NCBI GenBank assembly: GCA_030427925.1
Contig: JAUICJ010000021.1
Location: 1-50,549, forward strand
Length of the DNA stretch: 50,549 nucleotides
Direction of reading: 5' to 3'
Origin: Bacteroidia bacterium
Lineage (GTDB): Bacteria; Bacteroidota; Bacteroidia; Flavobacteriales_D; Sanyastnellaceae
How positions within the stretch are numbered: the stretch's first letter is position 1; the number at the start of each line of letters is the position of its first letter. Shown here piece after piece: positions 1 to 50,549 of the stretch. A program made the position numbers and the translations under genes. A model generated the notes under the pieces. It worked only from the letters and a program-made list of their open reading frames with translations. It ran no database searches and had not been told where the DNA came from.

Positions 1-391
1 TGGTGAAGGCTGTTGCCGTGGGTTCCCGGTTGCACGTATCGGGCGTTTCGGCATTCGGCGACAGCGTTCATGTCGTCGGCAACGTGGATTTGGACGCCCT
101 GTTCCATGTGGACGGAGCGGCTACGTTTGGGTCGGAGGTGGACATTGCGGGCAAGCTCAGCGCTCACGACTCCGTTTCGTTCGCGAGCGCATTGGAGGTG
201 GTGGGGGTGACTTCGTTCGGCGACAGCCTGATCATAGAAGGCGGGACTGCAATGCGAGCAGGGGCGAACGTTTCGGGCGTGCTGGTGGCGGATAGCATCG
301 CATCGGGGAAGGTGTTGAATGCGCAGATTCGTGATCTGGCCAACCACGACACGGATGGGCTGACGGAAGGCGCCACGAACCTGTATTTCAC
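1..391 (+). repeat. Long direct repeat, copy 1 (of 2296-2686)
   Basis: This segment aligns without gaps to 2296-2686 (offset 2295). By eye I count five mismatches in 391 bases. Similarity stops abruptly just after the NLYFT motif, and the left limit is hidden by the window edge. The repeat lies inside two paralogous genes and suggests recent tandem duplication or gene conversion. Confidence 0.9.
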
Positions 392-1058
392 GAACGAACG
401 CGCCGTTGCAGCCGTTGCAGACACCATTGCCTACTTCGTGGGTGTGATTGAATTGTTGCATGCCGCACTGTTGTTTTCCTGCGGTAATCCGGTAACGCAC
501 CAAGGCTATGACTATGCGACGGTTGAAATCGGTTCGCAGTGTTGGTTCGCTGAAAACTTGAGGGCCACTTCGTACAACGATGGGGTGCCCATTACGAGTG
601 GGGTGGACGGGTTCGCTTGGCCCTATGCAACGGATGGAGCGACAGCCGTTTATGACGAAGGCGGAGCCAATGAAGCCGTGAATTTGGCCATTTACGGACG
701 GCTTTACAATTGGTATGCGGTCAACACAGGCAAGTTGTGCCCGTGGGGCTGGCGCGTTCCGACGGATGAGGACTGGACAGCATTGACCGATGCATTGGGT
801 GGGGAATTTGGAGCTGGAGTGAAGATGAAGACTGCTGATTGGGGCGGAACCAATGAATCGGGTTTTTCGGGTTTGCCGGGAGGCGGTCGCTACCTTTTTG
901 GGACGTTCAGTGGTGTCGGAGACCAAGGCATCTGGTGGAGTTCGTCGTCTTCCGGTGGCAATTCATGGTTTCGCATGCTCACGTCTGACAACGGCTGGGT
1001 TAGCCGTTATTCTGACTTTCAACTGAACGGTTTTTCTGTGCGATGCGTTCGGGATTGA
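1..1058 (+). CDS. FISUMP-domain secreted protein, 5' partial
   Basis: The gene is cut by the left window edge; its reading frame starts at base 3 and the first GTG there is an internal codon, as the paralogue at 1869-4703 shows. The visible 351 residues begin with short beta-strand-like repeats built around FGDSxxxxG, continue through one NHDTDGLTEGATNLYFT motif (the kind found in tail-fibre-like repeats), and end in a FISUMP domain (Fibrobacter succinogenes major paralogous domain, about residue 160 to the end) with HQGYDY, QCWFAENLR, GRLYNWYAV, CPWGWRVPTDEDW and FSVRCVRD. Family knowledge: FISUMP domains occur on exported or surface proteins of unknown function. Compared with its neighbour it lacks the 80-residue tandem repeats, so the NLYFT motif runs almost directly into FISUMP. 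The precise function is unknown; surface display is inferred. Confidence 0.85.
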   Translation, partial: VKAVAVGSRLHVSGVSAFGDSVHVVGNVDLDALFHVDGAATFGSEVDIAGKLSAHDSVSFASALEVVGVTSFGDSLIIEGGTAMRAGANVSGVLVADSIASGKVLNAQIRDLANHDTDGLTEGATNLYFTNERAVAAVADTIAYFVGVIELLHAALLFSCGNPVTHQGYDYATVEIGSQCWFAENLRATSYNDGVPITSGVDGFAWPYATDGATAVYDEGGANEAVNLAIYGRLYNWYAVNTGKLCPWGWRVPTDEDWTALTDALGGEFGAGVKMKTADWGGTNESGFSGLPGGGRYLFGTFSGVGDQGIWWSSSSSGGNSWFRMLTSDNGWVSRYSDFQLNGFSVRCVRD

Positions 1059-1868
1059 TCGAAAGACAAGTGGTTGAGCGAACTCCTTCAACATGGACAG
1101 ACTCGCATCGTTGAGTCCCGATCGCACGTGAACCTTCGTCGAGCGTGATGGCCGGCTTTCGAACCAAAGGGCCTGCGGGGTCGCCTTAAGCAACTTCAAC
1201 GCCATGTCCGTCCACGAGCTCGCCGTTGCGGCGGAGGGCGAGCGTTCCCCACATCCGCGGTTGAGGTACTGAAATCCGTTGCGGAAGGACGATTGCGCAA
1301 TGAGCCAAACTCCCGGAAATACGGTCAGCACCAAAATTTCCATCTAGGCACCATGCCAAATGTGACCTGCGCGGAGTGGCGACACACGGGGCGGCTGCGG
1401 TCGGGAAATTGTGCATCGTGGCGGCCATCCATGCGGCCGACGCCGCGATCGACGGGTTCTGAGTTCGGCAAACCGCTGCTCGAGGAGTGCAGGTGCCCCT
1501 CATTGACGCGTGTTTTCTGGGGTGGAAACGGACTTCCTAGCAAAGCAAATGGAATTGCGGAAGCACACGGAATTCCATTATCGCTTCATGATTGTGTTCA
1601 CGAAGTTAGCAAATGGGCAGAGCCTATTCACGGTGAATCCGATGGGGGTGAGATTGCGATTTGGTTGGGCGGAATCATGTGTAAAGCACGACGGATTCAG
1701 CAGGTCGAGGCATCAGGGTCGAGAGCGGAATGCGTGAAAAACGTGTGAATGAAAAAGGATGAAGCGTTTCATGATTTGATTCAGTGCCCCTCTGAGGTCG
1801 CCGAGTGGAGGTGAAAGGCGAGCACTTGCCCGATAGTTTTAGCCGCGAAAACCTTAATCATTATCCAC
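1059..1868. other. About 0.8 kb without a convincing gene
   Basis: Open frames of 60-150 codons exist on both strands (for example 1293-1748 plus, 963-1343 minus), but none shows a recognisable motif, a good start context or a -7 promoter motif, and they overlap each other in conflicting frames. The first half (about 1080-1500) keeps the base composition of coding DNA and could be a decayed gene, but I cannot name one. The last 100 bases are more AT-rich and probably hold the promoter of the gene starting at 1869; TAGTTTTA at 1834-1841 is a weak -7 candidate. Confidence 0.5.
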
Positions 1869-4703
1869 ATGTTTGCTCGCTTTGTTTTTCTTTTAGGTGC
1901 TTTTTCATTGCTAACAATGACTTCGGTGGCCCAGCAGGTTGCTGTGAAACAGGTCATCGATGGATCGAAGGCTTACTTCCGCATCGATCCTTCGTTGCTT
2001 CGTGGTGATTTGGACACCTTGTTCGCCGCATCCGCTAGCGCAAAACAACAATTGGAAGGCCTTTCCTGGGCCGCGGTGTTGGGCAATGGAACCAACCCCG
2101 GTGTCGACGTTGATTTTTATGGTTACGAGGCCTTGGGGTTGGGGGCGGTCACGACTTCGGGGACCTTTGAAGGGGACAGCCTGGTGTTGAACAAAGACGC
2201 GGAAATCGCGGGGCGGTTGGAAGTGGTTGGGGTGGCGACCATCGGTGACTCGTTGTGGGTCGAAGGCGCCGTGGTGCTTTCCGATTCCCTGCGCGTGGTG
2301 AAGGCTGTTGCCGTGGGTTCCCGGTTGCACGTATCGGGCGTTTCGGCATTCGGCGACAGCGTTCATGTCGTCGGCAACGTGGATTTGGACGCCCTGTTCC
2401 ATGTGGACGGAGCGGCTACGTTCGGGTCCGAGGTGGACATTGCGGGCAAGCTCAGCGCTCACGACTCCGTTTCGTTCGCGAGCGCATTGGAGGTGATGGG
2501 GGTGACTTCGTTCGGCGACAGCCTGATCATAGAAGGCGGGACTGCAATGCGAGCGGGGGCGAACGTTTCGGGCGTGCTGGTGGCGGATAGCATCGCATCG
2601 GGGAAGGTGTTGAATGCGCAGATTCGTGATTTGGCCAACCACGACACGGATGGGCTGACGGAAGGCGCCACGAACCTGTATTTCACCGACTCCCGCGCCC
2701 AAGGTGCCTTCACCTCGGGCACCGGCGTCACCCTGAACTCCGGCGAAATTTCCATCGGCCAATCGGTGGGCACCACGGACAACGTCTCGTTCGCTGGCAT
2801 CGCCGCCACCGCGACGGTCACGGCCGACAGCCTCTCGGTGACGGACGTCATCAACGGCCGGGTGAGCAGCCTCGCCAATCACGACACGGATGGGCTGACG
2901 GAAGGCGCCACGAACCTGTATTTCACCGACTCCCGCGCCCAAGGCGCCTTCACCTCCGGCACCGGCGTCACCTTGAACTCCGGCGAAATCGCCATCGGCC
3001 AATCGGTGGGCACAACGGACAACGTCTCGTTCGCTGGCATCGCCGCCACCGCCACGGTCACGGCCGACAGCCTCTCGGTGACGGACGTCATCAACGGCCG
3101 GGTGAGCAGCCTCGCCAATCACGACACGGATGGGCTGACGGAAGGTGCCACAAACCTGTATTTCACCGACTCCCGCGCCCAAGGCGCCTTCACCTCCGGC
3201 ACCGGCGTCACCCTGAACTCCGGCGAAATTTCCATCGGCCAATCGGTGGGCACCACGGACAACGTTGAGTTTGCCGGAATTGAAGCCACAGGAACCGTGA
3301 GTGCAGAAAGCCTTGTTGTGACCAACGTCATCAGTGGCGAGGTGAGTAGCTTGGGCAACCACGATACGGATGGACTGACCGAGGGGTTCACCAACCTCTA
3401 CTACACCGACGCCCGCGCCCGAAGCGCTTTCTCATCCGGGATGGGGGTCACCATGATTGAAGGCCAGATCTCCATCGGTCAAGACGTTTCAACCACCAGC
3501 GATGTTACGTTTGATGAACTGACCGCGAACTCACTTCAATCGTCAGGTCCCTTGACTGTATCAGGGGTCACTACCTTAAACGATAGCCTTGTTAGTGGAG
3601 TTTCGGGATTCGTGATGCGTTCGGCTTCGGATTTTTCCTTGCAAGCACTCGATGGCGATTTTGAAATCTTAGGTGAAAAAGACTCTGGTGATTCTCCAGC
3701 TATTCGCATGCTCTTTGCAGATTCGAATTACTTCAATCATGCTTCTGAAAACAACAAGAGTTTCTTAGAGATCGATGGGTGGTGGGACATGAAGCTTCAT
3801 GTGGATGATGATGCCGGGATTGAAATGTATTACGGTAACAGCGGTGAAAAGTCGGAGTTGTTCTTTTACGGAGATTCCATGGTTTTCGAGCAGGGTGACG
3901 TCTACATCGCGAACGATCTCACGCTAACCGGTCTGGAAGCATCTGCCACGGTCACCGCCGACAGCCTCAGCGTCACGGACGTCATCAACGGTCAGGTGAG
4001 CAGTTTGGCTAATCACAGCACGGACGATTTGGCCGAAGGCAGCACCAACCTCTACCTGACCCCGGCTGAGCGTGCATCACTTGTTGCACTCGAAGCCATG
4101 GCGCATGCGATTGATAGCTTGTCCTGCACGTGGTTGAAACACCAAGGCTATGTCTATGAGTTGATTTTGATCGGAAATCAATGCTGGTTTGCAGAAAACC
4201 TAAGAAGTGAAAACTACGCGAACGGGGAAGCGATTCTTGCAGGTTTTACCGACCAACAATGGTTCATTACATCTTTCGGATCCACAGCCGTCTTTGGGGA
4301 TGATGAGAACAACGTAGAGGCATATGGTCGCTTGTACAATCATTATGCGGTGGCTGATGCGCGCGGATTGTGTCCGAATGGATGGCATGTTCCGACGAGC
4401 AGTGAGTGGACGACATTGGCCAACTACCTCGCGCCGGGGGAGGGCAATGCGTTGAAATCGTCGGGTTCGGATGTGCCTGCTTGGGATGGCAGCAACAGCA
4501 GCGGTTTTTCAGCTTTGCCGGGTGGAATGCGAGGAATGACAGGAGCATACAGTGATCTGGGCACAAAGGGCTTCTGGTGGACCAGTTCGTTAGGCGATTG
4601 GGACGATCCGGTGATGCGGCTTCTTGTTTCCGGCGATTCTGCCATTGATGGGTACAGCATGCCTTCAAAGTTTGGATTTTCCGTGCGTTGCCTGCGCGAT
4701 TGA
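1869..4703 (+). CDS. Secreted repeat protein with C-terminal FISUMP domain
   Basis: 944 residues. Residues 1-21 form a signal peptide (MFARFVFLLGAF, hydrophobic core, then SVAQQ). Residues about 90-255 are short repeats of beta-strand character (GDSLxVEG, FGDSVHVVG) that could form a beta-helix or fibre. Residues about 258-497 are three near-identical 80-residue units starting NHDTDGLTEGATNLYFTDSR and containing GTGVTLNSGE and IGQSVGTTDNV; a fourth, diverged unit follows, and a fragment recurs at about residues 695-735. Residues about 752-944 are a FISUMP domain (HQGYVYE, QCWFAENLR, GRLYNHYAV, CPNGWHVPTSSEW, FSVRCLRD). It resembles a fibrous stalk carrying a terminal domain, as in tail-fibre or adhesin proteins. 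Role in adhesion or surface display is inference. It is paralogous to the truncated gene to its left. Confidence 0.85.
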   Translation: MFARFVFLLGAFSLLTMTSVAQQVAVKQVIDGSKAYFRIDPSLLRGDLDTLFAASASAKQQLEGLSWAAVLGNGTNPGVDVDFYGYEALGLGAVTTSGTFEGDSLVLNKDAEIAGRLEVVGVATIGDSLWVEGAVVLSDSLRVVKAVAVGSRLHVSGVSAFGDSVHVVGNVDLDALFHVDGAATFGSEVDIAGKLSAHDSVSFASALEVMGVTSFGDSLIIEGGTAMRAGANVSGVLVADSIASGKVLNAQIRDLANHDTDGLTEGATNLYFTDSRAQGAFTSGTGVTLNSGEISIGQSVGTTDNVSFAGIAATATVTADSLSVTDVINGRVSSLANHDTDGLTEGATNLYFTDSRAQGAFTSGTGVTLNSGEIAIGQSVGTTDNVSFAGIAATATVTADSLSVTDVINGRVSSLANHDTDGLTEGATNLYFTDSRAQGAFTSGTGVTLNSGEISIGQSVGTTDNVEFAGIEATGTVSAESLVVTNVISGEVSSLGNHDTDGLTEGFTNLYYTDARARSAFSSGMGVTMIEGQISIGQDVSTTSDVTFDELTANSLQSSGPLTVSGVTTLNDSLVSGVSGFVMRSASDFSLQALDGDFEILGEKDSGDSPAIRMLFADSNYFNHASENNKSFLEIDGWWDMKLHVDDDAGIEMYYGNSGEKSELFFYGDSMVFEQGDVYIANDLTLTGLEASATVTADSLSVTDVINGQVSSLANHSTDDLAEGSTNLYLTPAERASLVALEAMAHAIDSLSCTWLKHQGYVYELILIGNQCWFAENLRSENYANGEAILAGFTDQQWFITSFGSTAVFGDDENNVEAYGRLYNHYAVADARGLCPNGWHVPTSSEWTTLANYLAPGEGNALKSSGSDVPAWDGSNSSGFSALPGGMRGMTGAYSDLGTKGFWWTSSLGDWDDPVMRLLVSGDSAIDGYSMPSKFGFSVRCLRD
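2296..2686 (+). repeat. Long direct repeat, copy 2 (of 1-391)
   Basis: Second copy of the segment at 1-391, inside the 944-residue FISUMP gene. After 2686 this copy continues into the 240-bp tandem repeats, whereas copy 1 goes directly to the FISUMP domain. The break coincides with the NLYFT motif that starts each repeat unit, so unequal recombination at this motif could explain the difference. Confidence 0.88.
2641..3360 (+). repeat. Three in-frame 240-bp tandem repeats
   Basis: Units 2641-2880, 2881-3120 and 3121-3360 begin with the same bases (acgacacggatgggctgacg, with a two-base lead-in) and differ at only scattered positions over most of their length; the last part of the third has diverged. 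A fourth, degenerate unit begins at 3361. The period of 240 bp is exactly 80 codons, so gain or loss of a unit would keep the reading frame. The lengths rule out a CRISPR array. Confidence 0.92.
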
Positions 4704-4768
4704 AGCGGTGATGGGGCGTCTCCCGCGTGCGATGGGGCGTCGGTGGGGTGGGGATCCCGTCGGCGGTG

Positions 4769-4776
4769 TACCTTCG
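4769..4776 (+). promoter_or_regulatory. -7 promoter element of glmM (TACCTTCG)
   Basis: Matches the Bacteroidota -7 consensus TAnnTTTG at seven of the eight positions and ends 5 nt before the ATG at 4782, implying transcription begins at or next to the start codon. No clear -33 TTG is visible. Confidence 0.55.
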
Positions 4777-4781
4777 CGGGC

Positions 4782-6161
4782 ATGTTGATTCAATCGATTT
4801 CGGGCATCCGCGGCACCATTGGTGGGCCGGCGGGCCAGGGGCTGACGCCGAAGGACATCGTGCGGTTTGGGATGGGCTATGCGGCGTGGGTGAAGGAGCA
4901 GGCGGCGGGCGCGCGGCCGCTGGTCGTCGTCGGGCGTGACGCCCGGCTTTCGGGCCAAATGCTGCGCGACGTCCTCGCCGGCACCCTCCAAGCCATGGGC
5001 GTCGACGTCCTCGACCTCGGCCTGTCCACGACCCCGACCGTCGAGCTCGCCGTCCCCGCGGAGGGCGCTCACGGCGGCATCATCCTCACGGCCAGCCACA
5101 ACCCGCGGCAGTGGAACGCCCTCAAGCTCCTCGACGCCCGCGGGGAGTTCCTCAATGCGGCGGAGGGCGAGCGCGTCCTCGCGTTCGCTGCCCAGGAATT
5201 GGAGGCCGTTGAGGTCGACGATTTGGGCCAAATCCGACACGACGACCACTGGATGCAGCGCCACATCGATCACGCCCTGGGCCTCGAACTCGTCGACGCG
5301 CCCGCGGTGCGCGCCCACGGCCTCAAGGTCGCGGTCGACGCGGTCAACAGCACGGGCGGCCTCATCCTCCCGATGCTCCTCGAAGCCATGGGCGTGGAGG
5401 TCGTCCGCGTCCATTGCGACCCCACCGGCGATTTCGCCCACAACCCCGAACCGCTGCCTGCCCACCTGACCGACCTAGCCGACGCGGTGGTCAGCCACGG
5501 CTGCGACCTCGGCATCAGCGTCGATCCCGACGTGGACCGGCTCGCCTTCGTGTGCGAGGACGGCAGCATGTTCGGCGAGGAGTACACGCTCGTCGCGGTC
5601 GCCGACTACGTCCTGAGCCGCACGCCGGGCAACACGGTCAGCAACATGAGTTCCACCCGGGCCCTGCGCCAAGTCACCGAAGCGCGGGGCGGTCGGTACA
5701 CGGCGAGCGCGGTCGGGGAGGTGAACGTCGTGGCGGCCATCGAGGCGACCGGCGCCATCATCGGCGGGGAGGGCAACGGCGGCGTCATTTACCCGACGAG
5801 CCACCGGGGCCGCGACGCGGTGGTCGGCACGGCCTTGTTCCTCACGCACCTCGTTCGCAGCGGCCTCACCGCCAAGGCCCTCCGCGCGTCCTACCCGGAG
5901 TGGGTGATTTCCAAGGACAAACTCGACTTGCCCGACAGCGGCGTCGAGGGGGCGTTGGCCGCCCTCGTGGCCGCGCACCCCGACGCCGAAGTCAACACGG
6001 TGGACGGCGTCAAGTTCGACCTGCCCGAAGGCTGGGTGCACCTGCGTCGATCGAACACGGAGCCGATCATTCGGGTCTATGCCGAAGCGGAGACCGCCGA
6101 GGCCGCGGCTGCGCTGGGAGGGCGGTTCAAGGAGGAGCTGGCCGGGTTGCTGCGGGGCTGA
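4782..6161 (+). CDS. glmM: Phosphoglucosamine mutase
   Basis: 459 residues. Interconverts glucosamine-6-phosphate and glucosamine-1-phosphate in the cytoplasm, feeding UDP-GlcNAc for peptidoglycan and LPS. It has the alpha-D-phosphohexomutase layout: an N-terminal SGIRGTIGG, the phosphoserine loop TASHNP (Ser105), the Mg-binding loop DPDVDRLAF (about residue 248), a sugar-binding GGEGNGG motif, and a C-terminal phosphate-binding RRSNTEPIIRVYAE. Start chosen at ATG 4782, not the upstream GTG at 4743, because the -7 motif lies between them and homology starts at LIQSISGIRG. Family alternatives are phosphomannomutase or phosphoglucomutase; the Bacteroidota orthologues with this sequence pattern are usually named GlmM. 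A cysteine desulfurase gene follows 35 nt downstream with its own promoter motif. Confidence 0.88.
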   Translation: MLIQSISGIRGTIGGPAGQGLTPKDIVRFGMGYAAWVKEQAAGARPLVVVGRDARLSGQMLRDVLAGTLQAMGVDVLDLGLSTTPTVELAVPAEGAHGGIILTASHNPRQWNALKLLDARGEFLNAAEGERVLAFAAQELEAVEVDDLGQIRHDDHWMQRHIDHALGLELVDAPAVRAHGLKVAVDAVNSTGGLILPMLLEAMGVEVVRVHCDPTGDFAHNPEPLPAHLTDLADAVVSHGCDLGISVDPDVDRLAFVCEDGSMFGEEYTLVAVADYVLSRTPGNTVSNMSSTRALRQVTEARGGRYTASAVGEVNVVAAIEATGAIIGGEGNGGVIYPTSHRGRDAVVGTALFLTHLVRSGLTAKALRASYPEWVISKDKLDLPDSGVEGALAALVAAHPDAEVNTVDGVKFDLPEGWVHLRRSNTEPIIRVYAEAETAEAAAALGGRFKEELAGLLRG

Positions 6162-6168
6162 TTTGGCC

Positions 6169-6176
6169 TAACTTTC
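6169..6176 (+). promoter_or_regulatory. -7 promoter element (TAACTTTC)
   Basis: TAnnTTTG-like motif 20 nt upstream of the ATG at 6197, in the short gap after glmM. This belongs to the leadered class of promoter-to-start spacing seen in this window. Confidence 0.4.
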
Positions 6177-6196
6177 GGAGCCGAAAAATCCGCGCA

Positions 6197-7339
6197 ATGA
6201 CCGTGTACCTCGACAACGCCGCCACCACCGCCATGGCCCCCGAAGTCCTCGAAGCCATGTGGCCGGTGATGCATCACGCCTACGGAAACCCCTCGTCGAG
6301 CCACGCCATCGGGCGCCGGTCGCGGGTTCAGGTGGAGCAGAGCCGGCGTTCCATCGCCAAAGGCCTGAACTGCCATCCCTCGCAGCTCATCTTCACGTCG
6401 GGCGGTACCGAGGCGGACAACCTCGCGCTGAACGCGGCCGTCATTGACCTCGGGTGCAAGCGCATCATCACGTCGGAAGCGGAGCACAGCGCCGTCATCA
6501 AGACCGCCGAGCGCTGGAATGAGCGGACGGGGGTGGAGCTGGCCGTGGTGCGGCATTTGCCGGATGGGCAGGTGGACTTGGCGCACCTCGAGGAGTTGTT
6601 GGCGAACGGGCCGAAGACGATCGTGAGCTTGATGCACGCGAACAACGAGGTTGGGGTGATGATCGATTTGGAGCGCGTGGGCGCGTTGTGCAAAACGCAC
6701 GGAGCGTTGTTCCACAGCGATACGGTCCAAACCATGTGCCACTACCGCTTCGACCTCCAAGCCCTTCCCGTCGATTTCATCACCTGCGCAGGCCACAAGT
6801 TCCACGGGCCGAAAGGCGTGGGCTTCCTCTACGTCGCTCCGGGCTTGAAGATCACGAGCGTCATCGCGGGTGGCGGCCAAGAGCGTTCCATGCGGGGCGG
6901 CACGGAGAACGTGCACAGCATCGTGGGGCTGGCGAAGGCGATGGAGTTGGCGTTCAGCGAACTCGAGGAGCACCAGGAGCACATCCGCGGACTGAAGCGG
7001 CGGATGGTCGAGGGGCTGCGGGCGCGGTTTGCCGACATCCGGTTCAACGCCGATTCGGACAAGGATGACCGGCTCTACACCGTCCTCAACGTGAGCTTCC
7101 CGCCGCACCCGAAGAGCGGGATGGCGTTGTTCCTGTTGGACCTCGAGGGCGTGTGCTGCTCCAGCGGCAGCGCGTGCAGCAGCGGGGCGACGCTCGGTTC
7201 GCACGTGTTGCGGACGCTCGGTTTCCACGATCCCACGCGCGTCAGCTTGCGCTTCTCGTTCGGTCGGTACAACACGGAGGCGGAGATTGACCGCGCGTTG
7301 GAGGCCGTCGATCGCGTGTTCGCCGGTGTGACCGCTTGA
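6197..7339 (+). CDS. Cysteine desulfurase (NifS/IscS-type)
   Basis: 380 residues, aminotransferase class V. It removes sulfur from cysteine as an enzyme-bound persulfide for Fe-S cluster assembly or tRNA thiolation, in the cytoplasm with PLP. Visible features: N-terminal YLDNAATT, SGGTEADNLA, HANNEVGV, a HSDTVQT motif before the PLP lysine in CAGHKFHGPKG (Lys201), and the active-site loop CCSSGSACSSG with the likely catalytic Cys327. That loop, with RGGTENV upstream, is typical of the IscS/NifS group and not of SufS. The start at ATG 6197 is chosen because homology begins there; the frame stays open upstream into glmM. No iscU or other Fe-S genes are adjacent, so the exact acceptor cannot be deduced. 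Confidence 0.9.
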   Translation: MTVYLDNAATTAMAPEVLEAMWPVMHHAYGNPSSSHAIGRRSRVQVEQSRRSIAKGLNCHPSQLIFTSGGTEADNLALNAAVIDLGCKRIITSEAEHSAVIKTAERWNERTGVELAVVRHLPDGQVDLAHLEELLANGPKTIVSLMHANNEVGVMIDLERVGALCKTHGALFHSDTVQTMCHYRFDLQALPVDFITCAGHKFHGPKGVGFLYVAPGLKITSVIAGGGQERSMRGGTENVHSIVGLAKAMELAFSELEEHQEHIRGLKRRMVEGLRARFADIRFNADSDKDDRLYTVLNVSFPPHPKSGMALFLLDLEGVCCSSGSACSSGATLGSHVLRTLGFHDPTRVSLRFSFGRYNTEAEIDRALEAVDRVFAGVTA

Positions 7340-7437
7340 AATTCGGCGTGCTGGGATCCTAATCCCCACTTTTAGGCCCGCTTGCGGAAGTCCAAAATCC
7401 ACCCAATCTGCAGGAGAAAACCCTGGAGCGTTGCAAG

Positions 7438-7482
7438 CGCTCGAATTGAAATCCCCACTTTTTGGGGATTTCAATTCGAGCG
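7438..7482. repeat. Perfect 19-bp inverted repeat (hairpin element)
   Basis: The left arm 7438-7456 and right arm 7464-7482 are exact reverse complements around a 7-nt loop (acttttt). It could act as a transcription terminator for the cysteine desulfurase gene about 100 nt upstream, but the arm is followed by GC-rich sequence and not a T run. The right arm and flank recur at 7609-7644, which suggests a dispersed REP/MITE-like element. Confidence 0.8.
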
Positions 7483-7608
7483 GAGCGAACTTTTCGCTGC
7501 CCAAATGGGTGTTTTCGGGATGATTGGCTCTAGAGGGCCCGCTGGACTTGGGGTTGAGCGATTCAGGCGTGCGATCCAATCGACGGGCGTGCCGCGCGTT
7601 GGCTGGAA

Positions 7609-7644
7609 TTTGGGGATTTCAATTTGAGCGAAGCGAATTTTTCG
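7609..7644 (+). repeat. Second copy of the palindrome's right half
   Basis: 36 bases that match 7461-7496 with three substitutions (tttggggatttcaatt core, then gagcgaagcgaa). The left arm of the palindrome is missing here, so this copy cannot form the same hairpin. Confidence 0.75.
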
Positions 7645-7678
7645 ACTGCTCCACGACGAACTCCCGAAGCATTGGGAG

Positions 7679-7686
7679 TACCTTTC
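7679..7686 (+). promoter_or_regulatory. -7 promoter element (TACCTTTC)
   Basis: Lies 7 nt before the ATG at 7694 and supports that start over the TTG at 7688. It belongs to the short-spacing (leaderless) group. Confidence 0.45.
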
Positions 7687-7693
7687 GTTGGTC

Positions 7694-9223
7694 ATGCCGT
7701 TCAACCTGACCTTCAATTGGTACATCCGCCGCCGGATGGCGCAGATCGATTTGGCTCGGCGCGAGCCGGTGGAGTCGCAACGGGCGCTGTTGGCGCATTT
7801 AATCGCGAAGGGAGCGGATACGGCGTTTGGGCGGGAGCATGGATTGGGGGAGGCGAGCACGCTCAAGGAGTTCAAGCGCCGGGTGCCCGTGAGGCCGTAC
7901 GATGAGCTGAAGCCGTGGATTGAGCGGGCGATTGCAGGGGAGGAGGATGTGCTGTGGCCGGGGCGGACGCCTTGGTTTGCCAAGTCTTCGGGCACCACTT
8001 CCGATCGCAGCAAGTACCTGCCCGTGACGGAGGATGCGCTGCGGGAAGGGCATTTCAAGGGCGGGAAGGATTTGCTGGCGCTGTTTTGCGAGCAGCGGCC
8101 GGGGGCGCGGTTGTACGAAGGGCACCACCTGGTGTTGGGTGGGGCGCGGGCGCCGGAGTCGGCGGACCAACCGTTCATTGGGGATTTGAGCGCCATCTTG
8201 ATGAACGAGTTGCCGTTTTGGGTCGAGGCCCGCAGGACGCCGAACCGCGCCATTGCGCTCATGTCCGACTGGGAACAAAAGGTCGACGCCATTGCGACGG
8301 GGGTCATGAAGGAGGACGTGCGGATCTTGGCTGGGGTGCCGAGTTGGATGTTGGTGATTGCCAAGCGGGTGCTGGAGCTGACTGGGAAGGAAAGCTTGGG
8401 CGAGGTTTGGCCCAACCTCCAGCTGTTCATGCACGGCGGCGTTCACTTCGCGCCTTACCGGAGCCAATTCGAAGCGCTCATCGGAAACGTGCGCCACGGC
8501 ATGGCCTACATGGAAACGTACAACGCGTCCGAGGGCTTCTTCGCCTTGCAAGACCGCATCGACGCCGAGGACTTGCTGCTGCTCGCCGATTACGGCATCC
8601 ACTTCGAATTCGCCCCGAGCAGCCAGTGGGAGAAGGAGCAGCCCGACACCCTGGAGTTGCGGGAGTTGCAGGTCGGAGAGGAGTACGAACTCATCATCAC
8701 GACGGTGGCGGGTTTGTGGCGCTACCGCCTCGGGGATGTGGTGCGCATGACGGAGTTGCATCCGTTCCGCCTCCAGGTGGTGGGCCGCACGCAGGCGAGT
8801 TTGAACGCTTTCGGCGAGGAGTTGATGTCGCGCCAAATCGAGGAAGCGGTCACGACCGCCTGCGCCGCCACTTCCGCCACCGTCCGCGAATTCACCGTCG
8901 CTCCGGTCTTCATGTCCTCGACGGCCACGGGCGCACACGAGTGGCTCATCGAGTTCACGGTGGCCCCGAGCGACCCGGCGCGGTTCATGGCCTTCGTCGA
9001 CGATGCGCTCCAGCGACTCAATTCCGACTACGCAGCGAAGCGCACGGGCGACCTCGCCATCGGCCCGCCCGCACTCAACGCGATGCCAGCCGGAACGTTC
9101 GAAGCCTGGCTCCGCTCGAAAGGCCGCCTCGGAGGCCAGTTCAAAGTCCCGCGCTGCGCCTCCCACCGCCGCTGGGTCGATGAGGTCCTCGCCCAGTCCG
9201 GTCTCGCCGCGCATTGTGGATAA
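7694..9223 (+). CDS. GH3-family (auxin-conjugase-like) adenylating enzyme
   Basis: 509 residues, similar over its full length to the GH3 auxin-responsive promoter family of the ANL adenylating superfamily (not glycoside hydrolase family 3). Plant members adenylate a carboxylic acid and couple it to an amino acid; the bacterial substrates are unknown. The ATP-binding P-loop-like motif FAKSSGTTSDRSKYLPVT lies at about residues 94-111. The motif YMETYNASEGFFA (about residue 275) and RYRLGDVVRM (about 345) fit the acyl-adenylate site. The C-terminal part (EELMSRQIEEAV, then the last 100 residues) matches the mobile lid domain. Start at ATG 7694, supported by the -7 motif. It is not clearly in an operon; the kinase gene at 9277 has its own promoter motif. 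Confidence 0.82.
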   Translation: MPFNLTFNWYIRRRMAQIDLARREPVESQRALLAHLIAKGADTAFGREHGLGEASTLKEFKRRVPVRPYDELKPWIERAIAGEEDVLWPGRTPWFAKSSGTTSDRSKYLPVTEDALREGHFKGGKDLLALFCEQRPGARLYEGHHLVLGGARAPESADQPFIGDLSAILMNELPFWVEARRTPNRAIALMSDWEQKVDAIATGVMKEDVRILAGVPSWMLVIAKRVLELTGKESLGEVWPNLQLFMHGGVHFAPYRSQFEALIGNVRHGMAYMETYNASEGFFALQDRIDAEDLLLLADYGIHFEFAPSSQWEKEQPDTLELRELQVGEEYELIITTVAGLWRYRLGDVVRMTELHPFRLQVVGRTQASLNAFGEELMSRQIEEAVTTACAATSATVREFTVAPVFMSSTATGAHEWLIEFTVAPSDPARFMAFVDDALQRLNSDYAAKRTGDLAIGPPALNAMPAGTFEAWLRSKGRLGGQFKVPRCASHRRWVDEVLAQSGLAAHCG

Positions 9224-9252
9224 CCCAAGTTGGGCAGCCGGTCAATGCGGCT

Positions 9253-9260
9253 TATTTTCG
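9253..9260 (+). promoter_or_regulatory. -7 promoter element (TATTTTCG)
   Basis: TAnnTTTG-like motif 16 nt upstream of the ATG at 9277, in the 53-nt gap after the GH3-family gene. Confidence 0.45.
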
Positions 9261-9276
9261 CTCTTCACTTTAAGGT

Positions 9277-9900
9277 ATGGCTATGCATTTGGCGATTGCA
9301 GGAAACATCGGTTCAGGGAAGACGACGCTCACCACGTTGTTGGCGAAACATTACCGGTACACCCCTCATTTTGAGGAAGTGGACGACAACCCGTACCTGA
9401 ACGATTTCTACAAGGACATGCCGCGTTGGTCGTTCAACCTGCAGGTCTTCTTCCTGCGCTCGCGTTTCGCCCAACTCGCGGAATTGCAGAAGTCGGGCGA
9501 AAAGGTCGTGCAAGACCGGACCATCTACGAGGACGCGCACATCTTCGCGCCCAACCTCCATGCGATGGGCCTGATGACGTCCCGCGATTTCGAGAACTAC
9601 CAGTCGTTGTTCGAGTTGATGGACCAATTCATCACCCCGCCGAACCTGCTCATCTACCTCCGCGCCTCCGTTCCAAAGCTCGTCGAGAACATCCAAAAAC
9701 GCGGCCGCGACTACGAAGAGGCCATCCGCCTCGACTACTTGAACCGCTTGAACGAGCGCTACGAAGCCTGGATCTCACAGTACGACAAGGGCAAGCTCCT
9801 CATCGTGGACGTGGACAACAACGCCTTCCACGAGAACAAGCAGGACCTCGGCACCATCATCGAGCGGGTCGACGCCGAACTCCACGGCCTATTCGGCTGA
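9277..9900 (+). CDS. Deoxynucleoside kinase
   Basis: 207 residues. Phosphorylates deoxynucleosides with ATP for dNTP salvage in the cytoplasm. The Walker A P-loop GNIGSGKTT is at residues 9-17; the dNK-family EEVDDNPYL (about 32-40) and FNLQVFFLRSRF follow, then the QDRTIYEDAHIF motif (DR[ST] signature, about 81-92), YLRASVPKLVENIQKRGRDYE with the lid arginines, and a C-terminal LLIVDVDNN. Length is as expected for bacterial dAK/dGK-type enzymes; base specificity cannot be read from the sequence. An alternative ATG lies two codons downstream (9283). The gene is convergent with the bestrophin gene; only 6 nt separate the two stop codons and no terminator is visible between them. Confidence 0.9.
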   Translation: MAMHLAIAGNIGSGKTTLTTLLAKHYRYTPHFEEVDDNPYLNDFYKDMPRWSFNLQVFFLRSRFAQLAELQKSGEKVVQDRTIYEDAHIFAPNLHAMGLMTSRDFENYQSLFELMDQFITPPNLLIYLRASVPKLVENIQKRGRDYEEAIRLDYLNRLNERYEAWISQYDKGKLLIVDVDNNAFHENKQDLGTIIERVDAELHGLFG

Positions 9901-9906
9901 TCCGGT

Positions 9907-10740
9907 TCAGTCCATCAACTCCGCTGTGGAAGATGCGATGGTCTCGCACAGCCCGTCGAGCGGCAAGTCGTTTTCGTCCGAGCCGAATGGATCTTCGATT
10001 TCTTCCGCGATGAGCTCGATGCTCACCAGCACGTAGAACATGGCCATGACCACCGGCACCGTCCACCACAGGAAGGTGCCCACGAAGCCGATGGGAAGGG
10101 TCACCACGTAGAGGAAGATGAACTTCTTCATGAACATGCTGTAGCTGTACGGGATGGGCGTTTTCAGGATGCGCTCGCAGGCGCCGAGCACGTCGGTCAT
10201 GCGCTCGAGGTTGCCTTCGATGAGCCAGTGCTCGTGGTCCGTGATGGTCCGATTTTCGCGCCAAACCCGAGCCTGCCTTCCCATCGACGCAATCCACGCA
10301 TTCGGAGCATGCGACACGCCCTCGACGTCGTCCGGCAGCGGGGCGGGTTCGCTTCGCAGGTGGTGGCGGAGGGCGGAGGCGAAGCCGGGAATGCCGAGGC
10401 GGAACGGGGTTTGGCCTGCCGCATCCGGCACCCAACGCACCCGCTGCGCCAGCGTCCGCGAAACGTTCACCAGCGCCCCCCATTGCTTGCGCCCCTCCCA
10501 CCAGCGGTCATACGCCGTGTTCGTCCGGAACACCAAGAACAGCGACAAGACGAACCCGAGCAACGAGTGCACCGTGTTGGCCAAATTGATGGGCGATTCC
10601 AACACCACCAATTCCACATAGCAGACCGCAGCCGAGTAACCGCCGATGGCCAACAACGCAGGAAACAACTTTCGGAACACCTGCGCGCTGTAGGCGTGGA
10701 AAATCAGGCGGAACCACTGCTTGGGGTTGTAGGCGATCAT
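9907..10740 (-). CDS. Bestrophin-family (UPF0187) chloride-channel-like protein
   Basis: 277 residues, an integral inner-membrane protein. The family hallmark RTNTAYDRWWEGRKQWGALVN is present at about residues 72-92 after two hydrophobic helices (LFPALLAIGGYSAAVCYVEL and SLLGFVLSLFLVF). Two more helices follow near residues 195-240 (FIFLYVVTLPIGFVGTFLWW and PVVMAMFYVLVSIELIAEEI), and the C-terminus carries EDPFGSDENDLPLD, typical of bacterial bestrophin homologues. Family knowledge: pentameric anion channels, although some bacterial members conduct cations. The start ATG at 10738-10740 is preferred over an upstream TTG. The gene lies directly after the terminator of the pyrophosphatase gene, whose hairpin falls inside its likely 5' leader. 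Confidence 0.87.
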   Translation of the reverse strand: MIAYNPKQWFRLIFHAYSAQVFRKLFPALLAIGGYSAAVCYVELVVLESPINLANTVHSLLGFVLSLFLVFRTNTAYDRWWEGRKQWGALVNVSRTLAQRVRWVPDAAGQTPFRLGIPGFASALRHHLRSEPAPLPDDVEGVSHAPNAWIASMGRQARVWRENRTITDHEHWLIEGNLERMTDVLGACERILKTPIPYSYSMFMKKFIFLYVVTLPIGFVGTFLWWTVPVVMAMFYVLVSIELIAEEIEDPFGSDENDLPLDGLCETIASSTAELMD

Positions 10741-10744
10741 GGGC

Positions 10745-10777
10745 AAAAAAAGAGGGCCTCCCGGTCAGGAGGCCCTC
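10745..10777 (-). terminator. Intrinsic terminator of hppA
   Basis: On the minus strand a perfect 10-bp stem (10777-10768 with 10761-10752, sequence gagggcctcc) and a 6-nt loop are followed by seven T residues (10751-10745). It lies 21 nt past the hppA stop and ends 4 nt before the bestrophin ATG. Confidence 0.9.
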
Positions 10778-10784
10778 AAAGATA
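10777..10784 (-). promoter_or_regulatory. -7 promoter element of the bestrophin gene (TATCTTTG)
   Basis: A perfect TAnnTTTG match on the minus strand, between the hppA stop codon and its terminator stem, 36 nt upstream of the bestrophin ATG. If used, the bestrophin transcript would begin with the hppA terminator hairpin. Confidence 0.5.
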
Positions 10785-10798
10785 ACGTTCGCTTGAGC

Positions 10799-13045
10799 TC
10801 AGTCTTGAACGACTTCAGCGAGTTCGATTGCATTGTTCGGCGCCGGCTCTTCTCCGTGCTGATCGCCGCCGTGTCCGCCCAAAATCGGGGCAATCACGAG
10901 GCCGACGAGGCACGTCAACTTGATGAGGATGTTCATCGAAGGACCGCTCGTGTCCTTGAAGGGATCGCCCACCGTATCACCGGTGACCGCAGCCTTGTGG
11001 GCGTCCGAACCCTTGAAGGTCATTTTGCCGTCGATCTCAACCCCGGCTTCGAAGGACTTCTTCGCATTGTCCCAAGCACCACCGGCGTTGTTTTGGAAGA
11101 TGGCCCACAACACGCCGCTGACGGTCACACCCGCCATGTAGCCACCGAGGGTTTCTGCAGCCCACGCGTGCTCCATTCCGAAGGCCAAGGGCAACAATCC
11201 GATGATGAGCGGGAAGGCAATGGTCATCGCACCCGGCAACATCATTTCTTTCAAAGCCGCCTTCGTCGAAATGTCCACGCACTTGCCGTACTCGGGCTTG
11301 CCCGTTCCTTCCAGGATGCCGGGGATTTCCTTGAACTGCCGGCGCACTTCCTGCACCATTTCCATGGCGGCCTTACCGACCGAATTCATGGCCAAAGCCG
11401 AGAACACCACCGGCACCATGCCGCCGATGAACAAGGCAGACAGCACATTCGCCTTGAAGATGTTGATTCCCGGGATGCCCGTGAACTCCACGTATGCAGC
11501 GAACAAAGCCAAAGCCGTCAACGCCGCAGAAGCGATGGCAAAGCCCTTTCCGATGGCAGCCGTCGTGTTGCCCACCGAGTCGAGGATGTCGGTGCGCTCG
11601 CGCACTTCGTCCGGCAATTCGCTCATCTCCGCGATGCCGCCAGCGTTGTCCGCGATCGGACCGAAAGCGTCAATGGCGAGCTGCATGGCCGTCGTGGCCA
11701 TCATGGCCGAAGCGGCAATCGCCACGCCATAGAACCCGGCGAAAGCGTATGCCACATAAATGGCCGTTGCGAACAGCAAAATCGGACCGAACGTCGAGAT
11801 CATGCCCGTGGCCAAGCCGGCGATGATGTTCGTGGCCGCTCCCGTAGAGGATTTCTGCACGATGCCGAGGACCGGCTTCTTACCGAGACCGGTGAAGTGC
11901 TCCGTCATGTAGCTGATGACGCCTCCCACAACCAAACCAACGATGACCGCATAGAAGACGTTGATTTTCGCAAACGTCATCGACTCGGCCCCACCGATTT
12001 CTTCCATGGTGAGCTCAGCCGGCAACATCCAGTTGATGAGGAAGAAGCAAGCGATGGCCGTCAGAGCAATGGAACCCCAGTTGCCCCGGTTCAAAGCAGC
12101 TTGAACTTGGCTTTCTTTCGCATTGTCTGCAACGCGGATGACCCACGATCCGATGATCGAGAAGATGATGCCGAGCGCAGCGATCACGAGGGGCAACAAG
12201 ATCGGGGACATTCCACCGAAGTTGTCGTCCAAACCGTTGGCGCTGGTGCCTTTGATGACAGCGTTACCGAGCACCATGGCGGCGAGGACGGTGGCGACGT
12301 AAGAACCGAAGAGGTCAGCGCCCATGCCCGCTACGTCACCCACGTTGTCGCCCACGTTGTCGGCGATGGTCGCAGGGTTGCGGGGGTCATCCTCGGGAAT
12401 GCCTGCCTCGACTTTTCCCACGAGGTCGGCACCCACGTCCGCCGCCTTCGTGTAGATGCCGCCGCCCACACGGGCAAACAGCGCGATGGACTCAGCACCC
12501 AATGAAAAGCCCGCGAGGGCTTCCAAGATGAGGGTCATTTTATCCGTAAGGATGAGGCCTTCCGTGTGGATGATGGAGCCTGAGAGCAAAGCGATGAACA
12601 ACATGCTCAACCCGAACACGGCCAAGCCAGCCACGCCCAATCCCATGACCATGCCGCCCGTGAACGAAACCTTCAGCGCTTGGCCCAACGAAGTGCGCGC
12701 TGCTTGCGTGGTCCGCACGTTCGCTTGGGTTGCGATGCGCATGCCCATGTTTCCGGCCAATGCGGAGAAGACCGCACCGATGACGAAGGCGATGACGATG
12801 AACCAGTGCGTCGTTTCGACGATGGTGGAAACCAGGCCCAGCGCAGCTCCTGCAATGACCACGAAGATGGCGAGGATGCGGTATTCGGCTTTGAGGAAGG
12901 CGAGGGCGCCTTCGTGGATGTGCTGAGCGATTTCCGCCATGCGGGACTCACCTTTGTCTTGCTTGCGCACCCAAGAGGCTTGGAAGAACATGACCACGAG
13001 GCCGACCACGGCCAAAACTGGTACGAGGTAAAGGATTTGATCCAT
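10799..13045 (-). CDS. hppA: Membrane-bound ion-translocating pyrophosphatase
   Basis: 748 residues, the normal length for the family, with about 16 hydrophobic helices. It hydrolyses cytoplasmic PPi and pumps H+ and/or Na+ across the inner membrane. The substrate-binding loop [20 protein letters not shown] is at about residues 223-242 and is followed by [15 protein letters not shown], and a second acidic cluster, [15 protein letters not shown], lies further on. The [13 protein letters not shown] segment carries Ala where K+-independent enzymes have Lys, so this is the K+-dependent subfamily; whether Na+ or H+ is pumped cannot be decided here. It starts 48 nt after the pdhB stop on the same strand with no -7 motif between, so co-transcription is likely. 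The large plus-strand frames here are shadows. Confidence 0.95.
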
Positions 13046-13093
13046 AGGGTTGAATTGTGCTGGGCTCCCTTTGAGCCGAGCGGTTGTTATGGT

Positions 13094-14074
13094 TTAGCTT
13101 ACGTAAGTGACGTCTTTGACGGCTTGGACGATGTCCTTGACCTGCGGAAGCGCCTCGTCAATGAGGGGCAATGCAAAGGCAAAGGGCGTGTCGGACTGGC
13201 AGAGCCGGCGGATGGGCGCATCGAGGTAGTCGAAGGCGTGGCGCTGCACGCGGTAGGTAACTTCCGTGGCAATCGAGGCCACCGGGAAGCTCTCTTCCAC
13301 GATGATGAGGCGGTTCGTCTTTTTCACGCTCTCCACGATGGTGTCGATGTCCAACGGGCGGATGCTGACCAAATCAATGATCTCCACCTCGATGCCTTCC
13401 GCGGCCAGCGCATCAGCGGCTTCGTGAACCGTCTTGAGGATCTTTCCGAACGAAACGATGGTCACCGCATCGCCCTTCCGGCGGATGTTCGCCTTGCCGA
13501 TGGGGACGAGGAATTCGCCTTCCGGGATCATGCCCTTGTCGCCGTACATCTTCTCCGATTCCATGATGAGAACCGGATCGTTGTCGCGGATGGCGCTCTT
13601 GAGGAGGCCCTTCGCTTCGTAGGGGGTGAAGGGCGTCACGACTTTGAGGCCAGGGATGGAGGCGTACATCGACTCGAAGCTCTGGCTGTGGGTAGCGGCG
13701 AGCTGACCAGCGGTGCCGTTGGGGCCGCGGAACACGATGGGTACGTTGTACTGGCCTCCGGACATCTGCAGCATTTTCGCTGCGTGGTTGATGATTTGGT
13801 CTGCCGCAAGGATGGCAAAATTCCACGTCATGAACTCCACGATGGGACGCAAGCCGTTCATCGCAGCGCCCACCGCAATGCCCGCAAAGCCCAGCTCGGC
13901 AATCGGCGTGTCGATCACGCGCTCGGGACCAAACTCGTCCAACATTCCCTTCGACGCCTTGTACGCGCCATTGTATTCGGCCACTTCTTCGCCCAACAAG
14001 AACACATTGGGGTCGCGGCGCATCTCTTCGGACATCGCTTCGGCAACGGCCTCACGGAATTGTACTTCACGCAT
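13094..14074 (-). CDS. pdhB: Pyruvate dehydrogenase E1 component, beta subunit
   Basis: 326 residues, standard for the separate beta subunit. With E1 alpha it forms the thiamine diphosphate-dependent decarboxylase of the pyruvate dehydrogenase complex. Visible motifs: REAVAEAMSEEMRRDPNVFLLGEEVAEYNGAYK at the N-terminus (the Glu that contacts TPP), DTPIAELGFAGIAVGAA, EFMTWNFAILAADQIINHAAK, FRGPNGTAG, HSQSFESMYASIPGLKVVTP, and the C-terminal transketolase domain starting near SFGKILKTVHEAAD. The start ATG 14072-14074 is chosen because a perfect -7 element lies between it and the more upstream in-frame start at 14098. No E1 alpha, E2 or E3 genes are adjacent. A branched-chain 2-oxoacid dehydrogenase subunit is a less likely alternative. 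Confidence 0.92.
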   Translation of the reverse strand: MREVQFREAVAEAMSEEMRRDPNVFLLGEEVAEYNGAYKASKGMLDEFGPERVIDTPIAELGFAGIAVGAAMNGLRPIVEFMTWNFAILAADQIINHAAKMLQMSGGQYNVPIVFRGPNGTAGQLAATHSQSFESMYASIPGLKVVTPFTPYEAKGLLKSAIRDNDPVLIMESEKMYGDKGMIPEGEFLVPIGKANIRRKGDAVTIVSFGKILKTVHEAADALAAEGIEVEIIDLVSIRPLDIDTIVESVKKTNRLIIVEESFPVASIATEVTYRVQRHAFDYLDAPIRRLCQSDTPFAFALPLIDEALPQVKDIVQAVKDVTYVS

Positions 14075-14095
14075 GGTGGGTGGATTTTTGGAGTG

Positions 14096-14103
14096 CAAAT
14101 GTA
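14096..14103 (-). promoter_or_regulatory. -7 promoter element of pdhB (TACATTTG)
   Basis: Perfect TAnnTTTG on the minus strand, 21 nt upstream of the pdhB ATG. It excludes the upstream start at 14098 as the normal one. Confidence 0.65.
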
Positions 14104-14199
14104 CGGCAAGGAACTAACATCACACACACATCGGATGTTGCTATATAAATAGGTTGCGAATCGGTGTGGGATGCGCACATCATTTGGTCCGCGGGTGCC

Positions 14200-14207
14200 T
14201 AACTTTG
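14200..14207 (+). promoter_or_regulatory. -7 promoter element of etfB-etfA (TAACTTTG)
   Basis: Perfect TAnnTTTG match 19 nt upstream of the etfB ATG at 14227, within the 150-bp divergent gap shared with pdhB. Confidence 0.65.
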
Positions 14208-14226
14208 TGGCACAACATTGCTTCTC

Positions 14227-14964
14227 ATGAACATTTTGGTCTGCATCAGCCAAGCGCCCGATACGACGAGCCGCATCGCCTTCACGAATGGCGACAAGGA
14301 GTTCGATCCGAACGGCGTGCAATTCATTGTGAACCCCTATGACGAATGGTATGCCCTCGTTCGTGCCCTCGAATTGAAGGAGGCCGGCGGCGGAACCGTT
14401 ACGACCCTGACCGTAGGGGATGCGTCGACGGATCCGGTCATCCGCAAGGCGCTGGCCATCGGTGCGGATGCGGCGGTGCGGGTGGATTTCAAGCCCACGG
14501 ACAGCATGCAGACCGCGCGGCTCATTGCAGCGCATGCCGAAGGAAAGGGGTACGACCTCATCTTGTGCGGCAAGGAAACCATTGATTACAACGGATCGGT
14601 GGTTCCGGGAATGGTGGCGGCGTTGCTCGATTTGCCGTACGTGGCGTTGGGCACGAAGCTCGAGGTGGCCAACGGCGTGGCGACCGTGATGCGCGAGGTG
14701 ACGGGGGGCGAAGAGGAGGTGGAGGTGACCTTGCCGGCCGTGGTCAGCGCAGCGAAGGGCATGGCTGAACAGCGCATCCCGAACATGCGCGGCATCATGA
14801 GTGCTCGGACGAAGCCGCTTCAAGTGGAAGCCGGTTCAGCCGATGCGGCCACCGTGGTGCGCACGTTTTCCCTCCCCGAGGACAAGGGCTCGTGCAAAAT
14901 GATCCCGGCCGACCAAGCCGAAGAATTGATTCGTTTGTTGCGTGAAGAAGCTAAAGTCATCTGA
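14227..14964 (+). CDS. etfB: Electron transfer flavoprotein, beta subunit
   Basis: 245 residues. With EtfA it forms the heterodimer that takes electrons from acyl-CoA dehydrogenases and passes them to ETF:quinone oxidoreductase. The N-terminal MNILVCISQAPDTTSRI and FIVNPYDEWYALVRALELKE match the family start. The AMP-binding region includes CGKETIDYNGSVVPGMVAALLDLP (about residues 116-139), and the recognition-loop region PAVVSAAKGMAEQRIPNMRGIMSA is at about residues 170-193. Start ATG 14227 is preferred to the TTG at 14218. The stop is followed after one base by the etfA ATG, so the two are translationally close and co-transcribed. Confidence 0.94.
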   Translation: MNILVCISQAPDTTSRIAFTNGDKEFDPNGVQFIVNPYDEWYALVRALELKEAGGGTVTTLTVGDASTDPVIRKALAIGADAAVRVDFKPTDSMQTARLIAAHAEGKGYDLILCGKETIDYNGSVVPGMVAALLDLPYVALGTKLEVANGVATVMREVTGGEEEVEVTLPAVVSAAKGMAEQRIPNMRGIMSARTKPLQVEAGSADAATVVRTFSLPEDKGSCKMIPADQAEELIRLLREEAKVI

Positions 14965-14965
14965 A

Positions 14966-15895
14966 ATGATTGCATCGATTACCCTCAAGGACGGGCTCGC
15001 CACGAAGGGCAGCCTCGAAGCGGCTTCCTACGCGGTGGCCCTGGCGAAAGCGGAAGGAACGGAAGCGGTGGCCGTGGTGCACGGGCCGTTGAAAGGAGAT
15101 GGCGGTTTGGGTGCAACGGGCATTGCGAAGGTGCTCCACTACGCCGATGAACTGCAGGATGCAGGCCAAATCGCGAAACTCGTTGCCGCCGCGGCATCCG
15201 GTTCCTCTGTCATCCTCGCCCACGACGCGGTGGGGCGTGCAGTGGCTCCCGCCGTTGCGGTCCACCTGAATGCCGGCCTCGTCAGCGGGGTCACGGAACT
15301 CCCCGCATCCGGTGCGGTGCGCCGGAACGTGTTCAGCGGCAAGGCCATGGCGGACGTCGAAGTGGCTACGGGCCAGGCCGTTTACACCGTCACTCCGAAC
15401 ACGTTCCCCGTGGCGGCGGACGGCGGCGTGGCGGCCGTTGAAGCGTTTCAAGCCGAAGTCGGTGAAGCACGGGTCAAAGTGAAGGCCTTCCACGCTTCAA
15501 GTGCCGATGGCCAGGTTCCACTCCCCGAGGCGGAGTTGGTGGTTTCAGCCGGTCGGGGATTGAAGGGGCCGGAGAACTGGGGCATTGTGGAAGACTTGGC
15601 TTCGGCCTTGGGAGCGACCACGGCGTGCTCGCGTCCGGTGGCTGACATCGGATGGCGCCCTCACCACGAGCACGTTGGCCAAACCGGCGTGGCGATTCGT
15701 CCGAACCTCTACATCGCGGCGGGCATTTCGGGAGCCATCCAGCATTTGGCTGGGGTCAACCAGAGCAAGGTCATCGTGGTCATCAACACCGATCCTGAAG
15801 CCCCGTTCTTCAAGGCCGCTGACTACGGAATCGTCGGAGACGCCTTCGAGGTGTTGCCCAAATTGACCGCGGCGGTCAAGGCCCTCGAAGCCTGA
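14966..15895 (+). CDS. etfA: Electron transfer flavoprotein, alpha subunit
   Basis: 309 residues. Binds the FAD of the ETF heterodimer. The N-terminal domain shows DAVGRAVAPAVAVHLNAG (about residues 88-105); the C-terminal FAD domain has VVSAGRGLKGPENW (about 191-204), SRPVADIGWRPHHEHVGQTG (about 222-241), the YIAAGISGAIQHLAG motif (about 249-263) and VVINTDPEAPFFKAADYGIVGD. Start ATG 14966 is one base after the etfB stop; homology (IASITLKDG) begins there, and an in-frame GTG at 14942 is rejected because it lies inside etfB. No acyl-CoA dehydrogenase gene is adjacent. Confidence 0.94.
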   Translation: MIASITLKDGLATKGSLEAASYAVALAKAEGTEAVAVVHGPLKGDGGLGATGIAKVLHYADELQDAGQIAKLVAAAASGSSVILAHDAVGRAVAPAVAVHLNAGLVSGVTELPASGAVRRNVFSGKAMADVEVATGQAVYTVTPNTFPVAADGGVAAVEAFQAEVGEARVKVKAFHASSADGQVPLPEAELVVSAGRGLKGPENWGIVEDLASALGATTACSRPVADIGWRPHHEHVGQTGVAIRPNLYIAAGISGAIQHLAGVNQSKVIVVINTDPEAPFFKAADYGIVGDAFEVLPKLTAAVKALEA

Positions 15896-15929
15896 TCGGA
15901 GAAGGTTCGCAAAATCCCATGGCGCGATG

Positions 15930-15937
15930 TACTTTTG
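15930..15937 (+). promoter_or_regulatory. -7 promoter element (TACTTTTG)
   Basis: Matches TAnnTTTG, 18 nt upstream of the ATG at 15956. It overlaps the TTG that would otherwise be an in-frame start, and so supports the ATG. Confidence 0.6.
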
Positions 15938-15955
15938 CGCCCTGAAGCAGAAGGG

Positions 15956-16531
15956 ATGAGAAAAGTTGCCATGGAAATCGTGAACATCGAGCCCAGCGGG
16001 TCCTCTTCGGGGGCCTACGTCATGGTGCTCGCTGAGAAGGAAGGCCCGCGGAAGTTGTCGATTGTGATCGGCGAAACGGAGGCGCAGTCCATTGCGATTG
16101 AGCTTGAGAAGATGCGCGCCAGCCGGCCATTGACGCACGACTTGTTCAAGTCGGCGCTGACGGGCTTTGGCCTGAAGCTCACCGAAGTGGTCATCCAAAA
16201 CGTGGTGGAGGGCATCTTCTACTCCAACTTGGTCATCACGGACGGCGACCGCGTGAACGAGGTCGACGCGCGCCCGAGCGATGCGGTGGCGCTCGCATAC
16301 CGATTCGATTGTCCCATTTACTGCGAAGAGGCGGTGCTGGCCGAAGTGGGCATCAACCCCGAGGACGTGGAGGTGGAGTTCGATTTCGACGACGACATCA
16401 CCGGCGAGGAAGAAGCCCCGAAGCAAAAGAGCTTGAGTGATTTGCAAGCGGAGTTGGACGAGGCGTTGGACCGCGAGGACTACGAGCGCGCTTCCCAGTT
16501 GCGCGACGAAATCGAGCGGCTCAAGGGCTGA
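15956..16531 (+). CDS. Bifunctional nuclease (DUF151) domain with UVR motif
   Basis: 191 residues. Residues about 1-135 form a bifunctional nuclease domain (family DUF151): IVIGETEAQSIAIELEKM, RPLTHDLFKSAL, YSNLVI and VDARPSDAVALAYRFDCPIY are all typical. An acidic linker (EFDFDDDITGEEEAP) leads to a C-terminal UvrB/UvrC (UVR) motif, SLSDLQAELDEALDREDYERA, at about residues 157-177, a helical hairpin used for protein contact. Plant and thermophile members were reported to have DNase and RNase activity; the bacterial role is unclear and could be in DNA repair or stress. This domain pairing is common in Bacteroidota. The start at 15956 is set by the -7 motif; ATG 15971 is a possible alternative. 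Confidence 0.85.
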   Translation: MRKVAMEIVNIEPSGSSSGAYVMVLAEKEGPRKLSIVIGETEAQSIAIELEKMRASRPLTHDLFKSALTGFGLKLTEVVIQNVVEGIFYSNLVITDGDRVNEVDARPSDAVALAYRFDCPIYCEEAVLAEVGINPEDVEVEFDFDDDITGEEEAPKQKSLSDLQAELDEALDREDYERASQLRDEIERLKG

Positions 16532-16551
16532 GGCCGAGGCGCTGCGGGGGC

Positions 16552-16559
16552 TATCTTTG
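16552..16559 (+). promoter_or_regulatory. -7 promoter element of purE (TATCTTTG)
   Basis: Perfect TAnnTTTG ending 4 nt before the purE ATG, predicting an essentially leaderless transcript. Confidence 0.6.
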
Positions 16560-16563
16560 GCCC

Positions 16564-17073
16564 ATGGAAACGAACAATCGGACACGCGTCGGCATCATCA
16601 TGGGGTCGGCAAGCGACTTGCCCGTCATGGAGGAAGCTGCGAAGGTGCTCAAGGAATTGGGAGTGGGGTTTGAGATGACGGTGATTTCTGCACACCGCAC
16701 ACCGGAACGCATGATGGAATATGCTTCAACGGCAGCGCATCGGGGCCTTCAGGTCATCGTTGCAGGAGCAGGGGGCGCAGCGCACCTTCCGGGCATGACC
16801 GCTTCGGTGACCCCATTGCCGGTCATCGGCGTGCCCATCAAGAGCCGGAATTCCATCGATGGCTGGGACAGCGTGTTGTCCATCCTCCAAATGCCTGCCG
16901 GAGTTCCCGTGGCGACGGTGGCGTTGGATGGCGGGCGCAATGCGGGGATTTTGGCCGCCCAAATCGCAGCCGCAGCCGATCCCGCGCTCCTCGAGCGACT
17001 TGCCGCATTCAAAGAGGCCTTGAAGGAAAAGGTCATGAACAGCATCGATTCCGTCGAAAACCACGCCGTCTGA
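16564..17073 (+). CDS. purE: N5-carboxyaminoimidazole ribonucleotide mutase
   Basis: 169 residues. Converts N5-CAIR to CAIR in de novo purine synthesis, in the cytoplasm. Class I PurE signatures: GIIMGSASDLPVMEEAAKVL (residues about 10-29), the ISAHRTPERM motif (about 41-50), AGAGGAAHLPGMTAS (about 67-81), VIGVPIKSRNSIDGWDSVLS and QMPAGVPVATVALDGGRNAG. All substrate-contacting motifs are intact. No purK is adjacent. A flavin reductase-like gene starts 3 nt after the stop and is probably co-transcribed. Confidence 0.96.
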   Translation: METNNRTRVGIIMGSASDLPVMEEAAKVLKELGVGFEMTVISAHRTPERMMEYASTAAHRGLQVIVAGAGGAAHLPGMTASVTPLPVIGVPIKSRNSIDGWDSVLSILQMPAGVPVATVALDGGRNAGILAAQIAAAADPALLERLAAFKEALKEKVMNSIDSVENHAV

Positions 17074-17076
17074 GCC

Positions 17077-17979
17077 ATGGAATACGTAACCTTCGACCCC
17101 CAGGCACTCGATGTCCGTACCCTGCATCCGTTGTTGCTGGACGGCATTGCACCCCGACCCATCGCCTTTGCCAGCACGGTGGACCCTGAGGGCCGCCCCA
17201 ACTTGGCGCCATTCAGCTTTTTCAACGTCTTTTCCGCCAATCCGCCCGTTCTGATTTTCAGTCCGGCACGGCGAGGAAAAGACAACACGACGAAGCACAC
17301 CTTGGAAAATGTTCTGCGCGTTCCGGAGGTCGTGGTGAACCTCGTGGATCATGCCATGGTGGAGGCCTGTTCGCTGGCGAGCGGCGATTTCCCCGAAGGC
17401 GTCAACGAGTTCGAAAAGGCCGGGTTGACGGCCTTGCCATCGGAAACGATTCGTCCGCCGCGGGTGGCGGAATCTCCGGTCCAGTTGGAGTGCCGCGTCC
17501 TGCGTGTGGATTCGCTCGGGGATGGGCCGGGCGCCGGGCAGTTGGTCGTGTGTGAAATCACGCGCATCCATTACCGAGCCGATGTCATGCGGGAGGGGGG
17601 AAGGCCGGATGCGCACGCACTGGATTTGGTGGGCCGTTGCGGTGGGAATTGGTACGTGCGCGCGTCGGGTGATGCCTTGTTCGAAGTGGCCAAACCCTTG
17701 GCCGCCCCAGGCATCGGTGTGGACTCCCTTCCCTATGACGTCCGAAAGAGCCCCGCATTCGACCGCAACGCCCTCGCTCAATTGGCGGCCGTTTCGGAAC
17801 TGCCGGATGAGACGGAAGTGAACGAGCACAAGCTCATCGAGTTGTCGGACCTCTTCATGGACCTCGAGGACGACGCGGTTGCCTTGGAAAAGGCCTTGCA
17901 TGAGCGAGCAGCGGCTTCCCTTCGGCGCGGTGAGGTTCGGGACGCGTGGCTCACGCTGTTGGCCTTCAACGCGGGCTGA
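17077..17979 (+). CDS. Flavin reductase-like (FMN-binding split-barrel) protein
   Basis: 300 residues. The N-terminal 200 residues match the flavin reductase-like split-barrel family: PRPIAFASTVDPEGRPNLAPFSFFNVFSANPP is the typical FMN-binding stretch (residues about 28-59), and VVNLVDHAMVEACSLASGDFPEGVNEFEKAGL matches the following conserved strand and helix. The C-terminal 80 residues (after about 220) are acidic and helical and are probably an extra module. Likely cytoplasmic; physiological substrate unknown. It lies 3 nt after purE with no promoter motif between, so the two share a transcript. No monooxygenase partner is adjacent. Confidence 0.82.
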   Translation: MEYVTFDPQALDVRTLHPLLLDGIAPRPIAFASTVDPEGRPNLAPFSFFNVFSANPPVLIFSPARRGKDNTTKHTLENVLRVPEVVVNLVDHAMVEACSLASGDFPEGVNEFEKAGLTALPSETIRPPRVAESPVQLECRVLRVDSLGDGPGAGQLVVCEITRIHYRADVMREGGRPDAHALDLVGRCGGNWYVRASGDALFEVAKPLAAPGIGVDSLPYDVRKSPAFDRNALAQLAAVSELPDETEVNEHKLIELSDLFMDLEDDAVALEKALHERAAASLRRGEVRDAWLTLLAFNAG

Positions 17980-18032
17980 TTTTCGTGGAAAAGTTGTCCC
18001 CCAAACGCCCGCCAACTCCGACCAAATCGCAC

Positions 18033-18040
18033 TAATTTCG
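18033..18040 (+). promoter_or_regulatory. -7 promoter element (TAATTTCG)
   Basis: TAnnTTTG-like, ending 4 nt before the ATG at 18045; short-spacing class. It would drive the DUF3127 and M16 peptidase genes. Confidence 0.5.
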
Positions 18041-18044
18041 TAAC

Positions 18045-18425
18045 ATGGCATACGAATTGAAAGGCACGCTGGTCAAGATGATGGACCGGCAGGATTTTCC
18101 GAGTGGGTTCTTCAAGCGCGACTTTGTGGTGCGGACGGAAGAGCAGTATCCCCAGGACGTGAAATTCACGCTGGTAAAGGAGAAAGTGGATTTCCTCGAT
18201 GCATTTCAAGAGGGACAGGCCCTCACCGTGAGTTTCGATGTTCGAGGTCGGGAATACAACGGCAATTACTACGTCGATTTGAATGCATGGCAGCTCAAGG
18301 CAGCTGACGGTGCCGCGCCCGCAGCACCTGCCGCTCCTTCTGCCGGAGCCGCCCCGAAGCCCCTTCCGGAAGTGCCCTCGATGCAAGCATCGGGCGAAAC
18401 GGACGACGACGACTTGCCCTTCTAA
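18045..18425 (+). CDS. DUF3127 protein with SSB-like acidic tail
   Basis: 126 residues. The first 90 residues match DUF3127, a small Bacteroidota family with an OB-fold-like pattern: YELKGTLVKMMDRQDFPSGF, FKRDFVVRTEEQYPQDVKFTLVKEK, FDVRGREYNGNYYVDLNAWQL. A proline/alanine-rich flexible linker (about 91-112) follows. The C-terminus is DDDDLPF, closely similar to the acidic tip (DDDIPF) by which single-stranded DNA-binding protein docks its partners. Binding of nucleic acid or of replication and repair proteins is inference from this layout. The next gene starts 6 nt after the stop, so the two form an operon. Confidence 0.85.
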   Translation: MAYELKGTLVKMMDRQDFPSGFFKRDFVVRTEEQYPQDVKFTLVKEKVDFLDAFQEGQALTVSFDVRGREYNGNYYVDLNAWQLKAADGAAPAAPAAPSAGAAPKPLPEVPSMQASGETDDDDLPF

Positions 18426-18431
18426 CGCTCG

Positions 18432-19685
18432 GTGAACGCGCCCGCCATCGAGGCGCATGCGGACGAGTTCCGCACCGCCCAGTTTTCCAATGGCTTTCGA
18501 ATCATCCACAAGCAAGTGGATCGCCCTGTTATTCATTGCGGGTTGGTCGTGAATGCGGGGACGCGCGACGAAGGTCCTGCTGAGGCGGGAGCGGCGCATT
18601 TCATTGAGCACACCCTCTTCAAGGGAACGCGAAAGCGGAAGGCTTACCATGTGCTGAACCGCCTCGACAGCGTTGGAGGCGAAGTGAACGCCTACACCTC
18701 CAAGGAGGACACGTGGCTCGTATCCGCATTCCTTCCAGAACACCTTGATCGCGCATTGGAACTCCTATCGGACATCACGTTCGATGCCACGTTTCCAGAG
18801 AAGGAAATCATCAAGGAACGGGATGTCATCCTTGATGAGTTGCATTCGTATTGGGACAGTCCGGTGGATGCCTTGTTTGATGAATTCGAGGAGCGGCTGT
18901 TTGCGGGGCACCCTTTGGCGGGGAACATTTTGGGAACGGAGGATTCGGTAGCGGGCATGACGCGCGAGACGTTGCTGGGCTTTGTCGACCGTCACTACGG
19001 AACAGAGCAGATGGTGGTGAGCATTGTCGGGCCGGTCGAATGGAAGCGGGTGCGTGCATTGTGTGAGCGCCACTTTGGGGCGCGGCCGATGCGCAAGGCG
19101 GATTTGTTGCGGAAGCCGTTTCAGCCGATTTCGCCGTTTGACGTCCGGTTGGAGAAAGACGTGCATCAGGTGCACCACGTGATGGGCTGCGCGACGGTCG
19201 GGCACGATCACCCGGATCGGGTGGGGTTGGCCATGCTCGCGAACTTGCTCGGTGGACCCACCATGAACAGCCGGCTCAGCCTCAACATTCGCGAGCGCTA
19301 CGGTTTGGCCTACAACATCGAATGCGCGTACACCCCGTACACGGATAGTGGCGTGTTCAGCGTCTACTTCGGCACGGATGCAAAGTTCCATTCAAAGGCC
19401 GAGCGACTCATTTACAAGGAGTTTCGATTGCTCCGCGAGCGCCCGCTGGGTCAACGCCAACTCACCGAATTGAAGCGCCAAGTCCTCGGACACATCGCGC
19501 TCGGGCAGGACTCGGGCAACAGCGTGATGACCAGCTTGGGGAAGAGCTACCTCCTGTACAACCGGGTGGAATCGCTGGCTTCCGTGTTTGCTGCCATTGA
19601 GGCGGTTACGGCGGAGAACCTGCAGCGTTTGGCTCAAGACGTGCTGCAACCGGATGGGTTGAGCCACCTCGTGTACCGAGGCTGA
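18432..19685 (+). CDS. M16-family zinc metallopeptidase (insulinase-like)
   Basis: 417 residues, single-subunit type of about 45 kDa. The inverted zinc motif HFIEH is at residues 56-60 (His56, Glu59, His60) and the third ligand is Glu136 in VILDE, spaced as in the family. The C-terminal half carries the inactive M16C domain with the R/Y region RLSLNIRERYGLAYNIE (about residues 279-295). No signal peptide is visible, so the enzyme appears cytoplasmic as annotated. The start is GTG at 18432, 6 nt after the DUF3127 stop; no upstream ATG fits. The stop codon abuts the stop of the convergent gene on the other strand (TGATCA at 19683-19688). Confidence 0.92.
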   Translation: MNAPAIEAHADEFRTAQFSNGFRIIHKQVDRPVIHCGLVVNAGTRDEGPAEAGAAHFIEHTLFKGTRKRKAYHVLNRLDSVGGEVNAYTSKEDTWLVSAFLPEHLDRALELLSDITFDATFPEKEIIKERDVILDELHSYWDSPVDALFDEFEERLFAGHPLAGNILGTEDSVAGMTRETLLGFVDRHYGTEQMVVSIVGPVEWKRVRALCERHFGARPMRKADLLRKPFQPISPFDVRLEKDVHQVHHVMGCATVGHDHPDRVGLAMLANLLGGPTMNSRLSLNIRERYGLAYNIECAYTPYTDSGVFSVYFGTDAKFHSKAERLIYKEFRLLRERPLGQRQLTELKRQVLGHIALGQDSGNSVMTSLGKSYLLYNRVESLASVFAAIEAVTAENLQRLAQDVLQPDGLSHLVYRG

Positions 19686-20093
19686 TCAGCTGCGCGAAAT
19701 CTTGTAGAGGCTGTTGTGGTCGCCTTCGATTTGGTTCTTAACGGAACGAATTTTAAGCGCGATGCCCGCCCATTCGCGCTGGTCTTGCTGCAGCAGCGAT
19801 TTGATGGAATCGTCGAGGTTGTCAGCGCCTTCAGCAACCCAGGCCAAATACGTATAGCCATATCCGCGCAACCACCCCACGGCCTGGCGGTCCCCCTCGC
19901 TTCCCCGGATCATGGCCATCAAGTGCGGATGCCCGTTTTCCATCAACCAGGTCCGCGAGGGGCCGTGGTTCCGGATGGCGTGGCACGACATGGCCAATTC
20001 GGGATAGCCGTTGCCCGCGAGCCAGTCTTTCAACTCCTTGTTCCCCGAGATGGCCTCGCCCCAAGCGAGCAGCACTTTTGCCGGATATTGCAT
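19686..20093 (-). CDS. Uncharacterised helical 135-residue protein
   Basis: I do not recognise the family. The sequence from MQYPAKVLLAWGEAI onward is mostly helical, rich in Trp, Gly and His, with a loose internal repeat (NGYPELAMSCHAIRNHG, NGHPHLMAMIRG, YGYTYLAWVAEG) at about 30-residue spacing, as in helical-hairpin solenoids. No signal peptide or membrane segment. The frame stays open upstream to 20495, but this would overlap the MFS gene; ATG 20091-20093 is chosen because a -7 motif (20105-20098) ends 4 nt before it. It is divergent from the MFS gene and convergent with the M16 peptidase gene, so neither suggests a function. Confidence 0.65.
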   Translation of the reverse strand: MQYPAKVLLAWGEAISGNKELKDWLAGNGYPELAMSCHAIRNHGPSRTWLMENGHPHLMAMIRGSEGDRQAVGWLRGYGYTYLAWVAEGADNLDDSIKSLLQQDQREWAGIALKIRSVKNQIEGDHNSLYKISRS

Positions 20094-20097
20094 GGCT

Positions 20098-20105
20098 TGA
20101 AGGTA
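20098..20105 (-). promoter_or_regulatory. -7 promoter element (TACCTTCA)
   Basis: Minus-strand motif ending 4 nt before the ATG at 20093. It is one half of a compact divergent promoter pair with 20128-20135. Confidence 0.5.
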
Positions 20106-20127
20106 AGTCGCCCAGGCGAATCGGCCG

Positions 20128-20135
20128 TACCTTCG
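20128..20135 (+). promoter_or_regulatory. -7 promoter element of MFS gene (TACCTTCG)
   Basis: Ends 4 nt before the GTG start at 20140; supports a GTG-initiated leaderless transcript. Confidence 0.5.
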
Positions 20136-20139
20136 AGCA

Positions 20140-21360
20140 GTGCAATCCAGCCCACCTCCTTTATTTACCCGGCAGTTCTGGGTCTTGTGCTCCGGAACGG
20201 TTGTGTTCATGGCGAGTTTTGGGATGGTGCTGCCGGAACTGCCCGGGGTATTGACGGAGCTGGGGCATCCCGATAAAATCGGATGGCTCGTCGGCCTGTT
20301 CACCATCGGGGCGTTCGTGGCCCGGTTGTACAGCGGCAAAATCGCCGACCGGGCGGGGCGCATTCCCGTGATGCTCATTGGCAGCGCGGTGACCTTTGTT
20401 GCGGGATTGGGATACCTGGCGGTTTGGTGGTGGGCACCGCGTGACGCGGGGCCGGATGGGACGATGTCGGTTGCCGTGACGTTGTTGCTGGGCATTCGGC
20501 TGTTTCACGGACTGAGTACAGGGTTTCGTCCGACGGGGGCGACGGCCTTTCTCACCGATGTGGCTCCGATTTCAAGAAGGGGAGAGGCACTGGGGTTTTT
20601 AGGGGTAGCGGGCAATGCGGGCATGGCGCTTGGGCCTGCCATCGGCAGCTTCCTCGCCGTCGAGGTGGGGATGGACGCCATGTTCGCGGTTTCCACCATC
20701 CTCGGCTTGGTGTCGCTGTTGTTGACCACCATGCTCAATGAGTCGCTACCGAATTCTCGGAAAATCGTCCGGTCCGATTTCAATTTGTTCAAGGGAAAGG
20801 TCCTTGATTGGAGCACGTGGCCATCGGCGTTGGCCATGCTCGCGCCCGCATTCGCCTTCGGTACGTTTCTGACGGTGACCCCGGACTTTGTGGCGGATTT
20901 GGGCTACACCTACAAAGGCGCCTTCAACACCATCGTCGTGATCGCGAGCATTTCGATGCGGTTCATTGCGGGGAAGGCCTCGGATCGCCACGGGCGCGTT
21001 CCGCTGATGGTGGTGGGAGCGTGGCTGCTCGCAGCGGGCATGGGGCTGCTGGCATTGTCCCAAACCCCGCTCACCGCAGCGCTCGCCGGTTTGGTGTATG
21101 GCATGTCCGTCGGCATCAACATGCCCACGGTATTCGCTTGGACCGCGGACATGGCGCGTCCAGGGCGCATCGCCTTGGCCCTCGGCACGATGCTCATGGC
21201 GTTGGAGCTGGGCATTGGATTTGGAGCCTTCCTCTCCGGGGCGATGTACGAAGGCGTTTTGGCGCGCATTCCTTCGCTTTACGCCATGTCAGCTGGAGTG
21301 GCGGCCCTGAGCGGCGTGGTCTTGACGGTGCACAGCATTCGGCTGAGGCTTCGTGCATAA
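20140..21360 (+). CDS. Major facilitator superfamily transporter
   Basis: 406 residues with about 12 hydrophobic helices, an inner-membrane secondary transporter. The MFS loop 2-3 signature appears as GKIADRAGRIPVM (residues about 66-78), and its degenerate repeat in the second half is GKASDRHGRVPLM (about 279-291). RLFHGLSTGFRPTGATAFLTDVAP (about 127-150) resembles the conserved helix 4-5 region of drug/sugar MFS efflux proteins. The substrate cannot be predicted. The start is GTG 20140, fixed by the -7 motif 4 nt upstream. The divergent small gene lies 46 nt away. Confidence 0.88.
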   Translation: MQSSPPPLFTRQFWVLCSGTVVFMASFGMVLPELPGVLTELGHPDKIGWLVGLFTIGAFVARLYSGKIADRAGRIPVMLIGSAVTFVAGLGYLAVWWWAPRDAGPDGTMSVAVTLLLGIRLFHGLSTGFRPTGATAFLTDVAPISRRGEALGFLGVAGNAGMALGPAIGSFLAVEVGMDAMFAVSTILGLVSLLLTTMLNESLPNSRKIVRSDFNLFKGKVLDWSTWPSALAMLAPAFAFGTFLTVTPDFVADLGYTYKGAFNTIVVIASISMRFIAGKASDRHGRVPLMVVGAWLLAAGMGLLALSQTPLTAALAGLVYGMSVGINMPTVFAWTADMARPGRIALALGTMLMALELGIGFGAFLSGAMYEGVLARIPSLYAMSAGVAALSGVVLTVHSIRLRLRA

Positions 21361-21421
21361 TGAACCTGCTTTCGTGCATAAGTCCATTCTGAGCGTTGGG
21401 CCAACACCGCTTCATGTGTTG

Positions 21422-21429
21422 CATCTTTG
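21422..21429 (+). promoter_or_regulatory. -7-like element (CATCTTTG)
   Basis: One mismatch (first T) to TAnnTTTG, ending 4 nt before the ATG at 21434, the same spacing as at the other leaderless genes. Confidence 0.4.
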
Positions 21430-21433
21430 AACC

Positions 21434-21637
21434 ATGGAGGATTTGCTCATTCAATTGGAAGCAGCGCGACAGGAGCGAACGGCTGCTTTGCATGAATTCA
21501 TGCGATTGAAATCGGAATTGGCTCGGGCGCAGCGCCGTTGCGATGAATTGCGTTCGGAGAACAGTGCATTGAAGTCCTCATTGCATGCGGCGGAAGTGGA
21601 GGTCCAAAACCTGCACGCAGGGTTGTCGGCGATGTGA
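21434..21637 (+). CDS. Small coiled-coil protein
   Basis: 67 residues, almost entirely heptad-patterned helix (LLIQLEAARQERTAALHEF, then LKSELARAQRRCDEL and SALKSSLHAAEVEVQNL). No signal peptide. It has its own -7-like motif and a strong terminator right after the stop, the best evidence that it is a real gene. It resembles short cell-division or structural coiled-coil proteins only in a general way, and no family is claimed. Confidence 0.6.
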   Translation: MEDLLIQLEAARQERTAALHEFMRLKSELARAQRRCDELRSENSALKSSLHAAEVEVQNLHAGLSAM

Positions 21638-21652
21638 GCTCATCTGGACGCG

Positions 21653-21692
21653 CAAGAAAAAAGGGACCGCTTTGTCGGTCCCTTTTTTCTTG
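21653..21692. terminator. Bidirectional intrinsic terminator
   Basis: A perfect 17-bp inverted repeat (21653-21669 with 21676-21692) around a 6-nt loop contains an A run on one side and a T run on the other, so it can terminate transcription from both strands. It serves the small coiled-coil gene (plus) and fabD (minus), which converge here. Confidence 0.92.
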
Positions 21693-21707
21693 TCCATAGC
21701 GGTGCTC

Positions 21708-22589
21708 TCACAGGGAGGCACTCGATGTGGGAAAGGCGCGATCGACCTTTTTAAATAATCCTTGCAAGACCTTACCAGGCCCCACTTCGACGACTTCCGT
21801 GGCGCCGAGTTCCATCATCGTGTGCATCGATTGGGTCCACCTCACGGCACCGGTCAATTGCGCGATGAGGTTCGTTTTGATGTGGGCAGGTTCGTTTTCG
21901 GCTTGTGCGTTGACGTTCTGGACGATGGGACAGCGGGGCGCGTGGAATGCGGTTGCATCGATGGCTGCGGCCAACCGTTCACGTGCGGGCTCCATCAACG
22001 GCGAATGGAACGCTCCGCCTACCGGCAGCAACAGCGCCCGCCGTGCACCCGCTTCGGTCAGCGCGGCGCAAGCGGCCTCCACGGCTGGAACGGCCCCAGA
22101 AATCACGAGCTGGCCTGGGCAGTTGTAATTCGCGGCAACCACCACGCCTTCGGTAGCGGCACAAATCTCCTCCACCACCGCATCGTCCAACCCGAGCACC
22201 GCAGCCATGGTGGAAGGCGTGGCCTCGCAGGCCGCTTGCATGGCGAGTGCACGTTCGGAAACGAGCTTCAATCCGTCTTCAAAGGTCAAGGCTCCGGCAG
22301 CGACCAGCGCCGAAAATTCACCCAAACTGTGCCCAGCTACCACCACAGGGTCAAACGAATCGCCCAGCAATTCCGCCAAAATCACAGAGTGCAAGAAAAT
22401 GGCAGGCTGGGTGACGCGCGTTTGCTTCAGCTCCTCGTCCGTTCCTTCGAACATGATGGAGGCGATGTCGAATCCAAGGATGGCGTTCGCTTGTTCAAAC
22501 CGCGTTCGGGCCTGTTCAGAAGCGTCATACAGGTCCTTGCCCATTCCAGAGAATTGGGCGCCCTGTCCGGGGAAGACAAATGCTTTCAT
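21708..22589 (-). CDS. fabD: Malonyl-CoA:ACP transacylase
   Basis: 293 residues. Transfers malonyl from CoA to acyl carrier protein for fatty acid synthesis in the cytoplasm. The family hallmarks are intact: FPGQGAQFSGMG (residues 6-17), the nucleophile Ser88 in GHSLGE, RALAMQAACE with the conserved Arg, and GGAFHSPLM with the catalytic His near residue 200. The C-terminal EVGPGKVLQGLFKK is also typical. It has its own -7 motif 4 nt upstream of the ATG. Other fab genes are not adjacent. Confidence 0.95.
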   Translation of the reverse strand: MKAFVFPGQGAQFSGMGKDLYDASEQARTRFEQANAILGFDIASIMFEGTDEELKQTRVTQPAIFLHSVILAELLGDSFDPVVVAGHSLGEFSALVAAGALTFEDGLKLVSERALAMQAACEATPSTMAAVLGLDDAVVEEICAATEGVVVAANYNCPGQLVISGAVPAVEAACAALTEAGARRALLLPVGGAFHSPLMEPARERLAAAIDATAFHAPRCPIVQNVNAQAENEPAHIKTNLIAQLTGAVRWTQSMHTMMELGATEVVEVGPGKVLQGLFKKVDRAFPTSSASL

Positions 22590-22593
22590 GCCG

Positions 22594-22601
22594 CGAAAAT
22601 A
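22594..22601 (-). promoter_or_regulatory. -7 promoter element of fabD (TATTTTCG)
   Basis: Ends 4 nt before the fabD ATG in the 25-nt gap after the DUF3078 gene; short-spacing class. Confidence 0.5.
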
Positions 22602-22614
22602 GGCACGTCCCGCC

Positions 22615-23616
22615 TTAAAACTTCAATGAGAAGCCCACGGAAAGGACTTCGCGCAACTGGAGTCCAGGTCCCACCACGGCGGGTTTGATTTCATTCCCGG
22701 TTGCGTCCACCACCGCCTCCTCCTTCTGCAGCATCACATCGTCGTCGTAAATGATGGTGGCACTGATGGTCGTCGTCATGTAGTCGTTCACCTTCATGGA
22801 GAGGGTGTGGTCGGAAAAGATGTCGATGTTTTCAGGGTTGTTCAAGTAATTCGAGAACAAATCCAGTCGCACGGCATAATCCACATTCTCGACCACCGGT
22901 GTTTTCCATCCCAACTTCAAGTAGCCCCCCACCTCGTGGCGGCTCCGTTCACCAGGAGTCACCCCGAACGCCCCCGCAGCGGAAAGGCTGTCGTCCAAGA
23001 CCCAGGTGGCCTTGTAAGTCACCGGGGCGAGAAAGACCGTGAGTTGCCGGTCGGCGTTTTTATAATCCATGCCCGCTGCCATGACGCCATATCCGGGAGC
23101 CATGATGTTGGAAGTGCGGTTTGTGCGGTCGGGCATCCCGTTGATGAGGGCATAGCCCGGGGCAAATTGCGATCGAAAACTTGCCATCAGCGTCGCAAAG
23201 CCGTTCGTGGTCGCGCGCAAACCGAACTTGGAAGCAAATTCGAATCGGTCATCGGTTTTCAGCAGCACGGATTCCTCTGGGCGGTGAAGCAGGCCGAAGG
23301 CTCCGTGCATTTCGCTGTCCCAACCGATCGGTCCGCGGTCGAATTCCCAGGTGTGGTCAAATTTCGTGATGAGCGACAAGGTGCTTTGGCCCCCTGCAGC
23401 CCAATTGCTCAGGAAGACCTGGGCGAAGTTGACATCCAGTTTTCCCGTGTAGACCCAAACCGCGGTATCCGGCGCATCCGGACTTACAGGGGCCGAGCGC
23501 AACGCCTTCTCCTCATCGGCGGTGAGTCGGGGTGAAGTTTGGCCCCACGCAGGCGTTCCTAAAAGCCACATCCAAGCGATGCCCAAAACCCAAATCATGC
23601 GCGCCTGCCGTTGCAT
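22615..23616 (-). CDS. DUF3078 outer-membrane beta-barrel-like protein
   Basis: 333 residues. A signal peptide (MQRQARMIWVLGIAWMWLL, then GTPAWGQ) precedes the body, which matches DUF3078: LSNWAAGGQSTLSL (about residues 69-82), KTDDRFEFASKFG, SFRSQFAPGYAL, NIMAPGYGVMAAGMDYK, VFLAPVTYKATWVLDDSL, and a C-terminal LSVGFSLKF ending in Phe, as outer-membrane barrels do. Alternating hydrophobic and polar residues fit many transmembrane strands. Function unknown. The start at 23616 is chosen because a -7-like motif (23629-23622) ends 5 nt before it; the frame itself opens at 23652, which would place extra residues before the signal peptide. Confidence 0.83.
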   Translation of the reverse strand: MQRQARMIWVLGIAWMWLLGTPAWGQTSPRLTADEEKALRSAPVSPDAPDTAVWVYTGKLDVNFAQVFLSNWAAGGQSTLSLITKFDHTWEFDRGPIGWDSEMHGAFGLLHRPEESVLLKTDDRFEFASKFGLRATTNGFATLMASFRSQFAPGYALINGMPDRTNRTSNIMAPGYGVMAAGMDYKNADRQLTVFLAPVTYKATWVLDDSLSAAGAFGVTPGERSRHEVGGYLKLGWKTPVVENVDYAVRLDLFSNYLNNPENIDIFSDHTLSMKVNDYMTTTISATIIYDDDVMLQKEEAVVDATGNEIKPAVVGPGLQLREVLSVGFSLKF

Positions 23617-23621
23617 GTCGG

Positions 23622-23629
23622 CAAAGGTC
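23622..23629 (-). promoter_or_regulatory. -7-like element (GACCTTTG)
   Basis: One mismatch to TAnnTTTG on the minus strand, 5 nt before the ATG at 23616. Confidence 0.4.
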
Positions 23630-23664
23630 GCACCTTCCCCCATGAACAGCAACGTTCACTGGCA

Positions 23665-23700
23665 TAAAAAAAGAACGGGCTGACCTTTCGGCCAGCCCGC
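23665..23700 (-). terminator. Intrinsic terminator of the 779-residue protein gene
   Basis: On the minus strand an 11-bp GC-rich stem (23700-23690 with 23685-23675, two G-U pairs) with a GAAA tetraloop is followed by a T run (23672-23665). It lies 21 nt past the stop codon at 23722. Confidence 0.88.
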
Positions 23701-23721
23701 TCAAGATTGATCAAACCAAAA

Positions 23722-26061
23722 TCAATCACATGAGAGACCAAACAACGACAGGAATGCGAGCAGGTCAGAAGTTCCGACCGCACCATCGTTGTTCAAGTCA
23801 CCGGGGCACGCTGCGGTGGCCTCGATGATGCACGAACCGTCGTCGGTGTTGGCTGCTGGGTTGTAGTTCGAAGCCGCGTCGTAGATGCAACCCCAAACCT
23901 TCAGCGTCGCGCAGGATCCATCGTCCAGCGTAGCGTAGGGATCGAACTCGACGTAGAAGGGGTCGGTGCAACCGGGGTCCGGGCACGTCGCCGAGCAGCT
24001 GCCTGCGCAGTAAGCCACGGAGAGGTTTTCCGTTCCAACGGTCAGGGCGTAGTTGCCTCCGCCTTGTCCGAGCGGCAACTCCGGGTTTGAGCTGCATTCG
24101 GCGGGCGCGTTGATGGCTGCACCCCATCCCGAGTAACCGTCTGCAGGACCGGTCACTGCGATGACAAATTCGGTGTTCGTGTTTTCCTCAAATTCAGCGC
24201 TTCCCGTGAAGATGCCGTCTCCGTCAGCGTCCGTGAGCGTCACGCCCCATCCGTTCCAGTTGTTCCAGGCTCCATTGATGACGACGTTATCGAAGTCCGC
24301 GTTCGGGTATTCCGAAAGGTTCATGTCAATGGCGAAGTCCACCACGACCGTGGGCACCACCGTGCCGCATTCCGTGCACGAACCGTAGGTTTGGTTCACG
24401 GTGCTTCCCCCCTCAACGAGGCGATTCGCGTACGTGTTGAAGTCGGTCACCGGTGCGCACGTAGCCCCGTTCTGCATGTCGTCCACCAAGTTTTCTTGGT
24501 TCGCAAACCCGTCGACCATGTACTTGTATTCGGTTTCACCTGCTGGGAGCCACAATTCACCCGTGTAGATGCCGTCACCGTCGTCATCACTGAGCGTGTT
24601 ATAGTCGGTGGTTCCGCACCAACCGCAGAAGGGGCCCGTGATGTGAACCGTGGTGAAAGCCACGTCGGCGCAGGACATGTCCACATTGAACGTGGTCACG
24701 TACAAGCACGATCCGTCATCTTGCGTTGCCGCACCGTCGTAGTTGACGGCGGTTTCGTCCGTGCAACCGAGCACAGCAGAAGGATTGCATGGCGTGCAAG
24801 ATCCGTAGGTTTCGTTGACCGTTGAACCGGCCTCAACCAAGCGGTTCGCGTAACCCGCGAAGTCGGTAACTGGAGCGCATGATGCGCCGGCAACCATGTC
24901 GTCGACCAAGTTCTCTTGCCCGGCGAAATTGTCGACCATGTACTTGTATTCGGTCGTGCCTGCGGGGAGCCAAAGCTCTCCAGAGTAAACGCCGTCTCCG
25001 TCGTCATCGAGGAGGTCGTTGTAACCTTCGCTTGCACACCAGCCGCAGAACGGGCCGGAGATGTGCACCGTAGAGAAGGCTTCCTCCACGCAGTTCATGT
25101 CAACGTTGAAGAACGTAGCGTACAAGCACGAACCATCATCGACCGTGGCATCGCCGTTGTAGTTGGCTGCCGCATCATCCGTGCAGCCCAGCGTACCGAA
25201 GATGCAAGAACCATCATCCACGGTGGCGAAGGGGTTGTAGTTGACCGCAGCTTCGTCGGTGCATCCGAGAACATCGCCTTCACAGGCCACGCATTCATTG
25301 AAGCAAACAGCATCCAGAACGATGTCTTCCGCACCATTTACCATGAGCAAACGGTTCGTGAAAACACCAGTGGTCAGCGTGCACGCTCCGTGAACGGCCG
25401 GGTCGAATTGCTCGTCGCCGCCCCAGCCCCCGTTCAGGAACTTGTATTCGTGCGCGCCCTGTGCCATGGTCAAGGTGATGCTGTAAATGCCGTCTCCGTC
25501 GTCATCGGTGAGTGGCGTGCAGCCGCACCAGTTGTCGATGCTTCCACCCGAGATGAACACGCCCCCGGAAATGGTTTCCATGGTCATGTCAACTTGGAAC
25601 GTCACGTTAACGGGTTCAATGAATGCAGAACAGCTGCCATCCGTTGAGCAGCCCGCGAAACACGTCGTGATGGTCATGTCGCTCATGACGGGACCGATGA
25701 AGCGGTCGTTGTAATTCTGTGAGTCACCGCAAGGTTGTCCTGCGAGGTTCTCCTTGCATCCCCAGTCCCCGCAGGCACCGTTGGTGAAGGCGTAGTGTCC
25801 GCTGAACCCTTCCTCCAATTCGAAGGTGATGGAGTAGATGCCATCGCCATCGAGATCGGTCATGGGGTTGTCACCCGGGACACCGAAGTACGTGCCACCA
25901 GCGATGAACACGCCCGAGGGAGCTACGGTTTCATTCGCCATGTTGACTTCGAAGGTCACCTGGTGCGTGGTTTGGGCCGAAAGGCTGCCGATCAAGGCCA
26001 AACCACTCAGCATGCCAAACAAGCGCTTGGAGGCTGAAACATAAAAAGCAGAAGTGTTCAT
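23722..26061 (-). CDS. Modular secreted protein with repeated binding-like domains and GCTD motifs
   Basis: 779 residues. A signal peptide (to about residue 29, ending SLSAQ) is followed by beta-sandwich modules of about 110 residues that resemble glycan-binding E-set folds (DDDGDGIYSITL, EYKFLNGG). The first is about 70% identical by eye to the first module of the protein at 32754-34142. Two near-identical modules (FCGWC, LWLPAGTTEYKYMVD, ANRLVE) lie at about 313-423 and 453-562. Short Cys-containing GCTDxxAxNYNxxATxDDGSC motifs separate modules. The C-terminus, CPGDLNNDGAVGTSDLLAFL, is a single dockerin-like calcium-binding repeat; no T9SS sorting domain is visible. Likely surface-exposed or released and involved in glucan binding by context; no enzyme motif is seen. 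It has its own promoter and candidate operator. Confidence 0.82.
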   Translation of the reverse strand: MNTSAFYVSASKRLFGMLSGLALIGSLSAQTTHQVTFEVNMANETVAPSGVFIAGGTYFGVPGDNPMTDLDGDGIYSITFELEEGFSGHYAFTNGACGDWGCKENLAGQPCGDSQNYNDRFIGPVMSDMTITTCFAGCSTDGSCSAFIEPVNVTFQVDMTMETISGGVFISGGSIDNWCGCTPLTDDDGDGIYSITLTMAQGAHEYKFLNGGWGGDEQFDPAVHGACTLTTGVFTNRLLMVNGAEDIVLDAVCFNECVACEGDVLGCTDEAAVNYNPFATVDDGSCIFGTLGCTDDAAANYNGDATVDDGSCLYATFFNVDMNCVEEAFSTVHISGPFCGWCASEGYNDLLDDDGDGVYSGELWLPAGTTEYKYMVDNFAGQENLVDDMVAGASCAPVTDFAGYANRLVEAGSTVNETYGSCTPCNPSAVLGCTDETAVNYDGAATQDDGSCLYVTTFNVDMSCADVAFTTVHITGPFCGWCGTTDYNTLSDDDGDGIYTGELWLPAGETEYKYMVDGFANQENLVDDMQNGATCAPVTDFNTYANRLVEGGSTVNQTYGSCTECGTVVPTVVVDFAIDMNLSEYPNADFDNVVINGAWNNWNGWGVTLTDADGDGIFTGSAEFEENTNTEFVIAVTGPADGYSGWGAAINAPAECSSNPELPLGQGGGNYALTVGTENLSVAYCAGSCSATCPDPGCTDPFYVEFDPYATLDDGSCATLKVWGCIYDAASNYNPAANTDDGSCIIEATAACPGDLNNDGAVGTSDLLAFLSLFGLSCD

Positions 26062-26089
26062 GAGAAATCGAATTAACAGATTTGGTTCG

Positions 26090-26097
26090 TTAAGTTA
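26090..26097 (-). promoter_or_regulatory. -7-like element (TAACTTAA)
   Basis: Weak TAnnTTTG match on the minus strand, 28 nt upstream of the ATG at 26061 and downstream of a doublet of TTGTGCAG sites. Confidence 0.35.
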
Positions 26098-26129
26098 AGA
26101 AATCGTGTCGACGAAACACGTTATTGGTA

Positions 26130-26148
26130 CTGCACAACAACTGCACAA
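26130..26148 (-). promoter_or_regulatory. Candidate operator, TTGTGCAG doublet
   Basis: Read on the minus strand, TTGTGCAG occurs twice with an 11-bp period. The site lies about 33-51 bp upstream of the -7 candidate, a normal position for an activator. The same octamer recurs upstream of the glycan operon at 36460-36549. Binding by the SusR-like regulator at 36590 is inference. Confidence 0.5.
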
Positions 26149-26184
26149 CGCCAAAAATCCCGCCGCTTCGCGCATTCAAAGCAC

Positions 26185-27360
26185 TCACTGGTACACCCGA
26201 ACGTAGTCCACGGCCATGAAGCCAGGGAATGGCGTGGTTTCATCCGGATAACCGGGCCAAATGCCGCCCACTGCAACGTTCAAAATGAAGAAGAACGGTT
26301 CATTGAACGGATACGGCTGGCCGTTCATGTTGCTGGGCGAGATCGAGAAGTATTCCTCGTTGTCGAAATACCAACGGATGCTGTCCTGTTCCCATTCGAT
26401 CGAATACACGTGGTACTCATCGGCGAGGGTTTCGGGGAACGGCACTGCGGTGGACCCACCGAGGTAGGTGTGTTGGCTGGGGTCGGCACCCCAATGCGCT
26501 GTTCCGTGAACGCGTCCGGGGTCCGATCCGATGCACTCCATGATGTCGATTTCGCCGCAATCGGGCCAGCCGATTTCCGAGAAATTGGCTCCAAGCATCC
26601 AGATGGCAGGCCAAATTCCTTGCCCAATCGGCAAGACGGCCCGGACATCCACCCGTCCGAATTGGAACTCGTGCAGGTCGATGCTTTTCAGTCGAGCCGA
26701 TGTGAACTGGCCATCCGCTACCTTCTCGGCGCGGATGATGAGGTTGCCTTGATCGATGTAGCTGTTCGTTTCATCGTTCGTGTAGTTCTGCAACTCTTGA
26801 TTGCCCCATCCGTTGGCTCCGAGGTCATACGTCCAATTCGAAGGGTCGATTTCGGGGCCGTCAAATTCGTCGGCCCAAACCAAACTCAATCCCGGATACG
26901 AAGTCGGGGCATCGTACCCTCCAACGGCAAGCTGCACGGCGGTGTCGTCGTTGCGGATGGTCCCGATGGCCACTTGCTCTTGGTCCTTCAAGAACCCATT
27001 GACCGGGTTGCTCAGCACCACGGAGAACTGCTCATCGGGTTCCAAGTACGCATCGATCACCACAGGCACCTCGATGGTCTTTGAAGTGACACCGGGTTCG
27101 AACACGAGGGTGCCCGACGTGGAAGTGAAGTCTTCCCCCACCTGGGCGGAAATTTCCTGCGTTTCGTATTGCACGGTGACCTCGTTCGTCGAAGCTGCAT
27201 CGAGGATGACCTCGAAGGAATAGGTCGAGTTGATCGCGTTTTCGAAGGCGGTTCGATCGGAAACGAATCGGATTTCGGCCAAGGCCGTCTCTCCGCCGTT
27301 GTCGCACGAGGAGCACCCCATTGCGCAAACCGTCAAACCGATGAGAACGAGGCGGGTCAT
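26185..27360 (-). CDS. GH16 endo-beta-1,3-glucanase-like lipoprotein with Calx-beta domain
   Basis: 391 residues. A lipoprotein signal (MTRLVLIGLTVCAMGC, lipid-modified Cys16) anchors the protein, presumably at the outer membrane. Residues about 28-137 form a Calx-beta domain (VGEDFTSTSGTLVFEPG, FSVVLSNP). Residues about 150-391 form a GH16 catalytic domain: WADEFDG, the active site EIDIMEC with nucleophile Glu270 and acid/base Glu275, then HGTAHWG and FFFILNVAVGG. The extra Met in ExDxxE is typical of laminarinases. The start at 27360 overlaps the stop of the upstream gene by 4 nt (ATGA). It is the last gene of the operon and would cut surface glucan into oligosaccharides for SusC/SusD import. 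Confidence 0.92.
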   Translation of the reverse strand: MTRLVLIGLTVCAMGCSSCDNGGETALAEIRFVSDRTAFENAINSTYSFEVILDAASTNEVTVQYETQEISAQVGEDFTSTSGTLVFEPGVTSKTIEVPVVIDAYLEPDEQFSVVLSNPVNGFLKDQEQVAIGTIRNDDTAVQLAVGGYDAPTSYPGLSLVWADEFDGPEIDPSNWTYDLGANGWGNQELQNYTNDETNSYIDQGNLIIRAEKVADGQFTSARLKSIDLHEFQFGRVDVRAVLPIGQGIWPAIWMLGANFSEIGWPDCGEIDIMECIGSDPGRVHGTAHWGADPSQHTYLGGSTAVPFPETLADEYHVYSIEWEQDSIRWYFDNEEYFSISPSNMNGQPYPFNEPFFFILNVAVGGIWPGYPDETTPFPGFMAVDYVRVYQ

Positions 27361-28172
27361 TGGGCGGTGAAGGTCAACGTGAAGTAGCCGTCGCCTGCTG
27401 TGCAATCGCCGTTTTGGATTTTACCATGCAGGACGAGGGTCTCCTCCGTGAGTTCAACGATGTCGTAGACCGGCCCCGAATCCCATACGCCCATGAACCA
27501 GCAAGAAGGCAACACGATTTGGTCTTCACCTGACGTGCCCGTGCCTTCCAAGAAGGTGTAGTTCAAGGCGGGCACTTCCAACGCGCTCACCACGTACCCT
27601 TCATAGGGGTTCACAGTGCCGCCATTGTTGTTGTAGACGTAATCGCCGTCGAAGCTGAACTGGTACGTGTCATCGTATTGTTCGGGGACCAAACCTCCCG
27701 CGGGAGAGGAATACCATTCCGTCGAATAGGGAATCGGCCCCACCGAAATGGCACCCGCAACGGACGACCAGGCCCAGGTTTTCTGGTTGTCGCAGCCCGT
27801 GAGCAAAGCCAACGGCCCTTCACAGGGCAGCTCCACGGTGTTGGCAATGGTGATGGAGTCCGAGGCCTGCGCCATGCCTCCTGCATTGTTCACGCTGTAC
27901 GTCACGCCGTAGGTACCCGCTTGTGGGTAGTATGCCGTGTCCGACTTCAGCGTGGAGGTCAGCCCATTGCCGAATTCCCACAAATGGAGGAAGCCGTCTT
28001 CGCTGTTGCTGGTGAACACCACGCGGTTGGAATCGCCCTCCACGTAAGACCACGAGAAGTCGGCGACGGGGCCTTCGGGAAGGTCGATGCCATCGGTTTC
28101 GTACGGACGGCATCCGGCGAGCAGCGCAATGGCTGCGCCGGTCAGTCCGAGGTAGGTGAGTGCGCGTTGCAT
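27357..28172 (-). CDS. PKD-domain lipoprotein at the SusE position
   Basis: 271 residues. The lipobox LLAGC places the lipidated Cys at residue 21. Residues about 30-110 form a PKD-like beta-sandwich (FTSNSEDGFLHLWEFGNG, then TLKSDTAYYPQAGTYGVTY). The remaining 150 residues have no recognised domain, but include several Trp and Tyr residues (NQKTWAW, TEWYSS) of the kind that bind sugars. PKD lipoproteins directly after susD are typical of laminarin loci of marine flavobacteria and act as surface glycan-binding proteins; that role here is inferred from position. The start codon overlaps the susD stop by one base and its stop overlaps the GH16 start by 4 nt. Confidence 0.82.
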   Translation of the reverse strand: MQRALTYLGLTGAAIALLAGCRPYETDGIDLPEGPVADFSWSYVEGDSNRVVFTSNSEDGFLHLWEFGNGLTSTLKSDTAYYPQAGTYGVTYSVNNAGGMAQASDSITIANTVELPCEGPLALLTGCDNQKTWAWSSVAGAISVGPIPYSTEWYSSPAGGLVPEQYDDTYQFSFDGDYVYNNNGGTVNPYEGYVVSALEVPALNYTFLEGTGTSGEDQIVLPSCWFMGVWDSGPVYDIVELTEETLVLHGKIQNGDCTAGDGYFTLTFTAQ

Positions 28173-29677
28173 CAGTATCCTGGGTTTTGTTCGATGAGTC
28201 CTCCAGAGAGGGTGATTTCAGCGGAAGGAATCGGGAAGATTTCGTGGGTTCCTTGCACGAATCCCAACGGACCGAGCACGTCAGCCGCGCGTCCTTGGCG
28301 GACCAAATCAAAGAACCGGTGCCCTTCCAAGCCCAATTCCACCCGGCGTTCGTGGTAGATCGCGTCGAGCAAATCCGCACCACTGGCCGTCACGTCAGGC
28401 AGGATCGTGTTGTCCCCTCCGCGAGCACGTTCCCGCACGAGGTTCAACGATTGGCGCGCGATGTCTTCGAATCCGTTGTGGTACGCCGCTTCCGCGTGCA
28501 GCAACAAGACGTCTGCGTAACGGATCACGCGGTCATTCGACGGTCCATTGGGGTTGGGATCCCCAAACGGCGCTTCATCAGCCGCATTCGTAAAGTACTT
28601 CTTCGGGTAATAGGGGTAGGGGAATCCCGTGGCATCCGTGGTGAACAAACCGCGATCGCCCATCACGTCCCCCTCTTGGAACACCGTTGCCCCCAATCGC
28701 GGGTCTCCCGGCTCAAATTCGCTCACGAAGTCTTCCGTGGGCAAGTTGAACCCGTATCCGCCGAATTGGCCACGGGCACGCTGGAACACGTTGGTGAACG
28801 TGCCCTCGAGTGAGTTGCCCCAGTTGCCGCCAGAAGCGTTCATGAACTGGATTTCGAAAATCGAGCCCGGTCCGTTTTCGCCTTCAAGCGTGAAGATGCT
28901 ACCGTAGTCGGGGGCCAAAGCGTATTCGCCCGAACCGACGATTTCTTCCGCGATCGGCAGGGCCTCGGACCACTTGCTTTGGTAGGCGTAAGCCTTGAGG
29001 AGCATCGCGTTGGCGGCTCCGCGGGTGGCTCGGCCGAGCTCGTTGAGCGACAACGCGCTGCGGTAAGGCAGGCGGGGAGCCGCTTCTGTGAGGTCGGTTT
29101 CGATTTGGTCCCAAATCGCTTCCGCAGTCGCCCGCGGTTGCTGGTACTCACTCGGCGCCAAGTTGTCCAGCACGAGCGGAACCCCGCCAAACGTGGTCAC
29201 GAGGTTGAAGTACCAGTAAGCCCGAATGAACTTCGCCTCTGCGAGGAACCGCTCCTTGTCGAAGCTGTCCATGTCGATGTTCGGGATGTTCGCCAAGGCC
29301 AAATTGCAATAGGCAATGCCCCGGTAGGCCGACTGCCATTCACCGAGCAGCATGCGCGCGTTGTCCTGTCCAGCGAATTGCTCGAACAGGAACAATTCGG
29401 GCTCATCGCCGTCGCCCGATCCGCCTTTGTCGGCGTCGTCCGATACGATGTCGCCGAAGTACCAGCGGAAGTGGGTGGCGAGTTGGCCTGAGCCTTGCAG
29501 CGTGGTCACTTCTTGCTGGAGCGGGTTGTAGCACGCCACGATGGCGGCTTCCGCATCTCCGGCGGTTTGGTAGTAGTTCGCAGCCGTGGAACCGACGAGG
29601 GGTTCGGCTTCGAGGAACTCTTGCTTGCAGCCCGCGAAGGCCACGGTTCCGAGAAGGAGTAGGGTAGTGGGTTTCAT
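28172..29677 (-). CDS. SusD/RagB-family glycan-binding lipoprotein
   Basis: 501 residues. A lipoprotein signal (MKPTTLLLLGTVAFAGC, Cys17) precedes a SusD fold: FLEAEPLVGSTAANYYQT with the typical N-terminal pattern, AEAKFIRAYWYFNLVTTFGGVPLVL (about residues 152-176; TPR-like helices), RATRGAANAMLLKAYAYQSKW, and the C-terminal YADVLLLHAEAAYHNG and ERRVELGLEGHRFFDLVRQG. It forms the lid on the adjacent SusC barrel and delivers oligosaccharides. It starts 10 nt after the susC stop. Specificity for beta-1,3-glucan is inferred from the neighbouring GH16 and GH3 enzymes. Confidence 0.96.
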   Translation of the reverse strand: MKPTTLLLLGTVAFAGCKQEFLEAEPLVGSTAANYYQTAGDAEAAIVACYNPLQQEVTTLQGSGQLATHFRWYFGDIVSDDADKGGSGDGDEPELFLFEQFAGQDNARMLLGEWQSAYRGIAYCNLALANIPNIDMDSFDKERFLAEAKFIRAYWYFNLVTTFGGVPLVLDNLAPSEYQQPRATAEAIWDQIETDLTEAAPRLPYRSALSLNELGRATRGAANAMLLKAYAYQSKWSEALPIAEEIVGSGEYALAPDYGSIFTLEGENGPGSIFEIQFMNASGGNWGNSLEGTFTNVFQRARGQFGGYGFNLPTEDFVSEFEPGDPRLGATVFQEGDVMGDRGLFTTDATGFPYPYYPKKYFTNAADEAPFGDPNPNGPSNDRVIRYADVLLLHAEAAYHNGFEDIARQSLNLVRERARGGDNTILPDVTASGADLLDAIYHERRVELGLEGHRFFDLVRQGRAADVLGPLGFVQGTHEIFPIPSAEITLSGGLIEQNPGY

Positions 29678-29687
29678 GCGGGTAGGA

Positions 29688-32600
29688 TTAGAAAGTTACA
29701 TTCAAACCGGCCATGAACATGCGCGGGCTCGGGTAGAATCCGCGGTCGATGCCGATTTCCAACGTACCGCGGGTTCCGACTTCTGGGTCGAGTCCGCTGT
29801 ACTTCGTGAAGGTGAATAAATTCGTCGCTGCGAGGTAAACGCGGCACTTTTCCAAACTGAGGCGGTCGAGAACCGATTCGGGCAAGTTGTAGCCGAGCTG
29901 CACGTTCTTGATGCGCATGTAGGAGCCGTCCTCCACGAACCGGTCGGAGACGCGGTTGTTGCGGTTGGGGTCCGTGTGCGACAACCGCGGTTGTTCGTTC
30001 GTGCTGCCTTCCCCCGTCCAACGCTCCAGCGCCGAGATCGGCAAGTTCGTCATGTTCAGGTCGTACCGGAAGATGCCGTTGTACAGGTCGTTGCCGTGAG
30101 AACCCTGCAGGAAAACGTTGAGGTCAAACGGCCCCTTCGATGCATTGAAGTTCAAACCGTAAGTGAAGTCGGGGTGCGGGTTGCCGATCATGACCTTGTC
30201 GTCGTTGTCGAGCACGCCATCACCGTTTTGGTCCACGAAGATGAGGTCGCCCGCGACGGCGTCCGGCTGCGCCTCGTTCGCGTCGGCTTCGGCTTGGGTT
30301 TGGAACACGCCCGCCGTTTCAAAGCCATGGAAGTAGGCCATCGGCATGCCGATTTCCGTCAACGCCGTGAAGTCACCAGAACCGAATACGTTGCCGCTTG
30401 AAATCGGCTGACCGCCTTCACCCAAGTTCGTGACTTTGTTGCGAATGACGCTCACGTTACCATTGATGTTGTACGAGAAATCTTCGCCAACGTGTTGGTA
30501 GCCCAAAGCCAATTCCACCCCAGCATTCCGCGCAGAAGCTACGTTGGTGGGCGACGGGTTGAACCCGACCACCCCGGCAATCGGGACCACCGCCAACATG
30601 TCATTCGTTTGCTTCACGAACGCATCGAGGATGATGTTGAATTTGCCTTCAAACAAATCCGCATCCACACCGATGTTCGATTGCGACACCGTTTCCCACT
30701 TCAAATCCGGATTCGAGGTAACCACCGGCCCCGCCCCGTTCACTTGCTGCTGATCGGGACCGAAGGTGTAGTTCAACCCGTTGATGACGATGGACGTGTA
30801 ATCGTAGTTTCCGATGCCGTCCGCGTTGCCGTTCATCCCCCAGCTGGCTCGAACTTTCAAGAACTCGATCCAGTCCTTCTCATCGACCCACGGGCGTTCG
30901 GTCAAATTCCAAGCGACCGACGCCGATGGGAACCATCCGTAGCGGTTGTTGATGCCGAAACGCGACGAGCCGTCACGGCGCACCGTGGCTGACACGTTCC
31001 ATTCGTCGCCGATGGCGTAGCTCCCCCGGAGGAAGGACGACAGGAAGGACGACTCGCCCCATCCGCCGCTTGCACGCGGCGACTGTTCGGCGGCGTTCAA
31101 GCTGTTGTCCAAGAAGGCCTGCTCCGGGTCGTTTGTGGTCAAACTATCGCGGCTGGCCACGACGTTCTGGTAGGTGTTCTTCAGGGCGGAATAGCCCGCA
31201 ATGAGGTTGAGCTCGTTGCCGTTCTTCAACTCGCGGTCGTACCGAGCGACTTGCTCCCATTGCCAGTTTGCCCATTGGTTTTCCGCGCGCACCACCGAGT
31301 TGACGGGGCGGAATTCATAGGCGGGCCGATTCGGGTCGTTCGCTCCGATGCCCAAATCATACGTCGGGAAGAAAATCCGCTGGCTGCCCAAGCTGTAGTC
31401 CACAGAGAACGTGGAACGGTAGGACAAACCCGGCAACAGGTCCACTTCGGCAAACGCGTTGGCCACCACGCGATTGGTGGTCCAGTCGTCGAACGTCGTG
31501 GCGATTTGGTTCGCCGGATTCGCGATGTCCGAGTCGATGAATTGCGAATACGCGTACTCGCCATCGGGACGGGTCACCGGGGTCGTGGGGTCCATGTTCA
31601 GTGCCCGCACGACCGGCGTGGTGAATTCGTTGTTTTCCGCAAGGGCGGAGCGATTGAGGTGGGTGATGTTCACGTTTTGGCCCATCCGAAAGCGTTCACC
31701 GCCCGTTTGCGTGGTGTTCACGCGGAAGGTGTAGCGCTCGAAATTGCCTTTCTCACCGCCGATGATGCCGTCTTGCGTGAAGTAGCTGCCGGTGATGGCC
31801 GTCGATCCCACGCTCGAGCCTTGCGTGTAGCTGAAGCTGTGGTTCATGATGGGCGCCCGCTGGAAGATTTCGTCCTGCCAGTCGGTGCCTTCGCCGAGGG
31901 TTGCGGGGTTGGCCAAAAGTGGATCCGGTGCCAAGCCCGCTGCCACGCGGCTTTCGTTCATGAGGATGCCGTACTCTTCGGCGTTGAGCAGGGCCATGTA
32001 CTTCCAAGGCTCCTGGATGCCGTAGTAGGTTTCGTAAGAAATTTGGGGCGGTGCTCCTGCGCTGCCCTTCTTCGTTGTCACCAAAATAACCCCGTTTCCG
32101 CCCCGCGCTCCATAGATGGCGGCGGATGCAGCGTCCTTCAGGACGGAAATGCTCTCGATGTCCGCGGGGTTCAGGTAGTCGATGCCCGATTGCGGAATGC
32201 CGTCCACCACGAAGAGGGGTTCGGCGTTGTTGAGCGAGCCCGTTCCGCGAATCCGGATGCTTTGGGTACTTCCCGGCTGTCCAGAGTTCTGGGTGACCTG
32301 AACCCCGGCCGCACGGCCTTGAAGTGCTTGTTCGGTCCGGAGGACGGGCATGGACGTGATTTCCTTGCTGTCGATGGTTCCCACGGAACCCGTGATGCGG
32401 CTCCGCTTCTCATTGCCGTAGCCGATGACCACCGCCTCTTCCAGGCCGGTGACATCGAGTTCGAGGATGACGTCGAGCTTGCCGTCCGCAGGAACCGCCA
32501 AGGTTTGTTCCAGGTAACCGATGTAGGAGAAGGTCAATTTCGCATCGGGTCCAGTGACTTCAATGCTGTAGCGTCCGTCGAGGTCGGTGAACGCACCCGT

Positions 32601-32747
32601 GTAGGTGCCTTTCTGAACGACCGTTACGCCCGGAAGTCCGCCTTCCATGTCTGAGCCGCCAACGGTTCCTTGCACCACCCGGGTTTGGGCGAGCAAGGAA
32701 CCGAAACCGACGCTCAGCAATGCGGTGAGTGTGAGCAGATGCCGCAT
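29688..32747 (-). CDS. SusC/RagA-family TonB-dependent outer-membrane transporter
   Basis: 1019 residues. Signal peptide (MRHLLTLTALLSVGFGSLLAQ), then a carboxypeptidase-regulatory-like domain (residues about 22-100: GLPGVTVVQKGTYTGAFTDL), the plug with VVIGYGNEKRSRITGSVGTI, LQGRAAGVQVTQNSGQPGS, RIRGTGSLNN and LKDAASAAIYGARGGNGVIL, and a long C-terminal barrel ending AGLNVTF. It imports oligosaccharides with energy from TonB-ExbBD. The pairing with SusD (10 nt downstream) and the glycoside hydrolases makes glycan import the likely role. It begins 6 nt after the stop of the upstream binding-protein gene. Confidence 0.96.
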   Translation of the reverse strand: MRHLLTLTALLSVGFGSLLAQTRVVQGTVGGSDMEGGLPGVTVVQKGTYTGAFTDLDGRYSIEVTGPDAKLTFSYIGYLEQTLAVPADGKLDVILELDVTGLEEAVVIGYGNEKRSRITGSVGTIDSKEITSMPVLRTEQALQGRAAGVQVTQNSGQPGSTQSIRIRGTGSLNNAEPLFVVDGIPQSGIDYLNPADIESISVLKDAASAAIYGARGGNGVILVTTKKGSAGAPPQISYETYYGIQEPWKYMALLNAEEYGILMNESRVAAGLAPDPLLANPATLGEGTDWQDEIFQRAPIMNHSFSYTQGSSVGSTAITGSYFTQDGIIGGEKGNFERYTFRVNTTQTGGERFRMGQNVNITHLNRSALAENNEFTTPVVRALNMDPTTPVTRPDGEYAYSQFIDSDIANPANQIATTFDDWTTNRVVANAFAEVDLLPGLSYRSTFSVDYSLGSQRIFFPTYDLGIGANDPNRPAYEFRPVNSVVRAENQWANWQWEQVARYDRELKNGNELNLIAGYSALKNTYQNVVASRDSLTTNDPEQAFLDNSLNAAEQSPRASGGWGESSFLSSFLRGSYAIGDEWNVSATVRRDGSSRFGINNRYGWFPSASVAWNLTERPWVDEKDWIEFLKVRASWGMNGNADGIGNYDYTSIVINGLNYTFGPDQQQVNGAGPVVTSNPDLKWETVSQSNIGVDADLFEGKFNIILDAFVKQTNDMLAVVPIAGVVGFNPSPTNVASARNAGVELALGYQHVGEDFSYNINGNVSVIRNKVTNLGEGGQPISSGNVFGSGDFTALTEIGMPMAYFHGFETAGVFQTQAEADANEAQPDAVAGDLIFVDQNGDGVLDNDDKVMIGNPHPDFTYGLNFNASKGPFDLNVFLQGSHGNDLYNGIFRYDLNMTNLPISALERWTGEGSTNEQPRLSHTDPNRNNRVSDRFVEDGSYMRIKNVQLGYNLPESVLDRLSLEKCRVYLAATNLFTFTKYSGLDPEVGTRGTLEIGIDRGFYPSPRMFMAGLNVTF

Positions 32748-32753
32748 GCGTGC

Positions 32754-34142
32754 TTATTGAATCTTGATGAGGCGCTGAACTCCGCCGTTGAGGGGAGAAG
32801 CACAGTGGATGAGGTAAATTCCTGCTTCCCAGGCGCTCGCGTCGAAGGTGAGCACCTCGCTTCCTGCAGGGATGTTGAGTTCTTGGACCAAACCGCCATC
32901 GATTCGGTGAACCGTCATGCGCGACGCATCGCCCGCGGTCCGTCCAAAGCGCACAGTGAACAATCCATCCGTGACCGAAGGGACCACATCGAATTCCCAC
33001 GTGCTCAACTCCTCGACGCTTGCGGGTTCGCAAGCGGCACAGCTGTTGAAGCAAACTTCGGGAACTTCCAACGCGAGGGTATCCGACACCGTGATCAAGC
33101 GGTTCGTGAATCCGTCCGTGGTCAAGGTGCACTCAGCGTCTTCAACGGGATCGAGCATTTCTTGGCCATCCCAGCCGCCGTTGTTGTACTTGAATTCGTG
33201 GTTGCCCATGCCCAACGCGACCGTCACGGTGTACACGCCATCGGCGTCGTCGTCCAACATTTCAACACAGGTTCCGCACCAGTTGTCAATGGTGTTGCCG
33301 GTGATGTAAATCGGCCCGAGGATGGCTTCGTTCGACAAGTCCACAGAGAAGGTCACGTCCGAAGTGCTGGGTTCCACCGGGTCGCCCGAGCATTCCACGC
33401 ATTCGCTGAAGCAGACGACGTCGAGGGTGTCCGCTGTCACGCCTCCTTCGATGGTAACGATGCGGTTCGTGAACGTGCCCGTGGTCAACGTGCACGCTGC
33501 GTCCATGTCGGGGGTCAGCTCTTCCTGACCGTCCCATCCACCGTTGTTGTAGCGGTACTCGTAGCCACCCGGCTCGAGTTCGAGCGTGACATCGTAAACG
33601 CCATCGCCGTCACCGTCCGTCATTTCGACGCAGTTGCCGCACCAGTTATCGATGGCCAAGCCCGTGATGTAAATCGGACCGACGACCGCAGTGGTGCTCA
33701 TGTCGACTTGGAAGGTCACGTCCACAGGGTCGGCAGGAGCGCTGCACGTGCCATCGGTTGAGCACTGCGCAAAGCACGTAGAAAGTGTCGTGTCGGAAGT
33801 GACGTTTTCGATGTACCGGTCGTTGTAGTTCGCGGGATCACCGCAAGGCTGTCCAACGAGGCTCTCTTTGCAGCTCCAATCGGGGCAAAGTCCGTTCGTG
33901 AACGCGTAGTATCCGCTGTAGCCGTCGGGCAATTCGACCGTGATGGAGTAGATGCCGTCTCCGTCATCGTCCGTCATCGGGTTGGTTCCGGGAACCCCGA
34001 AGTCAGCCCCGCCAGCGAGGTACACGCCGGATGCGGCAACGGTTTCGTTCGCCATGTTCACTTCGAACGTGACTTGGTGGGTTTGGGCCCACGCGGAGGC
34101 GGTGCACAGGGCACATGCCAAAAGGGTGTAGAATGATTTCAT
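32754..34142 (-). CDS. T9SS-exported glycan-binding-like protein
   Basis: 462 residues. Signal peptide MKSFYTLLACALCTASAWAQ, then three beta-sandwich modules: residues about 21-130 (DDDGDGIYSITVELPDGYSG, CGDPANYNDRY), about 138-250 and about 260-365. The latter two are close to each other (IYITGxxIDNWCGxCVEM, YNNGGWDGQE, LTTxxFTNRLI). The C-terminal 85 residues are a type A T9SS sorting signal (VVPSVTDGLFTVRF, then WEAGIYLIHC and RLIKIQ). It is therefore exported across the outer membrane and probably attached to the surface, where it could bind glucan. Paralogous to the 779-residue protein downstream. The start at 34142 follows the GH3 stop by 4 nt; the longer frame runs into that gene. Confidence 0.88.
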   Translation of the reverse strand: MKSFYTLLACALCTASAWAQTHQVTFEVNMANETVAASGVYLAGGADFGVPGTNPMTDDDGDGIYSITVELPDGYSGYYAFTNGLCPDWSCKESLVGQPCGDPANYNDRYIENVTSDTTLSTCFAQCSTDGTCSAPADPVDVTFQVDMSTTAVVGPIYITGLAIDNWCGNCVEMTDGDGDGVYDVTLELEPGGYEYRYNNGGWDGQEELTPDMDAACTLTTGTFTNRIVTIEGGVTADTLDVVCFSECVECSGDPVEPSTSDVTFSVDLSNEAILGPIYITGNTIDNWCGTCVEMLDDDADGVYTVTVALGMGNHEFKYNNGGWDGQEMLDPVEDAECTLTTDGFTNRLITVSDTLALEVPEVCFNSCAACEPASVEELSTWEFDVVPSVTDGLFTVRFGRTAGDASRMTVHRIDGGLVQELNIPAGSEVLTFDASAWEAGIYLIHCASPLNGGVQRLIKIQ

Positions 34143-34146
34143 GAAA

Positions 34147-36402
34147 TCAAGGTTTGACGAGAATGGTTGTTGTAAGGCTATCGATTCGGAGGCCAAATTC
34201 ACCGGGCTCCACCACGTAGTTGAGGTCGTGTCCGATGAAACCCAGCTCTTGAATGGGCAATTGGAAAAGGACGTTCACGCGCTGTCCAGCAGGAACGGCA
34301 ACTCGCTGAAAAGCCCGAAGGCGATCCACACTGGGGGTGACCGAAGCAACGCGATCTTGACTGAACAGCATCACCACGTCCTCAGCGTCCCGTGAACCGG
34401 TGTTGTGCAGGGTGGCGGTGACTTCGATTGTGTCGTGAAGTCCAAACTCATCACCGTCTACGCGGAGGTTAACCACTTCAACGGCGCTGTAGTTCAACCC
34501 ACTACCGAAAGTGAACAGGGGGTTGAATGCGGACAGGGAGAAGTCGGTGTGGATGCGGTCGGTGTGCTTGTGGTCGTAGGTCAAATGCGTCCCGGCTTTG
34601 CGGGGCCACGTGAAGGGCAGGTGACCGCTTGGGTTCACGGTGCCATCCAAAATGCGGGCAATCGCAGCCCCTCCTTCGTTGCCGGGCAGGTAGGCCATCA
34701 CGAAACCGTCCAGTGCTTCCACCGCGGCTTCCATGCGGCGAGGGCGTCCACCGAGGTACACTCCGATCACGGGCACTCCCGTGCGGGCAAGGGCTTCGAC
34801 GAGCGCAGTTTGGTTCGCCGCCAAGGCCACTTCCTCATCGTTCCCGACCAGCTCGGTGTAGGGCATCTCGCCCAAAAAGACCACCGCGGCTTGCGTCCGT
34901 TCCGTCGCCCGAAGGTCCGACACGGCACGGGCGATGTCGTCCTCCGTGAAATCCATCTCAAGCGGGAAATGGGAAACCGCAGCGTCCCACTGTGCGCGCA
35001 AGGCGTCAAGGGCGGTGAGCGCCCCCGGCGTGTCGTATGCGGGATTCGTGCCTTGCCACGTGCCCGTCCAACCACCGTTCAAAGCAGCCAAGGAAGCTCC
35101 CGTGGGTCCGGTAACCCAAATCGCTTCGTCGCCTTCAAGCGGAAGGACCCCGTTTTGGTTTTTCAACAAGGTAATTCCCTGCTCAGCAGCGCGTTGAGCG
35201 AGGTTCCGCTGTCCTGCGCGCCACGCATCGGAAACGGGGTGCGACACGGGAGGTCCCGGTTGCTCCACCAACCCCAAATCCCACTTCAAGCCCAGGATTC
35301 TGCGAACCGATGCGTCGATGCGTTCCTCTGCGATCCGTCCTTCCTTCACCAACTCAACAACCAGTTCAGGGAACTCCAAATCCAACGGCACCATGCTCAT
35401 GTCAATCCCCGCGTTCAACGCCAGTTCGACCGCCTCCTTGTACGTGCTGGCCACCTTGTGTCGCGTCACGAGGTACTTGATGTCCTCCCAATCGGTGACC
35501 ACAAGTCCTTCGAATCCCATCTCATCGCGCAGCAGATCCGTCAGAATGGCCCGGTTTGCATGCACCGGGATGCCGTTCATTTCACCGCTGTTGACCATCA
35601 CCGTCATGACGCCTGCATCGACACCGGCCTGGAATGGCGGGAGGAAAATTTCGCGCAGTTGCCGTTCGGGAATCCACGCAGGCGTGCGGTCTTTCCCCGA
35701 CAGCGGTTGGCTGTATCCCAAAAAGTGCTTCATGGTGGCGGCCACCGGAACGTCCCCTTCCTGCATGCCCCGGATCGAGGCAACGCCCATGGTCTTCACC
35801 AGCAACGGGTCTTCCCCGAACGTTTCCCAAAACCGCGGCCAACGGGGGTCGCGGCCCACATCCAAAATGGGTGCGAAATTCCAAGGGGTCCCCGCAGCGT
35901 GAATTTCTGCGGCCGTTCCTGCGGCCAGTTCTTGAACGATGGCGGGATTCCACGTGGCGGCTTGACCGATTTGTTGCGGGCCGAGCACTGCGCCGGTCGT
36001 GTAGTTCGCTCCGTGAACGGCATCCACTCCATATAAAAGGGGCGTCATCGGTGTGCGCTGAGCAGCCACCTTTTGCAATCCTGAAACGATGTTCCTCCAG
36101 TGCTCCAACGTGTGGGCATGGTCGCCACAATTGAGGACACTTCCAATGTGGTAGGTCGTCACCGCCTCAGCGACCTTCGCCGAATCCAACCGCTGCGGCT
36201 CCACGGGCTCAAACGGGTCGTCCCCCTCCAGCATGAATCCCAGCGTCAGTTGCGTCATCTCGCCCGCTTTCTGCTCCAGCGTCATGGCACCGAGTGTGGA
36301 TTCGATCCACGCCGAACGGTCGTTCGATGGAGCGGTTTGCTCCTCCGTTGACGTGCAAGCGAGAGCGGCCATGGCGATTCCTAAAAACAGACGAGGTTTC
36401 AT
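34147..36402 (-). CDS. bglX: Glycoside hydrolase family 3 beta-glucosidase, lipoprotein
   Basis: 751 residues. Lipoprotein signal MKPRLFLGIAMAALAC (Cys16). GH3 N-terminal barrel at about residues 25-350: LLYGVDAVHGANYT, NFAPILDVGRDPRWPRFWETFGEDP, MKHFLGYS and the nucleophile Asp304 in VVTDWEDIK. GH3 C-terminal domain at about 395-600 (AEQGITLLKNQNGVLPL) and a fibronectin III-like domain at about 660-740 (DAEDVVMLFSQD). Releases glucose from the non-reducing end of beta-glucan oligosaccharides, probably in the periplasm or on the membrane. It is the first gene of the operon; the start at 36402 follows a TACTTTG promoter-like string by 6 nt. The upstream in-frame ATG at 36429 lies above that string. 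Confidence 0.93.
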   Translation of the reverse strand: MKPRLFLGIAMAALACTSTEEQTAPSNDRSAWIESTLGAMTLEQKAGEMTQLTLGFMLEGDDPFEPVEPQRLDSAKVAEAVTTYHIGSVLNCGDHAHTLEHWRNIVSGLQKVAAQRTPMTPLLYGVDAVHGANYTTGAVLGPQQIGQAATWNPAIVQELAAGTAAEIHAAGTPWNFAPILDVGRDPRWPRFWETFGEDPLLVKTMGVASIRGMQEGDVPVAATMKHFLGYSQPLSGKDRTPAWIPERQLREIFLPPFQAGVDAGVMTVMVNSGEMNGIPVHANRAILTDLLRDEMGFEGLVVTDWEDIKYLVTRHKVASTYKEAVELALNAGIDMSMVPLDLEFPELVVELVKEGRIAEERIDASVRRILGLKWDLGLVEQPGPPVSHPVSDAWRAGQRNLAQRAAEQGITLLKNQNGVLPLEGDEAIWVTGPTGASLAALNGGWTGTWQGTNPAYDTPGALTALDALRAQWDAAVSHFPLEMDFTEDDIARAVSDLRATERTQAAVVFLGEMPYTELVGNDEEVALAANQTALVEALARTGVPVIGVYLGGRPRRMEAAVEALDGFVMAYLPGNEGGAAIARILDGTVNPSGHLPFTWPRKAGTHLTYDHKHTDRIHTDFSLSAFNPLFTFGSGLNYSAVEVVNLRVDGDEFGLHDTIEVTATLHNTGSRDAEDVVMLFSQDRVASVTPSVDRLRAFQRVAVPAGQRVNVLFQLPIQELGFIGHDLNYVVEPGEFGLRIDSLTTTILVKP

Positions 36403-36408
36403 CGTGTG

Positions 36409-36415
36409 CAAAGTA
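36409..36415 (-). promoter_or_regulatory. -7-like element of the glycan operon (TACTTTG)
   Basis: A TAnnTTTG-like string with one base fewer in the spacer, ending 6 nt before the GH3 ATG at 36402. The operator pair at 36461-36476 is 46-61 bp upstream of it. Confidence 0.4.
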
Positions 36416-36460
36416 CAACCGGTGTTCACGTTGGGGTCTTTTCAGTGCGTTTTTAACTGC

Positions 36461-36476
36461 TACACAACCTGCACAA
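36461..36476 (-). promoter_or_regulatory. Candidate operator pair (TTGTGCAG / TTGTGTAG)
   Basis: On the minus strand TTGTGCAG and TTGTGTAG stand in direct repeat with a 9-bp period, upstream of the glycan operon. The octamer also occurs at 36514-36520 and, inverted, at 36543-36549, and as a doublet at 26130-26148. Confidence 0.5.
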
Positions 36477-36513
36477 TTTACTTAGTGTGCGATTTACAAT
36501 ATTGCTCATGAAC

Positions 36514-36549
36514 TGCACAAGATATGTGATTTAAGCTTGTATTTGTGCA
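36514..36549. promoter_or_regulatory. Candidate operator, inverted TGCACAA/TTGTGCA
   Basis: TGCACAA (36514-36520) and TTGTGCA (36543-36549) are inverted and 22 nt apart in the AT-rich divergent region between the glycan operon and its regulator. The right arm lies about 27 bp upstream of the regulator's -7 motif, so autoregulation is possible. Confidence 0.45.
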
Positions 36550-36576
36550 ATGTTCGACCACATGGCGACTTTGAAT

Positions 36577-36584
36577 TACCTTAG
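36577..36584 (+). promoter_or_regulatory. -7 promoter element of the regulator gene (TACCTTAG)
   Basis: One mismatch to TAnnTTTG, 5 nt before the ATG at 36590; short-spacing class. Confidence 0.45.
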
Positions 36585-36589
36585 CAAGG

Positions 36590-39430
36590 ATGCAGAAACA
36601 CCTATACAGCGTTTTTCTCGTTGCGCTCTCGGTTTGGTTGGGCGCACAGGACACGATTGAGTCCTTGGGGGGCGATCTTGCCGTGGTCCATGCCTTCAGC
36701 CGGAGCGAGGTTGGAGGGGGGCTGATGACCACCGATTTGGAAGTCGTTCCGGGGGAATGCGTTTATGCTGCGAACCAAAGTGGGCTGTTGGTGTTCGATG
36801 GTGGAGGTTGGGAGTTGGTTCCCATGCCGAATCGCGGGGTGTCGCGAAGCTTGCTCCCCGTTGAGGAAGGCGTTTGGGTGGGCGGTCAGGGCTTTTTAGG
36901 GAAACTCGTTTCTTTGGAGCCCGTGGAGTGGCAGGATTGGACGGGCGAGTTGATTGCTGCGGCGGGCGACTTCGGCGACGTGTGGGGTTTGGAGGCTGGA
37001 GAGGGCGGGATGTTCGTCCGGACATCGTCCTTTGTTGGATTCCTTTCAGAAGAAGGCGCGTTCCGGGTTTTGGCGTCGGGTTCGGTTACGACCGGATTCA
37101 AGGTCGATGAGGGGTACGCTTGCCAACGCGGGGAGGCATTGCTCCGCTTTGACGCTCAAGGTCGATTGATGGGGGAGTGGGAGTTGCCAAAGGGGGTGCG
37201 GGTGCAGGCATGGATTGACGGAGCTGACCCGCGCGTGCTCACGCACTCCCGTGGGGTCTGGCAGTGGGACGGCTCGAGTTGGCTGCGTGAGTCAACGCCG
37301 GCCAGTGCGGCGCTGTCGGAGGCCCGGGCGAACGTGGTGGTGGCTTCCCCGGAGGGATGGTTGGTGGGCACAGCTCAGGGTGGGGTGGTGGTTACCCGGG
37401 ATTGGTCTTCTGTGAGTGCCCGGTACGCGGAATCGGCGGGTTTGACGGGCACTTCCGTCGTTGACATCGCCGTGGATGACATCGGAAATGCGTGGGTGGC
37501 AGCGGAAGGCGGATTGAACATCATCCGATTCAGTTGGCCACAACGGGTTCCTCAGATGACGGAATCCCTGAAGGAGTCGGGTTATTCTTCGCTGCACCTG
37601 GCCTCGGGGCGCCGGTACTGGGGCACTTCCCTGGGGGTGAAGACCCAGGCGTCGCGGAATGCGCCGCTGGTGCCGGTGATCGGGGTGGAAGACCAAACCT
37701 GGTCCTTGCAACTCCTCAATGACCGCCCGTGGGTTTCGCACTTGAGCGGAGCGGGGTGGTTGGAGGGAGCGGAGTACGTGCCGGTCATCCAGGGGGTGGG
37801 GGTTTGGGAGGTGATCGATCAGCCCGGAACGTCCTTCCATTATGCCGGCACCTTCAACGGATTGATGCGCCTCGATTTGTCCGGGAAGCATCCCCCGGTT
37901 CCCGTTGAGGGATTTCAGGAGACGGCGCGCTTCGTGGCCTTTGAGTCGCAGCGCGTTGTTTGGGTCGCTTATCCTTATAAGGGTGTGTATCGGGTTGAAC
38001 TGGACGAGGAGGGGACGCGGGCCGTGCAGGTGCGTCTGTATGCGAGTGCGGACGGGTTGCCGGAACCGGTTCATGTGGAAGTGTTCGATGCCGCGGGCGA
38101 TCCGATTTTTTCCACGAACGACGGGTTTTACCGCTACGATGCGGCGGCGGATCGGTTGGTGCCTGCGCGCGAGGCGTTCGCGGGGATGATTCCACGAGAA
38201 GGCCACGTCGAGCGCTTGTATGCGGGTGAGCATGCGACGTGGTGGTTTCTTCAAGGCCAAACCGCAGGCCAAATCCACCCCCAAACTTCCAACCTCAAAA
38301 CGAGCATGGAAGTGCGCCGCATCCCGCTCACCGGCACGCCGTTGGTGGCGCCCTTCGAACGGTTGGAGCTGTTGACGGAAGACCGCGTGTGCGTCCCCGT
38401 TGAGAGCGGCTTCCTGTACCTCGATGCGAATCGGATGGCGGTTGACGCGGCACCGCCTGCGCTGACCGTACATTCCGTGACGCATTTGAACAGCGGAGAG
38501 GGCGCCCGCAATTTGCCGGTCGATCACACCACGCTGAATCCGGGCAACCACGCGTTGGAAATCCGGCTTCGGGGATTCGACCCCAACTGGGCCGGCGTCC
38601 AGCGCTACCAGTGGCGCCTCGATGGCGAGGGGGCGGAATGGTCCCGTCCTCAGGAGTCCGCCCGCGTCATGCTCGGGGGGCTGGGCCCCGGAACGCACCG
38701 CATTCAGTTCCGCGCCATCATCGAGGACGGCTTCACCGGTCCGGTGACGGATTGGGAGGTTCGGGTGGACCACCCTTGGCACGAGCGCTGGGAGTTCAGG
38801 GCCCTGTTGCTCGCCCTGCTCCTCGCGGGCGGGATTTGGTTCATCCGGTGGAAGCAGCGGCGCATCCGCATCGAACACGCCCGGGATTCCGCGCGCATCG
38901 AAGCCGACCGGGTGCGGTCCGAAGAGCGCTACCGGCGCGAAATCGAGTCCACCGAACTCCGCTTGGAAGCCGAACGGTTGCGCCGCGTTGAAGCGGAAGT
39001 GGCGGCGAAGAATCAGGAGTTGGCGTCGGCCACCATGCATTTGGTCCAAAAAGCGCAGATGACCGCGACCCTGCAAACGGGCCTTCAAGCCCTGCGCGAG
39101 AGCGTGGCCACCACGGAACGCAAGCAAGTCGATAAGCTGCTGTCGGTGCTCGGTGCCAGCTCACGGCTCGATGACAATTGGGAACAGTTTACCCAGCAAT
39201 TCGACCAAGTCCACGTGGAATTCCACAAGCGGCTGCTGGAGCAATTTCCCGACTTGACGAAGAACGACCTCAAGCTGTGCACGTACTTGCGCATGAACCT
39301 TTCCTCCAAGGAAATCGCCTCGCTCACGTTCGTGACGGTGCGTGCCGTGGAAGTGAGCCGGTCGCGCTTACGCAAGCGGTTGGGCCTCGATCCGAGCGAG
39401 AACCTGCTGCAATTCATTCAAAGTTTGTGA
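36590..39430 (+). CDS. SusR-like membrane-spanning transcription regulator
   Basis: 946 residues. A signal peptide (MQKHLYSVFLVALSVWLGAQ) leads into a periplasmic region of propeller-type repeats (residues about 25-600; GNAWVAAEGGLNIIRF and GLLVFDGGGWELVP are typical of regulator-propeller blades), then a Y_Y_Y-like domain (about 655-728; FDPNWAGVQRYQWRLDGEG). One transmembrane helix is at about 735-757 (FRALLLALLLAGGIWFIRW), followed by a cytoplasmic coiled coil rich in Arg/Glu, and a C-terminal LuxR-type HTH (about 880-946; LCTYLRMNLSSKEIASLTF, RAVEVSRSRLRKRLGL). There is no histidine kinase or receiver domain, so it should sense sugar and bind DNA in one chain, as SusR does. Divergent from the glycan operon, which it probably controls. 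Confidence 0.88.
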   Translation: MQKHLYSVFLVALSVWLGAQDTIESLGGDLAVVHAFSRSEVGGGLMTTDLEVVPGECVYAANQSGLLVFDGGGWELVPMPNRGVSRSLLPVEEGVWVGGQGFLGKLVSLEPVEWQDWTGELIAAAGDFGDVWGLEAGEGGMFVRTSSFVGFLSEEGAFRVLASGSVTTGFKVDEGYACQRGEALLRFDAQGRLMGEWELPKGVRVQAWIDGADPRVLTHSRGVWQWDGSSWLRESTPASAALSEARANVVVASPEGWLVGTAQGGVVVTRDWSSVSARYAESAGLTGTSVVDIAVDDIGNAWVAAEGGLNIIRFSWPQRVPQMTESLKESGYSSLHLASGRRYWGTSLGVKTQASRNAPLVPVIGVEDQTWSLQLLNDRPWVSHLSGAGWLEGAEYVPVIQGVGVWEVIDQPGTSFHYAGTFNGLMRLDLSGKHPPVPVEGFQETARFVAFESQRVVWVAYPYKGVYRVELDEEGTRAVQVRLYASADGLPEPVHVEVFDAAGDPIFSTNDGFYRYDAAADRLVPAREAFAGMIPREGHVERLYAGEHATWWFLQGQTAGQIHPQTSNLKTSMEVRRIPLTGTPLVAPFERLELLTEDRVCVPVESGFLYLDANRMAVDAAPPALTVHSVTHLNSGEGARNLPVDHTTLNPGNHALEIRLRGFDPNWAGVQRYQWRLDGEGAEWSRPQESARVMLGGLGPGTHRIQFRAIIEDGFTGPVTDWEVRVDHPWHERWEFRALLLALLLAGGIWFIRWKQRRIRIEHARDSARIEADRVRSEERYRREIESTELRLEAERLRRVEAEVAAKNQELASATMHLVQKAQMTATLQTGLQALRESVATTERKQVDKLLSVLGASSRLDDNWEQFTQQFDQVHVEFHKRLLEQFPDLTKNDLKLCTYLRMNLSSKEIASLTFVTVRAVEVSRSRLRKRLGLDPSENLLQFIQSL

Positions 39431-39431
39431 C

Positions 39432-41522
39432 TCAAGGCGCGGGGTAGGCGAATCCGGCAAAGCCCCCGCCCGAAGCGAGTTCCAGCACCAACGTGTCGGT
39501 CGCGGCAACCGTGCGTTTGGTTTTCACGATGCCTTCCGCCCCGTCCTCCCAAAGCAGGAGTTCCCACCGCCCGTCGTGGCCAACGCGATCGAGGAAGCCG
39601 AGCGGTTCTTCCACCGTTCGCGGAGCTTCGGCATTGATGCCGCCGATGAACACCCGGTCGCCCCCGCGCTCTTGCCGCGCAACGACCGCGAACTCGCCGA
39701 CTTCGCCCGAAAGCACGTCCGTCCACTCCCAATCCACAGCGACGTGTTCCAGGAAGTCCAAGAACACCGGCTCGCGCTCGTAGTGTTCGGGAAGGTCGCA
39801 GGCCATTTGGAGCGGGCTGTAAAAGACCACGTAAAGGCCGAGCTGTCCTCCCAGGGTCGTGGGAATGCGGTTTGCAGGGCGCCACGGGTCGAGCGACAAG
39901 TGGACCGCTCCCGGCGTGAAATCCATCGGACCCGCGAGCATGCGCGTGAAGGCCAGCGTCGCGTTGTGATCGATGGGGTTGCCCCCGTTGCGCCCCCACG
40001 CATTGAATTCCTGCCCGCGTGCGCCCTCGCGGCTGAGGAGGTTGGGCCAGGTGCGGCGGATGCCCGTGTCCTTGATGGGTTCGTGGATGTTCAGTGCCAC
40101 GCCATGCCGCGCCGCCGTTTCCACGGTGCGTTGGTAATGCTGCACCATCCATTGCCCGTGATGGTGTTCCCCTCGGGGAATGATGGGCCCGACGTAACCG
40201 GTTTTCACCGCGCGTTGACCGAGCGCCGCCATTTGGGCATACGCGGTATCCAGTTGCGCATCGTACGTGGTGACGGCCGCACTCGTTTCGTGGTGGGCGA
40301 TGAGTTGGACCCCTTGGCTTTCAGCATACAAGGCCAAACCCCGCACGTCATAATCCGGATAAGGCGTCACAAAATCAAACACCCCCTCCCGGTCATCAAA
40401 GCCAATCCACCGCTCCCACCCCGTATTCCACCCCTCCACCAGCACGCCATCGAATCCGTGCGCCGCCGCAAAGTCGATGTAGCGCCGGGCATTCTCGGTC
40501 GTCGCGCCATGCCGTCCATGCGCATCCCCCACGATCGGCGCGCCTTGTTCGTCGGTGTTCCACAAGGACCACGAAGATTTGTCCAAATGCATTTCCCACC
40601 AAATCCCGACGTACTTCATCGGGCGCACCCACTTCCAATCTTGCCCGGTGGGATCTTCAACTTGCGGCGCGTTGAGGTCCAACGCCATGGTGCTTTCGAG
40701 GAGCCCTCCGGCGTCGTCGGACAGGGTGATGGTCCGCCACGGCGTGCTGAAAGGCAAACCGATGCGCGCTGCGCCCACGAGGTCCGTCACCAAACCGCGT
40801 TCCGTCCGCTTCAACGTGATTTCCGGGTAATCGTACAGCGCGGCTTCGTGCAGGGCGACGTGCAGTCCGTCGTCGTAACGGAAGGTCGCCGGTGTGGCGA
40901 TGGCGTTTTCCTTGACGGTCGTGCTGATGATGGCGGTGCTGTCCCAAGCGGCGAAGGCATCGATTTCATCCAGTCGCGTGTTTTGGTACACCAACTCGTA
41001 GCTGTCCCAGTCGCCGGGAATCCACCACGCTTCCGGATTGCCCGTCAGGTTGATGGCGCTCAACTCCTCAAGCACGGTGATGCTGTCGCGCTCTTCCCGT
41101 TGGTGAAAATGGGTTCGAAACGCCACCCCATCGTCCATCACGCTGAACTCCACGCTCCACCGATGGTCCCACACGTCCAGCAATTCCATGCGGCCGACTT
41201 GGGCCTCATCGTGCACCCAGCGCTGCTCCCCCCAAGGAAGTTCGTAGTCCTGAACGCGCAACTCGGGGCCGACGCATTCCACGATGCGCTGGCCGCGCTC
41301 GGGCCCCATTGCGTCCTCAAATTCAAAGGCAATGGGCGAGTAACCGACGACTTCGTTTCCGTCCCGTTTCACCGTGTAGTACAGGATGCTGCTGTCGTCG
41401 AGGGCCACGGTGGCGGTGATGCGGCCATCGGGCGAAGTCAGTTGCAGCTCCGTCCTGGAATCGAGGACGGCGGGGCCGCTGGTGCACGCGGCCAACAGGC
41501 ACCACCACAGCAGGTGCTTCAT
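39432..41522 (-). CDS. GH97 inverting alpha-glucosidase, lipoprotein (SusB-like)
   Basis: 696 residues. Lipobox LLAAC (Cys13). GH97 signatures throughout: LTSPDGRITATVALD, YVGIWWEMHLDKSSW (about residues 302-316), VLVEGWNTGWE, AVKTGYVGPIIPRGEHHHGQW, NIHEPIKDTGIRRTWPNL (Glu481), SREGARGQEFNAWG and FTPGA. The KTGYVG and HE motifs match the inverting SusB-type alpha-glucosidases and not the retaining alpha-galactosidases, which have an Asp nucleophile in this region. It would release glucose from alpha-glucan oligosaccharides in the periplasm. It converges on the regulator gene with one base between stops, and its ATG overlaps the stop of the methyltransferase gene by 4 nt, so the two are co-transcribed. 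Start 41522 rather than 41609. Confidence 0.92.
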   Translation of the reverse strand: MKHLLWWCLLAACTSGPAVLDSRTELQLTSPDGRITATVALDDSSILYYTVKRDGNEVVGYSPIAFEFEDAMGPERGQRIVECVGPELRVQDYELPWGEQRWVHDEAQVGRMELLDVWDHRWSVEFSVMDDGVAFRTHFHQREERDSITVLEELSAINLTGNPEAWWIPGDWDSYELVYQNTRLDEIDAFAAWDSTAIISTTVKENAIATPATFRYDDGLHVALHEAALYDYPEITLKRTERGLVTDLVGAARIGLPFSTPWRTITLSDDAGGLLESTMALDLNAPQVEDPTGQDWKWVRPMKYVGIWWEMHLDKSSWSLWNTDEQGAPIVGDAHGRHGATTENARRYIDFAAAHGFDGVLVEGWNTGWERWIGFDDREGVFDFVTPYPDYDVRGLALYAESQGVQLIAHHETSAAVTTYDAQLDTAYAQMAALGQRAVKTGYVGPIIPRGEHHHGQWMVQHYQRTVETAARHGVALNIHEPIKDTGIRRTWPNLLSREGARGQEFNAWGRNGGNPIDHNATLAFTRMLAGPMDFTPGAVHLSLDPWRPANRIPTTLGGQLGLYVVFYSPLQMACDLPEHYEREPVFLDFLEHVAVDWEWTDVLSGEVGEFAVVARQERGGDRVFIGGINAEAPRTVEEPLGFLDRVGHDGRWELLLWEDGAEGIVKTKRTVAATDTLVLELASGGGFAGFAYPAP

Positions 41523-42115
41523 GCGCGGCGGGTGGCGACCAGGCGAGCGACTGCCGCCGGGCCTTGGTGAAACGGACCTTCGTTGAGCGTGGTGCGGACG
41601 AGTTCGCACCGCACAATGTCCAAATCAGCAAAATCTTCCCGCAACATCGCTTCCGTGAACAGCATGCTCGGATCCTTCGGTCCACCCGATGTGAACTGCA
41701 ACTGGTCGGGGTTGAACCCTTCAAGGATGAGCGTTCCGCCTGGCTGAAGCCAGTTCACAGCCCGGTGGTGAAATGCGCGGCGCTTGTCAGCCGGCATGTG
41801 AGCGAACACGAGGCCGACGACGTCGAAGGTGCGTTCGGGCTCGAATGCAAAGGCGTCGGCCACGCACGCGTTGATGGCCACGTTCGCTTCGCGCGCCCAG
41901 CGTTGCGATTTGTCCACTCCCTCTGCGCTGTAATCAAAGGAATGCACTTCCCAGCCGTTCCGAGCGGCGTGCAGGGCGTTGCGGCCTTCTCCGTCGCAGG
42001 GCAACAAGAGGCTGCCCGGTTTCAGGTCCGCCAATTGTTCGGCGAGGAATGCGTTGGGCGCTTTGCCGTACGCGGCTTCTTCTGCGCGGTAGCGCTCGTT
42101 CCAAAACTCGTTCAT
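41519..42115 (-). CDS. Class I SAM-dependent methyltransferase (TehB/thiopurine type)
   Basis: 198 residues. FWNERYRAEEAAYGKAPNAFL is the typical N-terminus of this group. The SAM-binding motif I is LLLPCDGEGRNALHAARNGWEVHSFDYS (residues about 36-63), with an acidic residue after it, and motif IV is DVVGLVFAHMP. WLQPGGTLILEGF is the post-motif strand. Cytoplasmic; substrate unknown. Tellurite or thiol/thiopurine methylation is only a family association. It overlaps the GH97 gene by 4 nt (ATGA) and is divergent from the aldehyde dehydrogenase, with a CACCTTTG promoter-like motif at 42145-42138, 22 nt upstream of its ATG. Confidence 0.85.
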   Translation of the reverse strand: MNEFWNERYRAEEAAYGKAPNAFLAEQLADLKPGSLLLPCDGEGRNALHAARNGWEVHSFDYSAEGVDKSQRWAREANVAINACVADAFAFEPERTFDVVGLVFAHMPADKRRAFHHRAVNWLQPGGTLILEGFNPDQLQFTSGGPKDPSMLFTEAMLREDFADLDIVRCELVRTTLNEGPFHQGPAAVARLVATRRA

Positions 42116-42181
42116 GGGAGGTCAACTTTATCGGGTGCAAAGGTGTTGTTTTTTGGTTGATTCCACAGCAACTTGAACCCC

Positions 42182-43570
42182 ATGAACGGATACGATTTCC
42201 AGCGGTTGCGAGCGCACGTCCCGAAGCAGCGCCTAACGACAGCGCGTGAGCGCATCGCGTTGCTCGACGCCTTGTACAGCGAGGTGTGGCGCCGACGTGA
42301 AGACTTGCATGCCGCGATGTACGCCGATTTTCGGAAGCCTGCCGAGGAGGTGGACCTCACGGAGATCTTTGTGCTCAAGAGCGAAATCGCTTACGTGAAG
42401 CGCCGGTTGAAGGGGTGGATGCGCCCGAAGCGCGTTGGAGGCGGTCTTGCGATGGTCGGTTCATCGGCTTGGGTGCGTGCGGAATCGAAGGGGGTGGCGT
42501 TGATCTTGGCGCCCTGGAATTATCCGATGCAGTTGCTGTTCCGGCCGCTCGTGTCGGCGTTGGCCGCAGGCTGCACGGCGATGCTCAAGCCGTCGGAATT
42601 GACGCCGAAGACCGCCCAAGTCTTGCAGGAAATCGTGGAAGCAGCGTTCGACCCCAACGTGGTGCAGCTCGTGCAAGGCGGAGCCGATGTCGCGCAGTCC
42701 CTGCTCGCGGAGCCGTTCAACCACGTGTACTTCACGGGGTCACCGGCGGTGGGGCGTTTGGTCATGGCGGCGGCAGCGCAGCATCCGTGCAGCGTGACGC
42801 TGGAGCTGGGAGGGAAGTCGCCGGCGATCGTGGACGAGTCGGCGGATTTGAAGGTGGTGGCCCGTCGTTTGGCCTGGGGAAAATGCGTGAATGCAGGCCA
42901 AATCTGCGTGAGCCCCGACTACGCGCTCGTTCCCACGGCCCAGCGCGACGCCTTCGTCAACGCGCTGCGCGACGCCATGGTCGCCCAATACGGCCCCGAC
43001 CCTGCGACGGCTCCTGACTTCCAACGCATCGTGAATCCCCGCCATGCCCACCGCATCGCAGCGCTCATCCAAGACGCCGTCGACCGAGGCGCCCGCATCG
43101 CCCACGGCGGCGCGACCGATCCCGACAGCGCCTACATCGCGCCCACCATCCTCGTGGATGTCCCCCGCGACGCTGCCATCCTGACCGAGGAAATCTTCGG
43201 CCCCGTCCTGCCGGTGCTCACCTTCTCCCACGAGGATGAGGTCATCGCGGAAGTGGAAAGCCGGCCGACCCCGCTCGCCCTATACCTATATAGTACGAAC
43301 CGCAAACGCATCCGCCGCCTCCTCAACCGCCTCCAATCCGGCGGCGCAGCCATCAACCAATCCGTCGTCCACGTAGGCCACCGGGCCCTGCCCTTCGGCG
43401 GCCACGGCAACAGCGGCATCGGCGCAGGGCACGGACACTACGGTTTCCTCGAATTCACGCACCAACGGGGCGTCTACCAACAACTGCTCCCCAGTGCGGC
43501 GGAAGCGCTCTCCCCGCCGTACACGCCGTTCAAGCGCAAGCTCATCAACGCGGTGCTGCGCTGGCTTTGA
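42182..43570 (+). CDS. Aldehyde dehydrogenase (class 3-like)
   Basis: 462 residues. Oxidises aldehydes to carboxylates with NAD(P)+. NAD(P)-binding and active-site motifs are complete: APWNYPMQLLFRPLVSALAAGC (about residues 106-127), KPSELTPKTAQVL, FTGSPAVGR, LELGGKSPAIV with the general-base Glu (about 208), catalytic Cys242 in NAGQICVSPDY, and EEIFGPVLPV. The C-terminus, SPPYTPFKRKLINAVLRWL, is hydrophobic and basic, as in class 3 fatty-aldehyde enzymes bound to membranes. Start at ATG 42182; a TTG 9 nt upstream is less likely. Divergent from the methyltransferase gene. Confidence 0.93.
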   Translation: MNGYDFQRLRAHVPKQRLTTARERIALLDALYSEVWRRREDLHAAMYADFRKPAEEVDLTEIFVLKSEIAYVKRRLKGWMRPKRVGGGLAMVGSSAWVRAESKGVALILAPWNYPMQLLFRPLVSALAAGCTAMLKPSELTPKTAQVLQEIVEAAFDPNVVQLVQGGADVAQSLLAEPFNHVYFTGSPAVGRLVMAAAAQHPCSVTLELGGKSPAIVDESADLKVVARRLAWGKCVNAGQICVSPDYALVPTAQRDAFVNALRDAMVAQYGPDPATAPDFQRIVNPRHAHRIAALIQDAVDRGARIAHGGATDPDSAYIAPTILVDVPRDAAILTEEIFGPVLPVLTFSHEDEVIAEVESRPTPLALYLYSTNRKRIRRLLNRLQSGGAAINQSVVHVGHRALPFGGHGNSGIGAGHGHYGFLEFTHQRGVYQQLLPSAAEALSPPYTPFKRKLINAVLRWL

Positions 43571-43822
43571 TCGGTTGAGCGGTATGGGCGTGATTGACCC
43601 GCTCAAGGTTGGGCTCATCCGCTGGAACGCCCTGCCCATTGGAAGCAAGGCGGTCCCATTCCTCCGTTGAATTTGCGGTTCCCGTGAATTTCGTTGCCGC
43701 GCAAGCGTTCGCAACTGCAATCCGTTCCCCAATCCACCCCGCTCCCATCAGGGCCTCGGTTCACCTGAGAGGAAATAACAGGTTTTGGCGCAGGTGCTTT
43801 GAATGGCAGTTGCTTCTGTCCG

Positions 43823-43830
43823 TACATTCG
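43823..43830 (+). promoter_or_regulatory. -7 promoter element (TACATTCG)
   Basis: One mismatch to TAnnTTTG, 6 nt before the ATG at 43837. It would drive the small secreted protein and possibly the efflux operon. Confidence 0.5.
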
Positions 43831-43836
43831 TGCGGC

Positions 43837-44235
43837 ATGTGGACCCATCGCATCATTTCGCAATTCTTCTTCAGCCTCATGTTGCTGGTGCAGGCCCATG
43901 CGGCCGTTCCGCATCAACACCAGGGCGGATCGGGTTCGTGCGGTGCCGTCTGTCACGTGCATGAAGGGGGCGAGGACAGCTGGTGGGAGGCGGTGGTTCA
44001 AGGTGTGCACGATTTGGTTCACCGGCACGCGGAAACTTCGGCTTGCGAGTCCGAAGATGAACGTTACCGACCGGCATCTGAACTGGAGTTCGAAGTGGTT
44101 TCGACCGCTCCACCATGTGCCATCGAACGCATCGTGCTACCGACCACCGGTTTCCAGCCGCCCCAGGCGCCTGCCTTTCGGTCGGAGGAACCCATGGAGG
44201 TGCGTCCGCTGCGCGGACCACCGAGCCGAGGTTGA
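43837..44235 (+). CDS. Small secreted His/Cys-containing protein
   Basis: 132 residues; no named family recognised. A signal peptide (MWTHRIISQFFFSLMLLVQ, then AHAA) is followed by a His/Cys-rich stretch, PHQHQGGSGSCGAVCHVHEG, further His residues (GVHDLVHRHAE) and an acidic, proline-rich C-terminal half. This could bind Cu, Zn or a similar metal in the periplasm. The ATG at 43837 is chosen because of the -7 motif; the open frame extends upstream to 43594 but with no signal or motif. It lies 68 nt before a tripartite metal RND efflux operon, so an accessory metal-binding or sensing role is inferred. Confidence 0.7.
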   Translation: MWTHRIISQFFFSLMLLVQAHAAVPHQHQGGSGSCGAVCHVHEGGEDSWWEAVVQGVHDLVHRHAETSACESEDERYRPASELEFEVVSTAPPCAIERIVLPTTGFQPPQAPAFRSEEPMEVRPLRGPPSRG

Positions 44236-44303
44236 TCGGTTGCGCTTCGGCGCCCCCTGACCTCATTGTGCTCACGGGCTGATTCAGCCCTCAATTTCTC
44301 AAC

Positions 44304-45494
44304 ATGAACAAGCGTTTCATTGGAGCCGTTGCCTTGAGCATCGGTTTCATCGGCGTGGTGCATGCCCAACCCGCGACCCTTCCGGCCGAGGAGTGGATGC
44401 ACTACGTATTTGGCCACCACGTGGCCCAAGCGGCCGCGGACTTGGAGCCCGCGTTGCGCCGTCAACAACAGGAGGTTCGGTTTCGGCCGGCACCGCTCCA
44501 AGCCTCCGCATTTTACCTTACCCCGGGGGCGTCGCCGTTGCCGGATTACACGGAATGGCAAGTGGACCAAACCGGCGTGCTGCCGCCGGTGGTCGCCGCT
44601 CGACGCTCGGTTGTGGAGGCGGCTGAATCCGCGGGAATCGCCGATCGTGCCGTTTTCCGCCAGCAGCTGTGGTGGGAGGTGGCAGATCACGTGTTCGCTT
44701 GGCTCGCGCTCATCGAGGAGCGTGAGGTGGTGACGCGCCAAATCGCATCCTTCGAGGAGGTCCTCGACGTCACCGCGCAGCGAAATGCGGCGGGGGAGGC
44801 GACGGCGATGGAGGTGGAGCTGGCCCGTTGGGGCGTCGCGGAGGTGCGCACGGTGGGGGCGGATTTGGAGTTGCGTTCCCGCGCTTTGGAACTTCAGTTG
44901 CAGGCGTGGTGCGGTGGGGCATTGCCCGCCGCGTCGGTCAGCGCAGGGGCGTATGCTGAACTCGGCCCGTTGAACCTCGATGCAGGCGACCTGCCGGTGG
45001 AGGCGGCCGCCGAAGCGGCGAACGGATACGCGGAGGCGGAGTGGATGCGGGCCCGGCGGGAGCGGTTGCCGGAGTGGACCCTGGGCTACAATGCGCAGGG
45101 CGTGACCGGCGAGGTGTACGGCGGGGTGTTTGCGGGGCTGGCCATTCCCATCCGGGGCGCTCGGAGCGGGGAGGAATTGGCGGATTTGGAGCGGAGCCGT
45201 GTTCGGTTTGAAGGAGAGCGGCGGGTCGCGGAGGCGCGCGCGGAATGGACGGTGTGGGCGGAGCGGTATGCGGCGCTCCGGGCGGTTCGGCCGATTTGGT
45301 CGGAGGCGCTTGCGGAATCTTCGGTGGGGGCGGTGCGGGATTTGGCCTACACCACCAACCACTTTTCGGTGGCGGAACTTCACCGCCTCCTCAATGCCCA
45401 GTTCCAAGCGGAACGGGAACTCATTCACCTCGATGAAGAACTGCGGCGGTTGCGCGCGCGGTTGCGTTCATCCCTTGAAATGCCCCAATCATGA
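44304..45494 (+). CDS. TolC-like outer-membrane efflux protein
   Basis: 396 residues. Signal peptide MNKRFIGAVALSIGFIGVVHAQ. Two long helical repeats (about residues 100-220 and 225-390) rich in Ala, Glu and Arg heptads form the TolC-family barrel and tunnel; VFAGLAIPIRG (about 274-284) is the typical strand between the repeats. It is shorter than classical CusC/TolC (about 430-480) but complete at both ends. It is the outer-membrane channel for the RND pump encoded downstream. Its stop overlaps the adaptor ATG by 4 nt (ATGA at 45491-45494). Confidence 0.82.
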   Translation: MNKRFIGAVALSIGFIGVVHAQPATLPAEEWMHYVFGHHVAQAAADLEPALRRQQQEVRFRPAPLQASAFYLTPGASPLPDYTEWQVDQTGVLPPVVAARRSVVEAAESAGIADRAVFRQQLWWEVADHVFAWLALIEEREVVTRQIASFEEVLDVTAQRNAAGEATAMEVELARWGVAEVRTVGADLELRSRALELQLQAWCGGALPAASVSAGAYAELGPLNLDAGDLPVEAAAEAANGYAEAEWMRARRERLPEWTLGYNAQGVTGEVYGGVFAGLAIPIRGARSGEELADLERSRVRFEGERRVAEARAEWTVWAERYAALRAVRPIWSEALAESSVGAVRDLAYTTNHFSVAELHRLLNAQFQAERELIHLDEELRRLRARLRSSLEMPQS

Positions 45495-46942
45495 ACCTTC
45501 ACATCACCTGGATTGCCGCGGCGGCGCTGTTGAGCGCGGGCTGCCACACCCACACCCACGAGCACGAGCACGCCGAAGTCGAGGCGCCGCGCATGGAGTG
45601 GTGGGGATTCACCGAACACCACGAGGTGTTCATCGACGCTGCCGTTCCCGATTCTGCGGCAGCGTTTTACGTTCACTTTACGGAATTGGCGGATTTTCAA
45701 GCAGCGCGTGACGTGTCGGTTCGCATGGAATTCAAGTCACCGGACGGCGTGGACCGCGTAAAGGGCACGCCCGTGCAGGCGGGGATATGGAAAGTGGAAT
45801 GGACGCCGGGGGCGCTTCCAGTCGAGGCCACATTGTGGTGGGCCACGCCGGATTCGGATGGCCAAATCCCATTGGGCCGTTCCACGGCCGCAGGTCCTTG
45901 GGAAGGCTGGGCCAGCCCGGAAGATGCCGTGGCATTTGGCCGGGAACAAGTTTGGTCCGTCCCGTTCGCCACTGCTGCGGTCGCGCTTGACACGGTCTGG
46001 GAAGCGATGTCGCTGCCGGGCCGGTGGATGGCTGCGCCCGGGGATGACCGGGTGGTTTCCGCCGGCGCGAGCGGCACGTTGCGTTGGTCGGCGGGTGTTC
46101 CCGTTGCGGGCGCGGCGGTTGTGCGCGGCCAAGTCCTGGCCCGCATCGACGTCGGAGACCTCGCCGGATCGGGCCTTGCCGCGGAGGCGGCTCAGGCGGA
46201 AGCCGAGTGGGAAGCGGCGGAATCGGCCGTGCGCCGGTTGAAGCCGCTCCACGACGCGCGGATGGTGACGGCGGGTGAGTGGGAGGCGGCGTTGGCGCGC
46301 CAAACCGTAGCCACGGAAGCCTGGGAGCGCTTGCAATCCATCCGCTCGCAAGCCGCGTGGGAGGTCCGGGCACCGATGGACGGATTCGTTCGGTCCGTGC
46401 AGGCGACCAGCGGCAGTTACGTCGGGCCGGATGCGCCGTTGTGTGTCCTGACCACGGATCGGGAGCAGTGGATTGAAGTGCGGGTGAACCCCGTGCACCG
46501 AGGTCGCCTCGAACGCGCGCACGCCGTTCGGGTGCGCACAGAGGGGGGCTGGCGAAGTGGGGATTTGGCCTCCATCGCGAACCAAATCGATGCGCAAAGC
46601 GGCCTGCTCAACGCTTACATCGCGCTCGATGAGGTCGTGCCCGGCACCCGGCCCACCGCCGGCAGCTTCGCCGAAGTCCAAATCGAATACGGCACCGGCA
46701 CGCCGGCCCTCGTGCTCCCTGCGAGCGCCTTGCTCGAGCAGTACGGCCAGTTCGAAGTGGCGGTCCAGGTTGCAGGCGAGCAATTCCAGCTCCAGCCCGT
46801 CCAAATCGGCGCCCGCAATGCCCTCCAAGCCGAGGTCCTGTCCGGTCTCGACGCCGGCGACCGCGTGGTGACCACGGGCGCGTATGCGGTGCGGATGGCT
46901 TCATTGAAGGGCTCCACGCCCGCTCACGGACACACCCACTGA
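45491..46942 (+). CDS. RND efflux periplasmic adaptor (CusB/CzcB-like), His-rich lipoprotein
   Basis: 483 residues. Lipoprotein signal MNLHITWIAAAALLSAGC (Cys18), directly followed by the His-rich string HTHTHEHEHAE. Residues about 50-190 are an extra N-terminal beta-rich region, seen in heavy-metal adaptors. Then come the barrel-sandwich/lipoyl region with helical hairpin (about 195-310; RVVSAGASGTLRW, EVRAPMDGFVRSVQATSGSYVGP), beta-barrel and membrane-proximal domains (VLPASALLEQYGQFEVAVQV, LQAEVLSGLDAGDRVVTTGAYAV), and a C-terminal HGHTH. Links the CzcA-like pump to the TolC-like channel; the His clusters at both ends suggest metal binding. It overlaps the channel gene by 4 nt and is followed by the pump gene after 3 nt. 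Confidence 0.9.
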   Translation: MNLHITWIAAAALLSAGCHTHTHEHEHAEVEAPRMEWWGFTEHHEVFIDAAVPDSAAAFYVHFTELADFQAARDVSVRMEFKSPDGVDRVKGTPVQAGIWKVEWTPGALPVEATLWWATPDSDGQIPLGRSTAAGPWEGWASPEDAVAFGREQVWSVPFATAAVALDTVWEAMSLPGRWMAAPGDDRVVSAGASGTLRWSAGVPVAGAAVVRGQVLARIDVGDLAGSGLAAEAAQAEAEWEAAESAVRRLKPLHDARMVTAGEWEAALARQTVATEAWERLQSIRSQAAWEVRAPMDGFVRSVQATSGSYVGPDAPLCVLTTDREQWIEVRVNPVHRGRLERAHAVRVRTEGGWRSGDLASIANQIDAQSGLLNAYIALDEVVPGTRPTAGSFAEVQIEYGTGTPALVLPASALLEQYGQFEVAVQVAGEQFQLQPVQIGARNALQAEVLSGLDAGDRVVTTGAYAVRMASLKGSTPAHGHTH

Positions 46943-46945
46943 GCC

Positions 46946-49900
46946 ATGTTGCAGTGCATTTTAGACGCCGCTTTGGCGAACCGCATCGTGGTCCTGTTGG
47001 GCGCGGCGATGCTGATGGTGGTGGGCGTGCAGGTGACGCGCCAAATGTCCGTGGACGTCTTCCCCGACTTGACCGCCCCGACGGTGACCATCATGACCGA
47101 AGCCCACGGCCTGGGTGCCGGCGAGGTGGAGCAACTGGTGACGTTCCCGGTGGAGACGGCGATGAACGGTGCGCCTTCGGTGCGCCGAATTCGGTCGTCG
47201 AGTGCGGCCGGGATTTCGATCGTTTGGGTCGAGTTCGATTGGTCGACTGATGTGTACCGGGCGCGGCAATTGGTGAACGAGCGGCTGGCGGCCGTTCGGG
47301 CGAGCTTGCCGCCGGCGGTGGGCGACCCGACGATGACGCCGATTTCGTCGATCATGGGCGAGGTGATGTTGGTGGCACTGGAGGGGGAGGGGACGTCCTT
47401 GGCGGAATTGCGGGCGTTGGCGGATTGGGAATTGCGGCCGCGGTTGATGTCGCTGGGCGGGGTGGCGAACGTGTCGGTGCTCGGGGGCGAGTTGCAGCAG
47501 CTGCAAGTTCAGGTGAACCCGTTGCTGTTGGAGCACCACGGGGTTGCGTTGCACGCGGTGATGGCGGCGGTCGAAGGGGCGCAAGGTGCCGCGGGCGGTG
47601 GGGTGATGAGCGACTACGGGAACCAGTACTCGGTGCGCTCGGTGGGGCGGGTTCGGGGGCCGGCGGAACTCGAGCGTGCCATCATTCCGGGGACGGCGCT
47701 GCGCATTGAGGACGTGGCGGAGGTGAAGTGGGGTGGGGGCGACCCCATCGGAGCGGGGTCGTGCAACGGGCGGGAGGCGGTGATCCTCACCGTTTCGAAG
47801 CAGCCGGACGTCAACACGTTGGAATTGACGGCGCGGCTGGATGAGGCGATTGGGGATTTGGCCTTGAGCCTGCCGGACAACGTGAGCCTGCGCAGCGACG
47901 TTTTTCGCCAAAGCGATTTCATCGAAGTGTCCATTGAAAACCTTCAGCGGACGCTGCTTGAGGGCGCGTTTTTCGTCATCCTGGTGCTGCTGATTTTCCT
48001 AATGAATTGGCGGACGACCCTCATCAGCTTGCTGGCGATTCCGCTTTCGCTGCTCGCGAGCATCCTCGTGCTGAATGCGCTGGGGTACGATGTGAACACG
48101 ATGAGTTTGGGCGGGATGGCGATTGCGATCGGGGCGCTGGTGGACGATGCGATCATCGACGTGGAGAACGTGTACAAGCGGCTTCGAATGAATCGGCACG
48201 TGCCCGCGGATCGGCGGTTGCCGCTGTTGGAGGTGGTTCGGGGGGCGTCGATGGAGATCCGGAGCAGCATTTTGGTGGCGACGTTGATCATCATGGTGTC
48301 GTTCGTGCCGCTGTTTTTCTTGAGCGGCATGGAGGGGCGGTTGTTGCAGCCGCTGGGCATCGCGTTTTTGACGTCCGTGATGGCGTCGTTGCTGGTGGCG
48401 GTGACGGTGACGCCGGTGATGTGCTCGTACTTGTTGGGATCGGAGCGTTCGCTGAACCGTTCGGCGGAAGGGACGCGGTTGGAGCGCTGGTTGTCGCGGA
48501 CGTATCGGGCGTCGTTGAAGCCGATTTTGCACCGGCCGGTTGCCGTGGTTTCGGTGGCGGTGGCGATGCTGGTGGCGGCGTTGGTGGGGTTCTTTCAGTT
48601 GGGCCAAACCTTTTTGCCGTCCTTCAACGAGGGTTCGCTGGTGATCAGCTTGGTGGGGCCTCCGGGCATGTCGCTGGCGGAGAGCGAGCGCGTTGGAAGG
48701 CAGGCGGAGGCGCTGTTGCTGGCCCTTCCGGAAGTGGACGTGGTCACGCGGCGGACGGGTCGGGCGGAGTTGGATGAGCATGCCCAAGGCGTGAACTCGT
48801 CGGAGTTGGATGTGCCGTTCACGCTGGCTGACCCTTCTATGCGTGAGGCGTTTTTTGAGCGGGTGCGCCAGGTTTTGGGCCAAATCCCCGGCGTCAATGC
48901 AACGCTCGGCCAACCCATCGCCCACCGCATCGACCACATGCTCAGCGGGACGCGGGCGAACATCGCGGTGAAGCTGTACGGCGATGAATTGCCGGACCTC
49001 CAAGCCCTGTCGAGGGAGGCGGTGGCGGTGCTCGAAGGCATCGACGGGCTGGCGGACGTGACGCCGGAGCCGATGATGGAAGTGCCTGAAGTGCGGATTA
49101 CCCCCCGCCCCGAACTGCTCGCCGCCTACGGCCTGTCCGTGGCCGACGTGGGGCACTTCGTGGAAGTGGCCGTGGGCGGTGAGGCCCTCGGTGAAGCCTT
49201 CCTGGGAAGCCGCCGCCGCGCGGACATTGTGGTGCGCCTGGCCCCGGCCTTCCGCTCTTCCATCGACGCCCTGCGCACCCTGAACCTTCCGTTGCCTGAC
49301 GGGGGCGCGGTTCCCTTGTCCACCATCGCCGACATCGAATCGAAGAGCGCCGCTTTCACTGTGTCGCGCGAAAACGTCCAGCGCAAGGCGGTGATCGCCG
49401 TCAACCTCGCGGGCCGGGACCTCGGGTCCGCCGTCGCCGAGATCAAATCCTCCCTCCGTTCATCCCTCGACCTCCCGCCCGGCTACCGCTTCGAGCTCGG
49501 AGGCCAATTCGAAAGCGCGGAACGGGCCGCCGGACTCCTTAAATGGTCGGCCGTCCTGGCGATCCTCGTGATCTTCTTCCTCCTCTATATGGAGTTCCGC
49601 AACTTCACGCTCGCGAGCATCGTGCTGCTGAACCTACCGCTCGCCCTGATCGGCGGCATTGCGGCGGTCGCGCTGACCAGCGGATCGGTGAGCATTGCGG
49701 CGGTCATTGGATTCATCTCGCTCTTCGGCATGGCCACGCGGAATGGGCTGCTGTTGGTGAGCCGCTATGAGGATTTGGCCCAAACCACCGACTTGGCATC
49801 CGAGGCGCTTCTCCTGCAGGGCGCGGCAGATCGCCTCAACCCGATTCTGATGACGGCGCTGTCGACGGCGTTGGCTTTGATTCCCCTCGCCCTGAACGGC

Positions 49901-50023
49901 GACGCCTCGGGGAACGAGATCCAAAGTCCGATGGCGGTGGTCATTTTAGGAGGGCTCTTGAGTGCGACGTTGCTGAACTTGTACGTCATTCCGATCATTT
50001 ATCGCTGGGTGCGGATGCGGTAA
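46946..50023 (+). CDS. Heavy-metal efflux RND permease (CzcA/CusA-like)
   Basis: 1025 residues, full length, with 12 predicted transmembrane helices and two large periplasmic loops. N-terminal LANRIVVLLGAAMLMVVG; the signature DVFPDLTAPTVTIMTEAHGL and VEQLVTFPVETAMNG are typical of the HME-RND class. Proton relay region in TM4: GALVDDAIIDVENVYKRL with acidic residues (about residue 402). Proton-driven export of a divalent or monovalent metal across the inner membrane through the adaptor and TolC-like partner. Exact metal is undetermined; adaptor His clusters are compatible with Zn, Co, Cd or Cu. Last gene of the operon; the stop is followed by rRNA-type promoters. Confidence 0.94.
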   Translation: MLQCILDAALANRIVVLLGAAMLMVVGVQVTRQMSVDVFPDLTAPTVTIMTEAHGLGAGEVEQLVTFPVETAMNGAPSVRRIRSSSAAGISIVWVEFDWSTDVYRARQLVNERLAAVRASLPPAVGDPTMTPISSIMGEVMLVALEGEGTSLAELRALADWELRPRLMSLGGVANVSVLGGELQQLQVQVNPLLLEHHGVALHAVMAAVEGAQGAAGGGVMSDYGNQYSVRSVGRVRGPAELERAIIPGTALRIEDVAEVKWGGGDPIGAGSCNGREAVILTVSKQPDVNTLELTARLDEAIGDLALSLPDNVSLRSDVFRQSDFIEVSIENLQRTLLEGAFFVILVLLIFLMNWRTTLISLLAIPLSLLASILVLNALGYDVNTMSLGGMAIAIGALVDDAIIDVENVYKRLRMNRHVPADRRLPLLEVVRGASMEIRSSILVATLIIMVSFVPLFFLSGMEGRLLQPLGIAFLTSVMASLLVAVTVTPVMCSYLLGSERSLNRSAEGTRLERWLSRTYRASLKPILHRPVAVVSVAVAMLVAALVGFFQLGQTFLPSFNEGSLVISLVGPPGMSLAESERVGRQAEALLLALPEVDVVTRRTGRAELDEHAQGVNSSELDVPFTLADPSMREAFFERVRQVLGQIPGVNATLGQPIAHRIDHMLSGTRANIAVKLYGDELPDLQALSREAVAVLEGIDGLADVTPEPMMEVPEVRITPRPELLAAYGLSVADVGHFVEVAVGGEALGEAFLGSRRRADIVVRLAPAFRSSIDALRTLNLPLPDGGAVPLSTIADIESKSAAFTVSRENVQRKAVIAVNLAGRDLGSAVAEIKSSLRSSLDLPPGYRFELGGQFESAERAAGLLKWSAVLAILVIFFLLYMEFRNFTLASIVLLNLPLALIGGIAAVALTSGSVSIAAVIGFISLFGMATRNGLLLVSRYEDLAQTTDLASEALLLQGAADRLNPILMTALSTALALIPLALNGDASGNEIQSPMAVVILGGLLSATLLNLYVIPIIYRWVRMR

Positions 50024-50079
50024 AGGGCTCATTACGAGAGGTTCTGTTCGAAGGTGAAAAAATAGTTGGGGGGATGGGG

Positions 50080-50110
50080 TTGTGAGCGATGAAAAGTCAC
50101 ACTACATTTG
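50080..50110 (+). promoter_or_regulatory. rRNA-type promoter P1
   Basis: -33 TTG (50080-50082), 20-nt spacer, -7 TACATTTG (50103-50110), with an A-rich stretch upstream (50057-50063). This is the canonical Bacteroidota layout. Confidence 0.75.
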
Positions 50111-50217
50111 CAGCCGCTTTCGAAGGAAGGCGCGTTCGTTGAGGGGCTGGGGACTTGGATTGAGAGCGAGGTTTAGCGCAAGCGACCGGGCTTCGAAAAA
50201 AAAGTTCCAGCGAGGTG

Positions 50218-50247
50218 TTGTGGAAGTAAAAAACTACACTACCTTTG
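50218..50247 (+). promoter_or_regulatory. rRNA-type promoter P2
   Basis: -33 TTG (50218-50220), 19-nt spacer, -7 TACCTTTG (50240-50247), with an A8 tract at 50196-50203 upstream that may be an UP element. Confidence 0.8.
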
Positions 50248-50319
50248 CGGCCCCTTACGAGGGTGAGGTCATTGAGGAACGGGGTTAGCGACGGGGTTCG
50301 AAATAAGTTTTGAACAACG

Positions 50320-50352
50320 TTGCATGGAAGACAAAAAACCTTCCTACCTTTG
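50320..50352 (+). promoter_or_regulatory. rRNA-type promoter P3
   Basis: -33 TTG (50320-50322), 22-nt spacer, -7 TACCTTTG (50345-50352), with A-rich sequence upstream (50301-50306) and between the elements. Confidence 0.75.
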
Positions 50353-50549
50353 CCCTCCGCTTTAGCAGGAAGCTGCACGAAGCGAGACCGATTGAACAGA
50401 AACAAACGTGACGAAGCTGGTTTAGTGCCAGTGGAGTTGGAAAACGTTCTTTGACTTGATGCAGCAGCCCGGGCCACTTTCTAAAGAAGTGGTCCACAAA
50501 AATCCACTCTCCCCCCGGAGGGTGGTCTGATTGAACTCGCGTTCGATCA
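50353..50549 (+). other. Probable rRNA operon leader
   Basis: The sequence gttctttgac (50446-50455) is the boxA-like string commonly found just before 16S rRNA in Bacteroidota. Two hairpins follow: 50471-50479 with 50487-50495 (9 bp, 7-nt loop) and 50504-50512 with 50517-50525 (9 bp, CCCC loop). No protein frame of note occurs. The window ends before any recognisable mature 16S rRNA sequence. Confidence 0.6.

Follow-up and report, generated by a model that had tools for sequence, protein, structure and literature searches.

Organization of the Locus and Its Repeats

The window, i.e., the whole 50,549-nucleotide stretch that was analyzed, contains a glycan locus whose minus strand carries the genes for GH3, SusE/F-like, SusC, SusD, PKD-domain and GH16 proteins in a nearly gapless order, with a regulator gene divergent from the GH3 gene (Table 1). 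A 123-bp gap separates GH16 from the downstream gene for a 779-residue protein, which shares 61% identity in its N-terminal part with the SusE/F-like protein encoded in the operon. The presence of GH16 and GH3 suggests that the substrate of the locus is perhaps a beta-1,3-glucan such as laminarin; an alpha-glucan is also possible because of the starch-type domains (CBM48, AMPK1_CBM and X25) and a neighboring GH97 gene.

Table 1. Genes and candidate regulatory features of the locus, with positions in the window.
Feature	Position	Strand	Basis or conservation
779-residue protein with glycan-binding AMPK1_CBM / X25-like domains	23722..26061	-	Pfam E 7e-16
-7-like element of the 779 gene, TAACTTAACG	26088..26097	-	Putative promoter role; upstream TGTGCA cores start at distances of 39 and 50 bp
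Predicted operator of the 779 gene, TTGTGCAG-TTG-TTGTGCAG, two TGTGCAG heptamers 11 bp apart	26130..26148 (octamers 26130-26137, 26141-26148)	-	Identical 19 bp in congener G001
GH16 with Calx-beta domain, encoded at the end of the operon	26185..27405	-	Pfam
PKD-domain protein	27357..28172	-	Pfam
SusD	28172..29677	-	Pfam
SusC-type TonB-dependent transporter	29688..32747	-	TIGR04056, 842 bits
SusE/F-like protein with CBM48 / X25-like domains	32754..34202	-	Pfam
GH3, first gene of the operon, lipoprotein-like start	34147..36402	-	Pfam; start ATG at 36402 read from the sequence
Conserved -7-like block TACTTTGCACAC just before the GH3 start codon, containing TGTGCA inverted	36404..36415	-	Some form in 9/9 family promoters
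Second GH3 copy TTGTGTAG, 9 bp on and 2 bp out of register	36460..36467	-	11 bp or degenerate in relatives
Predicted proximal operator heptamer for the GH3-SusCD-GH16 operon, located 60 bp upstream of its -7-like element	36469..36476 (TTGTGCAG)	-	Family promoters
Predicted distal heptamer of the same operator, 44 bp farther upstream	36513..36520 (TTGTGCAG)	-	44-bp pair kept in the congener
Inverted copy TTGTGCAA before the regulator gene	36543..36550	+	Not conserved
Regulator: HTCS-like periplasmic sensor, one membrane helix, coiled coil, C-terminal NarL-like HTH	36590..39430	+	
Codons of the predicted recognition helix, residues 917-930 (VRAVEVSRSRLRKR)	39338..39379	+	

Four of the five exact TTGTGCAG copies in the window are intergenic, in agreement with the original prediction that the copies lie in noncoding gaps. 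The doublet before the 779 gene is present exactly as it had been placed, and the further copy near 36514 is present with a shift of one base. An extra exact copy, absent from the earlier list, is located inside the GH3 gene (34403-34410, plus strand). The pair proposed upstream of the GH3 gene is also present, with TTGTGTAG one base away from the position first given (36461), but a regular role for this second copy is unsupported, as its spacing is 9 bp, not 11 bp, the congener sequence being two bases longer here. Likewise, the inverted copy TTGTGCAA does exist, but a role for it, considered as a site for autoregulation of the regulator, is unsupported, as it is absent from the congener. With one mismatch allowed, TTGTGCAG is not enriched in the window (38 found, 42 expected). 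Octamer density alone was discarded as an uninformative signal, and a bare octamer means little because this density does not exceed chance; position and arrangement are non-random.

Conservation at Family Promoters

The regulator of the congener G001 is 56% identical to that of the window, and the congener GH3 promoter has TGTGCAG twice, 44 bp apart, as in the window. Nine family GH3 promoters (window, G001, G087, G005, G063, G046, G082, G263 and G275) were compared: all nine have TGTGYA at 49-51 and/or 60-62 bp before TAMWTTGCACAC, and six have the strict 11-bp TGTGYA tandem. The repeat unit is the heptamer TGTGCAG, phased with the DNA helix, instead of an octamer paired at arbitrary distances.

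The -7 promoter consensus of Bacteroidota is TAnnTTTG, which TACTTTG and TAACTTAA in the window resemble without matching it exactly. The copies had been described as lying upstream of -7-like motifs, and such elements were located at both promoters (Table 1). The TACTTTGCACAC block at GH3 is probably a promoter element; TANTTTGCACAC from this block is unique in the genome. TTTGCACAC at GH3 was considered as a third, inverted half-site: it is conserved in 9/9 promoters and genome-unique, but lies within the -7 region, and could be an operator or an initiator. At the 779 promoter, TAAYTTAACGAACC and the 39- and 50-bp distances are kept in the congener, both promoters having these distances to TAAYTTAACG.

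A Second Repeat Word in Distant Orthologues

Orthologues at 22-30% identity have GATGTAG in place of TGTGCAG at the same position. In 11 non-redundant upstream regions (L049, which has GATGTA, was excluded because it nearly duplicates L050), the top-ranking 6-mer is GATGTA, with 32 occurrences compared with 2.4 expected and with 3 on the opposite strand. Of the GATGTA pairs within 60 bp, 21/24 are spaced by 11, 21, 32, 33, 42, 43 or 44 bp, indicating whole helical turns. A phased pair is present in 9/11 regions (shuffles: mean 0.02, maximum 1), and strict phased pairs are missing at L045 and at G002, which has GATGTA once. The pair spacing reaches up to 55 bp in other orders. In 6/11 of the distant orthologues, an exact TAnnTTTG follows at 38-39 bp, counted from where the nearest GATGTA repeat begins, and the other five have no exact copy within 450 bp. 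As a separate observation, GATGTAG is seen at the regulator start in two distant relatives (G012 and G031).

Genome-Wide Distribution of the Repeats

TTGTGCAG occurs 95 times in the 2.95-Mb genome, and its reversed control 243 times. Outside the window, 88 of 90 copies are inside ORFs of 100 aa or more, as obtained from a mechanical ORF caller with this minimum length, compared with one of five in the window by the same rule. Around the other sites, 6.6% of bases are outside such ORFs, giving a binomial p of 9e-5, which is post hoc in that the window was picked for this feature. One of the two exceptions is not upstream of a same-strand gene, and the other (L241) is a single copy before the gene for a Fib_succ_major protein.

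The whole-genome search for pairs that had been proposed with the original prediction finds the close tandem TTGTGYAG-N1..4-TTGTGYAG only twice, at the two promoters of this locus (reversed-pattern control, 0). TGTGCAG-N35..37-TGTGCAG has a single match in this genome and a single one in the congener, both at the same promoter, and none in 9 other family genomes. In 11 family genomes, TGTGYARNNNNTGTGYA matches 9 times, of which 6 fall in these loci and 3 in the regulator-less G024 and G048 (reversed control, 3). In 14 genomes with GATGTA-type regulators, GATGTANNNNNGATGTA has 38 matches (reversed control, 11), which by our own placing comprise 19 at the locus of the regulator, 5 on separate contigs and 14 elsewhere. 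The GATGTA pair with a spacing of 31-33 bp was rejected as a genome-wide key, as it is not selective in the same 14 genomes (24 matches vs. 16 in the control). Overall, the whole-genome specificity of the operator patterns is only moderate.

The 779-Residue Protein as a Probable Member of the Regulon

The congener has the order GH16, TTGTGCAGTTGTTGTGCAG and 779 homologue, and its 19-bp doublet is base-for-base identical to that of the window. Tandem GATGTA is present at a second promoter, before 779-like genes, in G006, G025, G012, G031 and G016 (in G016 and G025 on a contig other than that of the regulator). The second promoter of G111 precedes an operon in which neither of the first two proteins matches a Pfam family. 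The 779-like gene inside the locus of G033 has no strict pair upstream, and TGTGYA is upstream of none of the closest 779 homologues, located outside such a locus, in five sister-genus genomes (0/5). The original prediction had assigned the 779-residue protein to the same regulon despite its own promoter; the identical doublet of the congener and the GATGTA version in five genomes argue for this assignment, and the protein very probably belongs to the regulon. Regulon membership of 779-type genes would depend on the lineage, and is supported in the lineage of the window.

The sister-genus homologues without a site would also be consistent with an alternative in which only the GH3 promoter is a target and the 779 doublet is a functionless copy. 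This is unlikely, because the 19 bp are identical in two species whose flanking intergenic DNA has diverged (regulators 56% identical), the 39/50-bp distances to a conserved -7-like block are the same, and in five other genomes the other operator word is present at 779-like genes.

Features of the Regulator

The regulator has no Pfam match at E 0.001, and no match to a histidine kinase, receiver or AraC domain in Pfam up to E 1. A profile of 19 orthologues matches the periplasmic sensors of HTCS (3v9f, E 2.5e-50; 4a2l; 3ott), and one membrane helix is read from the sequence. The C-terminal part was modelled as a coiled coil and an HTH (pLDDT 79, pTM 0.47); the modelled HTH resembles NarL-type domains with an rmsd of about 1.6 A over about 61 residues and a TM of about 0.75 by target length, the Foldseek E being 0.04 or worse. 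Regulator homologues are present in 75/395 genomes sampled across the phylum.

Recognition Helix and Repeat Word Change Together

Regulators with F/Y914, A919 and S925 are found with TGTGYA in 8/8 cases (window, G087, G005, G063, G082, G046, G263 and G275), excluding the congener, whose contig ends before the HTH; two of the eight (L246 and L247, in G263 and G275) were found after the rule had been formed. The Ser923/Tyr925 type of this order (G919, Y925) is found with GATGTA in 14/14 cases (12 plus G126 and G025). For three genomes with a regulator divided over contigs (G082, G126 and G025), the promoter and the HTH come from different contigs and are assumed to be parts of one gene. L039 (F914, A919, I922, F925), in which GATGTAG and TGTGTAG are spaced by 22 bp, was kept apart as an intermediate; no promoter was usable for L248 and L249. 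The counts of 8 and 14 are not independent because of shared ancestry, and the switch of helix and word to TGTGCAG is probably a single evolutionary event.

Among 98 regulators from the whole phylum (100 rows, i.e., 102 minus G000 and G006, two genes having two rows each), phased GATGTA pairs are present at 6/10 of those with Ser923/Tyr925 vs. 0/88 of the others, about 0.1 being expected from shuffles in all; the first 53 regulators alone give 5/7 vs. 0/46. The remaining four with Ser923/Tyr925 (L270, L278, L322 and L351) include one TGTGTAG-11-GATGTAG hybrid (L278), one single GATGTA and two with none. Single GATGTA is overrepresented where residue 923 is Gly or Ala (12 vs. 2.9 expected in 20 regions), so that the residue rule is graded, not strict. 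For Lys or Arg at 923, 6-mer counts in the first 53 regulators give no convincing motif. Positions 922 and 925 presumably correspond to base-contacting residues of NarL, and this correspondence was not used as evidence.

The repeats are tied to this regulator because the repeat word changes with its recognition helix. Together with the conservation of the repeats at orthologous promoters, this favors the SusR-like regulator as the binder, as originally suggested, and it is highly likely that the TGTGCAG repeats are the operator of the divergent transmembrane SusR-like regulator, acting on both the GH3 operon and the 779 gene. The repeats might instead belong to another DNA-binding protein, e.g., a catabolite or nutrient regulator acting at glycan promoters, for which the single sites elsewhere, including that before the Fib_succ_major protein gene (L241), could be taken as a sign. 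This is decidedly unlikely, since a general regulator should have tandems at many promoters and only two are found, both in the locus, since the word co-varies with the recognition helix of this regulator, and since GATGTA tandems number 2 in 10 genomes lacking a full-length regulator match vs. 38 in 14 genomes with one. That the conserved blocks are mere -33 / -7 elements of ordinary Bacteroidota promoters, with no operator at all, is very improbable: the TACTTTGCACAC block at GH3 probably is such an element and the -7 family is degenerate, but the repeats are phased multiples located 38-62 bp upstream of the -7-like element, are strand-specific (32 vs. 3) and track the regulator class.

A Model for Operator Recognition

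In the preferred reading, in which the repeats belong to the SusR-like regulator, the protein would sense an oligosaccharide in the periplasm, possibly a gluco-oligosaccharide and perhaps a beta-1,3-linked one, and its C-terminal NarL-like helix-turn-helix would bind the direct repeats. Protomers may be aligned side by side on one DNA face, at repeats 11 and 44 bp apart. The targets would be the GH3-SusE-SusC-SusD-PKD-GH16 operon and the separate promoter of the 779 gene. Given that the stretch of repeats stops immediately before the expected -33 region, activation of both units by the regulator is most likely.

A broader interpretation, to which we lean slightly, is that SusR-like regulators share an operator code throughout the phylum. 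Operators would consist of helically phased heptamers; the older word would be GATGTAG, recognized by a NarL-like Ser923/Tyr925 helix. In the lineage of the window, the helix (Ala919, Ser925 and an aromatic 914) and its target operators, including that of the accessory glycan-binding protein, would have changed together to TGTGCAG, with L039 in between.

Comparison With Known Systems

For Bacteroides, motifs have been predicted for the SusR-like regulators SusR BT3705, SusR2 BT3091, SusR3 BT3309 and SusR4 BT2160 (Ravcheev et al., 2013, PMC3878776). The operators described there are predictions only, and consist of direct repeats with boxes 67 or 77 bp apart (PMC3878776); the mechanism of SusR is called undefined (PMC6874557). 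As far as that description extends, the Bacteroides proteins are membrane-anchored sensors with a C-terminal HTH, encoded mostly beside SusCD or hydrolases, and their direct repeats, separated by a long spacer, keep helical phase, motif similarity following regulator similarity (PMC3878776). The regulator of the window combines an HTCS-type sensor, one membrane helix and an HTH, is encoded beside SusCD and hydrolases and is accompanied by a helically phased direct repeat. Unlike the boxes at 67 or 77 bp, the heptamers here are mostly 11, 32/33 and 42-44 bp apart and come in twos and threes, a comparison made by spacing, not by words. The difference in spacing means less identity with the described sub-type and leaves the likeness unaffected.

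HTCS of Bacteroides have the same kind of periplasmic sensor, to judge from the match to 3v9f (E 2.5e-50), and direct-repeat operators, the boxes being 21 bp apart on average in the survey cited above (PMC3878776); unlike them, the regulator here has no kinase, receiver or AraC match. Bacteroides beta-1,3-glucan loci, as outlined in one report, have GH16, GH3, SusC, SusD and a glycan-binding protein beside an HTCS or SusR-like regulator, and unlike for the locus of the window, no operator is described there (PMC7157763). In the literature covered, which consisted mostly of titles and the beginnings of abstracts, SusR-like motifs are found only in PMC3878776, and nothing on such operators in Flavobacteriales.

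The predicted HTH fold matches those of NarL/FixJ-type proteins (VraR, LiaR, DosR and NarL), at the E of 0.04 or worse and pTM of 0.47 given above. Unlike NarL/FixJ response regulators, the protein has no receiver match and its repeats are head-to-tail; NarL sites are usually inverted. The PhoB box, which adjoins the promoter, consists of 7-bp direct repeats with 4-bp spacers, i.e., 11 bp apart. It shares the 11-bp direct-repeat geometry with the predicted operator of the window; PhoB is a winged-helix response regulator and no homology is implied.

Thus, SusR-like regulators and direct-repeat operators are known, and the spacing and the co-changing word are new. Because the words and the DNA-reading part of the regulator have changed jointly in related bacteria, the sensor-regulator encoded in the locus very probably lands at these repeats. 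This gives short and specific operator words, regular promoter distances and different helix-operator pairs in sister lineages. Tests of binding, dimer geometry and specificity thus become possible in a non-pathogenic system by exchanging a few residues or bases. It also offers a simple route to listing the likely targets of such regulators in the glycan loci of Bacteroidota.

Promoter and surroundings of the locus

Some form of the TACTTTGCACAC block is kept at the GH3 promoter in all nine relatives (9/9). Because this -7-like element nearly reaches the GH3 start codon, the GH3 mRNA may, judged from sequence, be almost leaderless. The tandem operator is absent near the GH97 gene, whose end lies beside the regulator gene even though the operon is of GH3/GH16 type.

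Features at the locus and in related genomes
Feature	Location	Strand	Remark
-7-like TACTTTGCACAC	36404-36415	-	almost abuts GH3 start codon
GH97 gene	39432-41609	-	3' end adjoins regulator gene
Second operon with operator	L174:10937-14769		G111, a relative from another family
Closest sister-genus homologues of the 779-residue protein (L251-L255)	G005:C18, G063:C26, G024:C19, G048:C58, G087:C135

Operator words at other loci

Outside the window, TTGTGCAG was seen 5' of a gene only as a single copy preceding the gene of a Fib_succ_major protein in the same genome (L241:1688; G000:C47:22596). The congener carries GATGTATATGT in head-to-tail repeat (11 bp) outside its locus (G001:C374:11936-11963). 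The first proteins of the second operon in G111, of 678 and 598 residues, gave zero Pfam matches. The operator was not found at the closest sister-genus homologues of the 779-residue protein (0/5); these are preceded in 5/5 loci by a transporter-like gene (LSFWxIWNMSFGFLG) and are probably part of another glucan locus.

Recognition-helix variants

Among 98 homologous regulators (L267-L364), position 923 of the predicted recognition helix is Lys in 31 and Arg in 19, and phased GATGTA pairs are absent upstream of both groups. In the same set, a sub-family (L348, L359 and L362) has a different helix, SVYISRSRLRKK, with Ser923/Ser925, and GATGTA is absent upstream of its members. The regulator of G013 (L039) combines an intermediate helix bearing Phe925 with a mixed operator, GATGTAG and TGTGTAG 22 bp apart; on these sequence features, it is a possible evolutionary intermediate.
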